NCBI GenBank assembly: GCA_944380065.1
Contig: CALWGM010000027.1
Coordinates: 1-44,464 of the forward strand
DNA length: 44,464 nt
Reading direction: 5' to 3'
Source of the DNA: an uncultured Lachnospiraceae bacterium
Lineage (GTDB): Bacteria; Bacillota; Clostridia; Lachnospirales; Lachnospiraceae
Shown here: positions 1 to 44,464 of the stretch, piece by piece
How the letters are laid out: each line of letters begins with the position of its first letter
Position numbering within the stretch: position 1 is the stretch's first letter
Program-made: the position numbers and the translations under genes
The notes under the pieces: model-generated
The model's database searches: none
Told to the model about the DNA's origin: nothing
Seen by the model: only the letters and a program-made list of their open reading frames with translations

Positions 1-2
1 AA

Positions 3-488
3 TACGCCATATACACAGACAAGATCCGGCAGTACACGGAGGAGATGTCCCTGGAGGAGGCGGTGGACCGCGCCATCCGGGAGTGCATCCATGAGGATGT
101 TCTGCGGGAATTCCTTGAAAACCACAGGATGGAGGCGAGAGCGATGAGTATTTTTGAATACGATCAGGAAAAGCACATGCGCCAGGAGCGGGAAGCCGCC
201 TGGAAAGCCGGCATGGAGGAAGGACGGCGTTCTGGTATGGAAGAGGGCCGGCGTTCCGGTATAGAAGAGGGACGGCGTTCCGGTCTGGAGGAGGGACGGC
301 GCTCTGGTATAGAAGAAGGCCGGCTTTCTGGTATGGAAGAGGGGCGAACTCAGGGAGAAAAACAGCTTCTGACATTGCAGATTCGGAAAAAGCTGGCAAA
401 GGGAAAGGATGTTGCCGTGATTGCGGCAGAATTGGAGGAGACAGAGGAGCGGATCCGGGAATTGATCGAGAAAATAAAGGAGCGTTGA
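3..488 (+). CDS. Rpn/PD-(D/E)XK nuclease family protein, C-terminal part (5' truncated)
   Basis: The reading frame is open from the first bases of the window, so the N-terminus and any nuclease domain lie outside it. The visible part starts with an acidic helical segment (EEAVDRAIRECI, then FLENHRMEA and SIFEYDQEK). I recognise this as the C-terminal region of Rpn-family 'recombination-promoting nuclease/putative transposase' proteins, which are common and multi-copy in Lachnospiraceae. An octapeptide G-[MIL]-E-E-G-R-[RL]-S then repeats about six times, followed by a Lys-rich helical end. The family is associated with PD-(D/E)XK nucleases, but no catalytic residues can be checked here. The first in-frame ATG, at position 45, is internal rather than the start. 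The family call is fairly sure. The function of this copy is unknown. Confidence 0.7.
   Translation, partial: YAIYTDKIRQYTEEMSLEEAVDRAIRECIHEDVLREFLENHRMEARAMSIFEYDQEKHMRQEREAAWKAGMEEGRRSGMEEGRRSGIEEGRRSGLEEGRRSGIEEGRLSGMEEGRTQGEKQLLTLQIRKKLAKGKDVAVIAAELEETEERIRELIEKIKER
210..353 (+). repeat. Six tandem 24-bp coding repeats (octapeptide GxEEGRRS)
   Basis: Six in-frame 24-bp units begin at 210, 234, 258, 282, 306 and 330. Each encodes Gly-(Met/Ile/Leu)-Glu-Glu-Gly-Arg-Arg/Leu-Ser, and the last unit has diverged to end in Thr-Gln. The units differ mainly at codon 2 and at synonymous positions. The array probably forms a charged helix or coiled coil at the end of the Rpn-type protein. Such arrays can change copy number by slippage. 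Confidence 0.9.
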
Positions 489-793
489 ATAAAGACTGGA
501 GGAAGAATGTACGGTATACCCGCCTTGCTGCAAACAAGCAGGCAATTTTCTATTTCCTGCCGCACCATAGTCCGCAACAGTACGGCACAAATCTGGCTTT
601 TCCCTTTTCTGACCGTACTACAGCTTAGAAAATACGGTTATAAAGCAGACTTTCTGTTTTATAACCGCATAATCTTCCCAGACTGTACGTCCGAAACATA
701 AGTTTCCTGTTTTTCTCCGGCAGCTTCTTAGCTTTCCCTTCAGATCAGATGCATGGATACCATTTCCAGCCCCTGCATTCCTCCGGCAGCTTC
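489..793. other. Intergenic region with one hairpin, no gene seen
   Basis: The stretch lies between the converging nuclease-family gene (plus) and cotJC (minus). I see no ORF with a credible ribosome binding site; the 64-codon frame at 507-701 has none. It holds the hairpin at 635-667. It also holds one copy of a 16-bp direct repeat (CTCCGGCAGCTTCTTA) at 715-730, whose second copy at 781-796 spans the cotJC stop codon. Confidence 0.6.
635..667. terminator. 14-bp hairpin between convergent genes, possible terminator
   Basis: CGGTTATAAAGCAG (635-648) pairs with CTGTTTTATAACCG (654-667) with one G-T pair and a 5-nt loop. On the minus strand it is followed by TATTTTCT, a weak U-tract. It could therefore end cotJ transcription about 130 nt after the cotJC stop. 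There is no U-tract on the plus strand. A mobile-element remnant is an alternative. Confidence 0.4.
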
Positions 794-1417
794 TTATCCA
801 TCCATCCTGCCATCCAGCATGTGTTGATCAAACTCCGGATTGAAGTAATAAAAGTTTTTGGATTCCATCTTTTCTTTCGTCTGCTCCAGCGCCTCGCCGA
901 ATCTCTGAAAATGGACGATTTCCCTTGCCCGCAGGAACTTCAGCGGCTCCCTGACTTCCGGATCTGAAATCATCCGCAGGAGATTGTCATATACCGTCCG
1001 CGCCTTCTGCTCCGCGGCAAGATTCTCTGTCAGATCGGTGATCGCGTCTCCCTTTGACTGGAACTCGATGGCGGAAAACGGCAGCGCCGAAGCTGCCTGG
1101 GGCCAGATCCCGGCGGTATGGTCGATATAGTATGCGTCAAATCCCGCCGTCTTTGCCTCCTCCACCGTCAGGTTTTTAGTGAGCTGATACACCATGGCAC
1201 AGATGATCTCCATATGCGCCAGTTCTTCCGTTCCGATATCCGTCAGCAGGCCGCCGACCCGCTTGATGGGCATGGTATAGCGCTGGGCCAGATAGCGCAT
1301 GGAAGCAGAAAGCTCCCCGTCCGGTCCGCCATACTGGCTGATGATCAGCTGCGCTGTCTTGGGACAGGTTTTGGTAATCTTTACCGGATACTGCAGTCTC
1401 TTTTCATAAATCCACAT
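794..1417 (-). CDS. cotJC: Spore coat protein CotJC, manganese-catalase family
   Basis: This 207-residue protein has the ferritin-like Mn-catalase fold signature of CotJC. The start is MWIYEKRLQYPVKI, the first metal-ligand helix contains EELAHMEI, and the second contains REIVHFQRFGEA. The length matches CotJC of bacilli and clostridia. Known family role: a component of the inner spore coat, possibly catalase-like. The ATG at 1417 overlaps the upstream stop codon by one base (TAATG), so it should be translationally coupled to the fused cotJA/cotJB gene. The locus implies that the host sporulates. Confidence 0.9.
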   Translation of the reverse strand: MWIYEKRLQYPVKITKTCPKTAQLIISQYGGPDGELSASMRYLAQRYTMPIKRVGGLLTDIGTEELAHMEIICAMVYQLTKNLTVEEAKTAGFDAYYIDHTAGIWPQAASALPFSAIEFQSKGDAITDLTENLAAEQKARTVYDNLLRMISDPEVREPLKFLRAREIVHFQRFGEALEQTKEKMESKNFYYFNPEFDQHMLDGRMDG

Positions 1418-1950
1418 TACGCACAGCCTCCTTTCCGCAAAGCCGGATCCGTCTGCCGGCGATCGTTATCCTGGCCTGCCATACAACAGCAGTCTCCTTC
1501 CCACGGGGCCGGACCTTCCTGCCAGCAGAAGCAGCTGCTGTCCGGATTCTGCAAATATACAGTTCCCATACAGTCCGGCGTCAGAGGATAACACGCCTGG
1601 GCAAAATCTTCCGTCAGCATTCTCCGCTTCTGCAGCAGATCTTTCAGAAGCGCCAGACCGTCCGCATCCTCCGGATGTGTATCCAGATACAGCCGCAGAT
1701 CATCCAGCACAAAACTGACCTTCTGGATTTCCAGCAGATCCGCCTGGCATTTCTGTTCTTCCGGACTGCCAAGCAGATCCGTACTCCGCCCTCCCGGCTC
1801 CCTGTCAGGGATGCTGTCGGCCGCAAAAAAGGGCAGATCCAGGTCGCGGAAAATAGTTCCCGTTTTGATCGCCTCATCTGCGCTGTACAGCTCGCCCCAT
1901 TCCTGAATGGGAACAGAGGCAATCGCAAGATTTCCTTTCTGTTTTTGCAT
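1417..1950 (-). CDS. CotJA-CotJB fusion, spore coat assembly protein
   Basis: The 177-residue protein joins two normally separate small coat proteins. Residues about 10-45 match CotJA (VPIQEWGELYSADEA, then GTIFRDLDLPF). Residues about 65-150 match CotJB: a helix followed by LYLDTHPEDADGLALL, the PLTPDC segment and the terminal PAPWEG that corresponds to the usual PWPWEG. The tail after the CotJB part is Cys-rich (CCCMAG ... GGCA). A GAAGGGAG ribosome binding site lies 7 nt before the ATG. In Bacillus subtilis cotJA, cotJB and cotJC are three genes, and the products depend on each other for assembly into the coat. The sporulation promoter is not obvious in the roughly 165 nt upstream. A sequencing frameshift joining two genes cannot be excluded, though the frame reads smoothly. 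Confidence 0.8.
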   Translation of the reverse strand: MQKQKGNLAIASVPIQEWGELYSADEAIKTGTIFRDLDLPFFAADSIPDREPGGRSTDLLGSPEEQKCQADLLEIQKVSFVLDDLRLYLDTHPEDADGLALLKDLLQKRRMLTEDFAQACYPLTPDCMGTVYLQNPDSSCFCWQEGPAPWEGDCCCMAGQDNDRRQTDPALRKGGCA

Positions 1951-2115
1951 AAAAAAACTCCCTTCTGAAACATGATCGGTTACAGCATCAGTATCTGCTG
2001 TTGCGGATCAAATGTTTCAAGGGAATTTTTTCATTTTTGACAGTTTACAAATGCGCCGTCTTTCAGAAATGATATACAGGGTGCTGCTCATTTCCAAGAG
2101 CAGGAGCCCGGCTTC

Positions 2116-3672
2116 CTAATACAGATTCTTCCGCTTCTTCTGCCGCACAAACAGGACTGTCAGGCCTGCCGCCACCGCGGCCGCCAGGATCCACGCCCAC
2201 ACCGGAATATCAAAAATATTGAAACACCGCACATGGATCCACATTTCATTGATGCTGTCGTTCACCTCCTGGTCAAAATAAACCATGATGGAAGAACGGT
2301 TCAGCGTCTCCTCATCGGGATACTGCGCGTAGAGCTGACGGTAAGCCTGATCGGCAGGTGTGGTAATGACATAATCCTCATCACTGTTATCCCCGGTAAA
2401 GAAAGCCCCCACGGGATACTCCACCACATCTTCTTCCTCCTCTTCCGCGCCGTAGCACCAGTCGGCATATTCAAAGATCCGCCCGTCTTCTGCGCCGGAG
2501 ATCACAGACGTATAGCCGATATAATACATATTGCGGATCACATTATCCGGCCGGGACAGAAAATTAATAAAAGCCTCCGCCGCCTGCTGTTTCGCTGCGT
2601 CCCCGCCGATACCGTTTTTCAGCATCACCCAGCCGTCAAAATATATATTGGTGGATTCCTCCGGCACAGCAAATGCCAGCGTGTAATCATCCTCATCCGC
2701 CTGATCCATGGTATAAACCGCGTCTCCCGACCACTGGTAATTGGCCACAACCCTTCCGGTAATCATGTCCACCTTGCCGGAGTCCGTCTCAAAAGAATAG
2801 GCGTTATTCTTCACATCCTGCAGGTAACTCTCCACCTCGGCAATGGTTTCCGGGGAAACATCGTTCATTTCGTCTTCCAGGCGCTGCGCATAATCAGGAT
2901 CAGCAAGGAACGCCGCATCCGTCAGCAGATCAGACTTCACCGCCCCCACAGCCGCAAAATAAGAATCCCGCACATTATCCTTGATCGTCACCTGGCGGTA
3001 AAACCGGCTGTCATTGAGGATCCTCCAGCTGGATGCATCCTCCGCGGAAACCACATCCGGATTGTAGACAATCCCCGTCACGCCCCACATATAGCCGGCG
3101 GCATATTTTGCCCAGGTCTCCCCGTTGATTTCCTTGGAATCAAAAATATTCTGGATAAAGGGAGATACCCCGTTGATATAATAATTCTTTTCCTCGGATG
3201 TATCAAAAAATCCCTCCGACAGCGGTACCAGCTGGTCTTCCGCCATCAGTTTCATAATCATATATTCAGAGGGGCAGACCAGGTCGTAGGTATCTCCAAG
3301 GGTCAGCATGTTATAGAGATCCTCATTGGTTCCGAAGGTGGAATATTCCACCTCTACCTCCACGCCGTAATGTTCCAGGTACCACGCCTCAAAATCCTCC
3401 ACCATGGAATTCACGCCGATGATATCTCCGCTCTCCAGGTCAATGGTCTCTTCCTCATCCCAGTCGCCCAGGTCAATATATTCTTCCCAGTTGCAGACCC
3501 GCAGGGTAACCTTCTGCCCGGAACCTTCCCCCTTCACATCCGCGGCCTGCGCCCGGATCGCCATCTCCCCGGGCAGTCCGTCCGTTCCCCCCGGCGCCGG
3601 CACCGCAGCCCCGCCCAGGACCGCAGCCATTGAAACTGCCAGCACACGCTTTCTGATTTTGTCAGTTCTCAT
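2116..3672 (-). CDS. potD: Polyamine ABC transporter substrate-binding protein PotD, membrane-anchored
   Basis: This is the extracellular spermidine/putrescine-binding subunit of about 518 residues. After a Lys/Arg-rich signal sequence (MRTDKIRKRVLAVSM, then an Ala-rich core), the mature part begins with the PotD-like VTLRVCNWEEYID. It continues with EVEVEYSTFGTNEDLYNML and DLVCPSEYMIMKL. I see no lipobox cysteine. The C-terminus has a hydrophobic helix (VWAWILAAAVAAGLTVLFV) followed by a Lys/Arg-rich tail, which fits anchoring at the C-terminal end. The start at 3672 is preferred over the frame start at 3714 because GGGAGG precedes it with normal spacing. The ATG overlaps the end of potC by 11 nt, as expected in a coupled operon. 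The specific polyamine cannot be deduced. Confidence 0.9.
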   Translation of the reverse strand: MRTDKIRKRVLAVSMAAVLGGAAVPAPGGTDGLPGEMAIRAQAADVKGEGSGQKVTLRVCNWEEYIDLGDWDEEETIDLESGDIIGVNSMVEDFEAWYLEHYGVEVEVEYSTFGTNEDLYNMLTLGDTYDLVCPSEYMIMKLMAEDQLVPLSEGFFDTSEEKNYYINGVSPFIQNIFDSKEINGETWAKYAAGYMWGVTGIVYNPDVVSAEDASSWRILNDSRFYRQVTIKDNVRDSYFAAVGAVKSDLLTDAAFLADPDYAQRLEDEMNDVSPETIAEVESYLQDVKNNAYSFETDSGKVDMITGRVVANYQWSGDAVYTMDQADEDDYTLAFAVPEESTNIYFDGWVMLKNGIGGDAAKQQAAEAFINFLSRPDNVIRNMYYIGYTSVISGAEDGRIFEYADWCYGAEEEEEDVVEYPVGAFFTGDNSDEDYVITTPADQAYRQLYAQYPDEETLNRSSIMVYFDQEVNDSINEMWIHVRCFNIFDIPVWAWILAAAVAAGLTVLFVRQKKRKNLY

Positions 3673-4468
3673 AGGGCCGTCTACCTCCCGCCATCTGCTT
3701 TTTCGCACGCACATTCATCATCACTACGATCAGCACCACAATCACAAAAATGACAGCGGACAGCGCCCACAGCGCGGTTTTAATTTCCGTCTGGGCTCCC
3801 TTGGTCGCATTCACCACATAGGTACTGATGGTATCAAACGTCGCCGGTTTTGTATAAGTGGCAATAAAATAGTCGTCCAGCGACAGTGTCACTGCCAGCG
3901 CAAACCCCGACAGAATACCGGGGCCGATCTGCGGGATCACCACCCGCCGCAGCGCTTCCACCGGCGTTGCCCCAAGATCCAGCGCCGCTTCATAAATACT
4001 GGGATCCATCTGCTTCAGCCTGGGGATCACAGACAGGTAGACAAACGGCGCGCACAGCGTCACATGTCCGGCCACCAGCGGCACGAAGCTGTCCTTGCTG
4101 ACCCCAAATACCACCACCAGCAAAATGCAGATGGAAAAGCCGGTCACCACATCCGCGTTGACCACCGGGATCTGGTTCATGGTGGAGATCATGGATCCCA
4201 CCCTGCGGCGGGAGTAGAAAGAACCGATCGCCCCGGCCGTTCCCAGCACGGTAGCGATGGCCGCCGCCCCCAGCGCCAGAAATACGGTTCCCACGATCAT
4301 CCCGGTCAGTTCCGGCGTCGTAAACAGCGTGACATAATTGTGGAAGGACAATCCCCGGATCGCCCCGATCTGCGTCGCGTCCGTAAAACTGTAGACCACT
4401 AAGATCAGGATCGGCGCATACAGGAATACAAGTACGCAGAGCAAAAAGATTGCTTTTCCTTTTTTCAC
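3662..4468 (-). CDS. potC: Polyamine ABC transporter permease PotC
   Basis: The 268-residue membrane protein has about six hydrophobic segments. The binding-protein-dependent permease EAA loop reads YEAALDLGATPVEALRRVVIPQ in the second half and docks to the PotA ATPase. The N-terminus MKKGKAIFLLCVLVFLYAPI and the LDDYFIATY segment are typical of PotC. The ATG overlaps the potB stop (ATGA, 4 nt), and the 3' end overlaps potD, so the genes are translationally coupled. It should form the heterodimeric membrane channel with PotB. Confidence 0.93.
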   Translation of the reverse strand: MKKGKAIFLLCVLVFLYAPILILVVYSFTDATQIGAIRGLSFHNYVTLFTTPELTGMIVGTVFLALGAAAIATVLGTAGAIGSFYSRRRVGSMISTMNQIPVVNADVVTGFSICILLVVVFGVSKDSFVPLVAGHVTLCAPFVYLSVIPRLKQMDPSIYEAALDLGATPVEALRRVVIPQIGPGILSGFALAVTLSLDDYFIATYTKPATFDTISTYVVNATKGAQTEIKTALWALSAVIFVIVVLIVVMMNVRAKKQMAGGRRPYEN

Positions 4469-5262
4469 AGCAGGGCACCTCCCATCTTACGTCCATCTTC
4501 CCTGCGCTCCCCTGTCAGGAATGTAAACAGACAGATGATTCCCAGAAGAATCAGCGCGATCATGGAACCGCCGTTCCAGTTATATGCGGCAAAGTAGCTG
4601 CCGATCAGGCTTCCCATGATATAGGTGCTGTTGTAAAGCATATCCAGCACCACATAATTGGTCATGGAAGGCAAAAATACCATGGACACGCCGCTGACGA
4701 TGCCCGGTACAGACAGCGGCAGCACAACGCGGAAAAATGCCCGTTTCCCGTCCGCGCCCAGATCCCTGGCCGCCTCCACCAGAGAGCCGTCCAGCCTGGA
4801 AAGCGTGTTGTAGATCGGCAGGATCATAAACGGCAGAAAATCATACGCCATACCGATTACCGCATTCAGGAACGGAAAATAGGACAGATTTCCTTCGATC
4901 AGCGTCAGGATCTCCTTCAGCGCTGTAATCCGCATGGAAAAATTAATCCACATCGGCATGATAAAAAGCAGCAGCAGCGCCGACCGGTTTTTCAGTCTGC
5001 TGCCGGCCAGAATATACGCTGTGGGGTAGGCAATCAGCAGGCAGACCGCCGTTGTCACCACCGCCACGGCAAGACTGTAGCACAGCGTCCCCAGTGTATT
5101 GGCGTTGGCAAAAAATCCCGCCAAATTGGCAAAGGTAGGTTTCCCGCTGCCGTCTGTAAACGCATAATAAAACAGAACCGCCAGCGGCGCCGCCACAAAC
5201 ACAAACAGGAACGCGGCATAGGGTATCCCCAGGCATTTCCTGGAAAATCGAAATGTTCTCAA
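4465..5262 (-). CDS. potB: Polyamine ABC transporter permease PotB
   Basis: The 265-residue permease starts MRTFRFSRKCLGIPYAAFLFVFVAAPL, has about six membrane spans and carries the EAA loop VEAARDLGADGKRAFFRVVLP. The start codon is TTG, preceded by GGGAGGA at about 7 nt. No ATG sits at a suitable place in the N-terminal region. The gene begins about 47 nt after the potA stop and overlaps potC by 4 nt. It is the partner of PotC in the transport channel. Confidence 0.92.
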   Translation of the reverse strand: MRTFRFSRKCLGIPYAAFLFVFVAAPLAVLFYYAFTDGSGKPTFANLAGFFANANTLGTLCYSLAVAVVTTAVCLLIAYPTAYILAGSRLKNRSALLLLFIMPMWINFSMRITALKEILTLIEGNLSYFPFLNAVIGMAYDFLPFMILPIYNTLSRLDGSLVEAARDLGADGKRAFFRVVLPLSVPGIVSGVSMVFLPSMTNYVVLDMLYNSTYIMGSLIGSYFAAYNWNGGSMIALILLGIICLFTFLTGERREDGRKMGGALL

Positions 5263-5309
5263 CTCTGTTTCCTCCCAAATAGTTACTGTTTCCCGTGCAC
5301 AGCAGCGCT

Positions 5310-6758
5310 TTAACGTTTCACCTGGAACTTCATCTTCGATTCGGGTATCAGAAGCCCCACATGGTCATCCATGTTCCACAGATACTCGTCATCCACAACA
5401 AAGTCCTGCTCCACATCCTCCGTATGGATCACATAGCTGTAATGGTCGCCTTTATAAATCAGGCTGCGGATATATCCGTGTACCATCCCTTCATCCACAT
5501 GGTCGGTCATGGTGATATCGCCGGGCTGGATGGAAACCAGCACCTTCAGCCGCCGCAGATCCACCTTTTCCCCGGCCGCATCCACCAACGTCCCGTCCTC
5601 CAGCCGCCTGCTGCCCCGGATCAGCTTCGTCACGCTCACATCCAGCTCGTGCCCGTTGTACTCCAGCTTATAATTGCGGTTCAGATCCGCCACAAAAATA
5701 TTCGTGTGGTCTTCCGCCACCATAATGTGGATATTGTCGGGCTCCACACAGATCCCCACCCGGTTCCCGACCATAGCCGAATGGACGGACTGAGCCACAA
5801 TCTCGTTCTTTCCGGACTCTACCGTAATTTCGTAATGCATCCCTTTAAACACCACGGAGGACACGGTTCCCCGGATAATCCCCTTCTCCGGCGCGGTCAG
5901 CTCCACATCCTCCGGCCTGACCACCGCGTTGATATGGGTACCTTCCTCGATGTCGTCCACACAGACGAACTCCCCGCCGCAGAACCTGGCGCGCAGGCGC
6001 CCGGTCATAATGCCGTTGAAAATATTGCTTTCCCCGATAAAATCAGCCACAAACGCATTTTTCGGCTCGTTATAAATATCCTCCGGCGTTCCGATCTGCT
6101 GCATTTTACCTTCATTCATGACCACAATCTGGTCTGACATGGTCAGCGCCTCCTCCTGGTCATGGGTAACATAAATAAACGTGATGCCCAGCTCATCATG
6201 CATGGCCTTCAGCTCAATCTGCATCTCCTTGCGCATCTTTAAGTCCAGCGCCCCCAGCGGTTCATCTAAAAGCAGAATCTCCGGTTCATTGACCAGCGCC
6301 CGGGCGATGGCCACCCGCTGCTGCTGCCCGCCCGAAAGAGTAGAAACAGAACGTTTTTCAAATCCTTCCAGATCCACCAGCTCCAGCACCTTTTTCACCT
6401 TGCGGACAATCACATCCTGCGGCAGCTTTTTCAGCTTCAGCCCAAACGCGATATTTTCAAAAATATTCATATGCGGGAAGAGCGCGTATCGCTGGAAAAC
6501 CGTATTTACCGGACGCTTATTCGGCGGCAGGTCTGTAATATTCTTCCCATTCAGCAGGATCTCCCCCGATGTGGGGGTATCGAATCCGGCGATCATGCGC
6601 AGGGTGGTCGTCTTTCCGCAGCCGGAGGGCCCTAAGAATGTCACAAACTCCCCCCGTCTGACCTTCAGGTTAAAATCAGACACAGCGGTAAACCCATCTT
6701 CAAACTCTTTTGTAATATGACGCAGCTCAATGATATTTTCTGCCTGTTCTTTTGCCAT
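5310..6758 (-). CDS. potA: Polyamine ABC transporter ATPase PotA with extended C-terminus
   Basis: The 482-residue cytoplasmic ATPase energises uptake through PotBC. Visible motifs are Walker A GPSGCGKT (43-50), Q-loop Q89, signature LSGGQQQR (141-148), Walker B ILLLDEP (161-167) and switch His199 in VTHD. The C-terminal region is about 100 residues longer than the usual 350-380-residue PotA. It appears to hold two TOBE-like modules: [13 protein letters not shown] with VFKGMHYEI, and later [14 protein letters not shown] with IYKGDHYSY. The ATG at 6758 follows GGGAG at normal spacing. An in-frame TTG six bases upstream is too close to that site. The gene starts about 75 nt after the regulator gene on the same strand. 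Confidence 0.93.
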
Positions 6759-6833
6759 AACCAATCTCCCTCGTTCTGTTGTATATTTTCACTGCCCGCC
6801 TGTCAGAGGCAGGCGCTTCTTCTCTCTCCGCGC

Positions 6834-7391
6834 TTAAAAGGTAGGCGGCGTGCTCACCCAGAGAAACTTCGCCGGGCGGCTGGTACTGTTTTCAATGCGG
6901 TGCGCCCGGTTGGCGGTATAATAAAAACTCTCCCCCGCCTTCACCACATAGACCTTTTCGCCCAGATACAGCCGGATCCTCCCTGACAGTACATATCCGA
7001 ACTCCTCGCCCTCATGGGGCCGGTCCTCCTCTAATTTCTGATGAGGCTGCAGCGCCACCAAAAGCGGTTCCATCTGATTTTTCTGCGCGGTGGGGACGAT
7101 CCACTGGATGCTGTTCCCGCCCTCGTCGATCTTCTCGAAAAAACCCTGCTCAGAGAACACCACCTGCTCTTCCTCCGCCTCCCGGAAAAAATCAGCAGCC
7201 GTCGTTCCCAGGCACTCGATCAGATCCAACAGCGTCACCACGGACGGCGCCACCTGCCCCCGCTCCAGCTGGGAAATATATCCCTTCGTCAGTTCTGTCC
7301 GGTCTGCCAGCTCCTGCTGGGTCAGCCCGTTGCGGTCCCTCAGCTCCCTGATCTTCTTTCCAATGCTCCGGTAAATATAATCTGGTTCCAT
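6834..7391 (-). CDS. XRE-family regulator with C-terminal cupin domain, likely controls potABCD
   Basis: The 185-residue protein combines an N-terminal helix-turn-helix (GKKIRELRDRNGLTQQELADRTEL, then TKGYISQLERG) with a C-terminal cupin (PHEGEEFGYVLSGRIRLYLG, then AGESFYYTANRAHRIEN). HTH-cupin proteins of this architecture (PuuR-like) regulate polyamine and amino-acid genes. Its position as first gene before potABCD makes it the probable local regulator, responding perhaps to a polyamine bound by the cupin. I chose the ATG at 7391 because the frame upstream (TTG at 7478, ATG at 7454) has no ribosome binding site and precedes the domain. AAGGAAG upstream of 7391 is somewhat distant (about 12 nt), so the start is only probable. 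Confidence 0.87.
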   Translation of the reverse strand: MEPDYIYRSIGKKIRELRDRNGLTQQELADRTELTKGYISQLERGQVAPSVVTLLDLIECLGTTAADFFREAEEEQVVFSEQGFFEKIDEGGNSIQWIVPTAQKNQMEPLLVALQPHQKLEEDRPHEGEEFGYVLSGRIRLYLGEKVYVVKAGESFYYTANRAHRIENSTSRPAKFLWVSTPPTF

Positions 7392-7514
7392 ACGTTCAAA
7401 CCACTTCCTTTTTCTCCTCTGATCCCATGATTCCTGCTCTGTAATTCCCACCATGCAGGTAGTCTTTATTCTAAACAAAAAATCAACTATTACTAAACTC
7501 CCGGTGCAGGTATG

Positions 7515-7542
7515 ATTATACAGATTCCATGGGGAATGTCAA
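7515..7542 (-). promoter_or_regulatory. Near-consensus sigma-A promoter of the regulator-pot operon with dyad in spacer
   Basis: On the minus strand TTGACA (7537-7542) and TATAAT (7515-7520) are separated by 16 nt. Both hexamers are perfect. The spacer contains the imperfect palindrome ATTCC-N4-GGAAT (7524-7537), which overlaps the end of the -35 box and is a plausible repressor operator. Transcription would begin near 7508, about 115 nt before the chosen ATG of the XRE-cupin gene. Confidence 0.75.
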
Positions 7543-7580
7543 TCCCAAACTGTCATTTTTTTCACAAAAAATCTTTCGCC

Positions 7581-7632
7581 AAAAAAGACGGCGCACAGTC
7601 TTTCTTCCATCAAGACTGTACGCCGCTTTTTT
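7581..7632. terminator. Bidirectional intrinsic terminator after larE
   Basis: GGCGCACAGTCTT (7590-7602) pairs with AAGACTGTACGCC (7612-7624) over 13 pairs with one G-T pair and a 9-nt loop. Runs of six A (7581-7586) and six T (7627-7632) flank the stem, so it can work in both directions. It should end the aldolase-larE transcript on the minus strand and insulate it from the pot promoter. Confidence 0.9.
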
Positions 7633-7651
7633 CTCCTTTTTCAGGGCTTCC

Positions 7652-8500
7652 TCAAAGCCCCAGGCCGTCGTTCATGCTCCCTCTCCGGTATCCCATCAGA
7701 TCCATCGTCACATAGGAAAATCCCAGCTTTTTCAGATATTCGGTCACTTCCTGCAGGATATCCGGTTCCAGCAGACGTCCCATTTCCTCCTTCAGCACTT
7801 CGATCCGCGCTAATTTACCGTGAATCCGCACCCGGAACTGATGAAACCCCAGATCCATCAGCTTCTGCTCCGCCTGATCCACCATATCCAGCTTCTCCCT
7901 GGTAATCTCTTCCCCGTACACAAACCGGGACGCCAGGCAGGCAAAGGAGGGCTTCTGCCAGGTATTCAGCCCATGGGCCCGGGACAGGATACGGATCTCT
8001 TCCTTGGTCAGCCCCACTTCCTGCAGCGGGCTGATCACTCCCAGTTCCCGCAGGGCGCGCACCCCCGGGCGGTAATCAGAAATATCGTTGATATTCGATC
8101 CGTCCAGCATCTGTTCATACCCTTCTGCCGCCGCCATCTCCATCATCCTGCAGAACAATACCTTTTTGCACAGATAGCAGCGATCCGGCGGGTTTTCCAG
8201 AAACCCTTCCACATCCTCCTCCCGGATGCGGCAGATTACCTGACGGATCCCGTAAACCTTACAGAAGGCCTCCGACTCCGAGGTTTCCCGCATGGGAACC
8301 CAGTCGCTCTGCACGGTCACCGCCAGTACATTGTCTCCCAGCGCCCTGCAGGCAGCATACAAAAGAAATGTCGAATCTACGCCGCCGGAAAAAGCAATCG
8401 CCGCTTTTTTCAGATCCTTCAGCTTCTGCAGCAGAAGCTCCCATTTTTCCACAATCTGCCCGTCCACAGGGTTCCCATCCACCAAAAGTTCTGTACTCAT
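7652..8500 (-). CDS. larE: ATP-dependent sacrificial sulfur transferase LarE
   Basis: The 282-residue protein belongs to the PP-loop ATP pyrophosphatases, with SGGVDST at about 38-44. It also has the LarE motif KPSFACLASRF, whose Cys188 corresponds to the sacrificial cysteine (Cys176 in Lactobacillus plantarum). LarE adds sulfur to the nicotinate-derived precursor of the nickel-pincer cofactor of lactate racemase and related LarA enzymes. GAGGTGAG precedes the ATG. It follows the aldolase-domain gene by 66 nt and probably shares its promoter. No larA, larB or larC is visible in the window, so the nickel-pincer role is inferred from the protein alone. Confidence 0.9.
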   Translation of the reverse strand: MSTELLVDGNPVDGQIVEKWELLLQKLKDLKKAAIAFSGGVDSTFLLYAACRALGDNVLAVTVQSDWVPMRETSESEAFCKVYGIRQVICRIREEDVEGFLENPPDRCYLCKKVLFCRMMEMAAAEGYEQMLDGSNINDISDYRPGVRALRELGVISPLQEVGLTKEEIRILSRAHGLNTWQKPSFACLASRFVYGEEITREKLDMVDQAEQKLMDLGFHQFRVRIHGKLARIEVLKEEMGRLLEPDILQEVTEYLKKLGFSYVTMDLMGYRRGSMNDGLGL

Positions 8501-8566
8501 ATCCTGCTCACCTCTTTCTTCCTCACTGCCGCCGCAGCCCTGAGCTGTCGCTGTCCACAGAAGATA

Positions 8567-9550
8567 TTATTCTCCCTCCAGCATTTCCTGGTAAAACCGT
8601 GTGTAATCCTGCCGCTGCCCTTTCTGGAAAGCAATCGCTGACTTCGGATGTGCATTCAGGATACCGGTCAGCATATAGGATACGTCAAAGCCCCACTCAT
8701 ACTTCTGCTTCATCTCCCCCATATGGGTTTCGATGAACTTCAGAACCGGCATAATGTCATATTTCGGGTTCTTTAAGAATCCCAGCAGCGACTCCAAGAA
8801 ACAGTTTCCCGCGCCTCTGCCCATCCCGCAGACCGTCCCGTCCAACAAGCTTGCCCCATAGCGCAGGGACTCAATCGTGTTGGCAAACGCCAGCTGCTGA
8901 TTGTTATGTCCGTGATAACCCACTGTAATGCCATATTTTTCCCCGATCTCCATGTAAAGCTCCGTCAGGGTCTTGACCTGTTCCGGATAGAACGCCCCGT
9001 AGCTGTCCACCAGATAGAGATAATCTACGCCGGACTGCGCCAGCATCTCGATTCCGGACTGAAGCTCCAGCTCGCCCACCTTGGAGACTGCCATAATGTT
9101 TACACTGACTTCATATCCCTTTTCCTTCGCGTCCGCGATCATCCGGATCGCCGTAGGGATCTGGTGAATATACGTCGCCACCCGCACCAGATCGATCACA
9201 CTCTCGCTCCTTGGCAGAATATCGGTCTGGTAATCACAGCGTCCCACATCCGCCATCACGGAAATCTTCATGGGGCTGTCATTCTCTCCCACGATCCTGC
9301 GGATGGACGCCTCGTCACAGAACTTCCATTCCCCGAATTCCTCCGTGGAAAAAAGCCGTTTGGACGCCTTATATCCAAATTCCATATAATCCACGCCGCT
9401 GGCAATATTTGCCTGATACAGCGCCTTCACAAATTCATCCGGAAACGCAAAATTGTTGACCAGCCCCCCATCCCGCAGGGTACAGTCTAAAATCCGGATA
9501 TCCGGGCAATAAGACATCAGGATCCTTCCGTTGGTGTTTTTCAGTGCCAT
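8567..9550 (-). CDS. Aldolase catalytic domain (HMGL-like) protein
   Basis: The 327-residue protein is a TIM-barrel member of the HMG-CoA lyase/4-hydroxy-2-oxovalerate aldolase superfamily. The metal and substrate motif ILDCTLRDGGLVNNF lies near residues 20-34, and YHGHNNQQLAFAN carries the metal-binding histidines. A glycine-rich GMGRGAGN follows. Such stand-alone proteins are annotated only as 'aldolase catalytic domain-containing', and their substrate is unknown. GGAGG sits 8 nt before the ATG. Downstream on the same strand is larE, which suggests a shared pathway, but nothing in the sequence fixes the reaction. Confidence 0.8.
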   Translation of the reverse strand: MALKNTNGRILMSYCPDIRILDCTLRDGGLVNNFAFPDEFVKALYQANIASGVDYMEFGYKASKRLFSTEEFGEWKFCDEASIRRIVGENDSPMKISVMADVGRCDYQTDILPRSESVIDLVRVATYIHQIPTAIRMIADAKEKGYEVSVNIMAVSKVGELELQSGIEMLAQSGVDYLYLVDSYGAFYPEQVKTLTELYMEIGEKYGITVGYHGHNNQQLAFANTIESLRYGASLLDGTVCGMGRGAGNCFLESLLGFLKNPKYDIMPVLKFIETHMGEMKQKYEWGFDVSYMLTGILNAHPKSAIAFQKGQRQDYTRFYQEMLEGE

Positions 9551-9590
9551 GATTTTGCCCTCCTTTTCTCATATTAACGTGCTAAAGTGA

Positions 9591-9619
9591 ATTATAGCAG
9601 GACTTTTCCCCTATGTCAA
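9591..9619 (-). promoter_or_regulatory. Consensus sigma-A promoter for the aldolase-larE operon
   Basis: On the minus strand a perfect TTGACA (9614-9619) and a perfect TATAAT (9591-9596) are separated by 17 nt. Transcription would start near 9584, about 34 nt before the ATG at 9550. Constitutive, fairly strong expression is expected unless a repressor intervenes. Confidence 0.85.
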
Positions 9620-9663
9620 TCACTGAATTTACAACAGGCTTTTCTATTGCCTGTCAACCAAAA

Positions 9664-9685
9664 GAGCGCCGGCATGCCGACGCTC
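9664..9685 (-). terminator. Probable terminator after the PPK2 gene
   Basis: GAGCGCCGGC and GCCGACGCTC form a 10-bp stem with a minimal loop. On the minus strand the stem is followed by TTTTGG. The U-tract is short, so termination may be partial. On the plus strand a run of six T follows about 12 nt later. Confidence 0.55.
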
Positions 9686-9761
9686 CTTCCCGGGGGTTTT
9701 TTGTTCTCCCGCCTGCAGCAACTCTCATATTTCCGGTTTTCTCTCTGCCGGCCGCAAAAAA

Positions 9762-11291
9762 TCAGTCCTGTTTCTTTGCCTTCCCGGCAGTTCCCAGACG
9801 CTCCTCCATGGCGTTCACCACAGACCGCAGCACCTTCACACGGGCATAATATTTATTATTTCCCTCTACGATGATCCAGGGGGCGTAGGTGGTGGAGGTA
9901 CGAACCAGCATCTCATCCACTGCTTTTTCATACTCATCCCACTTTTCCCGGTTCCGCCAGTCTTCATCGGTGATCTTCCACTGCTTATCCGGATTCTCCA
10001 TCCGCTCCTTGAAACGCCGCTCCTGCTCATCCTTGTCGATCTGCATCCAGAACTTCAGCACGATGGCTCCGTGCTCGGCGAACTGCTTCTCCATCTCGTT
10101 GATCTCCTGGTACGCCCGCTGCCATTCTTCCCTGGTACAGAAGCCCTCGATCCGTTCCACCATCACACGGCCATACCAGGTACGGTCAAAGATGGCAATG
10201 TGGCCGTCCTTGGGCACATGGTTCCAGAAACGCCACAGATAATGATGCACTTTCTCAATATCATTCGGGGAAGCGGTGGGATGCACAATATAGCCCCGGG
10301 GATCCATCCGGTCTGTCAGACGCTTGATCGCTCCGCCCTTACCGCCGGCATCCCAGCCCTCAAATCCCAGAATCATGGGGATCCTCCTGCGGTACAGCTC
10401 CCCGTGCAGCTCTTCGATCCTGCGCTGAAGCTCCTTCAGCTCCTTCTTGTATTCGTCGCGCTCCAGGGACAGGCTCAGATCCACCTTCTTCAGGCTGGAG
10501 GTCCGCAGCACCTCATCATCGTACTCAGAAGCCGGAACCGGCACATGGGAAACATTGGTATCCGAAGCGGATCCTTCCGCTTTTCTGCGGATCGCTGCCT
10601 TCAGCGCCTCGATCACCGCCGTATAAATCTTCACCGTCGCGAACTCGCGGTCCATGGCCTCCACGATCGTCCAGGGCGCATACGCCGTATCCGTATACTC
10701 CAGCATCTCATCGCTCATCTCTTTGTAAACATCAAAATTCTTGTTCCGCTTCAGATCGTCCTCCGATACCCGCCAGGAACTGGACCGGACTTCCATCAGC
10801 TTTTTAAAACGTTTTTTCTGTTCTTTCTTATCAATACACAGAAACAGCTTGATGATCACATTGCCGTCCGCCGCCAGCTGCCGCTCAAAAGAATTGATCT
10901 CATTGTAGTAGGTCACCAGGCGCTTTTCGGAAGTGATCCCGTCGAAACGGTCAATCATTACCTTGCGGTACCAGCTCCGGTCAAAAATCGCCATCTGGTC
11001 TTTGGCCGGCAGCTTCGTCCAGAACCGCCACAGAAACGGATGCATCATCTCCTCTGTGGATTCCGGGCCGATGGAATTTACATAAAAGCCGCGGGGATCC
11101 AGCGAATGGATCAGCCGTCCAATCTGGTAGCCCTTTCCCGCCGCCCCAAAACCTTCAAATACGATGATCACCGGGATCTTCTCCGCCTTGCAGGTTCTCT
11201 GAAGCCGCGCAAGCTCCGGTTCCAGAACCTCCATCCTCTTCTTATAATCCTCTTTTGACATATTTTTGGTCAAATCCAGCTGCTGTAACAT
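9762..11291 (-). CDS. pap: Polyphosphate:AMP phosphotransferase, tandem PPK2 domains
   Basis: The 509-residue protein contains two PPK2 domains, each with its own Walker A motif: GFGAAGKG at about 47-54 and GWDAGGKG at about 307-314. Each domain also repeats the pattern D(P)RG(F/Y) ... LWRFW ... IFDR(S/T)WY. This tandem architecture and length match PPK2 class II enzymes, which phosphorylate AMP to ADP with polyphosphate as donor. Single-domain PPK2 proteins are about half this size. GGGGGTAG precedes the ATG. The gene stands alone between its own promoter and terminator. In the family, often only one of the two domains is catalytically competent. That cannot be decided here. Confidence 0.9.
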   Translation of the reverse strand: MLQQLDLTKNMSKEDYKKRMEVLEPELARLQRTCKAEKIPVIIVFEGFGAAGKGYQIGRLIHSLDPRGFYVNSIGPESTEEMMHPFLWRFWTKLPAKDQMAIFDRSWYRKVMIDRFDGITSEKRLVTYYNEINSFERQLAADGNVIIKLFLCIDKKEQKKRFKKLMEVRSSSWRVSEDDLKRNKNFDVYKEMSDEMLEYTDTAYAPWTIVEAMDREFATVKIYTAVIEALKAAIRRKAEGSASDTNVSHVPVPASEYDDEVLRTSSLKKVDLSLSLERDEYKKELKELQRRIEELHGELYRRRIPMILGFEGWDAGGKGGAIKRLTDRMDPRGYIVHPTASPNDIEKVHHYLWRFWNHVPKDGHIAIFDRTWYGRVMVERIEGFCTREEWQRAYQEINEMEKQFAEHGAIVLKFWMQIDKDEQERRFKERMENPDKQWKITDEDWRNREKWDEYEKAVDEMLVRTSTTYAPWIIVEGNNKYYARVKVLRSVVNAMEERLGTAGKAKKQD

Positions 11292-11374
11292 AGTCTACCC
11301 CCTGATCTTATTCATTTTACCTGTCATTTGCCCGCACCCCGTGTACAGGGCAAAACGCCTTGTTGAATGTTCCT

Positions 11375-11383
11375 ATTATACCA
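11375..11383 (-). promoter_or_regulatory. Extended -10 promoter for the PPK2 gene
   Basis: On the minus strand TGG-TATAAT reads as an extended -10 element (TATAAT at 11375-11380). No good -35 hexamer is present at the proper distance. Transcription would start near 11368, about 77 nt before the ATG at 11291. Confidence 0.6.
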
Positions 11384-11550
11384 AGAATCAGCAGAAATTA
11401 CTACTATATATTCTGTTTTTTCAGACTTTTTATGCATTTTCCACATAGTCTCCGATAATTTCAGCCAGCAGCCGGAACGAAGAGATCTTCTTTTCCACAG
11501 GAAAAAAGCCCCGTCGCCGGAGCTTTTTCCTACATAGGGAGGTTGAGTTT
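11384..11550. other. Gene-poor stretch with terminator-like hairpin at 11499-11531
   Basis: This stretch between the PPK2 promoter and the small ORF has no credible gene. A hairpin at 11499-11531 has arms AGGAAAAAAGC and GCTTTTTCCT around a GC-rich inner stem. It is T-rich on both outer sides, so it looks like a bidirectional terminator or a leader hairpin of the small ORF at 11551. The 73-codon minus-strand frame at 11430-11651 starts with TTG and has no ribosome binding site. Confidence 0.5.
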
Positions 11551-11688
11551 ATGAAAAATCTAAAAATAGATGGGTTTTTGTTTTGTATGGTCTTATCATA
11601 CCGGAAAGTTGTGAGCAAATTGTGGCGGACTTCTAAAGAAATTCTTAGCAATTATAAAAAAACTGAAAATTTTCTAAACGGAATATAG
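11551..11688 (+). CDS. Small ORF, 45 residues, unknown function
   Basis: The frame encodes MKNLKIDGFLFCMVLSYRKV and a Lys/Asn-rich remainder ending NFLNGI. An excellent GGGAGG site lies 8 nt before the ATG, which is the main reason to list it. The product is basic, with one short hydrophobic stretch (about residues 8-16) that is too short for a clear membrane span. Base composition is AT-rich, unlike the neighbouring genes. It lies 69 nt before the polysaccharide deacetylase on the same strand and directly after a terminator-like hairpin. I do not recognise a family, and it may be a leader peptide or chance. Confidence 0.35.
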   Translation: MKNLKIDGFLFCMVLSYRKVVSKLWRTSKEILSNYKKTENFLNGI

Positions 11689-11757
11689 GAATCTCCCTGT
11701 TCTATCGGGCTCTGCCCATTCATACACTAAAAATAATCGCTTTTTGAAAGGCATCCT

Positions 11758-12537
11758 ATGCAAAAAAGCAAACTGCGCTTTCTCGCTTCTGTGACCGCCG
11801 TCCTGACGGGGATCTTTGCGGTGGCCGCCGTATTCCAGTCCCGTACAGAATTCATCTCTGTCAGCAGCACAGCCGCCGGTCGGGAGCTCCCCATCTACAG
11901 CGTCGGTACCGATGAGAAAAAAATAGCCATTTCCTTTGACGCCGCCTGGGGCAACGATGACACGGGGGAAATCCTCGATATTCTTGCAAAACACAACGTA
12001 CATGCGACCTTTTTTATGACCGGCGGCTGGGTGGAGTCCTACCCGGAGGATGTGAAAGCCATTTTTGAAGCGGGGCATGATCTGGGAAATCACAGCCAGA
12101 ACCACAAAAATATGAGTCAGCTTTCCGACGCGGAGATCAAAGAAGAGCTGATGACGGTACATGAACAGGTAAAAGAACTGACCGGATATGATATGTTTCT
12201 CTTCCGTCCGCCCTACGGGGACTATGACAACGAAGTAATCCTGGACGCCCGTGCCTGCGGCTACTACCCCATCCAGTGGTCTGTGGACAGCCTGGACTGG
12301 AAGGATTATGGCGCGGAGGAAATCATCAGCCGTGTCTGCAACCACGAAAACCTGACCGGCGGCGCCATCATCCTCTGCCACAACGGGGCAAAGTATACGG
12401 CAAAAGCGCTGGACGCCCTCCTGACCAGCCTAAAACAGCAGGGTTATGAGCTAATTCCCATTTCAGAACTGATCTATACGGAAAACTATCACATCGACGG
12501 CAACGGCATGCAGATTTCAGACAGCAAAAGCCAGTAA
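11758..12537 (+). CDS. Polysaccharide deacetylase, PdaB-like
   Basis: The 259-residue protein has a single N-terminal membrane or signal segment (about residues 7-26) and a NodB-homology domain (about 55-245). The motifs are SFDAAWGNDDT (divergent motif 1), the metal ligands in GNHSQNH, the RPPYG motif, WSVDSLDW and the final LCHNG. The SFDAAWG form of motif 1 is typical of the sporulation-linked PdaB group rather than of chitooligosaccharide deacetylases. It probably deacetylates peptidoglycan amino sugars outside the membrane. AAAGGC before the ATG is an acceptable ribosome binding site. The cotJ locus in the same window agrees with a sporulation role, but a vegetative role is possible. Confidence 0.85.
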   Translation: MQKSKLRFLASVTAVLTGIFAVAAVFQSRTEFISVSSTAAGRELPIYSVGTDEKKIAISFDAAWGNDDTGEILDILAKHNVHATFFMTGGWVESYPEDVKAIFEAGHDLGNHSQNHKNMSQLSDAEIKEELMTVHEQVKELTGYDMFLFRPPYGDYDNEVILDARACGYYPIQWSVDSLDWKDYGAEEIISRVCNHENLTGGAIILCHNGAKYTAKALDALLTSLKQQGYELIPISELIYTENYHIDGNGMQISDSKSQ

Positions 12538-12623
12538 CCCTCCTGCGGAAGTCTCCGCGGGGAACCGATGAACTTGCCGTCCGGCGCAGCTGTCCAGCGG
12601 TGGAACGCCAGATGAAAATCCGC

Positions 12624-12652
12624 TTGCCGTCTGTCTGAAAATCCTGTACAGT
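12624..12652 (+). promoter_or_regulatory. Candidate promoter for the SGNH hydrolase
   Basis: TTGCCG (12624-12629) and TACAGT (12647-12652) are spaced by 17 nt, with four of six consensus bases in each. It lies about 84 nt before the ATG at 12736. It is weak, and the gene could also be read from the upstream deacetylase. Confidence 0.35.
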
Positions 12653-12735
12653 GGAGACAGGAACAAAAGACAGTTCCCTCCGTTTACTGCAGCTTTGCGC
12701 GGCGGAGTATCTCCCAAAAGAAAGGCAGGACTGCC

Positions 12736-13386
12736 ATGGACATCCGAAAAACCCCCATCATCTGTTATGGCGATTCCAATACCTACGGCTACGACCCCCG
12801 CTCCTACCTGGGCGACCGCTACCCCAGGCAGGTGCGCTGGACCGGGATCCTGAAGGAACAGCACCGCCTGAATCTGATCAACTGCGGAATGCCCGGACGT
12901 GAGATCCCCCGCTTCCAATACGAAATGCAGCAGGCCCTGAATCCGATGGCCTCCCTGCAGCCCCCGTTTTTCCTGTGGATCATGCTGGGTTCCAACGATC
13001 TTCTGAACAGTCGGGAGCCGTCTGCCGACACGGCGGCAGGGCGTATGGAAGAGTTCCTGCGTTTTCTGATCCAGCAGGATCTTTTTCGCGCCGGGAAACT
13101 GAAGATCCTTCTGATTTCGCCGCCCCGCATGGAGCCAGGCGCCTGGACAAACGGGCCGGTCTGCCGGGAATCCGGCCGGCTGGGGGGCTGCCTGAAGGAA
13201 ACCGTCCGGCAGCTGTGTCTGTCCGAATCCCTGTCCCCCGCGCAGCTTTCCTTTGCGGACGCAGGCTCCTGGCAGCTTCCTCTGGTCTTTGACGGGGTGC
13301 ATCTGAGCGAAGAGGGCCATCTGGCCTTTGCAGAACACATGTCTGCATTTCTCGCCTCATCCCCGCAGATCTTTTCCGGAAACTGA
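12736..13386 (+). CDS. SGNH/GDSL-family esterase or hydrolase
   Basis: The 216-residue protein carries the four SGNH blocks. Block I is CYGDSNTYGYDP with the nucleophile Ser13. Block II is the Gly in CGMPGRE. Block III is LGSNDLL with Asn. Block V is DGVHLSEEGH with the catalytic Asp and His. There is no signal peptide, so it should act in the cytoplasm. The family removes acyl or acetyl groups from carbohydrates and lipids, and the substrate is not predictable here. AAAGGCAGG precedes the ATG. The neighbour upstream is a polysaccharide deacetylase, which makes a carbohydrate ester plausible. Confidence 0.85.
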   Translation: MDIRKTPIICYGDSNTYGYDPRSYLGDRYPRQVRWTGILKEQHRLNLINCGMPGREIPRFQYEMQQALNPMASLQPPFFLWIMLGSNDLLNSREPSADTAAGRMEEFLRFLIQQDLFRAGKLKILLISPPRMEPGAWTNGPVCRESGRLGGCLKETVRQLCLSESLSPAQLSFADAGSWQLPLVFDGVHLSEEGHLAFAEHMSAFLASSPQIFSGN

Positions 13387-13387
13387 A

Positions 13388-13416
13388 AAGAGACCGGCAG
13401 TGTTCCGGTCTCTCTT
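13388..13416. terminator. Intrinsic terminator shared by the convergent SGNH and GT2 genes
   Basis: AGAGACCGG (13389-13397) pairs perfectly with CCGGTCTCT (13405-13413) around a 7-nt loop. TCTT follows on the plus side and TTTTC on the minus side. It sits directly after the hydrolase stop and about 35 nt after the glycosyltransferase stop. Confidence 0.75.
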
Positions 13417-13450
13417 CTATGTATGATAGATAGGATTAAGATATAGGCAA

Positions 13451-14746
13451 TTATTTGATTCCCTGGGGGATGCCACGCATCATGGCTCCACCGCCTGCCA
13501 GCTGCACCTGCGGCTCCCGCTTCAGCCCATGCTGGATCGGTTTCCACTCCACCTTCCTGCTGATGGCCGCGATGGCGATCGGGAAATAGGTATACATAAA
13601 GATCGGGAAGGTAAACAAATACGCGATCTTCTTCTGGTTACTGCAGGGAATTTTCTTCCACTGGGTCACTTCTGTATAGATCCCCAGCACAAACATGGCT
13701 GCAAACGTGCTGATGAGAAAGACTCCTACCGACTGCAGCGTAAACATCCAGTTCTGCGCAGCCACAATGCCGATCACCAGCATAGCCAGTCCGATCAGGG
13801 ACGCCACCGAGGTCAGCAGGAACGCCGGCAGATAACCCATCATCATGTCGTAGGCAGAAAAGGAATGCTCCCTTGCTGTCTTTGACGCCAGCCGCCTGCC
13901 GTACTTTCCAAACACCTGATAGTAACCCTTGACCCAGCGCAGCCGCTGATTCCAGGAATCCTTCAGCCTCGTAGGCTGTTCATCAAAAAATTCCGCGTTC
14001 CCGCAATAACCGATTTTAATATCATTCAAAATACAGTCCGCGGAAAATTCAATATCCTCGGTCAGGAGGAAGAACTTCCATCCGTTGTTTTTCAGAAGCA
14101 CTTTCGTGGAAATCAGATATCCGGTTCCGGAAACCATACAGCTGTTGCCGTACGCCATCCGCCCTTTGTTCAGGAACTCCGCCTCATGTAAAAACCAGAG
14201 GCCGTAACCGAAGGAGATCCAGTTCTCACCGAAATTTTTGCTGTTCCGGTAGCTTGTCACCACTTCATAGCCTGAATTAAACACACGGTTCATTTCCTCC
14301 ACATAGTCCCGCTGCAGGATATTGTCCGCGTCAAAAATGAAATATCCCTCATAGTCTTCTAAGACGCCGTCCTTCATCAGCTGGTTCAGGAGGAACTCCA
14401 GCGCGTATCCCTTCCCTACCTTCTCTCTGTTGACTCTCTCATAACATTCCGCGCCTTTGCAGCGCACCACCTCTGCGGTCCGGTCTGTACAGTTATCCGC
14501 CACCACAAAAATATCCAGCAGATAACCGGGGTAAGTCTGTCCGTGAATGCTGTCGATCAGATCACCGATCACCCGCTCCTCATTTCTTGCCGCGATCAGC
14601 ACCGCATACCGGTTCTTCCTGCCCGTCTTTGCAATCTGCGGTTTTTTCCTGTAACGCACAAAAAAGTATACCGCCTGATAAGAAAAACATACAATAAACG
14701 CCGCTATGATCGACCAGTTGATCGCCTTCGATACGATCTCAAACAT
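13451..14746 (-). CDS. Membrane-bound family 2 glycosyltransferase, processive type
   Basis: The 431-residue protein has an N-terminal membrane helix (about 10-30), a cytoplasmic GT2 domain and three or more C-terminal helices (about 295-390). The catalytic signatures are complete: AARNEE near 52, DAD at 139-141, the catalytic base region TED at 229-231 and QRLRW at 267-271. This set is that of cellulose-, hyaluronan- and poly-GlcNAc-synthase-like enzymes. There is no PilZ domain and no partner gene nearby, so the polymer is unknown. The ATG at 14746 is preferred over the frame start at 14782 because it begins directly before the membrane helix. Confidence 0.85.
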   Translation of the reverse strand: MFEIVSKAINWSIIAAFIVCFSYQAVYFFVRYRKKPQIAKTGRKNRYAVLIAARNEERVIGDLIDSIHGQTYPGYLLDIFVVADNCTDRTAEVVRCKGAECYERVNREKVGKGYALEFLLNQLMKDGVLEDYEGYFIFDADNILQRDYVEEMNRVFNSGYEVVTSYRNSKNFGENWISFGYGLWFLHEAEFLNKGRMAYGNSCMVSGTGYLISTKVLLKNNGWKFFLLTEDIEFSADCILNDIKIGYCGNAEFFDEQPTRLKDSWNQRLRWVKGYYQVFGKYGRRLASKTAREHSFSAYDMMMGYLPAFLLTSVASLIGLAMLVIGIVAAQNWMFTLQSVGVFLISTFAAMFVLGIYTEVTQWKKIPCSNQKKIAYLFTFPIFMYTYFPIAIAAISRKVEWKPIQHGLKREPQVQLAGGGAMMRGIPQGIK

Positions 14747-14928
14747 TCTCTTCGCCTGCCTTTCCCCATGTCGCAGGATCATCTGTCCCGCAATCCGTAT
14801 CGTTTATGATGTTTTTATTATATGACGCACTTCTTAACATTTGCCCCCTGTGTCTATGAAAAAATTCTTTTTCTTTTCTTAAGATATTATGATGGTTTCC
14901 TGTCAAATGTAAAATCCATGTAAATACC

Positions 14929-14968
14929 CAAAAAGGCTGCCGTCCGCATCCTCTGCAGACGACAGCCT
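14929..14968 (-). terminator. Strong terminator after the MFS transporter gene
   Basis: On the minus strand AGGCTGTCGTCTGC pairs with GCGGACGGCAGCCT (14 pairs with G-T wobbles, 7-nt loop), followed by TTTTTGG. It lies about 125 nt beyond the MFS stop. The rest of 14747-15094 holds AT-rich sequence with a TATAAT at 14817-14822 (minus) that may serve the GT2 gene but lacks a clear -35. I see no other gene there. Confidence 0.88.
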
Positions 14969-15094
14969 CCTGTCTCACAACTATTTTATTTACTTTTACC
15001 GGTTATATGTTCAACTTTCGCCGGGAACTGCAAACATGTCCTTATGTAATGCAGAATTCTGAACGATCCACGTTTCGGTCAGCACAAAGCCAGA

Positions 15095-16444
15095 TTATTT
15101 TCTGCCCTCCAGAGCATCATCAACCGGCTTGCCTGCTGCCTCACGGTATTTGTCGTCTTTTGCCTTTACATGCTTGCCGCTGAACAGAATCATCAGGACG
15201 ATACAAACAACGCCTGCGATTGCAGTTGCGCCAAACAGCGTCTGGTAGCCAAAGCCAATCAGCAGAATCGCTACTACCATCGGGCCAAACGCATTGATCA
15301 GGTTCGCAATCGGGTTAACCGCTGCAAATACGGTACCGAAATCCTCACGGCGCCAGTACTGGGCTGCCAGGGATACGGTGAAGTTGGAAGAAGCTCCCAT
15401 GAAGATTGCCAGGCAAACCAGGGCTGCTACTAACAGACCTGCACGCTCCGGAGTTGCAGCTGCACCGAAGATACCGGCTAACAGCATCACTGCGCAGGCA
15501 ATGATCATGGCCTTCTTGGTTCCCAGTGCGGAATCCAGGAATCCCAGAACCACACTACCTACAATACCAAAGATACAGATCAGCAGCATGATGCCGGAGA
15601 AGCCGCCGAATTTGGCAACCGCGTCACCCATAGATCCGATGATGGCATTGGTCTGTGTCATGGTACCTACGGACCAGAAGAGAAGGAAACCAGCCGGAAC
15701 AGTGATAAACCAGAAATCTCTGGTGGTCAGTGTATGATTCAGCTTCCATACACTGGTCTTCTTATCTTCGATCTCCTGCATCATCATAGCCTTCGCCATC
15801 TCAGGAGTCATATTCTTATTGTTATCACGGTAAGCGCCGCACTCTTCCGGATAATCCGGGATGAAGACCAGGCCGATCACCAGACCAACGATGAAGATGA
15901 TCAAAAACGGTGCGAATGCTAATGCGATATGGGGTGTGCCGTCCTTGAACGCTGCTGCAGCGAAGGGTCCGATCACGCCGTTACCGATGGGGAACGCGAT
16001 GGTAGCAATACCCATAACGCTTCCCTTTCTGGTAGGGAACCACTGTCCGATCAGGATGGACAGTGCGAAGGTACCATACATAACAGAAAGAACAGTACCC
16101 AGACCGTAAACAGCACGCCATACCATCTGCATGGTGCCGGGAACATAGCCCGGGATAAACATAATGCCAAGAAGCGCTACGATAGACAGTACGCCGAAAA
16201 TAGCGCCAAGTTTCTTAATACTCTTCAGTCTTCCAATGAAGTTGGAAGCGATCAGCTGGATCACAATACCAGCGATCGATGCGCCTGTATAGATATTGGA
16301 CAGAGTCTGCTGTCCGCCATACAGGTCAGAAAGTACGTTCAGGGGATAGTTACCGATTGCCGTATATGCAAGGAATGCAGTCGCAATCCAGATGATCAGC
16401 AGCCAGCCTCTGACGCCATATCCTTTCACCTTGTTTTGTTCCAT
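15095..16444 (-). CDS. MFS transporter, oxalate/formate antiporter (OxlT)-like
   Basis: The 449-residue protein has about 12 membrane segments and a central charged loop (about 200-230). The MFS pattern following helix 2 is present as NFIGRLKSIKKLG, and QWFPTRKGSVMGIA is characteristic of the OxlT/monocarboxylate branch. Members exchange organic anions, and the substrate here is not known. The leader has AGGAGGG 8 nt before the ATG. Codon choice favours the forms used in highly expressed genes, unlike the neighbouring GT2 and LysR genes. It lies directly downstream of a LysR regulator on the same strand and has its own promoter with a dyad at about -64. Confidence 0.87.
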   Translation of the reverse strand: MEQNKVKGYGVRGWLLIIWIATAFLAYTAIGNYPLNVLSDLYGGQQTLSNIYTGASIAGIVIQLIASNFIGRLKSIKKLGAIFGVLSIVALLGIMFIPGYVPGTMQMVWRAVYGLGTVLSVMYGTFALSILIGQWFPTRKGSVMGIATIAFPIGNGVIGPFAAAAFKDGTPHIALAFAPFLIIFIVGLVIGLVFIPDYPEECGAYRDNNKNMTPEMAKAMMMQEIEDKKTSVWKLNHTLTTRDFWFITVPAGFLLFWSVGTMTQTNAIIGSMGDAVAKFGGFSGIMLLICIFGIVGSVVLGFLDSALGTKKAMIIACAVMLLAGIFGAAATPERAGLLVAALVCLAIFMGASSNFTVSLAAQYWRREDFGTVFAAVNPIANLINAFGPMVVAILLIGFGYQTLFGATAIAGVVCIVLMILFSGKHVKAKDDKYREAAGKPVDDALEGRK

Positions 16445-16519
16445 ACCAAAATCCCTCCTAAATTAAAATAAACAGTTGTGCATCTGCCATTACATCCACA
16501 GCAGTTGAACATTAAGTAT

Positions 16520-16525
16520 ATTATA
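16520..16525 (-). promoter_or_regulatory. -10 element of the MFS transporter promoter
   Basis: A perfect TATAAT on the minus strand puts the transcription start near 16513, about 69 nt before the ATG. The matching -35 region (TTCCCT at the 17-nt spacing) is poor, which is typical of promoters that need an activator. The LysR dyad described separately lies just upstream. Confidence 0.65.
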
Positions 16526-16565
16526 CGAGAGAAGTTTCCAAAAGGGAAGCACCTTATGGATGCTC

Positions 16566-16588
16566 ACTTGCAATTAGAAGTTGCAAGT
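16566..16588. promoter_or_regulatory. Perfect dyad, probable LysR operator
   Basis: ACTTGCAA (16566-16573) and TTGCAAGT (16581-16588) form a perfect 8-bp inverted repeat with a 7-nt spacer. Its centre lies about 64 nt upstream of the predicted MFS transcription start. That is the classic position for the recognition site of a LysR-type activator. The LysR gene ends about 50 nt further upstream. Confidence 0.75.
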
Positions 16589-16639
16589 CACCTTTCTAAT
16601 CCGTTTTCTGCATAAGAGTATTTTCTTTCTGCCTGTTTT

Positions 16640-17506
16640 TCACAGCCGGATGTCCACATTTTTCAGGGTTCTGAGGACATCCGCCATGGGGTGGAGCTGT
16701 TTATAGGCGCAGATCACCGGGATTTTTCTCCGGTATTCCTCCGGAAGCGGGATCATCTGGTAGGATCCCTCCCGCCGTCCATAGGCAAGTCCGATGACAC
16801 TGAACCCGTCGCCCTGGTCGATCCGCGCCATGTAAGTCTCCAGATTTGGCACCCGCATACGCATTCCCGCCTTGATCTGCGGCATATAGGAGGAAAAATC
16901 CGAACTTCCCCTGTCATATTCGATCATGGTCTCCTGGGCAATTTCCGCTGCAGTCACAGAGGTTTTTCCGCTCCAGGAATGGTTTTCCCCGATCAGGATA
17001 TAAGCCTCTTCCTCGATCAGGGTCAGAACCTCCATTTTTTCCCACTCATCCGAATCTGTCATAACAGAAACCACCAGATCCAGCTCGTCCGCCATCAGCG
17101 CCGCCCGTTCCGTGTCGATCAGCATGGCCCGGACATTGATCGACACATCCGGCAGAAGCGAGCGGATATAACGCAGCAGCGGGGCTACAATTCTGGGATA
17201 GGAAAGGGCGGCAAAATAGCCAACCCTCAGCGTATTCTTTTTATACCGGATGAACTCTTTCAGTTCCGCCTGCGCCCGGTGCATGCTGTCCAGCACCGGC
17301 ACGTACAGGTCGTAAAGCTTCTGTCCCACTTCCGTCAGCGATACCCGGGTGGTGGTACGTTCCAGCAGCCGCACTCCGGCCTCCTGTTCCAGGATCTGGA
17401 TCTGCCGGGACAGCGCCTGATGGGAAATGTGAAGCTTCTTCGCCGCTTCGCTGAAATTCAGGGTCTCCGCCACCCTGATAAAATACTCAATCCTCCGAAT
17501 ATCCAT
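16640..17506 (-). CDS. LysR-family transcriptional regulator
   Basis: The 288-residue protein starts MDIRRIEYFIRVAETLNFSEAAKKLHIS and continues HQALSRQIQILEQEAG, a typical N-terminal winged helix of LysR proteins. The C-terminal effector-binding domain follows (about 90-288). The ATG at 17506 is chosen because GTGGAG lies 9 nt before it. The GTG at 17521 used by the longer frame is itself that site. Its placement directly before the OxlT-like carrier gene, with a dyad at -64 of that promoter, makes it the likely activator of the carrier, probably sensing its organic-acid substrate. A TATAAT on the minus strand just upstream may be its own promoter. Confidence 0.9.
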   Translation of the reverse strand: MDIRRIEYFIRVAETLNFSEAAKKLHISHQALSRQIQILEQEAGVRLLERTTTRVSLTEVGQKLYDLYVPVLDSMHRAQAELKEFIRYKKNTLRVGYFAALSYPRIVAPLLRYIRSLLPDVSINVRAMLIDTERAALMADELDLVVSVMTDSDEWEKMEVLTLIEEEAYILIGENHSWSGKTSVTAAEIAQETMIEYDRGSSDFSSYMPQIKAGMRMRVPNLETYMARIDQGDGFSVIGLAYGRREGSYQMIPLPEEYRRKIPVICAYKQLHPMADVLRTLKNVDIRL

Positions 17507-17567
17507 AATCCAGTTCTCCACGAAAATAATTTTTCATAATTATAACACAGGAAAGAGATCTGTTTTC

Positions 17568-19931
17568 TCAGAAAATCCCTCCGATCAGCATTCCGATCAG
17601 CCGCACGATCAGCGCGCAGATCCAGGCCACCACACACTGGAAAACCACCACGCCCAGCGCCCAGCGGCCGCCCAGCTCCCGTTTGATAGAGGCAATCGCA
17701 GCCACACAGGGCGTGTACAGCAGGCAGAACACCAGCAGAGAGGCCGCTGCCAGCGGTGTGAGGACAGTTCCGATCCCCAGGGATCCGGAAAACAGCACCG
17801 TCAGCGTGGAGACCACGCTCTCCTTGGCCATAAACCCGGTGATCAGCGCGGTAGACACTCTCCAGTCCCCAAAGCCCAGCGGCGCAAACACCGGGGCGAT
17901 CACGCCGGCAATCAGCGCCAGGATGCTGTCCTGGGAATCCGCCACCATGGTCAGATGCGGGTCGAAGGTCTGTAAAAACCAGATCACAATGCTGGCAACA
18001 AAAATCACGGTAAACGCCCGACGCAGAAAATCTCCCGCTTTTTCCCACAGCAGCTGCAGCACATTTTTCGGACTGGGCATCCGGTAATTGGGAAGCTCCA
18101 TGACGAAAGGAACCGCCTCCCCCTTAAACATACTGTTTTTGGACAGCAGCGCCACCAGCACGCCCACCAGAATGCCGAGGAAATACAGCCCCACCATGAT
18201 CAGTCCGCTGTACTGTGGAAAGAAAGCAGCGGTAAAGAAGCCGTAGATCGGAAGCTTTGCCGAGCAGCTCATAAACGGTGTCAGCATGATGGTCATCTTC
18301 CGGTCCCGGTCCGAGGGCAGGGTACGGCTGGCCATCACCCCGGGGACGGTACATCCAAACCCGATCAGCATGGGCACAATGCTCCGCCCGGAGAGACCGA
18401 TCTTCCGCAGCAGCTTGTCCATCACAAAGGCCACCCGGGCCATGTATCCGGTATCCTCCAGCAGGGACAGAAAGAAAAACAGCACCACAATGATCGGCAG
18501 GAAGCTTAAGACACTTCCCACACCCACAAAAATACCATCAATGATGAGGGAGTGGATCGCGTCATTCATCCCCCAGGCCGCAAACGCGGCGTCCGCCGAC
18601 TGTGTCAGCAGGCCGATGCCGGTTTCCAGCAACCCCTGCAGGAAGGCGCCGATCACGTTAAAAGTCAGCCAGAAAATCAGCGCCATGATCCCGATGAACA
18701 TGGGAATGGCCGTATACTTTCCGGTCAGCAGACGGTCCATCTTCCGGCTGCGGGCATGCTCCCGGCTCTCCGCCGGTTTGACTACCGCCTCCGCCACCAA
18801 TTTGCGGATAAACGTATACCGCATGTCAGCGATGGCAGCCGCCCGGTCCAGCTGGCGCTCCTCCTCCATCTGGGAAATAATGTGTTCCAGCATCTCTTTT
18901 TCGTTATCACTCAGATTCAGGGCTTCCAGCACGCGGGGATCTCCCTCCACTAACTTGGTAGCCGCAAAACGCACCGGGATCCCGGCGGCTTCGGCATGAT
19001 CCCCAACCAGGTGCATAATCCCGTGCAGACAGCGGTGCACCGCGCCGCCATGGTCGTCCTCCTGACAGAAATCCTTCCGCAGCGGGGTCTCCTGATACTT
19101 GGCGATATGTACCGCATGGCGGGTCAGTTCGTCGATTCCCTCATTTTTGATGGCTGAGATGGGCACGATGGGGATCCCCAGCATCTTCTCCATCTCATTG
19201 ATCCGCACGGAACCGCCGTTCCCCCGCATTTCATCCATCATATTCAGAGCCAGCACCATGGGAATATCCAGTTCCATCAGCTGCATGGTCAGATAAAGAT
19301 TCCGCTCGATGTTCGTAGCGTCCACAATATTGATAATCGCCGTAGGCTTTTCCCCAATGATAAACTGCCTGGTGACGATCTCCTCATTGCTGTAGGGCGA
19401 CAGGGAATAAATGCCCGGCAGGTCTGTGATCTCCGTATTCTCATATCCCCGGATGGGACCGGTCTTGCGGTCCACTGTCACCCCCGGGAAATTGCCCACG
19501 TGCTGGTTCGATCCGGTCAGCTGGTTAAACAGCGTAGTCTTCCCGCAGTTCTGGTTCCCCGCCAGGGCAAAGGTCAGCGTCGTCCCCTCCGGAAGGGGGT
19601 GTTCCTCTTCCTTGCTGTGGAAACGGCCTGTCTCACCCAGCCCCGGGTGCTCTAATTTCTTTGTATGGTCTTTCACCGGGTGCTCCAGCCGCTCCCGCTC
19701 TTCTTCCGAAACCGGTTTCACCTCCACCTTTTCCGCGTCCGCCAGCCGCAGCGTCAGCTCATAGCCGTGCAGACGGATCTCCAGCGGATCCCCCATAGGT
19801 GCAAACTTCACCAGCGTCACCTCTACGCCGGGAATCACCCCCATATCCAGAAGATGCTGGCGCAGCGCGCCCTCACCGCCCACAGCAGTGACGACTGCCG
19901 ACGCCCCGATCTCCAAATCTTTTATCGTCAT
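17568..19931 (-). CDS. feoB: Ferrous iron transporter, FeoA-FeoB fusion
   Basis: The 787-residue protein joins a FeoA SH3-like domain (residues 1-75, starting MTIKDLEIGASAVV) to FeoB through a charged linker (about 75-118). The FeoB G domain has G1 GNQNCGKT (125-132), G3 DLPG (170-173) and G4 NMMD. The membrane part has about ten helices with the two Gate repeats (SGRSIVPMLIGFGCTVPGVM, and later CLLYTPCVAAIASIKRE). It imports Fe(II) under anaerobic conditions. The ATG at 19931 follows GGAGGA at 6 nt. The frame extends upstream to 20009 but lacks a site there. Fusions of FeoA and FeoB are known in clostridia. Confidence 0.95.
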   Translation of the reverse strand: MTIKDLEIGASAVVTAVGGEGALRQHLLDMGVIPGVEVTLVKFAPMGDPLEIRLHGYELTLRLADAEKVEVKPVSEEERERLEHPVKDHTKKLEHPGLGETGRFHSKEEEHPLPEGTTLTFALAGNQNCGKTTLFNQLTGSNQHVGNFPGVTVDRKTGPIRGYENTEITDLPGIYSLSPYSNEEIVTRQFIIGEKPTAIINIVDATNIERNLYLTMQLMELDIPMVLALNMMDEMRGNGGSVRINEMEKMLGIPIVPISAIKNEGIDELTRHAVHIAKYQETPLRKDFCQEDDHGGAVHRCLHGIMHLVGDHAEAAGIPVRFAATKLVEGDPRVLEALNLSDNEKEMLEHIISQMEEERQLDRAAAIADMRYTFIRKLVAEAVVKPAESREHARSRKMDRLLTGKYTAIPMFIGIMALIFWLTFNVIGAFLQGLLETGIGLLTQSADAAFAAWGMNDAIHSLIIDGIFVGVGSVLSFLPIIVVLFFFLSLLEDTGYMARVAFVMDKLLRKIGLSGRSIVPMLIGFGCTVPGVMASRTLPSDRDRKMTIMLTPFMSCSAKLPIYGFFTAAFFPQYSGLIMVGLYFLGILVGVLVALLSKNSMFKGEAVPFVMELPNYRMPSPKNVLQLLWEKAGDFLRRAFTVIFVASIVIWFLQTFDPHLTMVADSQDSILALIAGVIAPVFAPLGFGDWRVSTALITGFMAKESVVSTLTVLFSGSLGIGTVLTPLAAASLLVFCLLYTPCVAAIASIKRELGGRWALGVVVFQCVVAWICALIVRLIGMLIGGIF

Positions 19932-20039
19932 CCGTATTTCCTCCTTCCGGAGCCTTCTGGCTCCTGCCGGTATCCTTACAGGGATTTTTCCTGTGTATCC
20001 TGCAGACAAAAACTCTGTTCCTTTTTCTCAACAACGTCC

Positions 20040-20068
20040 ATTATACGTATTTCTTATCCTCCGCGCAA
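20040..20068 (-). promoter_or_regulatory. Candidate feoAB promoter
   Basis: On the minus strand TATAAT (20040-20045) lies 17 nt from TTGCGC (20063-20068), giving a start near 20033. The -35 box matches only half of the consensus. I could not recognise a Fur or DtxR-type box around it. Confidence 0.5.
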
Positions 20069-20084
20069 TCCCCATTCTCACAAA

Positions 20085-20121
20085 CCGGGCGGTACAGGAT
20101 CTGACATCCCGTACCGCCCGG
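20085..20121 (-). terminator. 16-bp hairpin after the GH112 gene
   Basis: CCGGGCGGTACAGGAT (20085-20100) pairs with ATCCCGTACCGCCCGG (20106-20121), with one G-T pair and a 5-nt loop. On the minus strand only TTTGTG follows, so the U-tract is weak. It is nevertheless well placed to end the phosphorylase transcript and to separate it from feoAB. Confidence 0.65.
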
Positions 20122-20137
20122 CGGTCACTGTTCTGTA

Positions 20138-22303
20138 TTAAATTTCATACCAGATAATTTCATTAGCGTCTAAGTGTACCGGGAAGCTGCTGCCGTCCCC
20201 GCGGTAGATCACCGTGTCCTGAGGCTCATAGGTATTATTCACCACACAGTATTTTCCGTTTTTCACATAAGCGTGTACATCCACATTGAAATTCCCGGAA
20301 AACCACCGATGCAGATTGTCCTCATCATGGCAGCTCCAGAGGATGCTGCGGTACAGGATCCTGGTATTCTCGAAGGAATAGGGCAGGCCGCTGATATAAA
20401 CTGCCCGGCCGCTGCCGAATTCATTGACCGCCATCTGCACCTCTTTTTCCCGCTGGATCAGGATCTGCGTGCCTTCCAGGGCGTACATGGACTTTTTGCC
20501 TTCCCCGAAATCCACATCCTTCGTACAGTCTGCCAGGATAAAATGATCCTCATGGTTCTCCCAGTTATATTTATCATAATTCAGGGTGAACCCGGTCTCC
20601 TTCTCCACGCCCAGCACATTGCCCAGCTGGATATACCTGCCCTGGTACTGATGTCCCGCAGGCTCGCCGACGCCGATCAGGCCGCCGCCCCGGTAAACAA
20701 ATCCCTTCACCGCTTCCGCGATCACCGGGTCTTCCCACTCATATCCGCCGGTGTGGGCGGTATCGCCGTCCCCCACATTGATGATCACATCGATATCATC
20801 CAGCACAGCCGGATTCTCGCGGATATCGTCAAAACTGATAAAACGCACATCAAACGGAGCGCCGCTCAGCGCCTCGATCACGCCTGCATAGCTGTAATTC
20901 TGCTTCTGGTACAGAGCGTGGTGCACCATGTGGCAGCCCCAGGAACGCATCCTCCCCCAGCTGTTTAATACCGCCACGGTCTTCACGCAGTAGGGCGTCG
21001 TCCCCTTCGCATTCTCATAGAGCAGCCGGAACTCATCGCAGACGCTCTCAATGTAATCCAGGAACTCCGGGAACTGGCAGGCCAGCTTCAGGTAGCCGCC
21101 GTATCCGATCCGGTCGATGGGTTTGCGTAAGATCGCCCGTCTGGCAGTCACCCAGTTGACCTTCGCCTCTTTGACCGGGTCGCCTCCCTCGTGGAAGGTA
21201 TCGGGGAAAAAGTAAGGCAGGAACCGTCCTTCTCTGTATTTCACGCCCTCCACATCACTGATCAGACGCAGTGTGGAGCCATTTCCCACGCTGCCCACCA
21301 GCGCGTCCAGGCCGATCTCTCTGAACTCATCCATAAAGGGCTCTGTCCCGATCCAGTGATCGCCTAAAAACATCATGGCCTCCTTGCCCTCTTCGTGGGT
21401 GATATCCACCAGTTCCTTCGCTAACTTTGCCACCTCCCGGCGCTGGAAAGCCTGGAAATCCTTGTATTCTTTGGACGGGATCCGGTACTGGTTGTTATGG
21501 TAGCCCTGGTCGATGATATACTCCGGCCGGAAGGGATATCCCACTTCCTTCTCGAACTGCTCCAGAATATAAGGGCTCACCGAAGCCGAATAGCCGTACC
21601 AGTCCACAAACTTCTCCCGCGCCAGCTCATCGAACACTAAGGTAAACTGATGGAAAAACGTGGTATAGCGGATCACGTTTACATGCGGATGGCTGCGGCA
21701 GAACTTCCGCAGACGCTTTAGAGAAAAGGCATGGGTCTTGGGCTGGCGCACATCAAAGGTAATCTGGTGCTCCACATCCTGCCAGTCATTCACCACTGCA
21801 TTGTACATATGTACAGGATCCCACATGATATACGCCAGGAAGCTGACCGTATAATCATGGAAGGGCTTTGCCGGACAGATCGTCACATCGCCGCTCTCCT
21901 CATCATAAGACCATTGCTCCACGGGAACCACCTCTCCTGTGGTCCGGTCGATCACTTCCCACCAGCGGCGGATATCATCCCGGCTGTTGACCGCCAGCAT
22001 CTCCGGATAGATCCCGGACATCAGATGGATGGACAGCGTCTCCTCTGACGCCGTATAAAACTTCGTCATAATATAGCACTGCTGGATCTCATCCGGGTTC
22101 GCTTTCGCCCACTCATTATCCTTTCGGGTGGTGTAATAGGTCGAATAAACCTTCGCCCCCACACCCTTTAATTCCTCCGGGAAATCCGTTCCGTCGCAGT
22201 CCCGGATGGCGTCCGCCCCCCAGCGCTTCATCAGCTCCAGCGTTTCCGGTACCACATCCATATCGGTAGGGATCGTCACACGCCCTGTCAGTTTTTTCTC
22301 CAT
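20138..22303 (-). CDS. lnpA: 1,3-beta-galactosyl-N-acetylhexosamine phosphorylase (GH112)
   Basis: The 721-residue protein is full length for GH112. It phosphorolyses galacto-N-biose and lacto-N-biose I to galactose 1-phosphate and the N-acetylhexosamine, in the cytoplasm. The catalytic acid corresponds to Asp315 in MMFLGDHWIGTEP. With an offset of two from the Bifidobacterium longum enzyme numbering as I remember it, Arg34, Pro163, Asn168, Arg212 and Ser338 align with substrate-contact residues, which suggests a dual GNB/LNB enzyme rather than the rhamnose type. That assignment is tentative. AAGGAGG precedes the ATG. It lies 63 nt after an HPr-like gene on the same strand. No sugar transporter or lnpB kinase is in the window. 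Confidence 0.92.
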   Translation of the reverse strand: MEKKLTGRVTIPTDMDVVPETLELMKRWGADAIRDCDGTDFPEELKGVGAKVYSTYYTTRKDNEWAKANPDEIQQCYIMTKFYTASEETLSIHLMSGIYPEMLAVNSRDDIRRWWEVIDRTTGEVVPVEQWSYDEESGDVTICPAKPFHDYTVSFLAYIMWDPVHMYNAVVNDWQDVEHQITFDVRQPKTHAFSLKRLRKFCRSHPHVNVIRYTTFFHQFTLVFDELAREKFVDWYGYSASVSPYILEQFEKEVGYPFRPEYIIDQGYHNNQYRIPSKEYKDFQAFQRREVAKLAKELVDITHEEGKEAMMFLGDHWIGTEPFMDEFREIGLDALVGSVGNGSTLRLISDVEGVKYREGRFLPYFFPDTFHEGGDPVKEAKVNWVTARRAILRKPIDRIGYGGYLKLACQFPEFLDYIESVCDEFRLLYENAKGTTPYCVKTVAVLNSWGRMRSWGCHMVHHALYQKQNYSYAGVIEALSGAPFDVRFISFDDIRENPAVLDDIDVIINVGDGDTAHTGGYEWEDPVIAEAVKGFVYRGGGLIGVGEPAGHQYQGRYIQLGNVLGVEKETGFTLNYDKYNWENHEDHFILADCTKDVDFGEGKKSMYALEGTQILIQREKEVQMAVNEFGSGRAVYISGLPYSFENTRILYRSILWSCHDEDNLHRWFSGNFNVDVHAYVKNGKYCVVNNTYEPQDTVIYRGDGSSFPVHLDANEIIWYEI

Positions 22304-22366
22304 ATCTGAAATACCTCCTTCATCAGAATCGCTTATAAATAAAGGAGATGGCAGCCATACTGCCGC

Positions 22367-22600
22367 TCATCCCCTCTGCAATTGATAAGAACCGATCACC
22401 TTTTCTATCCTCTGGTCATCCGAATCATACTGCAGACGCAGCGGTTTTGAAAAATCCATGGAAAAAACACCGATGATCGATTTTGCATTTACTCTCCGCT
22501 CTTCTGAGCAAAACTGAAAATCCGCGTCAAAATGATTGATTGCGTTCACAAAGCTTTCAATCTGTTCTACGGTACAGAACTGAACCTCTGCCTGATGCAT
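22367..22600 (-). CDS. HPr-like protein lacking the active-site histidine
   Basis: The 77-residue protein shows the HPr fold pattern. A helix (IESFVNAINHFDADFQF) is followed by RRVNAKSIIGVFSMDFSKPLRLQ, which is close to the HPr consensus around the regulatory serine of AKS. A second helix follows (DDQRIEKVIGSYQ). The usual active-site segment GLHARPA is replaced by CTVEQIE, so there is no His to accept phosphate from EI. Serine phosphorylation (Ser41, in AKS) remains formally possible. AAAGGGG lies at a normal distance from the ATG at 22600. An in-frame TTG at 22633 and an ATG at 22609 are less suitable. It is the first gene of the probable operon with the GH112 phosphorylase. Confidence 0.75.
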   Translation of the reverse strand: MHQAEVQFCTVEQIESFVNAINHFDADFQFCSEERRVNAKSIIGVFSMDFSKPLRLQYDSDDQRIEKVIGSYQLQRG

Positions 22601-22701
22601 AAGAATCATCCCCTTTTCGTTTTCCAAATCCAACGCAAACTGTGCTACTGTTCTGATTATCTCCTGTTCTCTGATTTTTATTCCTGTTACATTCTGTCGT
22701 T

Positions 22702-22730
22702 TTTATACCTTAAAAAACCAGAAAAGTAAA
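22702..22730 (-). promoter_or_regulatory. Promoter for the HPr-like/GH112 operon
   Basis: On the minus strand TTTACT (22725-22730) and TATAAA (22702-22707) are separated by 17 nt, with four and five of six consensus bases. Transcription would begin near 22695, about 95 nt before the ATG of the HPr-like gene. No separate promoter is evident before the phosphorylase itself. Confidence 0.65.
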
Positions 22731-22778
22731 CCCCGGAATTTTTCATAATCCTCTGTTTTCTTTTTTGTATACCATGCA

Positions 22779-24146
22779 CTAATTTGCATGTTTATTCCAC
22801 AGAATGTGCATTTTTTTCATCACCACGAAAAAGGCAATCACAACCATAGCCCCTGTCACGATCCAGGAGAACGGATAAACCGCCATCAGGATCCGGAAAT
22901 CATGATGCCGGATCACCACGGTATTCACATAGACGATCCGCAGCACACAGGTTCCGAATACCGTCAGGACTGCCGGGACCAGCGATTTCCCCACGCCCCG
23001 CAGCGCCGAACCTGTGATCTCATACGAACAGATCATGAAATGGGTCAGCAGCACCACGCTCATCCGCTGCACCGCGAAATCCGCCACCGCCGGATCCCCG
23101 GTAAACAGGCCGATCAGCGGGTTCCGGGCCAGAAACATGATGCTGTTCAGAATCAGCACCGAGACCACCGCGCTGGCCATGCCGATGCCATATGCCTTCC
23201 GGCACCGCTTCCGGTTCCCGGCTCCCAGGTTCTGGCTCATAAACGTCATCACCGCCGCATTAAAACCATTCACCACATAATAGGAAAACATTTCAAAATT
23301 CACCGCCACAGAGGAACCGGCCACCGCGTCAGACCCGAAGCTGTTGACCGAGGACTGGATGCAGACATTGGCCACGGAAAAGACCATGCCCTGGATCCCC
23401 GCCGGGATGCCGATCTTTAAAATCTGTATCAGTTCTGTCTTATTCAGCCGCAGGGCCTTCAGGTCTGCACGGACAATCTCCTCCGTATGGTACAGGAAAT
23501 AAAGCATCAGCCCGGCGCTGACCACATTGGAGATCACCGTGGCAATCGCCACGCCGGATACGCTCAGGCCGCAGACGATCACAAAGAACAGATTCAGCAC
23601 CGCATTCAAAAGCCCGGCCGTCACCAGGCAGATCAGCGGACGCTTCGTATCCCCCACACTCCGCAGGATGGACGCCCCGAAATCATAAAACATGCTGAAC
23701 GGCATGGACAGACAGTAGATCCGCAGATACAGAACCGCCATATCCAGCACATCCTCCGGCGTGGACATCAGCGCCAGAAGCGGCCGGGCGATCACAAGCC
23801 CCACAAACATCATCAGTACGCCGCTGATCAGCGCCAGCAAAAGCGCTGTGTGCACCGCGCTCTTCACCCGGTCCTTTTCGCCCTTGCCGATCAGGTGGGC
23901 GATCACCACGTTGGCGCCCACGGAAATCCCCACAAACAGGTTGACCAGCAGCGAGATCACCGATGAATTGGCGCCTACCGCCGCCAGCGCCTGGCTGCTG
24001 GAAAACCGTCCTACCACTGCCACATCCACCGCGTTAAAAAGCTGCTGCAGGATACTCCCCGCCGCCAACGGCAGCGCGAACAGCAGCATCTTGTCAAACA
24101 TCGAGCCGTGAAGCATATCCATCCCGGCCGCACGCGACTTTTTCAT
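22779..24146 (-). CDS. MATE-family efflux transporter
   Basis: The 455-residue protein has about 12 hydrophobic segments in two homologous halves, each opening with a MATE-like element (LPLAAGSILQQLFNAVDVAVVGRF, and IGIPAGIQGMVFSVANVCIQSSVN). It exports small organic molecules using a Na+ or H+ gradient, and the substrate is unknown. The ATG at 24146 is chosen because GAGGGG lies 9 nt before it. The frame extends upstream to a GTG at 24179 without a site. It is divergent from the acyl ligase/reductase operon, with about 195 nt between start codons and possibly shared promoter elements. Confidence 0.9.
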   Translation of the reverse strand: MKKSRAAGMDMLHGSMFDKMLLFALPLAAGSILQQLFNAVDVAVVGRFSSSQALAAVGANSSVISLLVNLFVGISVGANVVIAHLIGKGEKDRVKSAVHTALLLALISGVLMMFVGLVIARPLLALMSTPEDVLDMAVLYLRIYCLSMPFSMFYDFGASILRSVGDTKRPLICLVTAGLLNAVLNLFFVIVCGLSVSGVAIATVISNVVSAGLMLYFLYHTEEIVRADLKALRLNKTELIQILKIGIPAGIQGMVFSVANVCIQSSVNSFGSDAVAGSSVAVNFEMFSYYVVNGFNAAVMTFMSQNLGAGNRKRCRKAYGIGMASAVVSVLILNSIMFLARNPLIGLFTGDPAVADFAVQRMSVVLLTHFMICSYEITGSALRGVGKSLVPAVLTVFGTCVLRIVYVNTVVIRHHDFRILMAVYPFSWIVTGAMVVIAFFVVMKKMHILWNKHAN

Positions 24147-24255
24147 GTATCTCATCCCCTCATCTGTAGTATCAGCCACTTATGCTTCAGATATCTTACC
24201 TCTTCCCATATGAAAAATCAATCCGGAAAGTCCCCAAAGTTTATATTTATTTCAC

Positions 24256-24308
24256 TTGCGGGAAACCCCGATTCGATATATTATAAGAAGGATACAGGTA
24301 TGTGAAAA
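24256..24308. promoter_or_regulatory. Overlapping divergent promoter candidates, MATE gene and FAAL operon
   Basis: On the plus strand TTGCGG (24256-24261) and TATTAT (24279-24284) are 17 nt apart and would start transcription near 24291 for the acyl ligase operon. On the minus strand TTTTCA (24303-24308) and TATAAT (24280-24285) are also 17 nt apart and would serve the MATE gene. The two -10 boxes overlap almost completely, so the promoters would compete. A second minus candidate (TTGATT-17-TAAGAT) lies closer to the MATE gene. None of this is certain. Confidence 0.45.
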
Positions 24309-24340
24309 CCCGTGATTACTATATATTAAGGAAAAAGAAC

Positions 24341-27300
24341 ATGAATCAAATCAAAACACTCATTGACTTTTTACAGGAAAAGGCCGCATCCGACGGCAAC
24401 TGGGCTCTGTACCGCTTTGTGGATTTCGATGACAGCCGGGAGGAGTGGACGCTGGAGGACCACACCATCGGCGAACTGTACCGCAAAGCCCTGGAAATCG
24501 CCTATATGCTCCGCAAAAAGGGTCTGCGCCCGGGAGACCGCGCCGTGATCTTTTCCATGCAGGATTTCGGGACGGTTTACGCCGTATACGGCTGTATGAT
24601 GGCCGGCGTCGTATTTACCATCATCCCCCCTCCGCTGGATGAAGACAAGGTGGAGCGTTTCATCTCTGTCTTAAAGTCCTGCCATCCCAGAGCCCTGATC
24701 TCCAACTATGCCCTGGAACAGGGATCCGGCGTCAGTATCACCGGCCGCCTTCTGAAAGAGGCTTTCCGGGATACGATCCGTTTGAAACGTATCTATACCG
24801 ACAGGCTGCTGCCCTACCGCCGCACCGATGTGATCGCGCCGGCCAGAGCAAACCAGCTTGTCTATCTGCAATATACCTCCGGTTCCACCAGCGCCCCCAA
24901 GGGCGTCCGCGTGACCTGGAAGAACCTGATGAAAAACTTGGAGCAGTGCTTTCACTGCTATACATTCAAGGACGTCACGCTGGCCACCTGGGTTCCGTTT
25001 TTCCATAATCTGGGTCTGGTGGTGACCATCTGTATGCCGCTGCTGGCCACCGCTTCCCAGGGATATTTCCTGCAGACCCTCCGGTTCCTGGAGAATCCGA
25101 AGCTGTGGATCCGGCTGATCTCTGACTTTAAGATCACCATGACCGTGGGACCCGGCTCCGCCTACGACGCCTGCACCCGGATCTTCTCTGAGGAAGAGGC
25201 CGCGCAGTATTCCCTGTCGCAGGTCACTCATTTTATGAACGGTTCTGAGTTCATCAGCGCCAGAACTGTGGAGCGCTTTATCCGGATGTTCCACTGCCGG
25301 CCGGACGCCATGGCTCCCGGCTACGGCGTATCGGAGAATGTCTGCCTGGCCACCTTTGCCAGCCAGGACTACCGCACCTTAAAATTAGATTATGAAGCAT
25401 ATCAGAAAAACCGTGCGGTCATCGTAAAGGACGCCGAAAACGCCAAGGAGATCGTCAGCGTCGGCGCTCCGGTCAGGGATCTGACTGTGGTGATCGGCAA
25501 TCCGAAGACAAAAAAGGTTTACCCGGATCTCAGGATCGGCGAGATTTTCCTCTCCGGAGACAGCGTGGCGGACGGATACTGGGGCGGCCACCCGGAAAAC
25601 CGGAATTTTTATGTAAAATTAGAAGGCTACGACTGCAATTTCTATAAAACCGGCGACCTGGGATTCCTTTACCAGGGACACCTCTATATCACGGGCCGCA
25701 TCAAGGAAATGCTGATCGTAAACGGCCACAATGTGTACCCCGGCGATCTGCAGGTAACCATCAGCCGCCATGTTCCGGCGCTGGCCGGAAACGCGTATGG
25801 ATTCTTCGCCTGCACCACGGACACCAGAGAGCAGATTGTTGCCATCATCGAGGCGAAGCCCCACGAGGATTTTGTCCGCCGGACACAGCAGGTCAACAAA
25901 GCTGTTTCCGACCGCTTTGCCTTCTCCTTTTATGATGTGGTATTCGTCCCCCTGAATACAATTCCGCGGACGGATAACCGCAAGCTGCAGATGTTAAAGG
26001 CCCGCGCCCTGTATGAGGCAGGGAAGTTAGAGGTGCTTTACAGCAGCCGCGCCGACCAGATGGCTCATCCCGGCAAAAACCTCCTCTGTGAGACAACGGA
26101 TGATGCCCAGGGGCATCCGCAGGAGTGGACAGAGGACATTATTGACCGGGCAGATGAGATCTTCCTGCAGGTGCGCGCGGCTTTCCAGCGGGTGCTGAAG
26201 ATCGAACATTTTAACCTGAACGACTCGTTCCTGGCCCTCGGCGGGGATTCCCTGATGGGCTTTGAACTGATCAATAACATTGAAAAGAAATTCCATATCA
26301 AACTGGATCTGCGGGAACTGCTGCGTGACGCTTCCGTTATCGGCATCACAGAATACATTCATTCTGTCCTGTCCGGAAACAGGGGCACCGCCAAATCAGT
26401 CAACCTCTCCAACGAATGCCGCCTGGACGAGAGTATCCAGCTGACCGGTGAATACCGGAAAACGCCGGAACAGTGCCGGAAGATTTTCCTTACCGGGGCC
26501 ACCGGATTTCTGGGCGCCCAGCTGATCCGCTGCCTGCTGAAATACTATCCCCACGACGGCCTGGAGATCCACTGCCTGGTGCGGGCAGATTCCCTGCAGG
26601 CAGGCCGCGCCAGGATCAGGGAAAACCTGAAGCATTACCGCTGCTGGCAGGAGGATATGGCGCAGTACCTGTTCCCTGTCATCGGCGACCTGTCCTCCCC
26701 GAAGTTCGGGCTGTCCGATGAAAAATGGCAGGAGCTGTCCGAACGGATGGAGGTCGTTTACCACAACGGCGCAGTCCTGAATTTTGTATATCCTTACGAG
26801 TTCCTGCAGGCGACAAATGTGGGCGGTACTACGGAGACCCTGCGGCTGGCCTGCAGCGGACAGCCCAAATACTACCATTATGTTTCTTCCTACAGCGTGT
26901 ATGACACCCCTGCCAACCGCGGGAAGCACGTGATGGAAGACGATCCCCTGACCGGATGGCACGGCTTCACCCTGTCTTACTCCGAGACCAAATGGGTATC
27001 GGAGAAATTGGTGGGCATTGCCCGCCAGCGGGGCCTGAAGGCGGCCGTTTACCGGCCGGGCGACATCACCGGCGCCGCCAACGGCATCTGGGAAATGGAC
27101 GACATGGTAAGCCGGATCCTGGTCAGCACGATCCAGATGAAGGCGGTTCCCCATGCGAATTACACTTTCCACATGACCCCGGTGGACTTTGTCGCCGAAG
27201 CGCTGATTTTTATTTCCAGACAGGAGGAGGCCTTCGGCCACGCTTTCAACCTGGTGAACCCGAGACCCCAGACCTTAAAGCAGGTGATCGCCGCCATCAA

Positions 27301-27586
27301 AAACTGCGGTTACCCGGTACACCATATCCCGTTCCCGCTCTGGAAACGGCGGATCCGCAAATCCAGCGCCTCCGAAAATGCCATGGTGCTGCTGGAATGC
27401 CTCTTTGAGGTGGGTAATGACCGGAATCCCAATGTACTGCGTCATTTCACCGGCAAAGACCCGGTTTACGACATACGCAATACACGGCGGCTTTTAGAAT
27501 CCTCCGGCATCCGCTGCCCGGCTGTGGATCAGAAAATGATCGCCGCCTACCTGGAATACTTCAGGAAAAAAGGATACATTCACTAA
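24341..27586 (+). CDS. Fatty acyl-AMP ligase / acyl carrier / thioester reductase fusion
   Basis: The 1,081-residue protein has the order A-T-R, as in carboxylic acid reductases. Residues 1-590 resemble fatty acyl-AMP ligases: P-loop YTSGSTSAPKG (178-188), WVPFFHNLGL, GPGSAYDAC, YGVSEN, YKTGDLGF and GRIKEMLIVNGHNVYP. The carrier domain (about 600-680) has GGDSL with phosphopantetheine Ser637. The reductase domain (about 710-1,075) is an extended SDR with GATGFLG (719-725) and the catalytic pair Tyr880/Lys884 in YSETK. It should activate a fatty acid with ATP, load it on its own carrier and release it by NAD(P)H as aldehyde or alcohol. The ATG at 24341 (AAGGA upstream) is preferred. An in-frame GTG at 24302 would lie almost at the predicted transcript start. 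There is no condensation domain. Confidence 0.88.
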   Translation: MNQIKTLIDFLQEKAASDGNWALYRFVDFDDSREEWTLEDHTIGELYRKALEIAYMLRKKGLRPGDRAVIFSMQDFGTVYAVYGCMMAGVVFTIIPPPLDEDKVERFISVLKSCHPRALISNYALEQGSGVSITGRLLKEAFRDTIRLKRIYTDRLLPYRRTDVIAPARANQLVYLQYTSGSTSAPKGVRVTWKNLMKNLEQCFHCYTFKDVTLATWVPFFHNLGLVVTICMPLLATASQGYFLQTLRFLENPKLWIRLISDFKITMTVGPGSAYDACTRIFSEEEAAQYSLSQVTHFMNGSEFISARTVERFIRMFHCRPDAMAPGYGVSENVCLATFASQDYRTLKLDYEAYQKNRAVIVKDAENAKEIVSVGAPVRDLTVVIGNPKTKKVYPDLRIGEIFLSGDSVADGYWGGHPENRNFYVKLEGYDCNFYKTGDLGFLYQGHLYITGRIKEMLIVNGHNVYPGDLQVTISRHVPALAGNAYGFFACTTDTREQIVAIIEAKPHEDFVRRTQQVNKAVSDRFAFSFYDVVFVPLNTIPRTDNRKLQMLKARALYEAGKLEVLYSSRADQMAHPGKNLLCETTDDAQGHPQEWTEDIIDRADEIFLQVRAAFQRVLKIEHFNLNDSFLALGGDSLMGFELINNIEKKFHIKLDLRELLRDASVIGITEYIHSVLSGNRGTAKSVNLSNECRLDESIQLTGEYRKTPEQCRKIFLTGATGFLGAQLIRCLLKYYPHDGLEIHCLVRADSLQAGRARIRENLKHYRCWQEDMAQYLFPVIGDLSSPKFGLSDEKWQELSERMEVVYHNGAVLNFVYPYEFLQATNVGGTTETLRLACSGQPKYYHYVSSYSVYDTPANRGKHVMEDDPLTGWHGFTLSYSETKWVSEKLVGIARQRGLKAAVYRPGDITGAANGIWEMDDMVSRILVSTIQMKAVPHANYTFHMTPVDFVAEALIFISRQEEAFGHAFNLVNPRPQTLKQVIAAIKNCGYPVHHIPFPLWKRRIRKSSASENAMVLLECLFEVGNDRNPNVLRHFTGKDPVYDIRNTRRLLESSGIRCPAVDQKMIAAYLEYFRKKGYIH

Positions 27587-27601
27587 AATCAGGAGTACAT
27601 T

Positions 27602-28537
27602 ATGAAAATCGGAATTCCCCGTGCGCTGCTTTACTACCGTTACGGGGTTCTCTGGGAGACTTTCTTCCGGGAGCTCGGTATGGAAACGGTGTTAAGCCCG
27701 CACACCAATAAAAATCTTTTAGACGCGGGAAACTACTATGCGATTGATGAAAACTGCCTGTCCAGCAAGCTGTTCCTGGGGCACGTCTCTGCCCTGAAGG
27801 GCAAATGCGACTGTGTTTTCGTTCCCCGCGTCGCCAATTATGGAAAAGACGGCGTTCTCTGCACGCGGTTCGAGGCCATGTATGACATGTGCGTCAATAC
27901 CTTCCGCTCACAGGAGATCCGTTTTATCACCTGCAATGTTGATATTCAGCAGAGAAAACCGGAGGCGGGGGCTTATATCCGCCTGGGCATGGAGCTGGGC
28001 GCCTCCCGCCCGGCAGCGAAGGCAGCCTGGCAGAAAGCGAAGGCAGCCTGGCACGCAGACCAGGAACAGAAGCTCCGGGCGCAGGAAGCGGCCCTGGCCA
28101 CGGACAGGATCCGGGTTCTGGTGGTCGGCCACGCCTACAACCTCTACGATGAATACATCGGAAAGCCGATCCTGCGCGGGATCGAGCGGCTGGATGCCCT
28201 GCCGGTGTGCTCCGATGCCATCGACCTGGCCCAGGCACAGAAGGATTCCCTGCATATCTGCGGCAATGTGCCCTGGATCATGAGCCGTGAACTTTTGGGA
28301 GCCATTGATAAATACCACGACCAGATCGACGGCATCATCCTGCTGACTGCATTCCCCTGCGGCCCGGATTCCATGGTAAATGAGATGATCATCCGCCGCG
28401 TAAAGGACCGGCCGATCCTGAACCTGCTCTTAGACAGCCAGGACGGAAGCGCCGGCGTGGACACCCGCCTGGAAAGCTTTATCGATATTATCCGTTTCCG
28501 AAAGGAGGCGACTGCAAATGCCGGAAAAAGAGTATAA
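27602..28537 (+). CDS. 2-hydroxyacyl-CoA dehydratase-like protein, DUF2229 type
   Basis: The 311-residue protein starts MKIGIPRALLYYRYGVLWETFF and has GMETVLSP, ENCLSSKLFLGH and FVPRV, the pattern of DUF2229 / acyl-CoA dehydratase activase-related proteins. The second half (VLVVGHAYNLYDEYIG, LTAFPCGPDS, LDSQDGSAGVDTRLESF) resembles the C-terminal half of HgdB-type subunits. Cys52, Cys87 and Cys253 are placed where a [4Fe-4S] cluster could be bound, which is an inference. A charged Ala/Lys linker (about 137-165) contains a duplicated segment. AGGAG precedes the ATG, 15 nt after the ligase/reductase stop, and the 3' end overlaps the next gene by 20 nt. The reaction is unknown. Confidence 0.8.
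   Translation: MKIGIPRALLYYRYGVLWETFFRELGMETVLSPHTNKNLLDAGNYYAIDENCLSSKLFLGHVSALKGKCDCVFVPRVANYGKDGVLCTRFEAMYDMCVNTFRSQEIRFITCNVDIQQRKPEAGAYIRLGMELGASRPAAKAAWQKAKAAWHADQEQKLRAQEAALATDRIRVLVVGHAYNLYDEYIGKPILRGIERLDALPVCSDAIDLAQAQKDSLHICGNVPWIMSRELLGAIDKYHDQIDGIILLTAFPCGPDSMVNEMIIRRVKDRPILNLLLDSQDGSAGVDTRLESFIDIIRFRKEATANAGKRV
28016..28053 (+). repeat. 17-bp direct repeat, 21-bp period, in the linker of the DUF2229 gene
   Basis: GCGAAGGCAGCCTGGCA occurs at 28016-28032 and again at 28037-28053. It encodes two in-frame copies of an AKAAW-type heptapeptide in the helical linker between the two halves of the protein. It looks like a small recent duplication and does not disturb the frame. Confidence 0.85.
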
Positions 28538-29681
28538 GCTGTGCTATCCGCAGCTGGGCAACTATGACATTGCCATCCAATATTTTGTGACACACGGGCT
28601 TCACCTGAAATATATGAGCCCGCCCGCCATGACCAAACGAACCATTGAGTTAGGCGCCAAATACAGCCCGGATTTTGTCTGCGCACCCTTTAAGTGCCAC
28701 ATGGGAAATTACCTGGAGGCGCTGGAGCAGGGCGCCAATGTACTGATCCAGACCGGCGGCACCTGCCGCCTGGGATATTACGGCGAACTGCATGAACAGA
28801 TTTTAAAGGATATGGGGTATGATTTTGAGATTTTTAATCTGACCCTGTTCCGCTACCGGAACATTTTCGGGATGATCAGAGGCATGAAAAAATACGCCCC
28901 CCGGGCTACGCTGCTGCAGATAGCGGCTGCGGTTCCGGCTACCTTCCGAATGGTGCTGGCCATTGACAGGGTGGAGGACTACTACCGCCAGAATATGGGA
29001 TTCGAGACCAAAAAAGGTTCTTTCGACGCGGTATACAACCACTTCCTGGCGGGACTTAAAAGGGCGGAGGGTCTGCGGGAAGTCAGCCGCATTTTTAAAC
29101 AGACCATGGCCAACCTGAAGGCGATCCCCCTGGAAAAGCCAGATCGCCCCATACGGATCGGCGTGATCGGCGAATATTTCACCATTATGGATCCGTTTTC
29201 CAACCATGAGGTGGAAAAAAAGTTAGCTGAGATGGGCGCGGAGATCCACCGCTGGATGAATCTCTCCAACAGTTTACTGATCTGCCCGGAGAAATCCACC
29301 CTCAAAAAGCTCCGCCATTATATCCACTATGACCTGCACAAATTTCCGTCTTCCATCTGGGTAGACATTCAGAAAAAGCAGAGCTCCAGATATGTCACCT
29401 ACGACATGGGAAGTTCTGCCGTTTCCACGGTCACCCTGGCGGAATACTATGCCAAAAAAGGATTTGACGGCCTGGTGCACATCAAATCTTTCGGCTGCAC
29501 GCCTGAAATGGACTGCATTCCGGTACTGCACAACATCAGCGCGGATTACAGGATCCCCATCCTGTACCTGAGCTATGACACCCAGACCAGTGATACCGGT
29601 ATCGAGACGCGGCTGGAGGCTTTCTACGACATGCTCTCCATGAAACGCACTAAGACCCAGAAGCAGGAAGAAAAGAGGTAA
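28518..29681 (+). CDS. 2-hydroxyacyl-CoA dehydratase-like subunit
   Basis: The 387-residue protein matches the HgdB-like portion of CoA-activase family proteins. Visible features are PDFVCAPFKCHMGNYLEAL (Cys55, Cys60), QTGGTCRLGYYGELH (Cys83), a helical middle, IRIGVIGEYFTIMDPFSN, SFGCTPEMDC (Cys327, Cys333) and the terminal SYDTQTSDTGIETRLEAFYDML. The end is clearly related to that of the preceding gene (DTRLESFIDI), so the two are probably paralogous subunits of one complex. The conserved cysteines suggest a [4Fe-4S] cluster. AAAGGAGG sits 9 nt before the ATG inside the 3' end of the previous gene. In the family, electrons are received from an ATP-driven activase, which is the next gene. 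Confidence 0.82.
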   Translation: MPEKEYKLCYPQLGNYDIAIQYFVTHGLHLKYMSPPAMTKRTIELGAKYSPDFVCAPFKCHMGNYLEALEQGANVLIQTGGTCRLGYYGELHEQILKDMGYDFEIFNLTLFRYRNIFGMIRGMKKYAPRATLLQIAAAVPATFRMVLAIDRVEDYYRQNMGFETKKGSFDAVYNHFLAGLKRAEGLREVSRIFKQTMANLKAIPLEKPDRPIRIGVIGEYFTIMDPFSNHEVEKKLAEMGAEIHRWMNLSNSLLICPEKSTLKKLRHYIHYDLHKFPSSIWVDIQKKQSSRYVTYDMGSSAVSTVTLAEYYAKKGFDGLVHIKSFGCTPEMDCIPVLHNISADYRIPILYLSYDTQTSDTGIETRLEAFYDMLSMKRTKTQKQEEKR

Positions 29682-29686
29682 CCAAC

Positions 29687-30646
29687 TTGAAAAAAGCATA
29701 TATGGGAATCGATATCGGTTCCATCTCAACCAAAGGCGTCATTATCGACGAAGAGAAGAATATCCTGGCCAGCGTGTATCTCTGGACAGAGGGGAATCCC
29801 ATGGGGGCAGCCAAAAAAGTCATTGCCTCCCTGGGTGAACAGCTGAACCAGGAGGAATATCAGGTGATGGCGGCCGGGACCACCGGCAGCGCCCGCAAAT
29901 TGGTCGGAGCCATGTGCAACGCCAGCATCGTAAAAAATGAGATCACCGCCCATGCGGTAGGCACCACCACCCTGCATCCGGACGTCCGCACGATCCTGGA
30001 GATCGGCGGCCAGGATTCCAAGATCATCTGTGTGGAAAACGGCGTTGCCGTGGATTATGCCATGAATACCCTCTGCGCCGCCGGGACAGGTTCCTTCCTT
30101 TCCAGCCAGGCAAGACGTCTGGGAGTGGATGTGGAGGAATTCGGCAAAATCGCCTTAAGCAGCAGCAATCCCACGCCGATCGCCGCCCGCTGTACCGTAT
30201 TTGCGGAATCGGATCTGGTGCACAAGATCCAGATGGGTCATAAAAAAGAAGATATCATTGCCGGCCTCTGCCACGCCGTGGCCAACAATTATCTGAATAA
30301 CATCGGAAAAGGCAAAAAGATTGCCGCCCCGATCGTTTTCCAGGGCGGCGTCAGCAAGAATGAGGGCGTGGTGAAGGCGTTTGCCGATTCTCTGGGCGAA
30401 GAGATCATTGTGGACGAAAACGGACATCTCATGGGCTGCTACGGCGCCGCCATCCTGGCGCAGGGCTGCGGCGTGGAGCGTCCCTTCTCCTTTGACATTG
30501 CAGACATGGACTTCCTCACCCGCGAGGTGGTCTGCCCCAACTGCCCCAACCACTGCGAAATCATCTGCGTTTACCGGGAAGGGGAGCTGATCGACTCCTG
30601 GGGAAACCGCTGCGAGCGGGGCGAGGTACGCCAGGGGGACGTCTGA
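29687..30646 (+). CDS. Acyl-CoA dehydratase activase (BcrAD/BadFG/HgdC ATPase)
   Basis: The 319-residue protein is an actin-fold ATPase of the HgdC type: MGIDIGSISTKG (phosphate 1), EIGGQDSK (phosphate 2) and FQGGVSKNEG (adenosine). Cys130 (NTLCAAGTGSFL) and Cys169 (AARCTVFAESD) correspond to the pair that holds one [4Fe-4S] cluster between two monomers. It should inject low-potential electrons into the preceding dehydratase-like pair with ATP hydrolysis. A C-terminal extension of about 40 residues carries CPNCPNHCEIIC and NRCERGE, more cysteines than simple HgdC proteins. The start is a TTG, 8 nt after AGAGGT and 5 nt after the previous stop. The internal ATG at 29702 is too far from the site. 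Confidence 0.9.
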   Translation: MKKAYMGIDIGSISTKGVIIDEEKNILASVYLWTEGNPMGAAKKVIASLGEQLNQEEYQVMAAGTTGSARKLVGAMCNASIVKNEITAHAVGTTTLHPDVRTILEIGGQDSKIICVENGVAVDYAMNTLCAAGTGSFLSSQARRLGVDVEEFGKIALSSSNPTPIAARCTVFAESDLVHKIQMGHKKEDIIAGLCHAVANNYLNNIGKGKKIAAPIVFQGGVSKNEGVVKAFADSLGEEIIVDENGHLMGCYGAAILAQGCGVERPFSFDIADMDFLTREVVCPNCPNHCEIICVYREGELIDSWGNRCERGEVRQGDV

Positions 30647-30683
30647 AAACGCCTCCGCCATATATTTTCCCATGACAGACGCG

Positions 30684-30728
30684 CCGTTTTTGCCGCAGGC
30701 CGGAAAAACCGCCTGCGGCGAAAAACGG
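30684..30728 (+). terminator. Long hairpin after the activase gene
   Basis: CCGTTTTTGCCGCAGGC (30684-30700) pairs with the complementary arm at 30711-30728 over 17 pairs with one bulged G and a 10-nt loop. No U-tract follows on either strand, so it may protect the mRNA end or help pause before the terminator just downstream at 30739. Confidence 0.55.
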
Positions 30729-30731
30729 ACT

Positions 30732-30775
30732 AAAAAAAGGATCCGCGCAGTCTTTTCGGCTGTACGGATCCCTTT
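30732..30775. terminator. Bidirectional terminator between activase and DUF6465 genes
   Basis: GGATCCGCGCAG (30739-30750) pairs with CTGTACGGATCC (30760-30771) with one mismatch and a wobble. Seven A precede it and CTTTT follows. On the minus strand the run of seven T makes a strong terminator for the DUF6465 gene, and on the plus strand it ends the FAAL operon. Confidence 0.88.
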
Positions 30776-30821
30776 TCATATTCTTTTGCCTGATGCCGCT
30801 GATCACGCGTTCTGTGCGTGA

Positions 30822-31328
30822 TTAAAACTTCACACAGCCGGTGTACTGCTCATTGATCACATAGTAAGCAGCGTTATCCTCCGGCTTGATATACAGAGTG
30901 ATGGACTTCACAGATACGGTCTCCTCTGTAGCCGCGAACTGTGCCAGGGCTCTCTCGGTCAGCTCTTCCTCGCTGATCTCCTGGCCCATGTACTGAAGAA
31001 CCACGTTTTTCGTGGGCTTTCTGTTGTATTTGCGCTTGGGAGCAGCCTCAGCAGCTTCCTTTACCGCCTTCTTTGTCCTGGCAGCAGTCTTCTTTGCCGC
31101 AGTTTTCGTCTTCTCAGCCACATCCTTCGCCTGCTCTACAACCTTTTCTGCTGTATCTTTTGCAACTGCTGCAGCTGCCTCTGTGCTTTTCTTTGCAGCC
31201 TCTTTATTTGCTGCCTTCGCCCTGGTGTTTGCCTTTTTCGCTGCCGCTACCTTTTCTTCTGTCGTAACAGTCTCTTCGCTGATAATCGTAGAATCTACAG
31301 CAGCGCTGGTCGTTTTCTTTGTTGCCAT
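30822..31328 (-). CDS. Lys/Ala-rich protein with C-terminal DUF6465-like domain
   Basis: The 168-residue protein has two parts. Residues about 25-105 are a low-complexity Lys/Ala/Thr/Glu helix reminiscent of histone H1 tails (repeats of KKTAA and EKV). Residues about 108-168 form a compact domain (VVLQYMGQEISEEELTERA, VKSITLYIKPEDNAAYYVIN, then GCVKF) that I associate with DUF6465 of Lachnospiraceae. The function is unknown. The basic helix could bind nucleic acid or lie along the envelope. The ATG at 31328 follows GGAGG at 8 nt. A longer frame to 31349 includes that site. It has its own strong promoter and terminator and is divergent from the CoA-transferase genes. Confidence 0.75.
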   Translation of the reverse strand: MATKKTTSAAVDSTIISEETVTTEEKVAAAKKANTRAKAANKEAAKKSTEAAAAVAKDTAEKVVEQAKDVAEKTKTAAKKTAARTKKAVKEAAEAAPKRKYNRKPTKNVVLQYMGQEISEEELTERALAQFAATEETVSVKSITLYIKPEDNAAYYVINEQYTGCVKF

Positions 31329-31436
31329 GATAAGTTCCTCCTTTTCCAATCAAAATACTTATCTTGAACGTTCCGATTTTTCACTGCGGGTATCCTCAAT
31401 TTCCCTGTCATCATCCCGGCGCCTTCTCTTCCATGA

Positions 31437-31448
31437 GAAAACGTTTTC
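31437..31448. promoter_or_regulatory. 12-bp palindrome resembling a catabolite (cre) site
   Basis: GAAAACGTTTTC is a perfect palindrome and shares 12 of 14 bases with the symmetrical cre form TGAAAACGTTTTCA when flanks are included. It lies about 50 nt downstream of the predicted start of the DUF6465 transcript, where a bound CcpA-like protein would block elongation. It is about 250 nt from the CoA-transferase promoter. This is a candidate only. Confidence 0.4.
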
Positions 31449-31501
31449 CGTGAAACAATGCCAAAAACCCGCCTATTTCCTTGGTTTTTTCAACCTCATG
31501 C

Positions 31502-31530
31502 ATTGTACCGCAAGTATTATCTCTTGTCAA
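31502..31530 (-). promoter_or_regulatory. Strong sigma-A promoter for the DUF6465 gene
   Basis: On the minus strand TTGACA (31525-31530) and TACAAT (31502-31507) are separated by 17 nt. The transcript would start near 31495 and have a leader of about 165 nt. The rest of the 31329-31775 intergenic region shows no other gene. Confidence 0.8.
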
Positions 31531-31694
31531 CTTTTATTATTTTGATTTTCAAACTATTTTGCTAATTTCCAGTCAATTATTACATAACCCACAGGTAACC
31601 GTCTTCGGGACATGGTATATTTTTACGGATTCCCATATTTTTACCTGTTTTTTTTAACTTTTTGCACAAATTGGCTGGATTTTATCATTCAAGA

Positions 31695-31703
31695 TGCTAT
31701 AAT
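31695..31703 (+). promoter_or_regulatory. Extended -10 promoter of the CoA-transferase operon
   Basis: TGC-TATAAT (TATAAT at 31698-31703) gives an extended -10 element with a weak -35. Transcription would start near 31710, with a leader of about 65 nt before the ATG at 31776. Confidence 0.65.
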
Positions 31704-31775
31704 AGACATAGTTGTGGGAAATCATCTTTTTCCATATCTGCATATTATTACATCATTCATTTAGGAGGGAAAGAA

Positions 31776-32453
31776 ATGGCTAAGACAAAAGTTATTTCTG
31801 CAAAAGAAGCTGCCTCTCTGATCAAAGACGGCGATACCGTATTAATCGGCGGCTTCATGACAAACGGAACAGCAAAATCGATCTGTAATGAAGTAACTGC
31901 AAAAGACCTGACTGTTGTATGTAACGACGGTGGTTTTGAGAATGAAGGAACAGGCAGACTGCTTCACAATGGCTGCATCAAGAGACTGATCGCTACCCAT
32001 GTCGGCCTGAACAAAGAAGTTGCTGCAAAATTCAACGCAGGCGAGCTTGACTTAAAGCTTCAGCCTCAGGGTACTTTAGCAGAGCAGATCCGTGCAGGCG
32101 GAGCTGGCCTGGGCGGTTTCCTTACCCCCACCGGTATCGGTACGATCGTAGCTGACAGCAATTCACCGACAACCTTAGAGGGCAAACAGGTCATTGAGCT
32201 GGACGGCCAGGAATACCTTCTTGAGAAAGCGATCCGCGGCAACGTTGCGATCATCCAGGGTTATATCGCTGACGAATCCGGAAACGTTCGTTACAAAGGA
32301 TCTACACGTAACTTTAACGTTCCCATGGCATCCGCAGCGGACACTGTTATCGTTGAGGTTGAGAAGATCGTTCCCGCCGGAGAGATCGGCCCGGATTACG
32401 TTGAGACCCCTCATATCTTTGTTGATTACTTAGTATTAAAGGAGGAAGCATAA
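31776..32453 (+). CDS. CoA-transferase subunit A (3-oxoacid/acetate CoA-transferase family)
   Basis: The 225-residue subunit starts [32 protein letters not shown] and carries the family I CoA-transferase alpha pattern, including [16 protein letters not shown] and [15 protein letters not shown]. With subunit B it moves CoA between short-chain acids such as acetate, butyrate or acetoacetate. The exact acids cannot be read from the sequence. GGAGGG lies 6 nt before the ATG. The frame upstream to 31662 is not translated because it precedes the transcript start. Codon use is strongly biased towards GTA, GCT, CGT and AAA forms compared with neighbours, as in highly expressed genes. Confidence 0.9.
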
Positions 32454-32455
32454 TA

Positions 32456-33112
32456 ATGGAAAGAAGTGAAATCAAACCGTTTATCGCCAAACGTGTTGCA
32501 AAAGAGATTCATGACGGCGACGTTGTAAATTTAGGTATCGGTCTTCCCACTATGGTTCCCGATTACGTTGATCCCAGCATCAAGATCACTTTACAGTCTG
32601 AGAACGGATTCATCGGCCTGGCAGCTGCAGATCCCGATTCTCCGGACGCTCCTTATATTGTAAACGCAGGCGGCCAGCCGGCAGGTATTGAGAAAGACGG
32701 TATGTTCTTTGATTCCTGCACTTCTTTCGGCATCATCCGCGGCGGACATGTTGACGCTACTGTACTCGGCTCCCTGCAGGTAGACGAGAAGGGCGACATT
32801 GCAAACTGGATCATCCCGGGCAAGATGGTTCCCGGTATGGGCGGCGCTATGGATCTGGTTGTAGGCGCAAAGAAAGTAATCGTTGCGATGGAGCACACCC
32901 AGAAGGGCAGCCCGAAGATCTTAAAAGAGTGCACACTTCCCCTGACCGCAAAGGGACAGGTAAACCTGATCGTAACCGAGATGGGCGTAATGGAGGTAAC
33001 TCCCGAAGGCATCGTACTGACCGAGTACAACCCTGAGTTCACCGTAGAGGAGATCCAGGCTGCTACAGAAGCAAAACTGATCATCTCCCCGGATCTGAAA
33101 CCGATGATCTGA
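32456..33112 (+). CDS. CoA-transferase subunit B
   Basis: The 218-residue subunit contains the catalytic glutamate Glu49 in QSENGFIG, the family I beta-subunit signature, preceded by [18 protein letters not shown]. The NAGGQPAG and [18 protein letters not shown] segments are typical of the AtoA/ScoB/CtfB group. AAAGGAGG lies about 10 nt before the ATG, which is 2 nt after the subunit A stop. The active enzyme is expected to be an A2B2 heterotetramer in the cytoplasm. It shares the biased codon use of subunit A. In this kind of organism it would act in butyrate or acetoacetate metabolism. Confidence 0.92.
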
Positions 33113-33144
33113 TTGAGATATATTTTTTTCTCATAACCCCTATG

Positions 33145-33178
33145 GCGCCGGATGCTGGCTTTCATCAGCATCCGGCGC
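33145..33178 (+). terminator. Terminator of the CoA-transferase operon
   Basis: GCGCCGGATGCTG (33145-33157) pairs perfectly with CAGCATCCGGCGC (33166-33178), followed by TGTTTTCTG. The 13-bp stem is strong and the U-tract moderate. Confidence 0.85.
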
Positions 33179-33314
33179 TGTTTTCTGCCCTTTGGGGGAT
33201 CTGAAATGCTGCAGCGTTTCCGGAGACAGGAATATTTCTGTTGCAGCAAACAAAATGGAACATTTTTCCCTGAGAAGCATAAAATCATACAGAGCAAAAA
33301 AAGAGGATCTTTCT

Positions 33315-34100
33315 TTGGACGTATTCTACGCTTTTTTAAGCACTCTCATCGCCGGCCTCTGCACCGGGATCGGCAGCTGCATCGCTTTTTTCACCGGACA
33401 TACGAACCGGAGGTTTCTTGCCGCCAGCCTCGGATTTTCAGCCGGGGTGATGATCTATGTCTCACTGACCGAGATTTTTTTCAAAGCCCGTGACGCCCTG
33501 ACGACAGAGTCAGGGGAACGGGCGGGGAGCTGGCTGACGGCAGCCGCCTTTTTCGGGGGGATTCTGGCCATCGCCATGATCGACCATCTGATCCCATCTG
33601 TGGAAAATCCCTATGAGCCGACGAATTCCGGGATCAGCCGGAGAAACTCCCGCCTGATGCGCATGGGGCTTTTTACCGCGCTGGCGATCGCCATCCACAA
33701 TTTTCCGGAAGGTCTGGCCACCTTTGTCTCTGCCCTCCAGGATCCGGGACTTGCCATACCCGTTGTGACAGCCATCGCCATCCACAACATCCCGGAGGGA
33801 ATCGCTGTCTCTGTTCCCATCTATCAGGCCACCGGATCAAAAAGACGGGCTTTTTCCTGTTCCTTTCTGTCCGGGCTGGCGGAGCCCGCCGGAGCCATCC
33901 TGGGATGGCTGATCCTGATGCCCTTCATGGGCGACCTAATGTTCGGCCTGCTGTTCGCCGCAGTGGCCGGCATCATGGTCTATATCTCCCTGAATGAGCT
34001 GCTTCCCGCCGCCAGGGAATATGGGAAGCCCGCTCTTTCCACCTGCGGGCTGGTCGGAGGGATGGCGGTCATGGCGGTCAGCCTGCTTTTGTTTCTATGA
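33315..34100 (+). CDS. zupT: ZIP-family metal transporter, ZupT-like
   Basis: The 261-residue membrane protein has about eight spans. It carries both ZIP signature helices, [10 protein letters not shown] and [10 protein letters not shown], whose His and Glu residues bind the metal, and the loop before them is rich in charged residues. It imports divalent cations such as Zn, Fe or Mn, and the preference cannot be deduced. I chose the TTG at 33315 because AGAGGA lies 7 nt before it, the protein then begins directly at the first membrane helix ([14 protein letters not shown]), and the length fits ZupT. The frame runs back to a TTG at 33192, but that part overlaps the region just after the terminator and is not family-like. 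Confidence 0.87.
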
Positions 34101-34162
34101 CACGTATTCTGTATCTGCGCACTTTTTGCACAAAATCACACCAAAAATTGCGTCCGAACCGC

Positions 34163-34209
34163 TTGTCACATCGTATTATTTGTATTATAATCGATAATAC
34201 AAATAATAC
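34163..34209 (+). promoter_or_regulatory. gntR promoter overlapped by a four-half-site dyad operator
   Basis: TTGTCA (34163-34168) and TATAAT (34186-34191) are 17 nt apart. A perfect 16-bp inverted repeat covers 34173-34188 and 34194-34209 with a 5-nt centre. Each arm consists of two copies of the heptamer GTATTAT separated by TT, and the other arm has ATAATAC twice. The dyad overlaps the spacer, the -10 box and the transcription start, so binding would repress. Autoregulation by the GntR protein encoded next is likely. Confidence 0.85.
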
Positions 34210-34228
34210 TTTTTCAGGAGGTGATCAC

Positions 34229-34624
34229 ATGATCCTTTCTCTCGATATGAGCAGCGACGTACCGATTTACGTACAGCTGCGCAATCAGATTGTAACCGGG
34301 ATCGGGAAAGGCGAACTGAAAGCCGGGGAATCCCTGCCGTCGGTGCGGCAGATGGCCCAGGACGCCGGGATCAACAGTATGACCGTCAATAAAGCTTATC
34401 AGATCCTGAAGGCGGAAGGGTTTATAGAAATCGACCGGCGGAAGGGCGCGACAGTACGCCCTGTCCAGCAGACCACCGGTATTTTCCGGGAAAAATTAGA
34501 ATCAGAATTGGAGCTTCTGTCTGCAGAAGCCTGTCTGAAGGGCATCCGGCGGGAGGAATTTTTAGATATCTGTGACCGGATCTTCTGCACCATGCATGCG
34601 GCAGAAAGTGAGGTGACACCATGA
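34229..34624 (+). CDS. GntR-family regulator, YtrA subfamily
   Basis: The 131-residue protein has the winged helix (DMSSDVPIYVQLRNQIVTGI, ESLPSVRQMAQDAGI, then MTVNKAYQILKAEGFIEI) followed by a short C-terminal helical tail of about 45 residues. The short tail and the DVPIYVQL start are typical of the YtrA subfamily, which usually represses a linked membrane-protein or ABC-transporter operon. A perfect AGGAGGTGATCAC ribosome binding site precedes the ATG. The frame upstream to 34097 runs through the promoter and is not translated. The stop overlaps the next gene (ATGA). Confidence 0.92.
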   Translation: MILSLDMSSDVPIYVQLRNQIVTGIGKGELKAGESLPSVRQMAQDAGINSMTVNKAYQILKAEGFIEIDRRKGATVRPVQQTTGIFREKLESELELLSAEACLKGIRREEFLDICDRIFCTMHAAESEVTP

Positions 34625-36072
34625 GCGGCGAATGGATCCTGTTTGTTATCTTTTTACTCTGCGACCTGCTGATCGTACCCCTCTGCCGGTTTGCCTACAA
34701 AAATAATTTCACTTACCATGAGGGGATGATCCTCAATGTCCACATCCCCGCTGACCAGCTGCATCATCCGGAAGTGGAGCAGCTGTCCGCAAAAGCCGGG
34801 AAACACTGGCAGGTTTTCCAGCGGATCAATCTGGTCATCGGGCTGGCCGTCTGCTTCCTGTGCTTTGCAGATATTGTGGTGTTTATCGTTGTCTGGTGTA
34901 TCTGGCTGGCTGAATATATCATCGGGCTTTATGTCCTGATCCTGGCGCCGCACCGCGCCATGTACCGGATCAAACTCGCCCATGGCTGGATTCTGGAAAG
35001 CAGCAGGCGGATCGTCCGCATCGATACGGCGGCCTCCGCCGCGTCAGAAAAATCAGCCCCCAGCTGGAAATGGCACCTGCCCATTCTGGCAGCGACGGCA
35101 GCCACTGTCTTTCTCATCTGCGGCATGAACCGCCGCTATGGAATGGCTCCCGCTGAGATTGCGCCGGTCTGGATTCTTTACGCGACCGGAACCGGACTGT
35201 GCCTGATGTTTCTTCTGATGCACCTGTGGATGGCCCATTACCCCAACCGGGTGTACAGTGAAAATTCAGACGTCAACCTGACAGCCAACACGCTGACAAA
35301 GCGGGCATGGACAGAGGGATTCCTCTTCGCTTCTTGGCTGAATGGCGCAACATGGATCTTTATGGCGGCCTGCTTCTTCCTGTCAGGCCCGAACCTGCCG
35401 GAATTCTGCTACCTGATTTACACGGTTCTTCTGCTGCTGACAGCCGCCGCCTTTCTGCTCCCTGTGGGACTGGCCGTCCGCAAACGTCAGCTAATCCTGG
35501 ACACCGATCCGGCGCCCTATTATGTGGACGATGATGAATACTGGAAATGGGGCTGGTATCACAATCCGGACGACCGCCGCCTGTTTGTACAGAACCGGTT
35601 CTCCAGCACCAATTACTCGCTGAATTTCGGGCGGCCGGGCGCTAAAGTTTTCATCCTGACCATCCTTGCGGCTACTGCTGCTGTCCTGATCTGGGCATTT
35701 GCCTCCATGAACGCTCTGTCCAGGACGGACATACAGCTGAGTTCAGACGGCCGGGACTGGCAGATCGAAGCAGCCGGATACGACTGTGAATTCCAGACAG
35801 ATGAGATCCTGTCCGTGGATTTGCCGGAGGAACTGCCGAACAATGGGCTGAGCAGATCAAACGGTCTCAGTACGCCGAAGCTCCAGATCGGCCATTATCG
35901 GGATGAGGAAAACGCAAAATACATGCTGTTTGTCCACACCGACGCTTCCCCCGTCCTGAAAATCGAATTGGAGGACATGACCATTTTTGTGAACAGCCGG
36001 GATGCGGAGACAACAACCGAATGGTATGACAGGCTGGAAAAAGAATTCAACGAAAAGGAGCCAAACGAATGA
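34621..36072 (+). CDS. DUF5808-containing membrane protein
   Basis: The 483-residue protein has about eight membrane segments (first at 5-22, later pairs near 75-110, 155-200, 235-280 and 345-365). After the sixth or seventh segment it carries the DUF5808 signature YYVDDDEYWKWGWYHNPDD with LFVQNRF and NYSLNFGRPGAK. The last 110 residues form a soluble domain rich in Asp/Glu. Proteins with this motif often sit next to YtrA-type regulators in Firmicutes, and their function is unknown, perhaps envelope stress. It overlaps the regulator gene by 4 nt and the next gene by 4 nt, so all three are translationally coupled. Confidence 0.8.
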   Translation: MSGEWILFVIFLLCDLLIVPLCRFAYKNNFTYHEGMILNVHIPADQLHHPEVEQLSAKAGKHWQVFQRINLVIGLAVCFLCFADIVVFIVVWCIWLAEYIIGLYVLILAPHRAMYRIKLAHGWILESSRRIVRIDTAASAASEKSAPSWKWHLPILAATAATVFLICGMNRRYGMAPAEIAPVWILYATGTGLCLMFLLMHLWMAHYPNRVYSENSDVNLTANTLTKRAWTEGFLFASWLNGATWIFMAACFFLSGPNLPEFCYLIYTVLLLLTAAAFLLPVGLAVRKRQLILDTDPAPYYVDDDEYWKWGWYHNPDDRRLFVQNRFSSTNYSLNFGRPGAKVFILTILAATAAVLIWAFASMNALSRTDIQLSSDGRDWQIEAAGYDCEFQTDEILSVDLPEELPNNGLSRSNGLSTPKLQIGHYRDEENAKYMLFVHTDASPVLKIELEDMTIFVNSRDAETTTEWYDRLEKEFNEKEPNE

Positions 36073-37328
36073 TGACGTACACCTATCGGAAAGCAAAATC
36101 AGAAGAGAGAGAGCAGTGCATTGAACTGGCAAACTATGTGTTCAGTACTGCCCACCGCCCCCATGACTTTGAGACACTGATTCCAAAGGTATACGGGGAA
36201 GGCAGAGACTGCGCCCCGCTTCACCTGGCTGCCATCCGGGAAGACGGCCGATTCCGGGCTGAAGTTGCCGTTCTGCCGGAACAGCTTCACGTCTGCGGAC
36301 AGACACTGAACGCCGGGTTCATCGGAACCGTCTGCGTCCATCCCAGAGAACGGGGCGCCGGGCATATGAAACGTCTGATGCATGACACGCTCAAAGAACT
36401 GAAAAGCGCCTGCGATCTGGCCGTCCTGGACGGCCAGCGGCAGCGCTATGAATACTTCGGCTTCTCCCGCGGAAGCCTGGAAGCGGTATATAAACTGCAT
36501 GAGACCAATATCAGGCACAAAGAAAAGGAACTGCGGCTGAACGATTATACCTTCCAGCCGGTTCCCCTGAAAAATCCGGCGGCAGGAATGGTTCCTGACG
36601 GCTCTGCATCCGGGGATTCCCTGCGCCATGTTTCCGGCGCCGCAGAGCAGTCCCTCCCATTTATAACATACGCGGCGCGTGCCAATCAGACACGCCCGCT
36701 GTTTGTGGAACGTCCGCAGGATCTGATTCTGCCCACGCTCTGTTCATTCCAGGGGCAGCCTGTGGCTATCCGGAAGGGAGATCAGCTCTCTGGCTATCTG
36801 GTACTGGCTGCCGATGACGAGATCTCTGAACTGTTTCTGGAAGATGACCGCCAGGCTGCCTCTGTGCTCGGAAGCTATCTGAGACAGCAGGGACTCCCTG
36901 AACTGCATATCCATCTGCCGCTCCATCAGAAGGAAGCCTGCGCTGCGGTCGGCGCTCTGGCGGAAACAGAACAGACCGTCCAGCCGCCCAGCCGGATGTT
37001 TCGGATCTTCTCTTTTGAAAAAGTGCTGTCTGCGTTTCTTTCCCTGCAGGCGAAAATCCGCCCTCTGACGCCCGGCAGGCTGGAGCTGTGGATTGACAGC
37101 AGCCCCCTCACGGTCACCTGCGACGGATCAAAAGTCCGAACAGAACAGACTGCTTCCCCCGGGGCGGTTCATCTCACTGCCTTCCAGGCACAGGAGCTCT
37201 TTCTCTCCGGCAGCATGCTGGCCGGACGGATCCCTGCCTCCATCCCGGAAGCGCTTCGGGAACATCTGCGGATTCCGCAGGGCTGGTTTCCCCTTCCCCT
37301 GTTCTGGTATCCGGCGGACACGTTCTGA
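36069..37328 (+). CDS. GNAT-family N-acetyltransferase, Eis-like
   Basis: The 419-residue protein has an N-terminal GNAT domain. FIGTVCVHPRERGAGHMKRLM (about 83-103) includes the acetyl-CoA-binding Arg/Gly loop, followed by LAVLDGQRQRYEYFGFSRG. A second GNAT-like half and a C-terminal SCP2-like domain (about 320-419) follow, the architecture of Eis. Eis proteins acetylate amines, including aminoglycosides in some species, but most homologues in gut Clostridia have no known substrate. AAGGAG lies 8 nt before the ATG. As the last gene of the GntR operon it may modify a compound to which the operon responds. Confidence 0.82.
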   Translation: MMTYTYRKAKSEEREQCIELANYVFSTAHRPHDFETLIPKVYGEGRDCAPLHLAAIREDGRFRAEVAVLPEQLHVCGQTLNAGFIGTVCVHPRERGAGHMKRLMHDTLKELKSACDLAVLDGQRQRYEYFGFSRGSLEAVYKLHETNIRHKEKELRLNDYTFQPVPLKNPAAGMVPDGSASGDSLRHVSGAAEQSLPFITYAARANQTRPLFVERPQDLILPTLCSFQGQPVAIRKGDQLSGYLVLAADDEISELFLEDDRQAASVLGSYLRQQGLPELHIHLPLHQKEACAAVGALAETEQTVQPPSRMFRIFSFEKVLSAFLSLQAKIRPLTPGRLELWIDSSPLTVTCDGSKVRTEQTASPGAVHLTAFQAQELFLSGSMLAGRIPASIPEALREHLRIPQGWFPLPLFWYPADTF

Positions 37329-37351
37329 AATTTGAAGGAAATTCCGATTTT

Positions 37352-37402
37352 GGAGGAGTATACGCCTGCCCGTGGGGCAGTTTTTATACCGTGTACTCCT
37401 CC
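37352..37402 (+). terminator. Terminator nested inside a longer inverted repeat
   Basis: The inner hairpin CTGCCC-GTG-GGGCAG (37366-37380) is followed by TTTTT, a proper intrinsic terminator for the GntR operon. Around it, GGAGGAGTATACG (37352-37364) and CGTGTACTCCTCC (37390-37402) form a 13-bp outer stem with one G-T pair. The outer arm contains a GGAGGAG sequence that would be sequestered. The rest of the intergenic region to 37584 has no other gene. Confidence 0.75.
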
Positions 37403-37584
37403 ATCACGCATTTATGCACTTTATTCTTGTATGGGAATATTTGATCACAAATACTTTTCTGCACAGGACAGAAAAAGTCAGGCTTGATTTAGCGGTTTAC
37501 ACTTTAGTCAGAGTTATTTTGAATTATTTCAGCGTAACGCTCTGAATATTTTTCTTTAAACTGGTAACAATACCGGAGGGAAAA

Positions 37585-37917
37585 ATGGAGAACCGCATCA
37601 AAGAATTACGCATACAAAGAAAAATGACACAAAATGGACTTGCGATGCAGATTGGCTGTTCCCAGAATCTGATCAGCCGAATTGAGCTGGGACTGACAAG
37701 CCCCGACGGCGATGTTCTGAAATCTGTGGCAAGATTTTTCAACGTCTCTGTGGATTACCTGCTCTACGAAACGGATCTTCCCTACAGGGCAGATGTCTAT
37801 GTGAATCCGAAGGAGCGCAGAATGGCGGACTATCTGGCGCGTTTTGAAAATCTGCCGCTGGAGAAGCAGAAGGCCATCGAATTGATTCTGGCTGCTTTTG
37901 AAAGCCAGGACAGATAG
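37585..37917 (+). CDS. Small XRE-family transcriptional regulator
   Basis: The 110-residue protein consists of an N-terminal helix-turn-helix (MENRIKELRIQRKMTQNGLAM, then CSQNLISRIELG) and a short dimerisation-like tail (PLEKQKAIELILAAFES). This is the size of SinR- or phage-type regulators. GGAGGG lies 6 nt before the ATG. A short inverted repeat AGCGT-A-ACGCT about 45 nt upstream might be an operator. The gene stands alone and its targets are unknown. The divergence from typical plasmid or phage regulators cannot be judged by eye. Confidence 0.85.
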   Translation: MENRIKELRIQRKMTQNGLAMQIGCSQNLISRIELGLTSPDGDVLKSVARFFNVSVDYLLYETDLPYRADVYVNPKERRMADYLARFENLPLEKQKAIELILAAFESQDR

Positions 37918-37937
37918 AAATTTCTGAATGAAAACGA

Positions 37938-37955
37938 CCGGGGATTTTTCCCCGG
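37938..37955 (-). terminator. Terminator after the EamA transporter
   Basis: CCGGGGA and TCCCCGG form a 7-bp stem with a TTTT loop. On the minus strand TCGTTTTC follows. It lies just beyond the EamA stop and also close to the end of the convergent XRE gene. Confidence 0.6.
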
Positions 37956-37965
37956 AAATCGTCAG

Positions 37966-38892
37966 TTATCTCCTCGCCAGAATAAACACTGTCGCGATAA
38001 TAAACCCAAATCCGATGAAATCTACCGGCAGAAAGGACGTATGCAGAAACAATACCGTGGTCAGGGTCGCCACCAGCGGTTCCATGCAGCCTACCATGTT
38101 CCCCCTGGCCGGTCCGATGATGCTGGTTCCCCACAGGAAAAACACAAACGCCAGCACCGTCCCTACTACCACGATCACCGCCAGCGCCAGCAGGCTGCGC
38201 AGATCAACCTGCAGCGGTCTTGTCCACATACGCATCAGGAAGAAAAAGGCAATTCCGCCATACAGCATCCCCTGCCCCACCGGAAGGGTGCTGCCCCACT
38301 CTTTCATCAGCTTCTGCGGGATCAGGATATAACAGGCGGCCGCCACTGCCGACAGAATCCCCCAGAACAGTCCCTCCCGGGAGATGGACAGTCCTGTCAG
38401 GCTGCCGTGGGTTGCCACCAGGAAACTGCCTGCCAGGCAGGACAGGATCGCCAGGATTTCACGCAGCACCGGCAGCTTGCGCGACATAACGCAGCTGACC
38501 GCCAGCACAATGATCACGGACATATACTGCAGCACGGTGGCCGTCCCTGAATTGGTCGCAGAAATCGATGTGGTATAGGTGTACTGCGTAAACATCAGGC
38601 CGCATACACCGAAAATCACACAGTGCGCCAACGCTTTCGGCGTATGGATCAGCTGTCCGAAACGCTCCCGTTCCCGGATCAGCGAATAAATAACAAGAAT
38701 GATACCTGCACAGATCAGCCGGATCTGTGTCACCCATCTGGAATCCATTCCCTGGACAGAACACAGGTACTGACTGCAGGTTCCGGAAATGCCCCAGCAG
38801 ACAGCGCCTACAATCGTAATGATCATTCCTTTTGCATATTCTGAAAATCCCCGGGTTGAGGCGGGGAGGCTTATCATCTTTCCATCTCTCAT
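37966..38892 (-). CDS. EamA/DMT-family transporter
   Basis: The 308-residue protein has ten membrane helices in two EamA repeats. The first begins GMIITIVGAVCWGISGTCSQYL and the second GLFWGILSAVAAACYILIP, ending GPARGNMVGCMEPLVATLTT, the standard motif near helix 9. Such carriers export metabolites or amino acids. The substrate is unknown. The start is uncertain: the ATG at 38892 has AAGG 5 nt before it, while a GTG at 38907 has a weaker GAAGAG. It follows the FNT gene by about 50 nt on the same strand with no terminator between them, so they are probably co-transcribed. Confidence 0.87.
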   Translation of the reverse strand: MRDGKMISLPASTRGFSEYAKGMIITIVGAVCWGISGTCSQYLCSVQGMDSRWVTQIRLICAGIILVIYSLIRERERFGQLIHTPKALAHCVIFGVCGLMFTQYTYTTSISATNSGTATVLQYMSVIIVLAVSCVMSRKLPVLREILAILSCLAGSFLVATHGSLTGLSISREGLFWGILSAVAAACYILIPQKLMKEWGSTLPVGQGMLYGGIAFFFLMRMWTRPLQVDLRSLLALAVIVVVGTVLAFVFFLWGTSIIGPARGNMVGCMEPLVATLTTVLFLHTSFLPVDFIGFGFIIATVFILARR

Positions 38893-38950
38893 GATGCCTT
38901 CACTCACTTTTGATCTCTTCTCTCATATTTGTACGGCAGAACCCCTCTTT

Positions 38951-39775
38951 CTACGCCGCTTTTTTCCTCAGATATACTGCCCAGTAGACACAGCCCACAC
39001 AGACAGCGCCGCCCACAATGTTGCCCAGGGTAACCGGGATCAGGTTCGCCGTCCAGAAATTTCCCCAGGTCACGCCGGACAGATCCACTCCCGCAGCCTG
39101 CGCCGCCTGGGCGTATTCCGGCACGAACTTCGCGAAAATCCCCACGCTGATGAAATACATATTCGCCACGCTGTGCTCAAACCCGGACACCACGAAAAAC
39201 ATGATGGGGAAAAACAGCCCGGCAATCTTGCTGATCACATCTTTGGCCGCAAAGGAAATCCACACGGCGATGCAGACCAGGAAATTGCAGCAGATCCCTT
39301 TGACAAAAGCCTGGCCGAACGGCATGGCGCATTTCGCGGCTGCCGTGGACAGGATGGAAACCGCCAGCCCGTTATCAAACAGGCTCAGCTGATGGCAATA
39401 GACCACAGCCGCCGCAACCAGAATGGACCCCAAAAGGTTTCCAACATAGACAAACAGCCAGTTTTTCAGCATCCCTTTCCAGGTAATTTCCCTCTGAAAC
39501 AGAGGGATCACCAGCAAAGTATTCCCGGTAAACAGCTCGCTTCCCGCCAGCAGTACCATCGTCAGGCCCCCCGGGAACACACAGGCTCCTAAGAACTTTC
39601 CCACAGAAGCCTGCGGCACAGACACAGAGGCTGTGGCGGAAGCCACCCCGGCCAGCGCGATAAACACTCCAGCCAGCACTGCCAGAATCAGCATCTTTCC
39701 AATCGTCGTATTTACTTTCCCTTTTCCTGTCGCAATGTAATTCTTCGCCACTTCAGCAGGCGTAAAAAAATTCAT
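38951..39775 (-). CDS. focA: Formate/nitrite transporter family channel, FocA-like
   Basis: The 274-residue protein has six membrane helices and the FNT signatures: FFTPAEVAKNYI at the N-terminus, the slit-forming GSELFTGN (about 79-86), KNWLFVYVGNLLGS, and GFEHSVANMYF with the central pore histidine. Members form pentameric channels for formate, nitrite, hydrosulfide or related anions. In a fermenting anaerobe formate is most likely, which is inference. GAGGAGG lies 7 nt before the ATG. It follows aspS after a hairpin with a weak U-tract and seems to lack its own clear promoter. Confidence 0.9.
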   Translation of the reverse strand: MNFFTPAEVAKNYIATGKGKVNTTIGKMLILAVLAGVFIALAGVASATASVSVPQASVGKFLGACVFPGGLTMVLLAGSELFTGNTLLVIPLFQREITWKGMLKNWLFVYVGNLLGSILVAAAVVYCHQLSLFDNGLAVSILSTAAAKCAMPFGQAFVKGICCNFLVCIAVWISFAAKDVISKIAGLFFPIMFFVVSGFEHSVANMYFISVGIFAKFVPEYAQAAQAAGVDLSGVTWGNFWTANLIPVTLGNIVGGAVCVGCVYWAVYLRKKAA

Positions 39776-39811
39776 AATTATCCTCCTCTGTCAGCGCCAT
39801 TTCACACAAAA

Positions 39812-39849
39812 GAATCATTGCACAGAGGAAATCCTCTGCACAATGATTC
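39812..39849 (-). terminator. Hairpin between aspS and the FNT gene
   Basis: GAATCATTG and CAATGATTC form a 9-bp lower stem. After a 2x2 internal loop, CAGAGGA and TCCTCTG form a 7-bp upper stem. On the minus strand TTTTGTGTG follows. It should terminate the hemZ-hisS-aspS transcript at least partly. Read-through would supply the FNT and EamA genes. Confidence 0.7.
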
Positions 39850-39872
39850 CAAAACACAGGCTATGTTACGGT

Positions 39873-41669
39873 TTACTCTCCCTGCTCCGGCAGATCGATG
39901 GCCAGCCCCAGCTCCTTCAGCTGCTTTTCGTCCACCATGCCGGGCGCCTCGCACATCAGGTCCGAAGCATCCTTCACCTTCGGGAAGGCGATCACATCAC
40001 GGATGGAGTCCGCCTGCACCATATGCATCACCATCCGGTCAAGGCCGTAAGCCAGCCCTGCGTGAGGCGGTACGCCGTAACGGAAGGCGTTCAGCAGGAA
40101 TCCGAACTGATCCCACGCCTGCTCCTGGGTAAAGCCCAGCACCTCAAACATCTTCTCCTGGATATCATTCTGGTGGATACGGACAGAACCTCCGCCCAGC
40201 TCCGTGCCGTTCAACACGATATCGTACGCCTTTGCCCGCACAGCGCCCGGGTCAGAATCAATCTTGTCCCAGTCCTCCTCCATGGGCATGGTAAACGGAT
40301 GGTGCATGGCTTTATAGCGGTTCTCCTCATCCGACCACTCTAACAGCGGGAACTCCGTTACCCACAGGAAGTTGTACTGGTTGGGATCTAAAAGATCCAT
40401 TTCTTTTGCCATATGCAGGCGCAGCGCACCCAGCACATCCCAGACTACTTTATTTTTATCTGCCGCGAACAGCAGTAAATCTCCGGCCTTTCCGCCCATG
40501 GCGCCGATCAGCTCCTGCAGCCCTTCTTCCGTAAAGAACTTGGAGAAGGAGGACTTCACCGTGCCGTCTGCCTTCAGCTGGATATAAGCCAGCCCCTTCG
40601 CGCCGTAGGTCTTTGCCAGATCCACTAACTTGTCGATCTGCTTTCTTCCCATATCGCCCTTCCCGGGCACACAGATACCGCGGACACTGCCGCCGTTTTC
40701 CAGAGCAGTCGTAAACACTCCGAACTCACAGCCCTTGACCACCTGGGACACATCCTGCAGTTCCATGCCGAAACGGGTATCCGGCTTGTCAGAGCCGAAC
40801 CGGTCCATGGCCTCCTGCCAGGGCATTCTCTGAAGCGGGATCTGCACATCCACGCCGATGGCCTCTTTGAACACATACTGAAGCAGGCGCTCGTTCACAT
40901 CCAGCACGTCGTCCACATCCACAAAAGACAGCTCCATGTCCGCCTGGGTAAACTCCGGCTGGCGGTCGGCACGCAGATCCTCGTCACGGAAGCATTTTGT
41001 GATCTGGAAATAACGGTCGTAGCCAGAGCACATCAGAAGCTGCTTGAACAGCTGCGGCGACTGGGGCAGCGCGTAAAAACTGCCCGGATGCACACGGCTG
41101 GGCACCAGATAATCCCGGGCTCCCTCCGGCGTAGATTTGGTCAGCACCGGCGTCTCGATCTCAACAAATCCCTCTTTCGCCATGAATTCACGCATCAGAT
41201 ACGCCACCTTGCTGCGGAGCATCAGGTTCCGCTGGATATCCGGCCTGCGCAGATCCAGATAACGGTATTTGAGACGAATCTCGTCCTTGGTCTGGGAATT
41301 CTCCTCGATGGGGAACGGCGGCGTCTCGGACTCTGAGAGGATCCGCAGGCTCCTGGCGATCACCTCGATGTCGCCGGTCTTCAGGTTTTCGTTCACTGCG
41401 GCGGAACGTTTCTGGATGATTCCCTCTACAGCGATCACATACTCGCTTCTTAAAGTACCCGCTTTCGCAAATCCTTCCGCTCCCACCTGCGGCTCGTCAA
41501 ACACGATCTGCAAAAGACCGCTTCTGTCCCTCAAATCTATAAAAATCAGGCTTCCCAGATTTCTTCTTCTCTGCACCCAGCCCATAACGGTGACCTGCTC
41601 GCCGATATTGGCGCCGGAAACCTCTGTACATCTGTGGGAGCGCTTCAGCCCCCGCATCGACTCTGCCAT
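39873..41669 (-). CDS. aspS: Aspartyl-tRNA synthetase
   Basis: The 598-residue class II synthetase has the N-terminal OB-fold anticodon domain (VTVMGWVQRRRNLGSLIFIDLRD), motif 2 FRDEDLRADRQPEFTQ, the bacterial GAD insertion in the middle, and motif 3 AYGLDRMVM near the C-terminus. The length is that of bacterial-type AspRS. It charges tRNA-Asp in the cytoplasm. GGAGG precedes the ATG by about 9 nt, and the gene follows hisS by 27 nt in the same operon. Whether it also charges tRNA-Asn cannot be judged by eye. Confidence 0.97.
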   Translation of the reverse strand: MAESMRGLKRSHRCTEVSGANIGEQVTVMGWVQRRRNLGSLIFIDLRDRSGLLQIVFDEPQVGAEGFAKAGTLRSEYVIAVEGIIQKRSAAVNENLKTGDIEVIARSLRILSESETPPFPIEENSQTKDEIRLKYRYLDLRRPDIQRNLMLRSKVAYLMREFMAKEGFVEIETPVLTKSTPEGARDYLVPSRVHPGSFYALPQSPQLFKQLLMCSGYDRYFQITKCFRDEDLRADRQPEFTQADMELSFVDVDDVLDVNERLLQYVFKEAIGVDVQIPLQRMPWQEAMDRFGSDKPDTRFGMELQDVSQVVKGCEFGVFTTALENGGSVRGICVPGKGDMGRKQIDKLVDLAKTYGAKGLAYIQLKADGTVKSSFSKFFTEEGLQELIGAMGGKAGDLLLFAADKNKVVWDVLGALRLHMAKEMDLLDPNQYNFLWVTEFPLLEWSDEENRYKAMHHPFTMPMEEDWDKIDSDPGAVRAKAYDIVLNGTELGGGSVRIHQNDIQEKMFEVLGFTQEQAWDQFGFLLNAFRYGVPPHAGLAYGLDRMVMHMVQADSIRDVIAFPKVKDASDLMCEAPGMVDEKQLKELGLAIDLPEQGE

Positions 41670-41696
41670 GTTCTCTTCCTCCTGCTGCTGTCTTTT

Positions 41697-42947
41697 CTAA
41701 TTTTTATAAAAATCTACAAATTCCTCATAGCCTTCTTTTGCAAGCTGCTCTTTCTGGAATTTCTTATTCTTATTCATGCGCACCACCAGCACCTGCTGCC
41801 CCCGGGTTCTGGCCTCCTGCGCCTGCCGGATCACCTCTGCCAGACGCCCGCCGGGAAAGCCTTTCTCGATCAGATATGCCACCTTCTTCGGCTGGTCGGG
41901 CACCTGGAAGCCATTCTCCATCAGAAGGAGGATGATCCGCTCAAAACCAATGGAAAATCCACAGGCCGGCACATCTTTTCCGGTAAAGTTCCCCACCATC
42001 CTGTCATAACGCCCACCGCCTCCGCAGCTGCCGCCGAACTCAGGGATCGCGATCTCAAAGATCGTCCCGGTATAGTAGGACATGCCCCGCACCAGGGTAG
42101 GATCAAAAACAAGCTCAAACTTCGCTGTCTTCGCCGCGTTGACTGCCTGGGCGATCTCCTGCATGTTGGTTACCACATCCGCCTCCAAATAATCGCCGAG
42201 GGTTTCTGCCAGGTATGCCACGCCGTCCTCAGCCTGCTCCACGCCGGTAAACAGCGCCAGATATTTCTCAATGGACTCCTTCGCGTAGCCTTCTTTGGCC
42301 AGCTCTTCCGCCACGCCGTCCAGCCCGATCTTGTCCATTTTATCCAGGATGATAAATACCGTGTCGTAGTCCTCCTCCGGAAAGCCGCTGTAGGCCGCCA
42401 TGGCTTTCAGGATCCGCCGCTCGTTGATGCGGATCTCAAAATTCCGGAACCCAATCCGGTCCAGCGTGGTGGTAGTAGCCAGGATCAGCTCGATCTCTGC
42501 CAGGTTGGAGGGCTCTCCCAAAATATCAATGTCGCACTGCATGAACTGGCGGTAACGCCCTCTCTGGGGACGGTCTGCCCGCCACACATTTCCCATCTGC
42601 AGCGCCTTGAACGGGGACGGCAGATCATTGGCATGGTTCGCGTAATACCGGCACAGCGGCACCGTCAGGTCATAGCGCATGCCGAAATCCACCAGATCCG
42701 CCTCGCTCTGTGCGCTCTCTAATTTCAGCTTCTCACCCCGTTTTAATACCTTGAAAATCAGTTTCTCGTTTTCACCGCCCTGTTTGTTGCTCAGGTTCGC
42801 GATGTCCTCCATACAGGGGGTCTCGATCTGGGTAAAACCGAAGGCGCGGTACGTATCTCTGATCACGCCCTGTACATAATCCCGGATCCGCATCTCATCC
42901 GGCATAATATCCTTCATTCCGTTGACCGGTTTCTTCTTTAAAGCCAC
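41697..42947 (-). CDS. hisS: Histidyl-tRNA synthetase
   Basis: The 416-residue class II synthetase has motif 1 around GFTQIETPCMED, motif 2 VWRADRPQRGRYRQFMQCDID, the histidine motif LVRGMSYYTGTIFE, and motif 3 ACGFSIGFERI, followed by the C-terminal anticodon-binding domain. The start is a GTG at 42947 (protein begins MALKKKPVNGMKDIMPDEM) preceded by GGAGG at 7 nt. The frame runs back to 43001 inside hemZ without a site. It lies about 20 nt after the hemZ stop and is followed closely by aspS, the usual tandem of synthetase genes in Firmicutes. Confidence 0.96.
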   Translation of the reverse strand: MALKKKPVNGMKDIMPDEMRIRDYVQGVIRDTYRAFGFTQIETPCMEDIANLSNKQGGENEKLIFKVLKRGEKLKLESAQSEADLVDFGMRYDLTVPLCRYYANHANDLPSPFKALQMGNVWRADRPQRGRYRQFMQCDIDILGEPSNLAEIELILATTTTLDRIGFRNFEIRINERRILKAMAAYSGFPEEDYDTVFIILDKMDKIGLDGVAEELAKEGYAKESIEKYLALFTGVEQAEDGVAYLAETLGDYLEADVVTNMQEIAQAVNAAKTAKFELVFDPTLVRGMSYYTGTIFEIAIPEFGGSCGGGGRYDRMVGNFTGKDVPACGFSIGFERIILLLMENGFQVPDQPKKVAYLIEKGFPGGRLAEVIRQAQEARTRGQQVLVVRMNKNKKFQKEQLAKEGYEEFVDFYKN

Positions 42948-42966
42948 TGTGTATCCTCCGTTTCTT

Positions 42967-44464
42967 TCAATGCAGGGTCTTTGCCGCCCCGCTGCGCTCA
43001 CACTTTTCCAGCAGGTTTGCCTTCCGTTCGATCATCTCGTCCACACGTTCCAGGTAATTGAGAATATCCTTCACATTCCCCACCCGCTCAATATGCTGGC
43101 CCTGATCGGTAACCACCTTGGTGGTGGCGCCTGCGCCAAGAGCCATTATAGTCTGTTTTTCTTCCATAATCAAGATATTATAGATACCTGCTTTGCCCTT
43201 CGCCGCATAACCCACGTTTTCAAAATTGCCCGCCATATTTTTCTGGCGGTACAGGTAATAGGGCTCCAGCCCCATCTGTCTGCAGTAATCTGCCGTCAGC
43301 CGGATGATCTCCCAGGTATTCTCCATATGGAGATGCCCGTATTCCTCCCAGTTCATTTTCAGCCTGGCCGCGCGTTTGACTGCCAGGGAATGGATGGTCA
43401 CATTATCCGGCGCCAGCGCCTTCAGCTCCTCCATGGTGCGGCGCACATCGTCGATCGTTTCCTCCGGCAGCCCCACAATCAGATCCATGTTGATATTGTC
43501 AAAGCCCATCTCACGGGCCAGGGCAAAACTCTCGCGGGTCTGCTCCACCGTATGGTTCCGGCCGATGATCCGCAGGGTCTCCTCCTTCATGGTCTGAGGG
43601 TTAATGGAAATCCGGGAAATATTGTGATTCCGGAGCACCTGCAGTTTCTCCCTGGTGATGCTGTCCGGCCTTCCCGCCTCCACAGTAAACTCTAACAGAT
43701 GGTTCTTCGGATGGACCTCCCCGCTGAAAGCCTCGTCGAACCCCCGGCTGACCATTCCATCCTCTGCTTCCAAAAGCCCGCCGTAGACAATATGCTTTCT
43801 CTCATCAAACAGATGGAAGCTCTCCCCCACCTGACAGATCAGCCGCTCCAGCTGCTGCGGCTCTAAGGAGGTGGGCGTACCGCCGCCGATATAGACCGCG
43901 TTCAGATATTTGTCCCGGCACAGTTCTGCCGTCGCCCGGATTTCCCGGCACAGGGCGTCCAGGTACTCATCCACCCGCGCTTTCCATTTCTCAACAGGAT
44001 AGGAAGCAAAAGAACAGTACAGGCAGGTGCTGGGGCAGAACGGGATCCCGATATACAGGCTGTAACCATCCTCATAATCAATCCGTGACAGCAGCTTCAG
44101 CTCCCGTTTTGCCACATCGATACTCAATTCAATTTTTTCGTCCGACGCGAAATAGCTTTCCTTCATATGCGCCCGGATCTCATCCTCCGGACGGCCTTCC
44201 TCCAGCATGGTCATGGGGATTTTTGTCGGCCGGATCCCGGTCAGCGTCCCCCAGGGCAGAGTCTGGCCGGTAAACTCGGAAAGCAGCTGGTACAGCCTGC
44301 GCTTCAGCCGGTCCTTCGTCTCCCGGCGGTCAGCCGGATCTACGTCCACCCGGCCGCGCAGGAGCACGTCGGCGTCCGCCGCCTCCCACTGACTCCCCTT
44401 ATAAAATGTAAATAAGATCTCAGATTCCCCGTAGCAGACAGTCAGATGGAACAGGCTGTCGGGA
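42967..44464 (-). CDS. hemZ: Coproporphyrinogen dehydrogenase HemZ-like radical SAM protein (5' truncated)
   Basis: The frame is open to the window edge, so the first codons are missing. About 498 residues are visible, nearly the full length of HemZ (about 500). The radical SAM cluster motif is CPSTCLYC (Cys-x3-Cys-x2-Cys) followed by SFASYP. The glycine-rich VYIGGGTPTSLEPQQL and SINPQTMKEETLRIIGRNH are typical of the HemN/HemZ group. HemZ proteins are linked to oxygen-independent coproporphyrinogen III oxidation, but many anaerobes that carry them make no haem, so the true substrate is uncertain. It is the first visible gene of the hemZ-hisS-aspS operon. Confidence 0.9.
   Translation of the reverse strand, partial: PDSLFHLTVCYGESEILFTFYKGSQWEAADADVLLRGRVDVDPADRRETKDRLKRRLYQLLSEFTGQTLPWGTLTGIRPTKIPMTMLEEGRPEDEIRAHMKESYFASDEKIELSIDVAKRELKLLSRIDYEDGYSLYIGIPFCPSTCLYCSFASYPVEKWKARVDEYLDALCREIRATAELCRDKYLNAVYIGGGTPTSLEPQQLERLICQVGESFHLFDERKHIVYGGLLEAEDGMVSRGFDEAFSGEVHPKNHLLEFTVEAGRPDSITREKLQVLRNHNISRISINPQTMKEETLRIIGRNHTVEQTRESFALAREMGFDNINMDLIVGLPEETIDDVRRTMEELKALAPDNVTIHSLAVKRAARLKMNWEEYGHLHMENTWEIIRLTADYCRQMGLEPYYLYRQKNMAGNFENVGYAAKGKAGIYNILIMEEKQTIMALGAGATTKVVTDQGQHIERVGNVKDILNYLERVDEMIERKANLLEKCERSGAAKTLH

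Follow-up and report, generated by a model that had tools for sequence, protein, structure and literature searches.

A fatty acyl-AMP ligase–carrier–thioester reductase gene adjoining a PlsA-related gene trio in gut bacteria related to Eubacterium ramulus

A four-gene operon conserved in gut bacteria related to Eubacterium ramulus places a protein with fatty acyl-AMP ligase (FAAL), acyl carrier (ACP) and thioester reductase (TR) domains ahead of a trio of genes related to PlsA-type proteins. We analysed one copy in a 44,464-nucleotide stretch of DNA from an uncultured Lachnospiraceae bacterium (the window). With a probability of about 0.45, the operon is a sister system of PlsA/Ger that makes a reduced lipid, pairing an ATP-driven fatty-acyl carbonyl reductase with a dedicated enzyme for the activation and reduction of fatty acids. 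The adjacency of a FAAL-ACP-TR to a PlsA-related trio suggests a lipid pathway without previous description. Literature searches listed no paper on E. ramulus lipids, one unrelated paper under the COG names of genes 2 and 3, and, when FAAL and thioester reductase were joined with 2-hydroxyacyl-CoA dehydratase, no paper containing the last term among those listed. The operon comprises the following features.

24341..27586, + strand: gene 1, FAAL-ACP-thioester reductase, 1,081 aa from ATG
24302, + strand: GTG, alternative start of gene 1, giving 1,094 aa
24353..26023, + strand: FAAL domain of gene 1 (NCBIfam PRK05850, residues 18-574 of 1,094)
26168..26359, + strand: acyl carrier domain of gene 1 (PF00550, residues 623-686)
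26480..27580, + strand: thioester reductase domain of gene 1 (TIGR01746, residues 727-1093)
27602..28537, + strand: gene 2, DUF2229 protein, Red1-like reductase subunit, 311 aa
28518..29681, + strand: gene 3, HGD-like protein, Red2-like reductase subunit, 387 aa
29687..30646, + strand: gene 4, BadF/HgdC-type ATPase activase, Act2-like, 319 aa, TTG start
about 30734..30776, + strand: terminator-like hairpin 3′ of the operon (folding against shuffles)

The open reading frames are spaced by 15, −20 and 5 nt (genes 1–2, 2–3 and 3–4), bearing out the operon claimed in a preliminary description of this DNA. In place of the terminator proposed there, a stable terminator-like hairpin follows gene 4 (−21.8 kcal/mol, z −5.4, equalled by 0 of 200 shuffles); its T-run is short and it was absent from the output of a simple terminator scan. 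Pfam and NCBIfam matches agree with the FAAL–carrier–TR protein and the HgdC/BadF activase that had been assigned; of the two supposed HGD-like proteins, gene 3 is HGD-like, whereas gene 2 is a DUF2229 protein by sequence.

Gene 1 matched the Pfam families AMP-binding (174 bits), PP-binding (46.5) and NAD_binding_4 (202), and the NCBIfam thioester reductase model (307 bits; cut-off 213). NCBIfam fatty-acid–AMP ligase models also matched (PRK05850, 294 bits), all below their own cut-offs. By sequence, the solved chains closest to the FAAL domain are themselves FAALs, for example 3kxw, FadD32 and FadD23, and the closest to the TR domain is MxaA (4u7w). Orthologue alignments start near the ATG at 24341. 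In the window and 11 intact orthologues, which are 59–85% identical to it, the serine of the carrier GGDSL motif and the T-G-x-T-G-F-L-G and YxxxK residues of the reductase are invariant (12 of 12 rows each). We take this serine to be the Ppant serine, and the tyrosine and lysine to have their TR motif roles; with the three domains, gene 1 then has the full set expected of a FAAL-ACP-TR. Its frame is broken in the draft assemblies of 4 of 20 genomes of the genus, and homologues showed a narrow spread in order and phylum searches that scored at most two candidates per genome.

Gene 4 has the ATPase domain and the two cluster cysteines of a BadF/HgdC activase. It matched Pfam BcrAD_BadFG (166 bits) and the NCBIfam activase model (203 bits; cut-off 125), and its alignment with 4eht, a dehydratase activator, pairs both cysteines (E 1.9e-41). 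The two cluster cysteines, invariant in 23 rows, are presumably ligands of the bridging [4Fe-4S] site; the invariant cysteines of gene 4 are C130 and C169, plus C283, C286, C290 and C309 at the C-terminus. Gene 2 matched DUF2229 (149 bits) and had no Pfam match to HGD-D at E 0.001; the HGD-D match of gene 3, at 27.4 bits, falls just below the cut-off of 28.4 and covers the last 68 positions only. Structure comparison revealed the dehydratase/benzoyl-CoA reductase fold in both subunits, visible for gene 2 only in its predicted structure, with 7–18% identity in structural alignments to proteins of this fold. Searching PDB sequences with gene 2, or with a profile built on it, returned nothing useful. 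Three cysteines are invariant in each subunit: C52, C87 and C253 in gene 2, and C55, C83 and C327 in gene 3.

The trio is homologous part for part to PlsA-type proteins, with near full-length segment matches; this relation, raised in the preliminary description, was borne out by alignment. Using the part names Act1, Act2, Red1 and Red2 (Fig. 8 legend, PMC12838417), all 3 + 3 + 6 cysteines of the Red1, Red2 and Act2 parts are matched in six fused PlsA-like proteins and two split pairs, a set of unnamed PlsA-like sequences with no named PlsA among them. Act1 was absent from the trio in this comparison. PlsA and Ger carry Act1, Act2, Red1 and Red2 in one protein or a PlsA plus PlsR pair; here the parts are permuted and lie in three genes. 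In a tree sampling five fused proteins and two split pairs, with no named PlsA, Red1 and Red2 were each monophyletic (support 1.0), with the trio outside them as a sister clade. A grouping of gene 4 with Act2 was not recovered in the activase tree.

The trio shares the fold of the dehydratase/benzoyl-CoA reductase family; it does not reach the HGD-D cut-off. The source genome has a canonical pair, with an activase, on contig C153, and this pair, the only canonical one in the tree, falls outside both the gene 2 plus Red1 and the gene 3 plus Red2 groups. Being a separate and phylogenetically distinct system, it rules out the trio as the organism's canonical dehydratase. A phylogenetic grouping with an amino-acid fermentation dehydratase, which the preliminary description had named as a refutation, did not appear for this one pair.

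The predicted co-occurrence of the four genes was also found, the neighbourhood being kept in related genomes. Across two or more genera, gene 1 has kept its place directly 5′ of the trio amid turnover of the other neighbours. Conservation of gene families ends with the four genes, and the variation of the outer neighbours among loci rules out a piece of a larger conserved cluster. The trio itself is very widespread among Clostridia, mostly without gene 1. Among 60 phylum loci, hand-picked non-randomly from the strongest listed matches at roughly one per family, genes 2 and 3 occur in all 60, with gene 2 immediately 5′ of gene 3 in 58 and gene 4 immediately 3′ in 46; this gene order excludes a chance or local arrangement. 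In a good part of these loci, type I trios adjoin GerA, SpoVAD, SigF-like and LysA genes; the operon trio falls within type II (support 1.0). The trio adjoins scpB–scpA at loci L084, L088, L089 and L090. None of the remaining 52 of 80 named trio loci has gene 1 adjoining (38 of the 52 with at least 3.3 kb of upstream sequence). Within the operon clade, L089 has the trio without gene 1, and distant gene 1 homologues in G258 (45%) and G799 (37%) have no trio on the stretches seen. Gene 1 and the trio are each found apart, and thus neither requires the other everywhere.

From its domains and conserved residues, gene 1 would adenylate a free fatty acid, load it onto its own carrier domain and reduce the bound acyl group with NAD(P)H to an aldehyde or alcohol. 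Homology, fold and the invariant cysteines point to clusters in the products of genes 2 and 3, which would form a heterodimer receiving low-potential electrons from gene 4 through its bridging [4Fe-4S] site cysteines. By analogy with PlsA/Ger, the heterodimer may reduce the carbonyl of an acyl ester, thioester or aldehyde via a ketyl radical, in which case the operon would yield a reduced lipid (an ether, vinyl ether or related product). Such a system would be a sister of PlsA/Ger, usually coexisting with a fused PlsA/Ger-like protein. Counted against this reading are the usual lack of gene 1 beside trios, the occurrence of either part without the other, the broken gene 1 frames, a DegV link that comes from one clade, the unrecovered gene 4 plus Act2 grouping, and the known PlsA route, which is not known to need a FAAL.

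Alternatively, though this is unlikely, the operon may make a small specialised lipid, perhaps a signal of the fatty aldehyde, alkenal or alcohol kind. Genes 2–4 would then act, by reduction or 2-hydroxyacyl dehydration, on the acyl thioester carried by the gene 1 ACP before its release by the reductase domain. The FAAL and TR domains are near solved domains labelled polyketide synthase, and MxaA, and the narrow spread of gene 1 fits a specialised metabolite; however, the trio alone is a very widespread unit and no additional conserved family accompanies the operon. Slightly less likely still is a split synthase of the PlsA/Ger kind, producing plasmalogens or alkyl ethers from diacyl phospholipids, with gene 1 merely supplying or recycling fatty aldehyde. 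Part-for-part homology, the shared cysteines and the two-gene plsA/plsR form in C. perfringens (PMC12838417) speak for it. The trio, however, lacks Act1 and forms a clade apart from Red1 and Red2, and 19 of the 20 genomes from the genus already encode a fused PlsA/Ger-like protein, its architecture checked in five proteins from three to four of those 19. The separate clade and the fused protein, with the wide occurrence of the trio without gene 1, leave unsupported the earlier suggestion that the operon makes plasmalogens with its genes arranged in another way. A general role for the trio apart from fatty acids, for example as a spore-related or cofactor reductase with gene 1 just co-transcribed, would fit the neighbours of type I trios and the scpB–scpA adjacency, but is improbable: the operon trio is type II, and gene 1 has stayed directly 5′ of it in two or more genera; a literature search for spore genes together with these dehydratases gave nothing useful.

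It is conceivable, though doubtful, that human gut anaerobes make reduced glycerolipids by a third bacterial route, from a gene 1 aldehyde, alcohol or acyl-ACP through a split PlsA-like radical reductase to an ether, vinyl-ether or acetal lipid. The widespread Clostridial trios would then be a reductase family of their own, the third after PlsA/Ger and the CoA dehydratases. A passage of a 2026 study (PMC13274423) describes additional PlsA homologues without an activation domain, of unclear role, in screened Bacillota genomes generally. Clostridial trios may be these homologues, and the ‘missing’ activase would then be the neighbouring gene. The position of gene 1 in the E. ramulus group offers a testable substrate class for a widespread, uncharacterised family of low-potential Fe-S reductases, and cultivated strains exist for assigning trio function (E. 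ramulus and E. oxidoreducens).

Among known systems, 2-hydroxyacyl-CoA dehydratases, benzoyl-CoA reductases and the double-cubane protein DCCP share the subunit fold and activase type of the trio, and differ in their low structural identity to it and its sub-threshold HGD-D match; for DCCP, named for its [8Fe-9S] double-cubane cluster, the comparison covered the fold. Stand-alone Clostridia DUF2229/HGD-like/BadF trios match the operon trio in gene content and order and lack an adjoining FAAL-ACP-TR. FAALs (FadD32, 3kxw) and carrier-bound thioester reductases (MxaA) share domains with gene 1, which differs in consisting of just these three domains and adjoining a predicted radical-type Fe-S reductase. 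The ether-lipid enzyme ElbD of Myxococcus xanthus, aerobic and with a proposed aldehyde role, likewise combines an acyl-activating ligase, a carrier protein and reductase-like parts in a single protein, as described in PMC9131029. ElbD has N-terminal FAR1-like and AGPAT-like parts (PMC9131029), whereas the gene 1 reductase is C-terminal and Pfam found no acyltransferase domain. PlsA and PlsA-PlsR (anaerobic plasmalogen synthase) and Ger (glycerol ester reductase) share with the operon DUF2229 and HGD parts and a BadF activase that has the four-cysteine motif at its C-terminus, as judged from unnamed PlsA-like proteins; in the window, these parts are spread over three genes, ordered Red1-Red2-Act2, without Act1 and joined to a FAAL-ACP-TR.

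The open reading frame coordinates place all four genes on the forward strand of the window as the preliminary description had them:

24341–27586, + strand: gene 1, FAAL-ACP-thioester reductase (TR); possible alternative GTG start at 24302, orthologue alignments start near the ATG
27602–28537, + strand: gene 2 (Red1-like), DUF2229 domain
28518–29681, + strand: gene 3 (Red2-like), HGD-like, with a C-terminal HGD-D match just below threshold
29687–30646, + strand: gene 4 (Act2-like), BadF/HgdC activase, BadF domain

Successive genes are separated by 15, −20 and 5 nt. A hairpin 3′ of gene 4 (−21.8 kcal/mol, z −5.4, none of 200 shuffles equally stable) is absent from the output of a simple terminator scan. 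Gene 1 has AMP-binding, PP-binding and NAD_binding_4 domains; it scores above the thioester reductase cut-off, and fatty acyl-AMP ligase (FAAL) models match below their own cut-offs. By sequence, the solved structures closest to it are those of FAALs and of the MxaA reductase domain. The carrier serine, the TR nucleotide motif and the TR Tyr/Lys are invariant in all 12 rows of an alignment of the window protein with 11 orthologues (59–85% identity to it). Nearby, the window encodes a 1,3-beta-galactosyl-N-acetylhexosamine phosphorylase (20138–22303, − strand), an acetate/3-oxoacid CoA-transferase pair (31662–33112, + strand) and, 3′ of the operon, a Lys/Ala-rich protein (30822–31349, − strand); the gene in the corresponding position in L066 and L074, two related loci, is DUF6465.

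The proposed co-occurrence of the four genes holds across the genus. Among 116 genomes (the window's own and relatives), gene 1 was detected at E ≤ 1e-120 in 21, comprising every one of the 20 genus genomes plus G040 from another genus. It lies directly 5′ of genes 2, 3 and 4 on a single contig in 19 of the 20 (the window's own included) and in G040; in the remaining genus genome, G013, a contig end interrupts the unit. Genes 3 and 4 are fused into one 732-aa frame in a single genome of the genus, G014 (L046 2853–5048), and the gene 1 frame is split into 2–3 pieces in four of the 20 draft assemblies (G002, G004, G015 and G017; loci L052, L058, L059 and L060), reflecting either assembly error or decay. 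Gene 1 identity correlates with that of genes 2 and 3 combined (r 0.90 over 66 pairs), as co-inheritance predicts.

A scan of named loci, in which 80 of 418 were retained, placed 28 (L065–L091, L095) in the operon clade, including Eubacterium ramulus ATCC 29099 (L074) and E. ramulus strain 21 (L076). Twenty are contigs already counted among the compared genomes and thus contribute names only; eight are new (L084, L085, L087–L091, L095), among them E. oxidoreducens DSM 3217 (L088). Gene 1 is upstream of genes 2–4 (the trio) in 26 of the 28, L087 retaining its end only; a contig end cuts off the region in L078, and L089 has no gene 1 within 9 kb. In L089, from a rumen Eubacterium (6880–12281), scpA-scpB sits directly 5′ of gene 2, the usual place of gene 1. 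No other neighbour family occurs in more than six of the 28 loci within 9 kb, many being short contigs, so the conserved unit consists of these four genes.

Gene 1 is rare beyond this group. The rest of the order yielded one homologue in 391 genomes at E ≤ 1e-100 (G258, 45% identity), with no trio on its 11.8-kb contig, and the rest of the phylum one in 397 at E ≤ 1e-90 (G799, 37% identity), beside other ligases and with no trio within 19.5 kb around it. The 37%-identity FAAL-ACP-TR (L237, 560–17133) has two further AMP-binding ligases around it, together with an SDR, a carboxyltransferase and a sigma-54 activator, and no trio.

The trio itself is widespread. A search with the gene 3 profile finds matches at E ≤ 1e-35 in 335 of the 398 phylum genomes, fused proteins being counted too. 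In 60 phylum loci hand-picked from the top of that list (L175–L234), genes 2 and 3 are always both present, gene 2 is immediately 5′ of gene 3 in 58, and gene 4 follows immediately 3′ in 46. Among the 80 named loci, the 52 that hold other trios show no gene 1 alongside, 38 of them with at least 3.3 kb of upstream sequence. A midpoint-rooted tree of genes 2 and 3 from 151 loci (148 distinct) divides trios into type I (59 loci, 55 of the 60 hand-picked among them) and type II (92 loci, support 1.0). Inside type II, the window and 27 of the operon-clade loci (28 sequences in all, L078 being too short to include) make up a single clade, also with support 1.0.

Many of the hand-picked loci, nearly all type I, lie within a sporulation/germination block, for which we found no account in the literature searched. 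Clusters named by Pfam from one representative each include GerA (17/60, directly 5′ of gene 2 in 14), SpoVAD (18/60), a sigma factor (21/60) and LysA (13/60). In many of the sampled families this block has a sigma factor, SpoVAC/AD/AE and GerA upstream, and LysA, M50 peptidase and ScpA downstream. A DegV gene adjoins the trio in one type II clade of five (L135, L139–L142; support 1.0), upstream and co-oriented in four; in L139, L140 and L142 DegV is preceded by genes of one family, the member scanned with Pfam being MarR-like. A further DegV gene is convergent to a type II trio (L143, the same contig as L029).

Beyond the observed domains, fold, conserved candidate ligands and operon conservation, we infer the Fe–S clusters, substrate and product. 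Gene 1 would activate a fatty acid with ATP to acyl-AMP, load it on its own carrier domain and reduce it with NAD(P)H to an aldehyde or alcohol. Gene 4 would act as an ATP-driven electron donor to genes 2 and 3, which, as a putative Fe–S heterodimer, would convert an acyl carbonyl to a ketyl radical. A fatty-acyl substrate is suggested by the conserved coupling to gene 1, by the homology of the trio to PlsA (anaerobic plasmalogen synthase) and Ger (glycerol ester reductase), by DegV beside the trios of one type II clade, as DegV/FakB proteins bind fatty acids, and by PlsA-like genes near lone trios: a plsA/plsR-like pair in L114 (16603–21034) and a 1,427-aa fused gene in L129 (4156–8436). Against it, most trios occur without gene 1, and to our knowledge the known PlsA route requires none.

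By phylogeny the trio stands apart from the one canonical HGD-type dehydratase pair compared. In a tree including that pair, from the window's own genome (contig C153, L241), gene 3 groups with Red2 (support 0.97) and gene 2 with Red1 (0.87). At L241, the second subunit and activase share one open frame. Genes 2 and 3, Red1 and Red2 each form their own clade (0.83, 0.97, 1.0 and 1.0), making the trio a sister family of PlsA/Ger. A tree of the activases did not recover a group of gene 4 with Act2.

Fused proteins of ~1,420 aa occur in many genomes of the family. Long DUF2229 frames besides the operon copy are present in 19 of the 20 genus genomes (at least 1,400 aa in 18, 793 aa in G004); none was found in the window's own genome, which is 95.7% complete. 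All five genus fused proteins checked (G001, G003 twice, G008, G019) have the order BadF-BadF-DUF2229-HGD, which fits the Act1, Act2, Red1 and Red2 parts named in the Fig. 8 legend of PMC12838417. They are PlsA-like by architecture, and the comparison is with such unnamed proteins. Aligned with their segments, profiles of genes 4, 2 and 3 cover the second activase, DUF2229 and HGD almost full length, and each of the trio's 12 invariant cysteines (three in gene 2, three in gene 3, two plus four in gene 4) has a counterpart in six fused proteins and two two-gene pairs. Solved dehydratase activators align with gene 4 over a stretch that leaves out its four C-terminal cysteines. The trio is thus a full Act2/Red1/Red2 set that lacks the Act1 part present in the PlsA-like fused proteins.

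The operon is real and conserved, a new combination of known parts; the open-access literature searched, mostly at title level, yielded no published description of the unit. PMC9131029 describes ElbD, and PMC9702350 reviews PlsA/PlsR. Extra PlsA homologues without an activation domain, of unclear role, are reported in screened Bacillota genomes by PMC13274423, and these may be trios. In gut bacteria that can be grown in culture, the operon gives a lead to the substrate of a reductase family that is both widespread and uncharacterised. As for the lipid pathway first proposed, a paralogous reductive lipid system is most likely, not a plasmalogen synthase proper.
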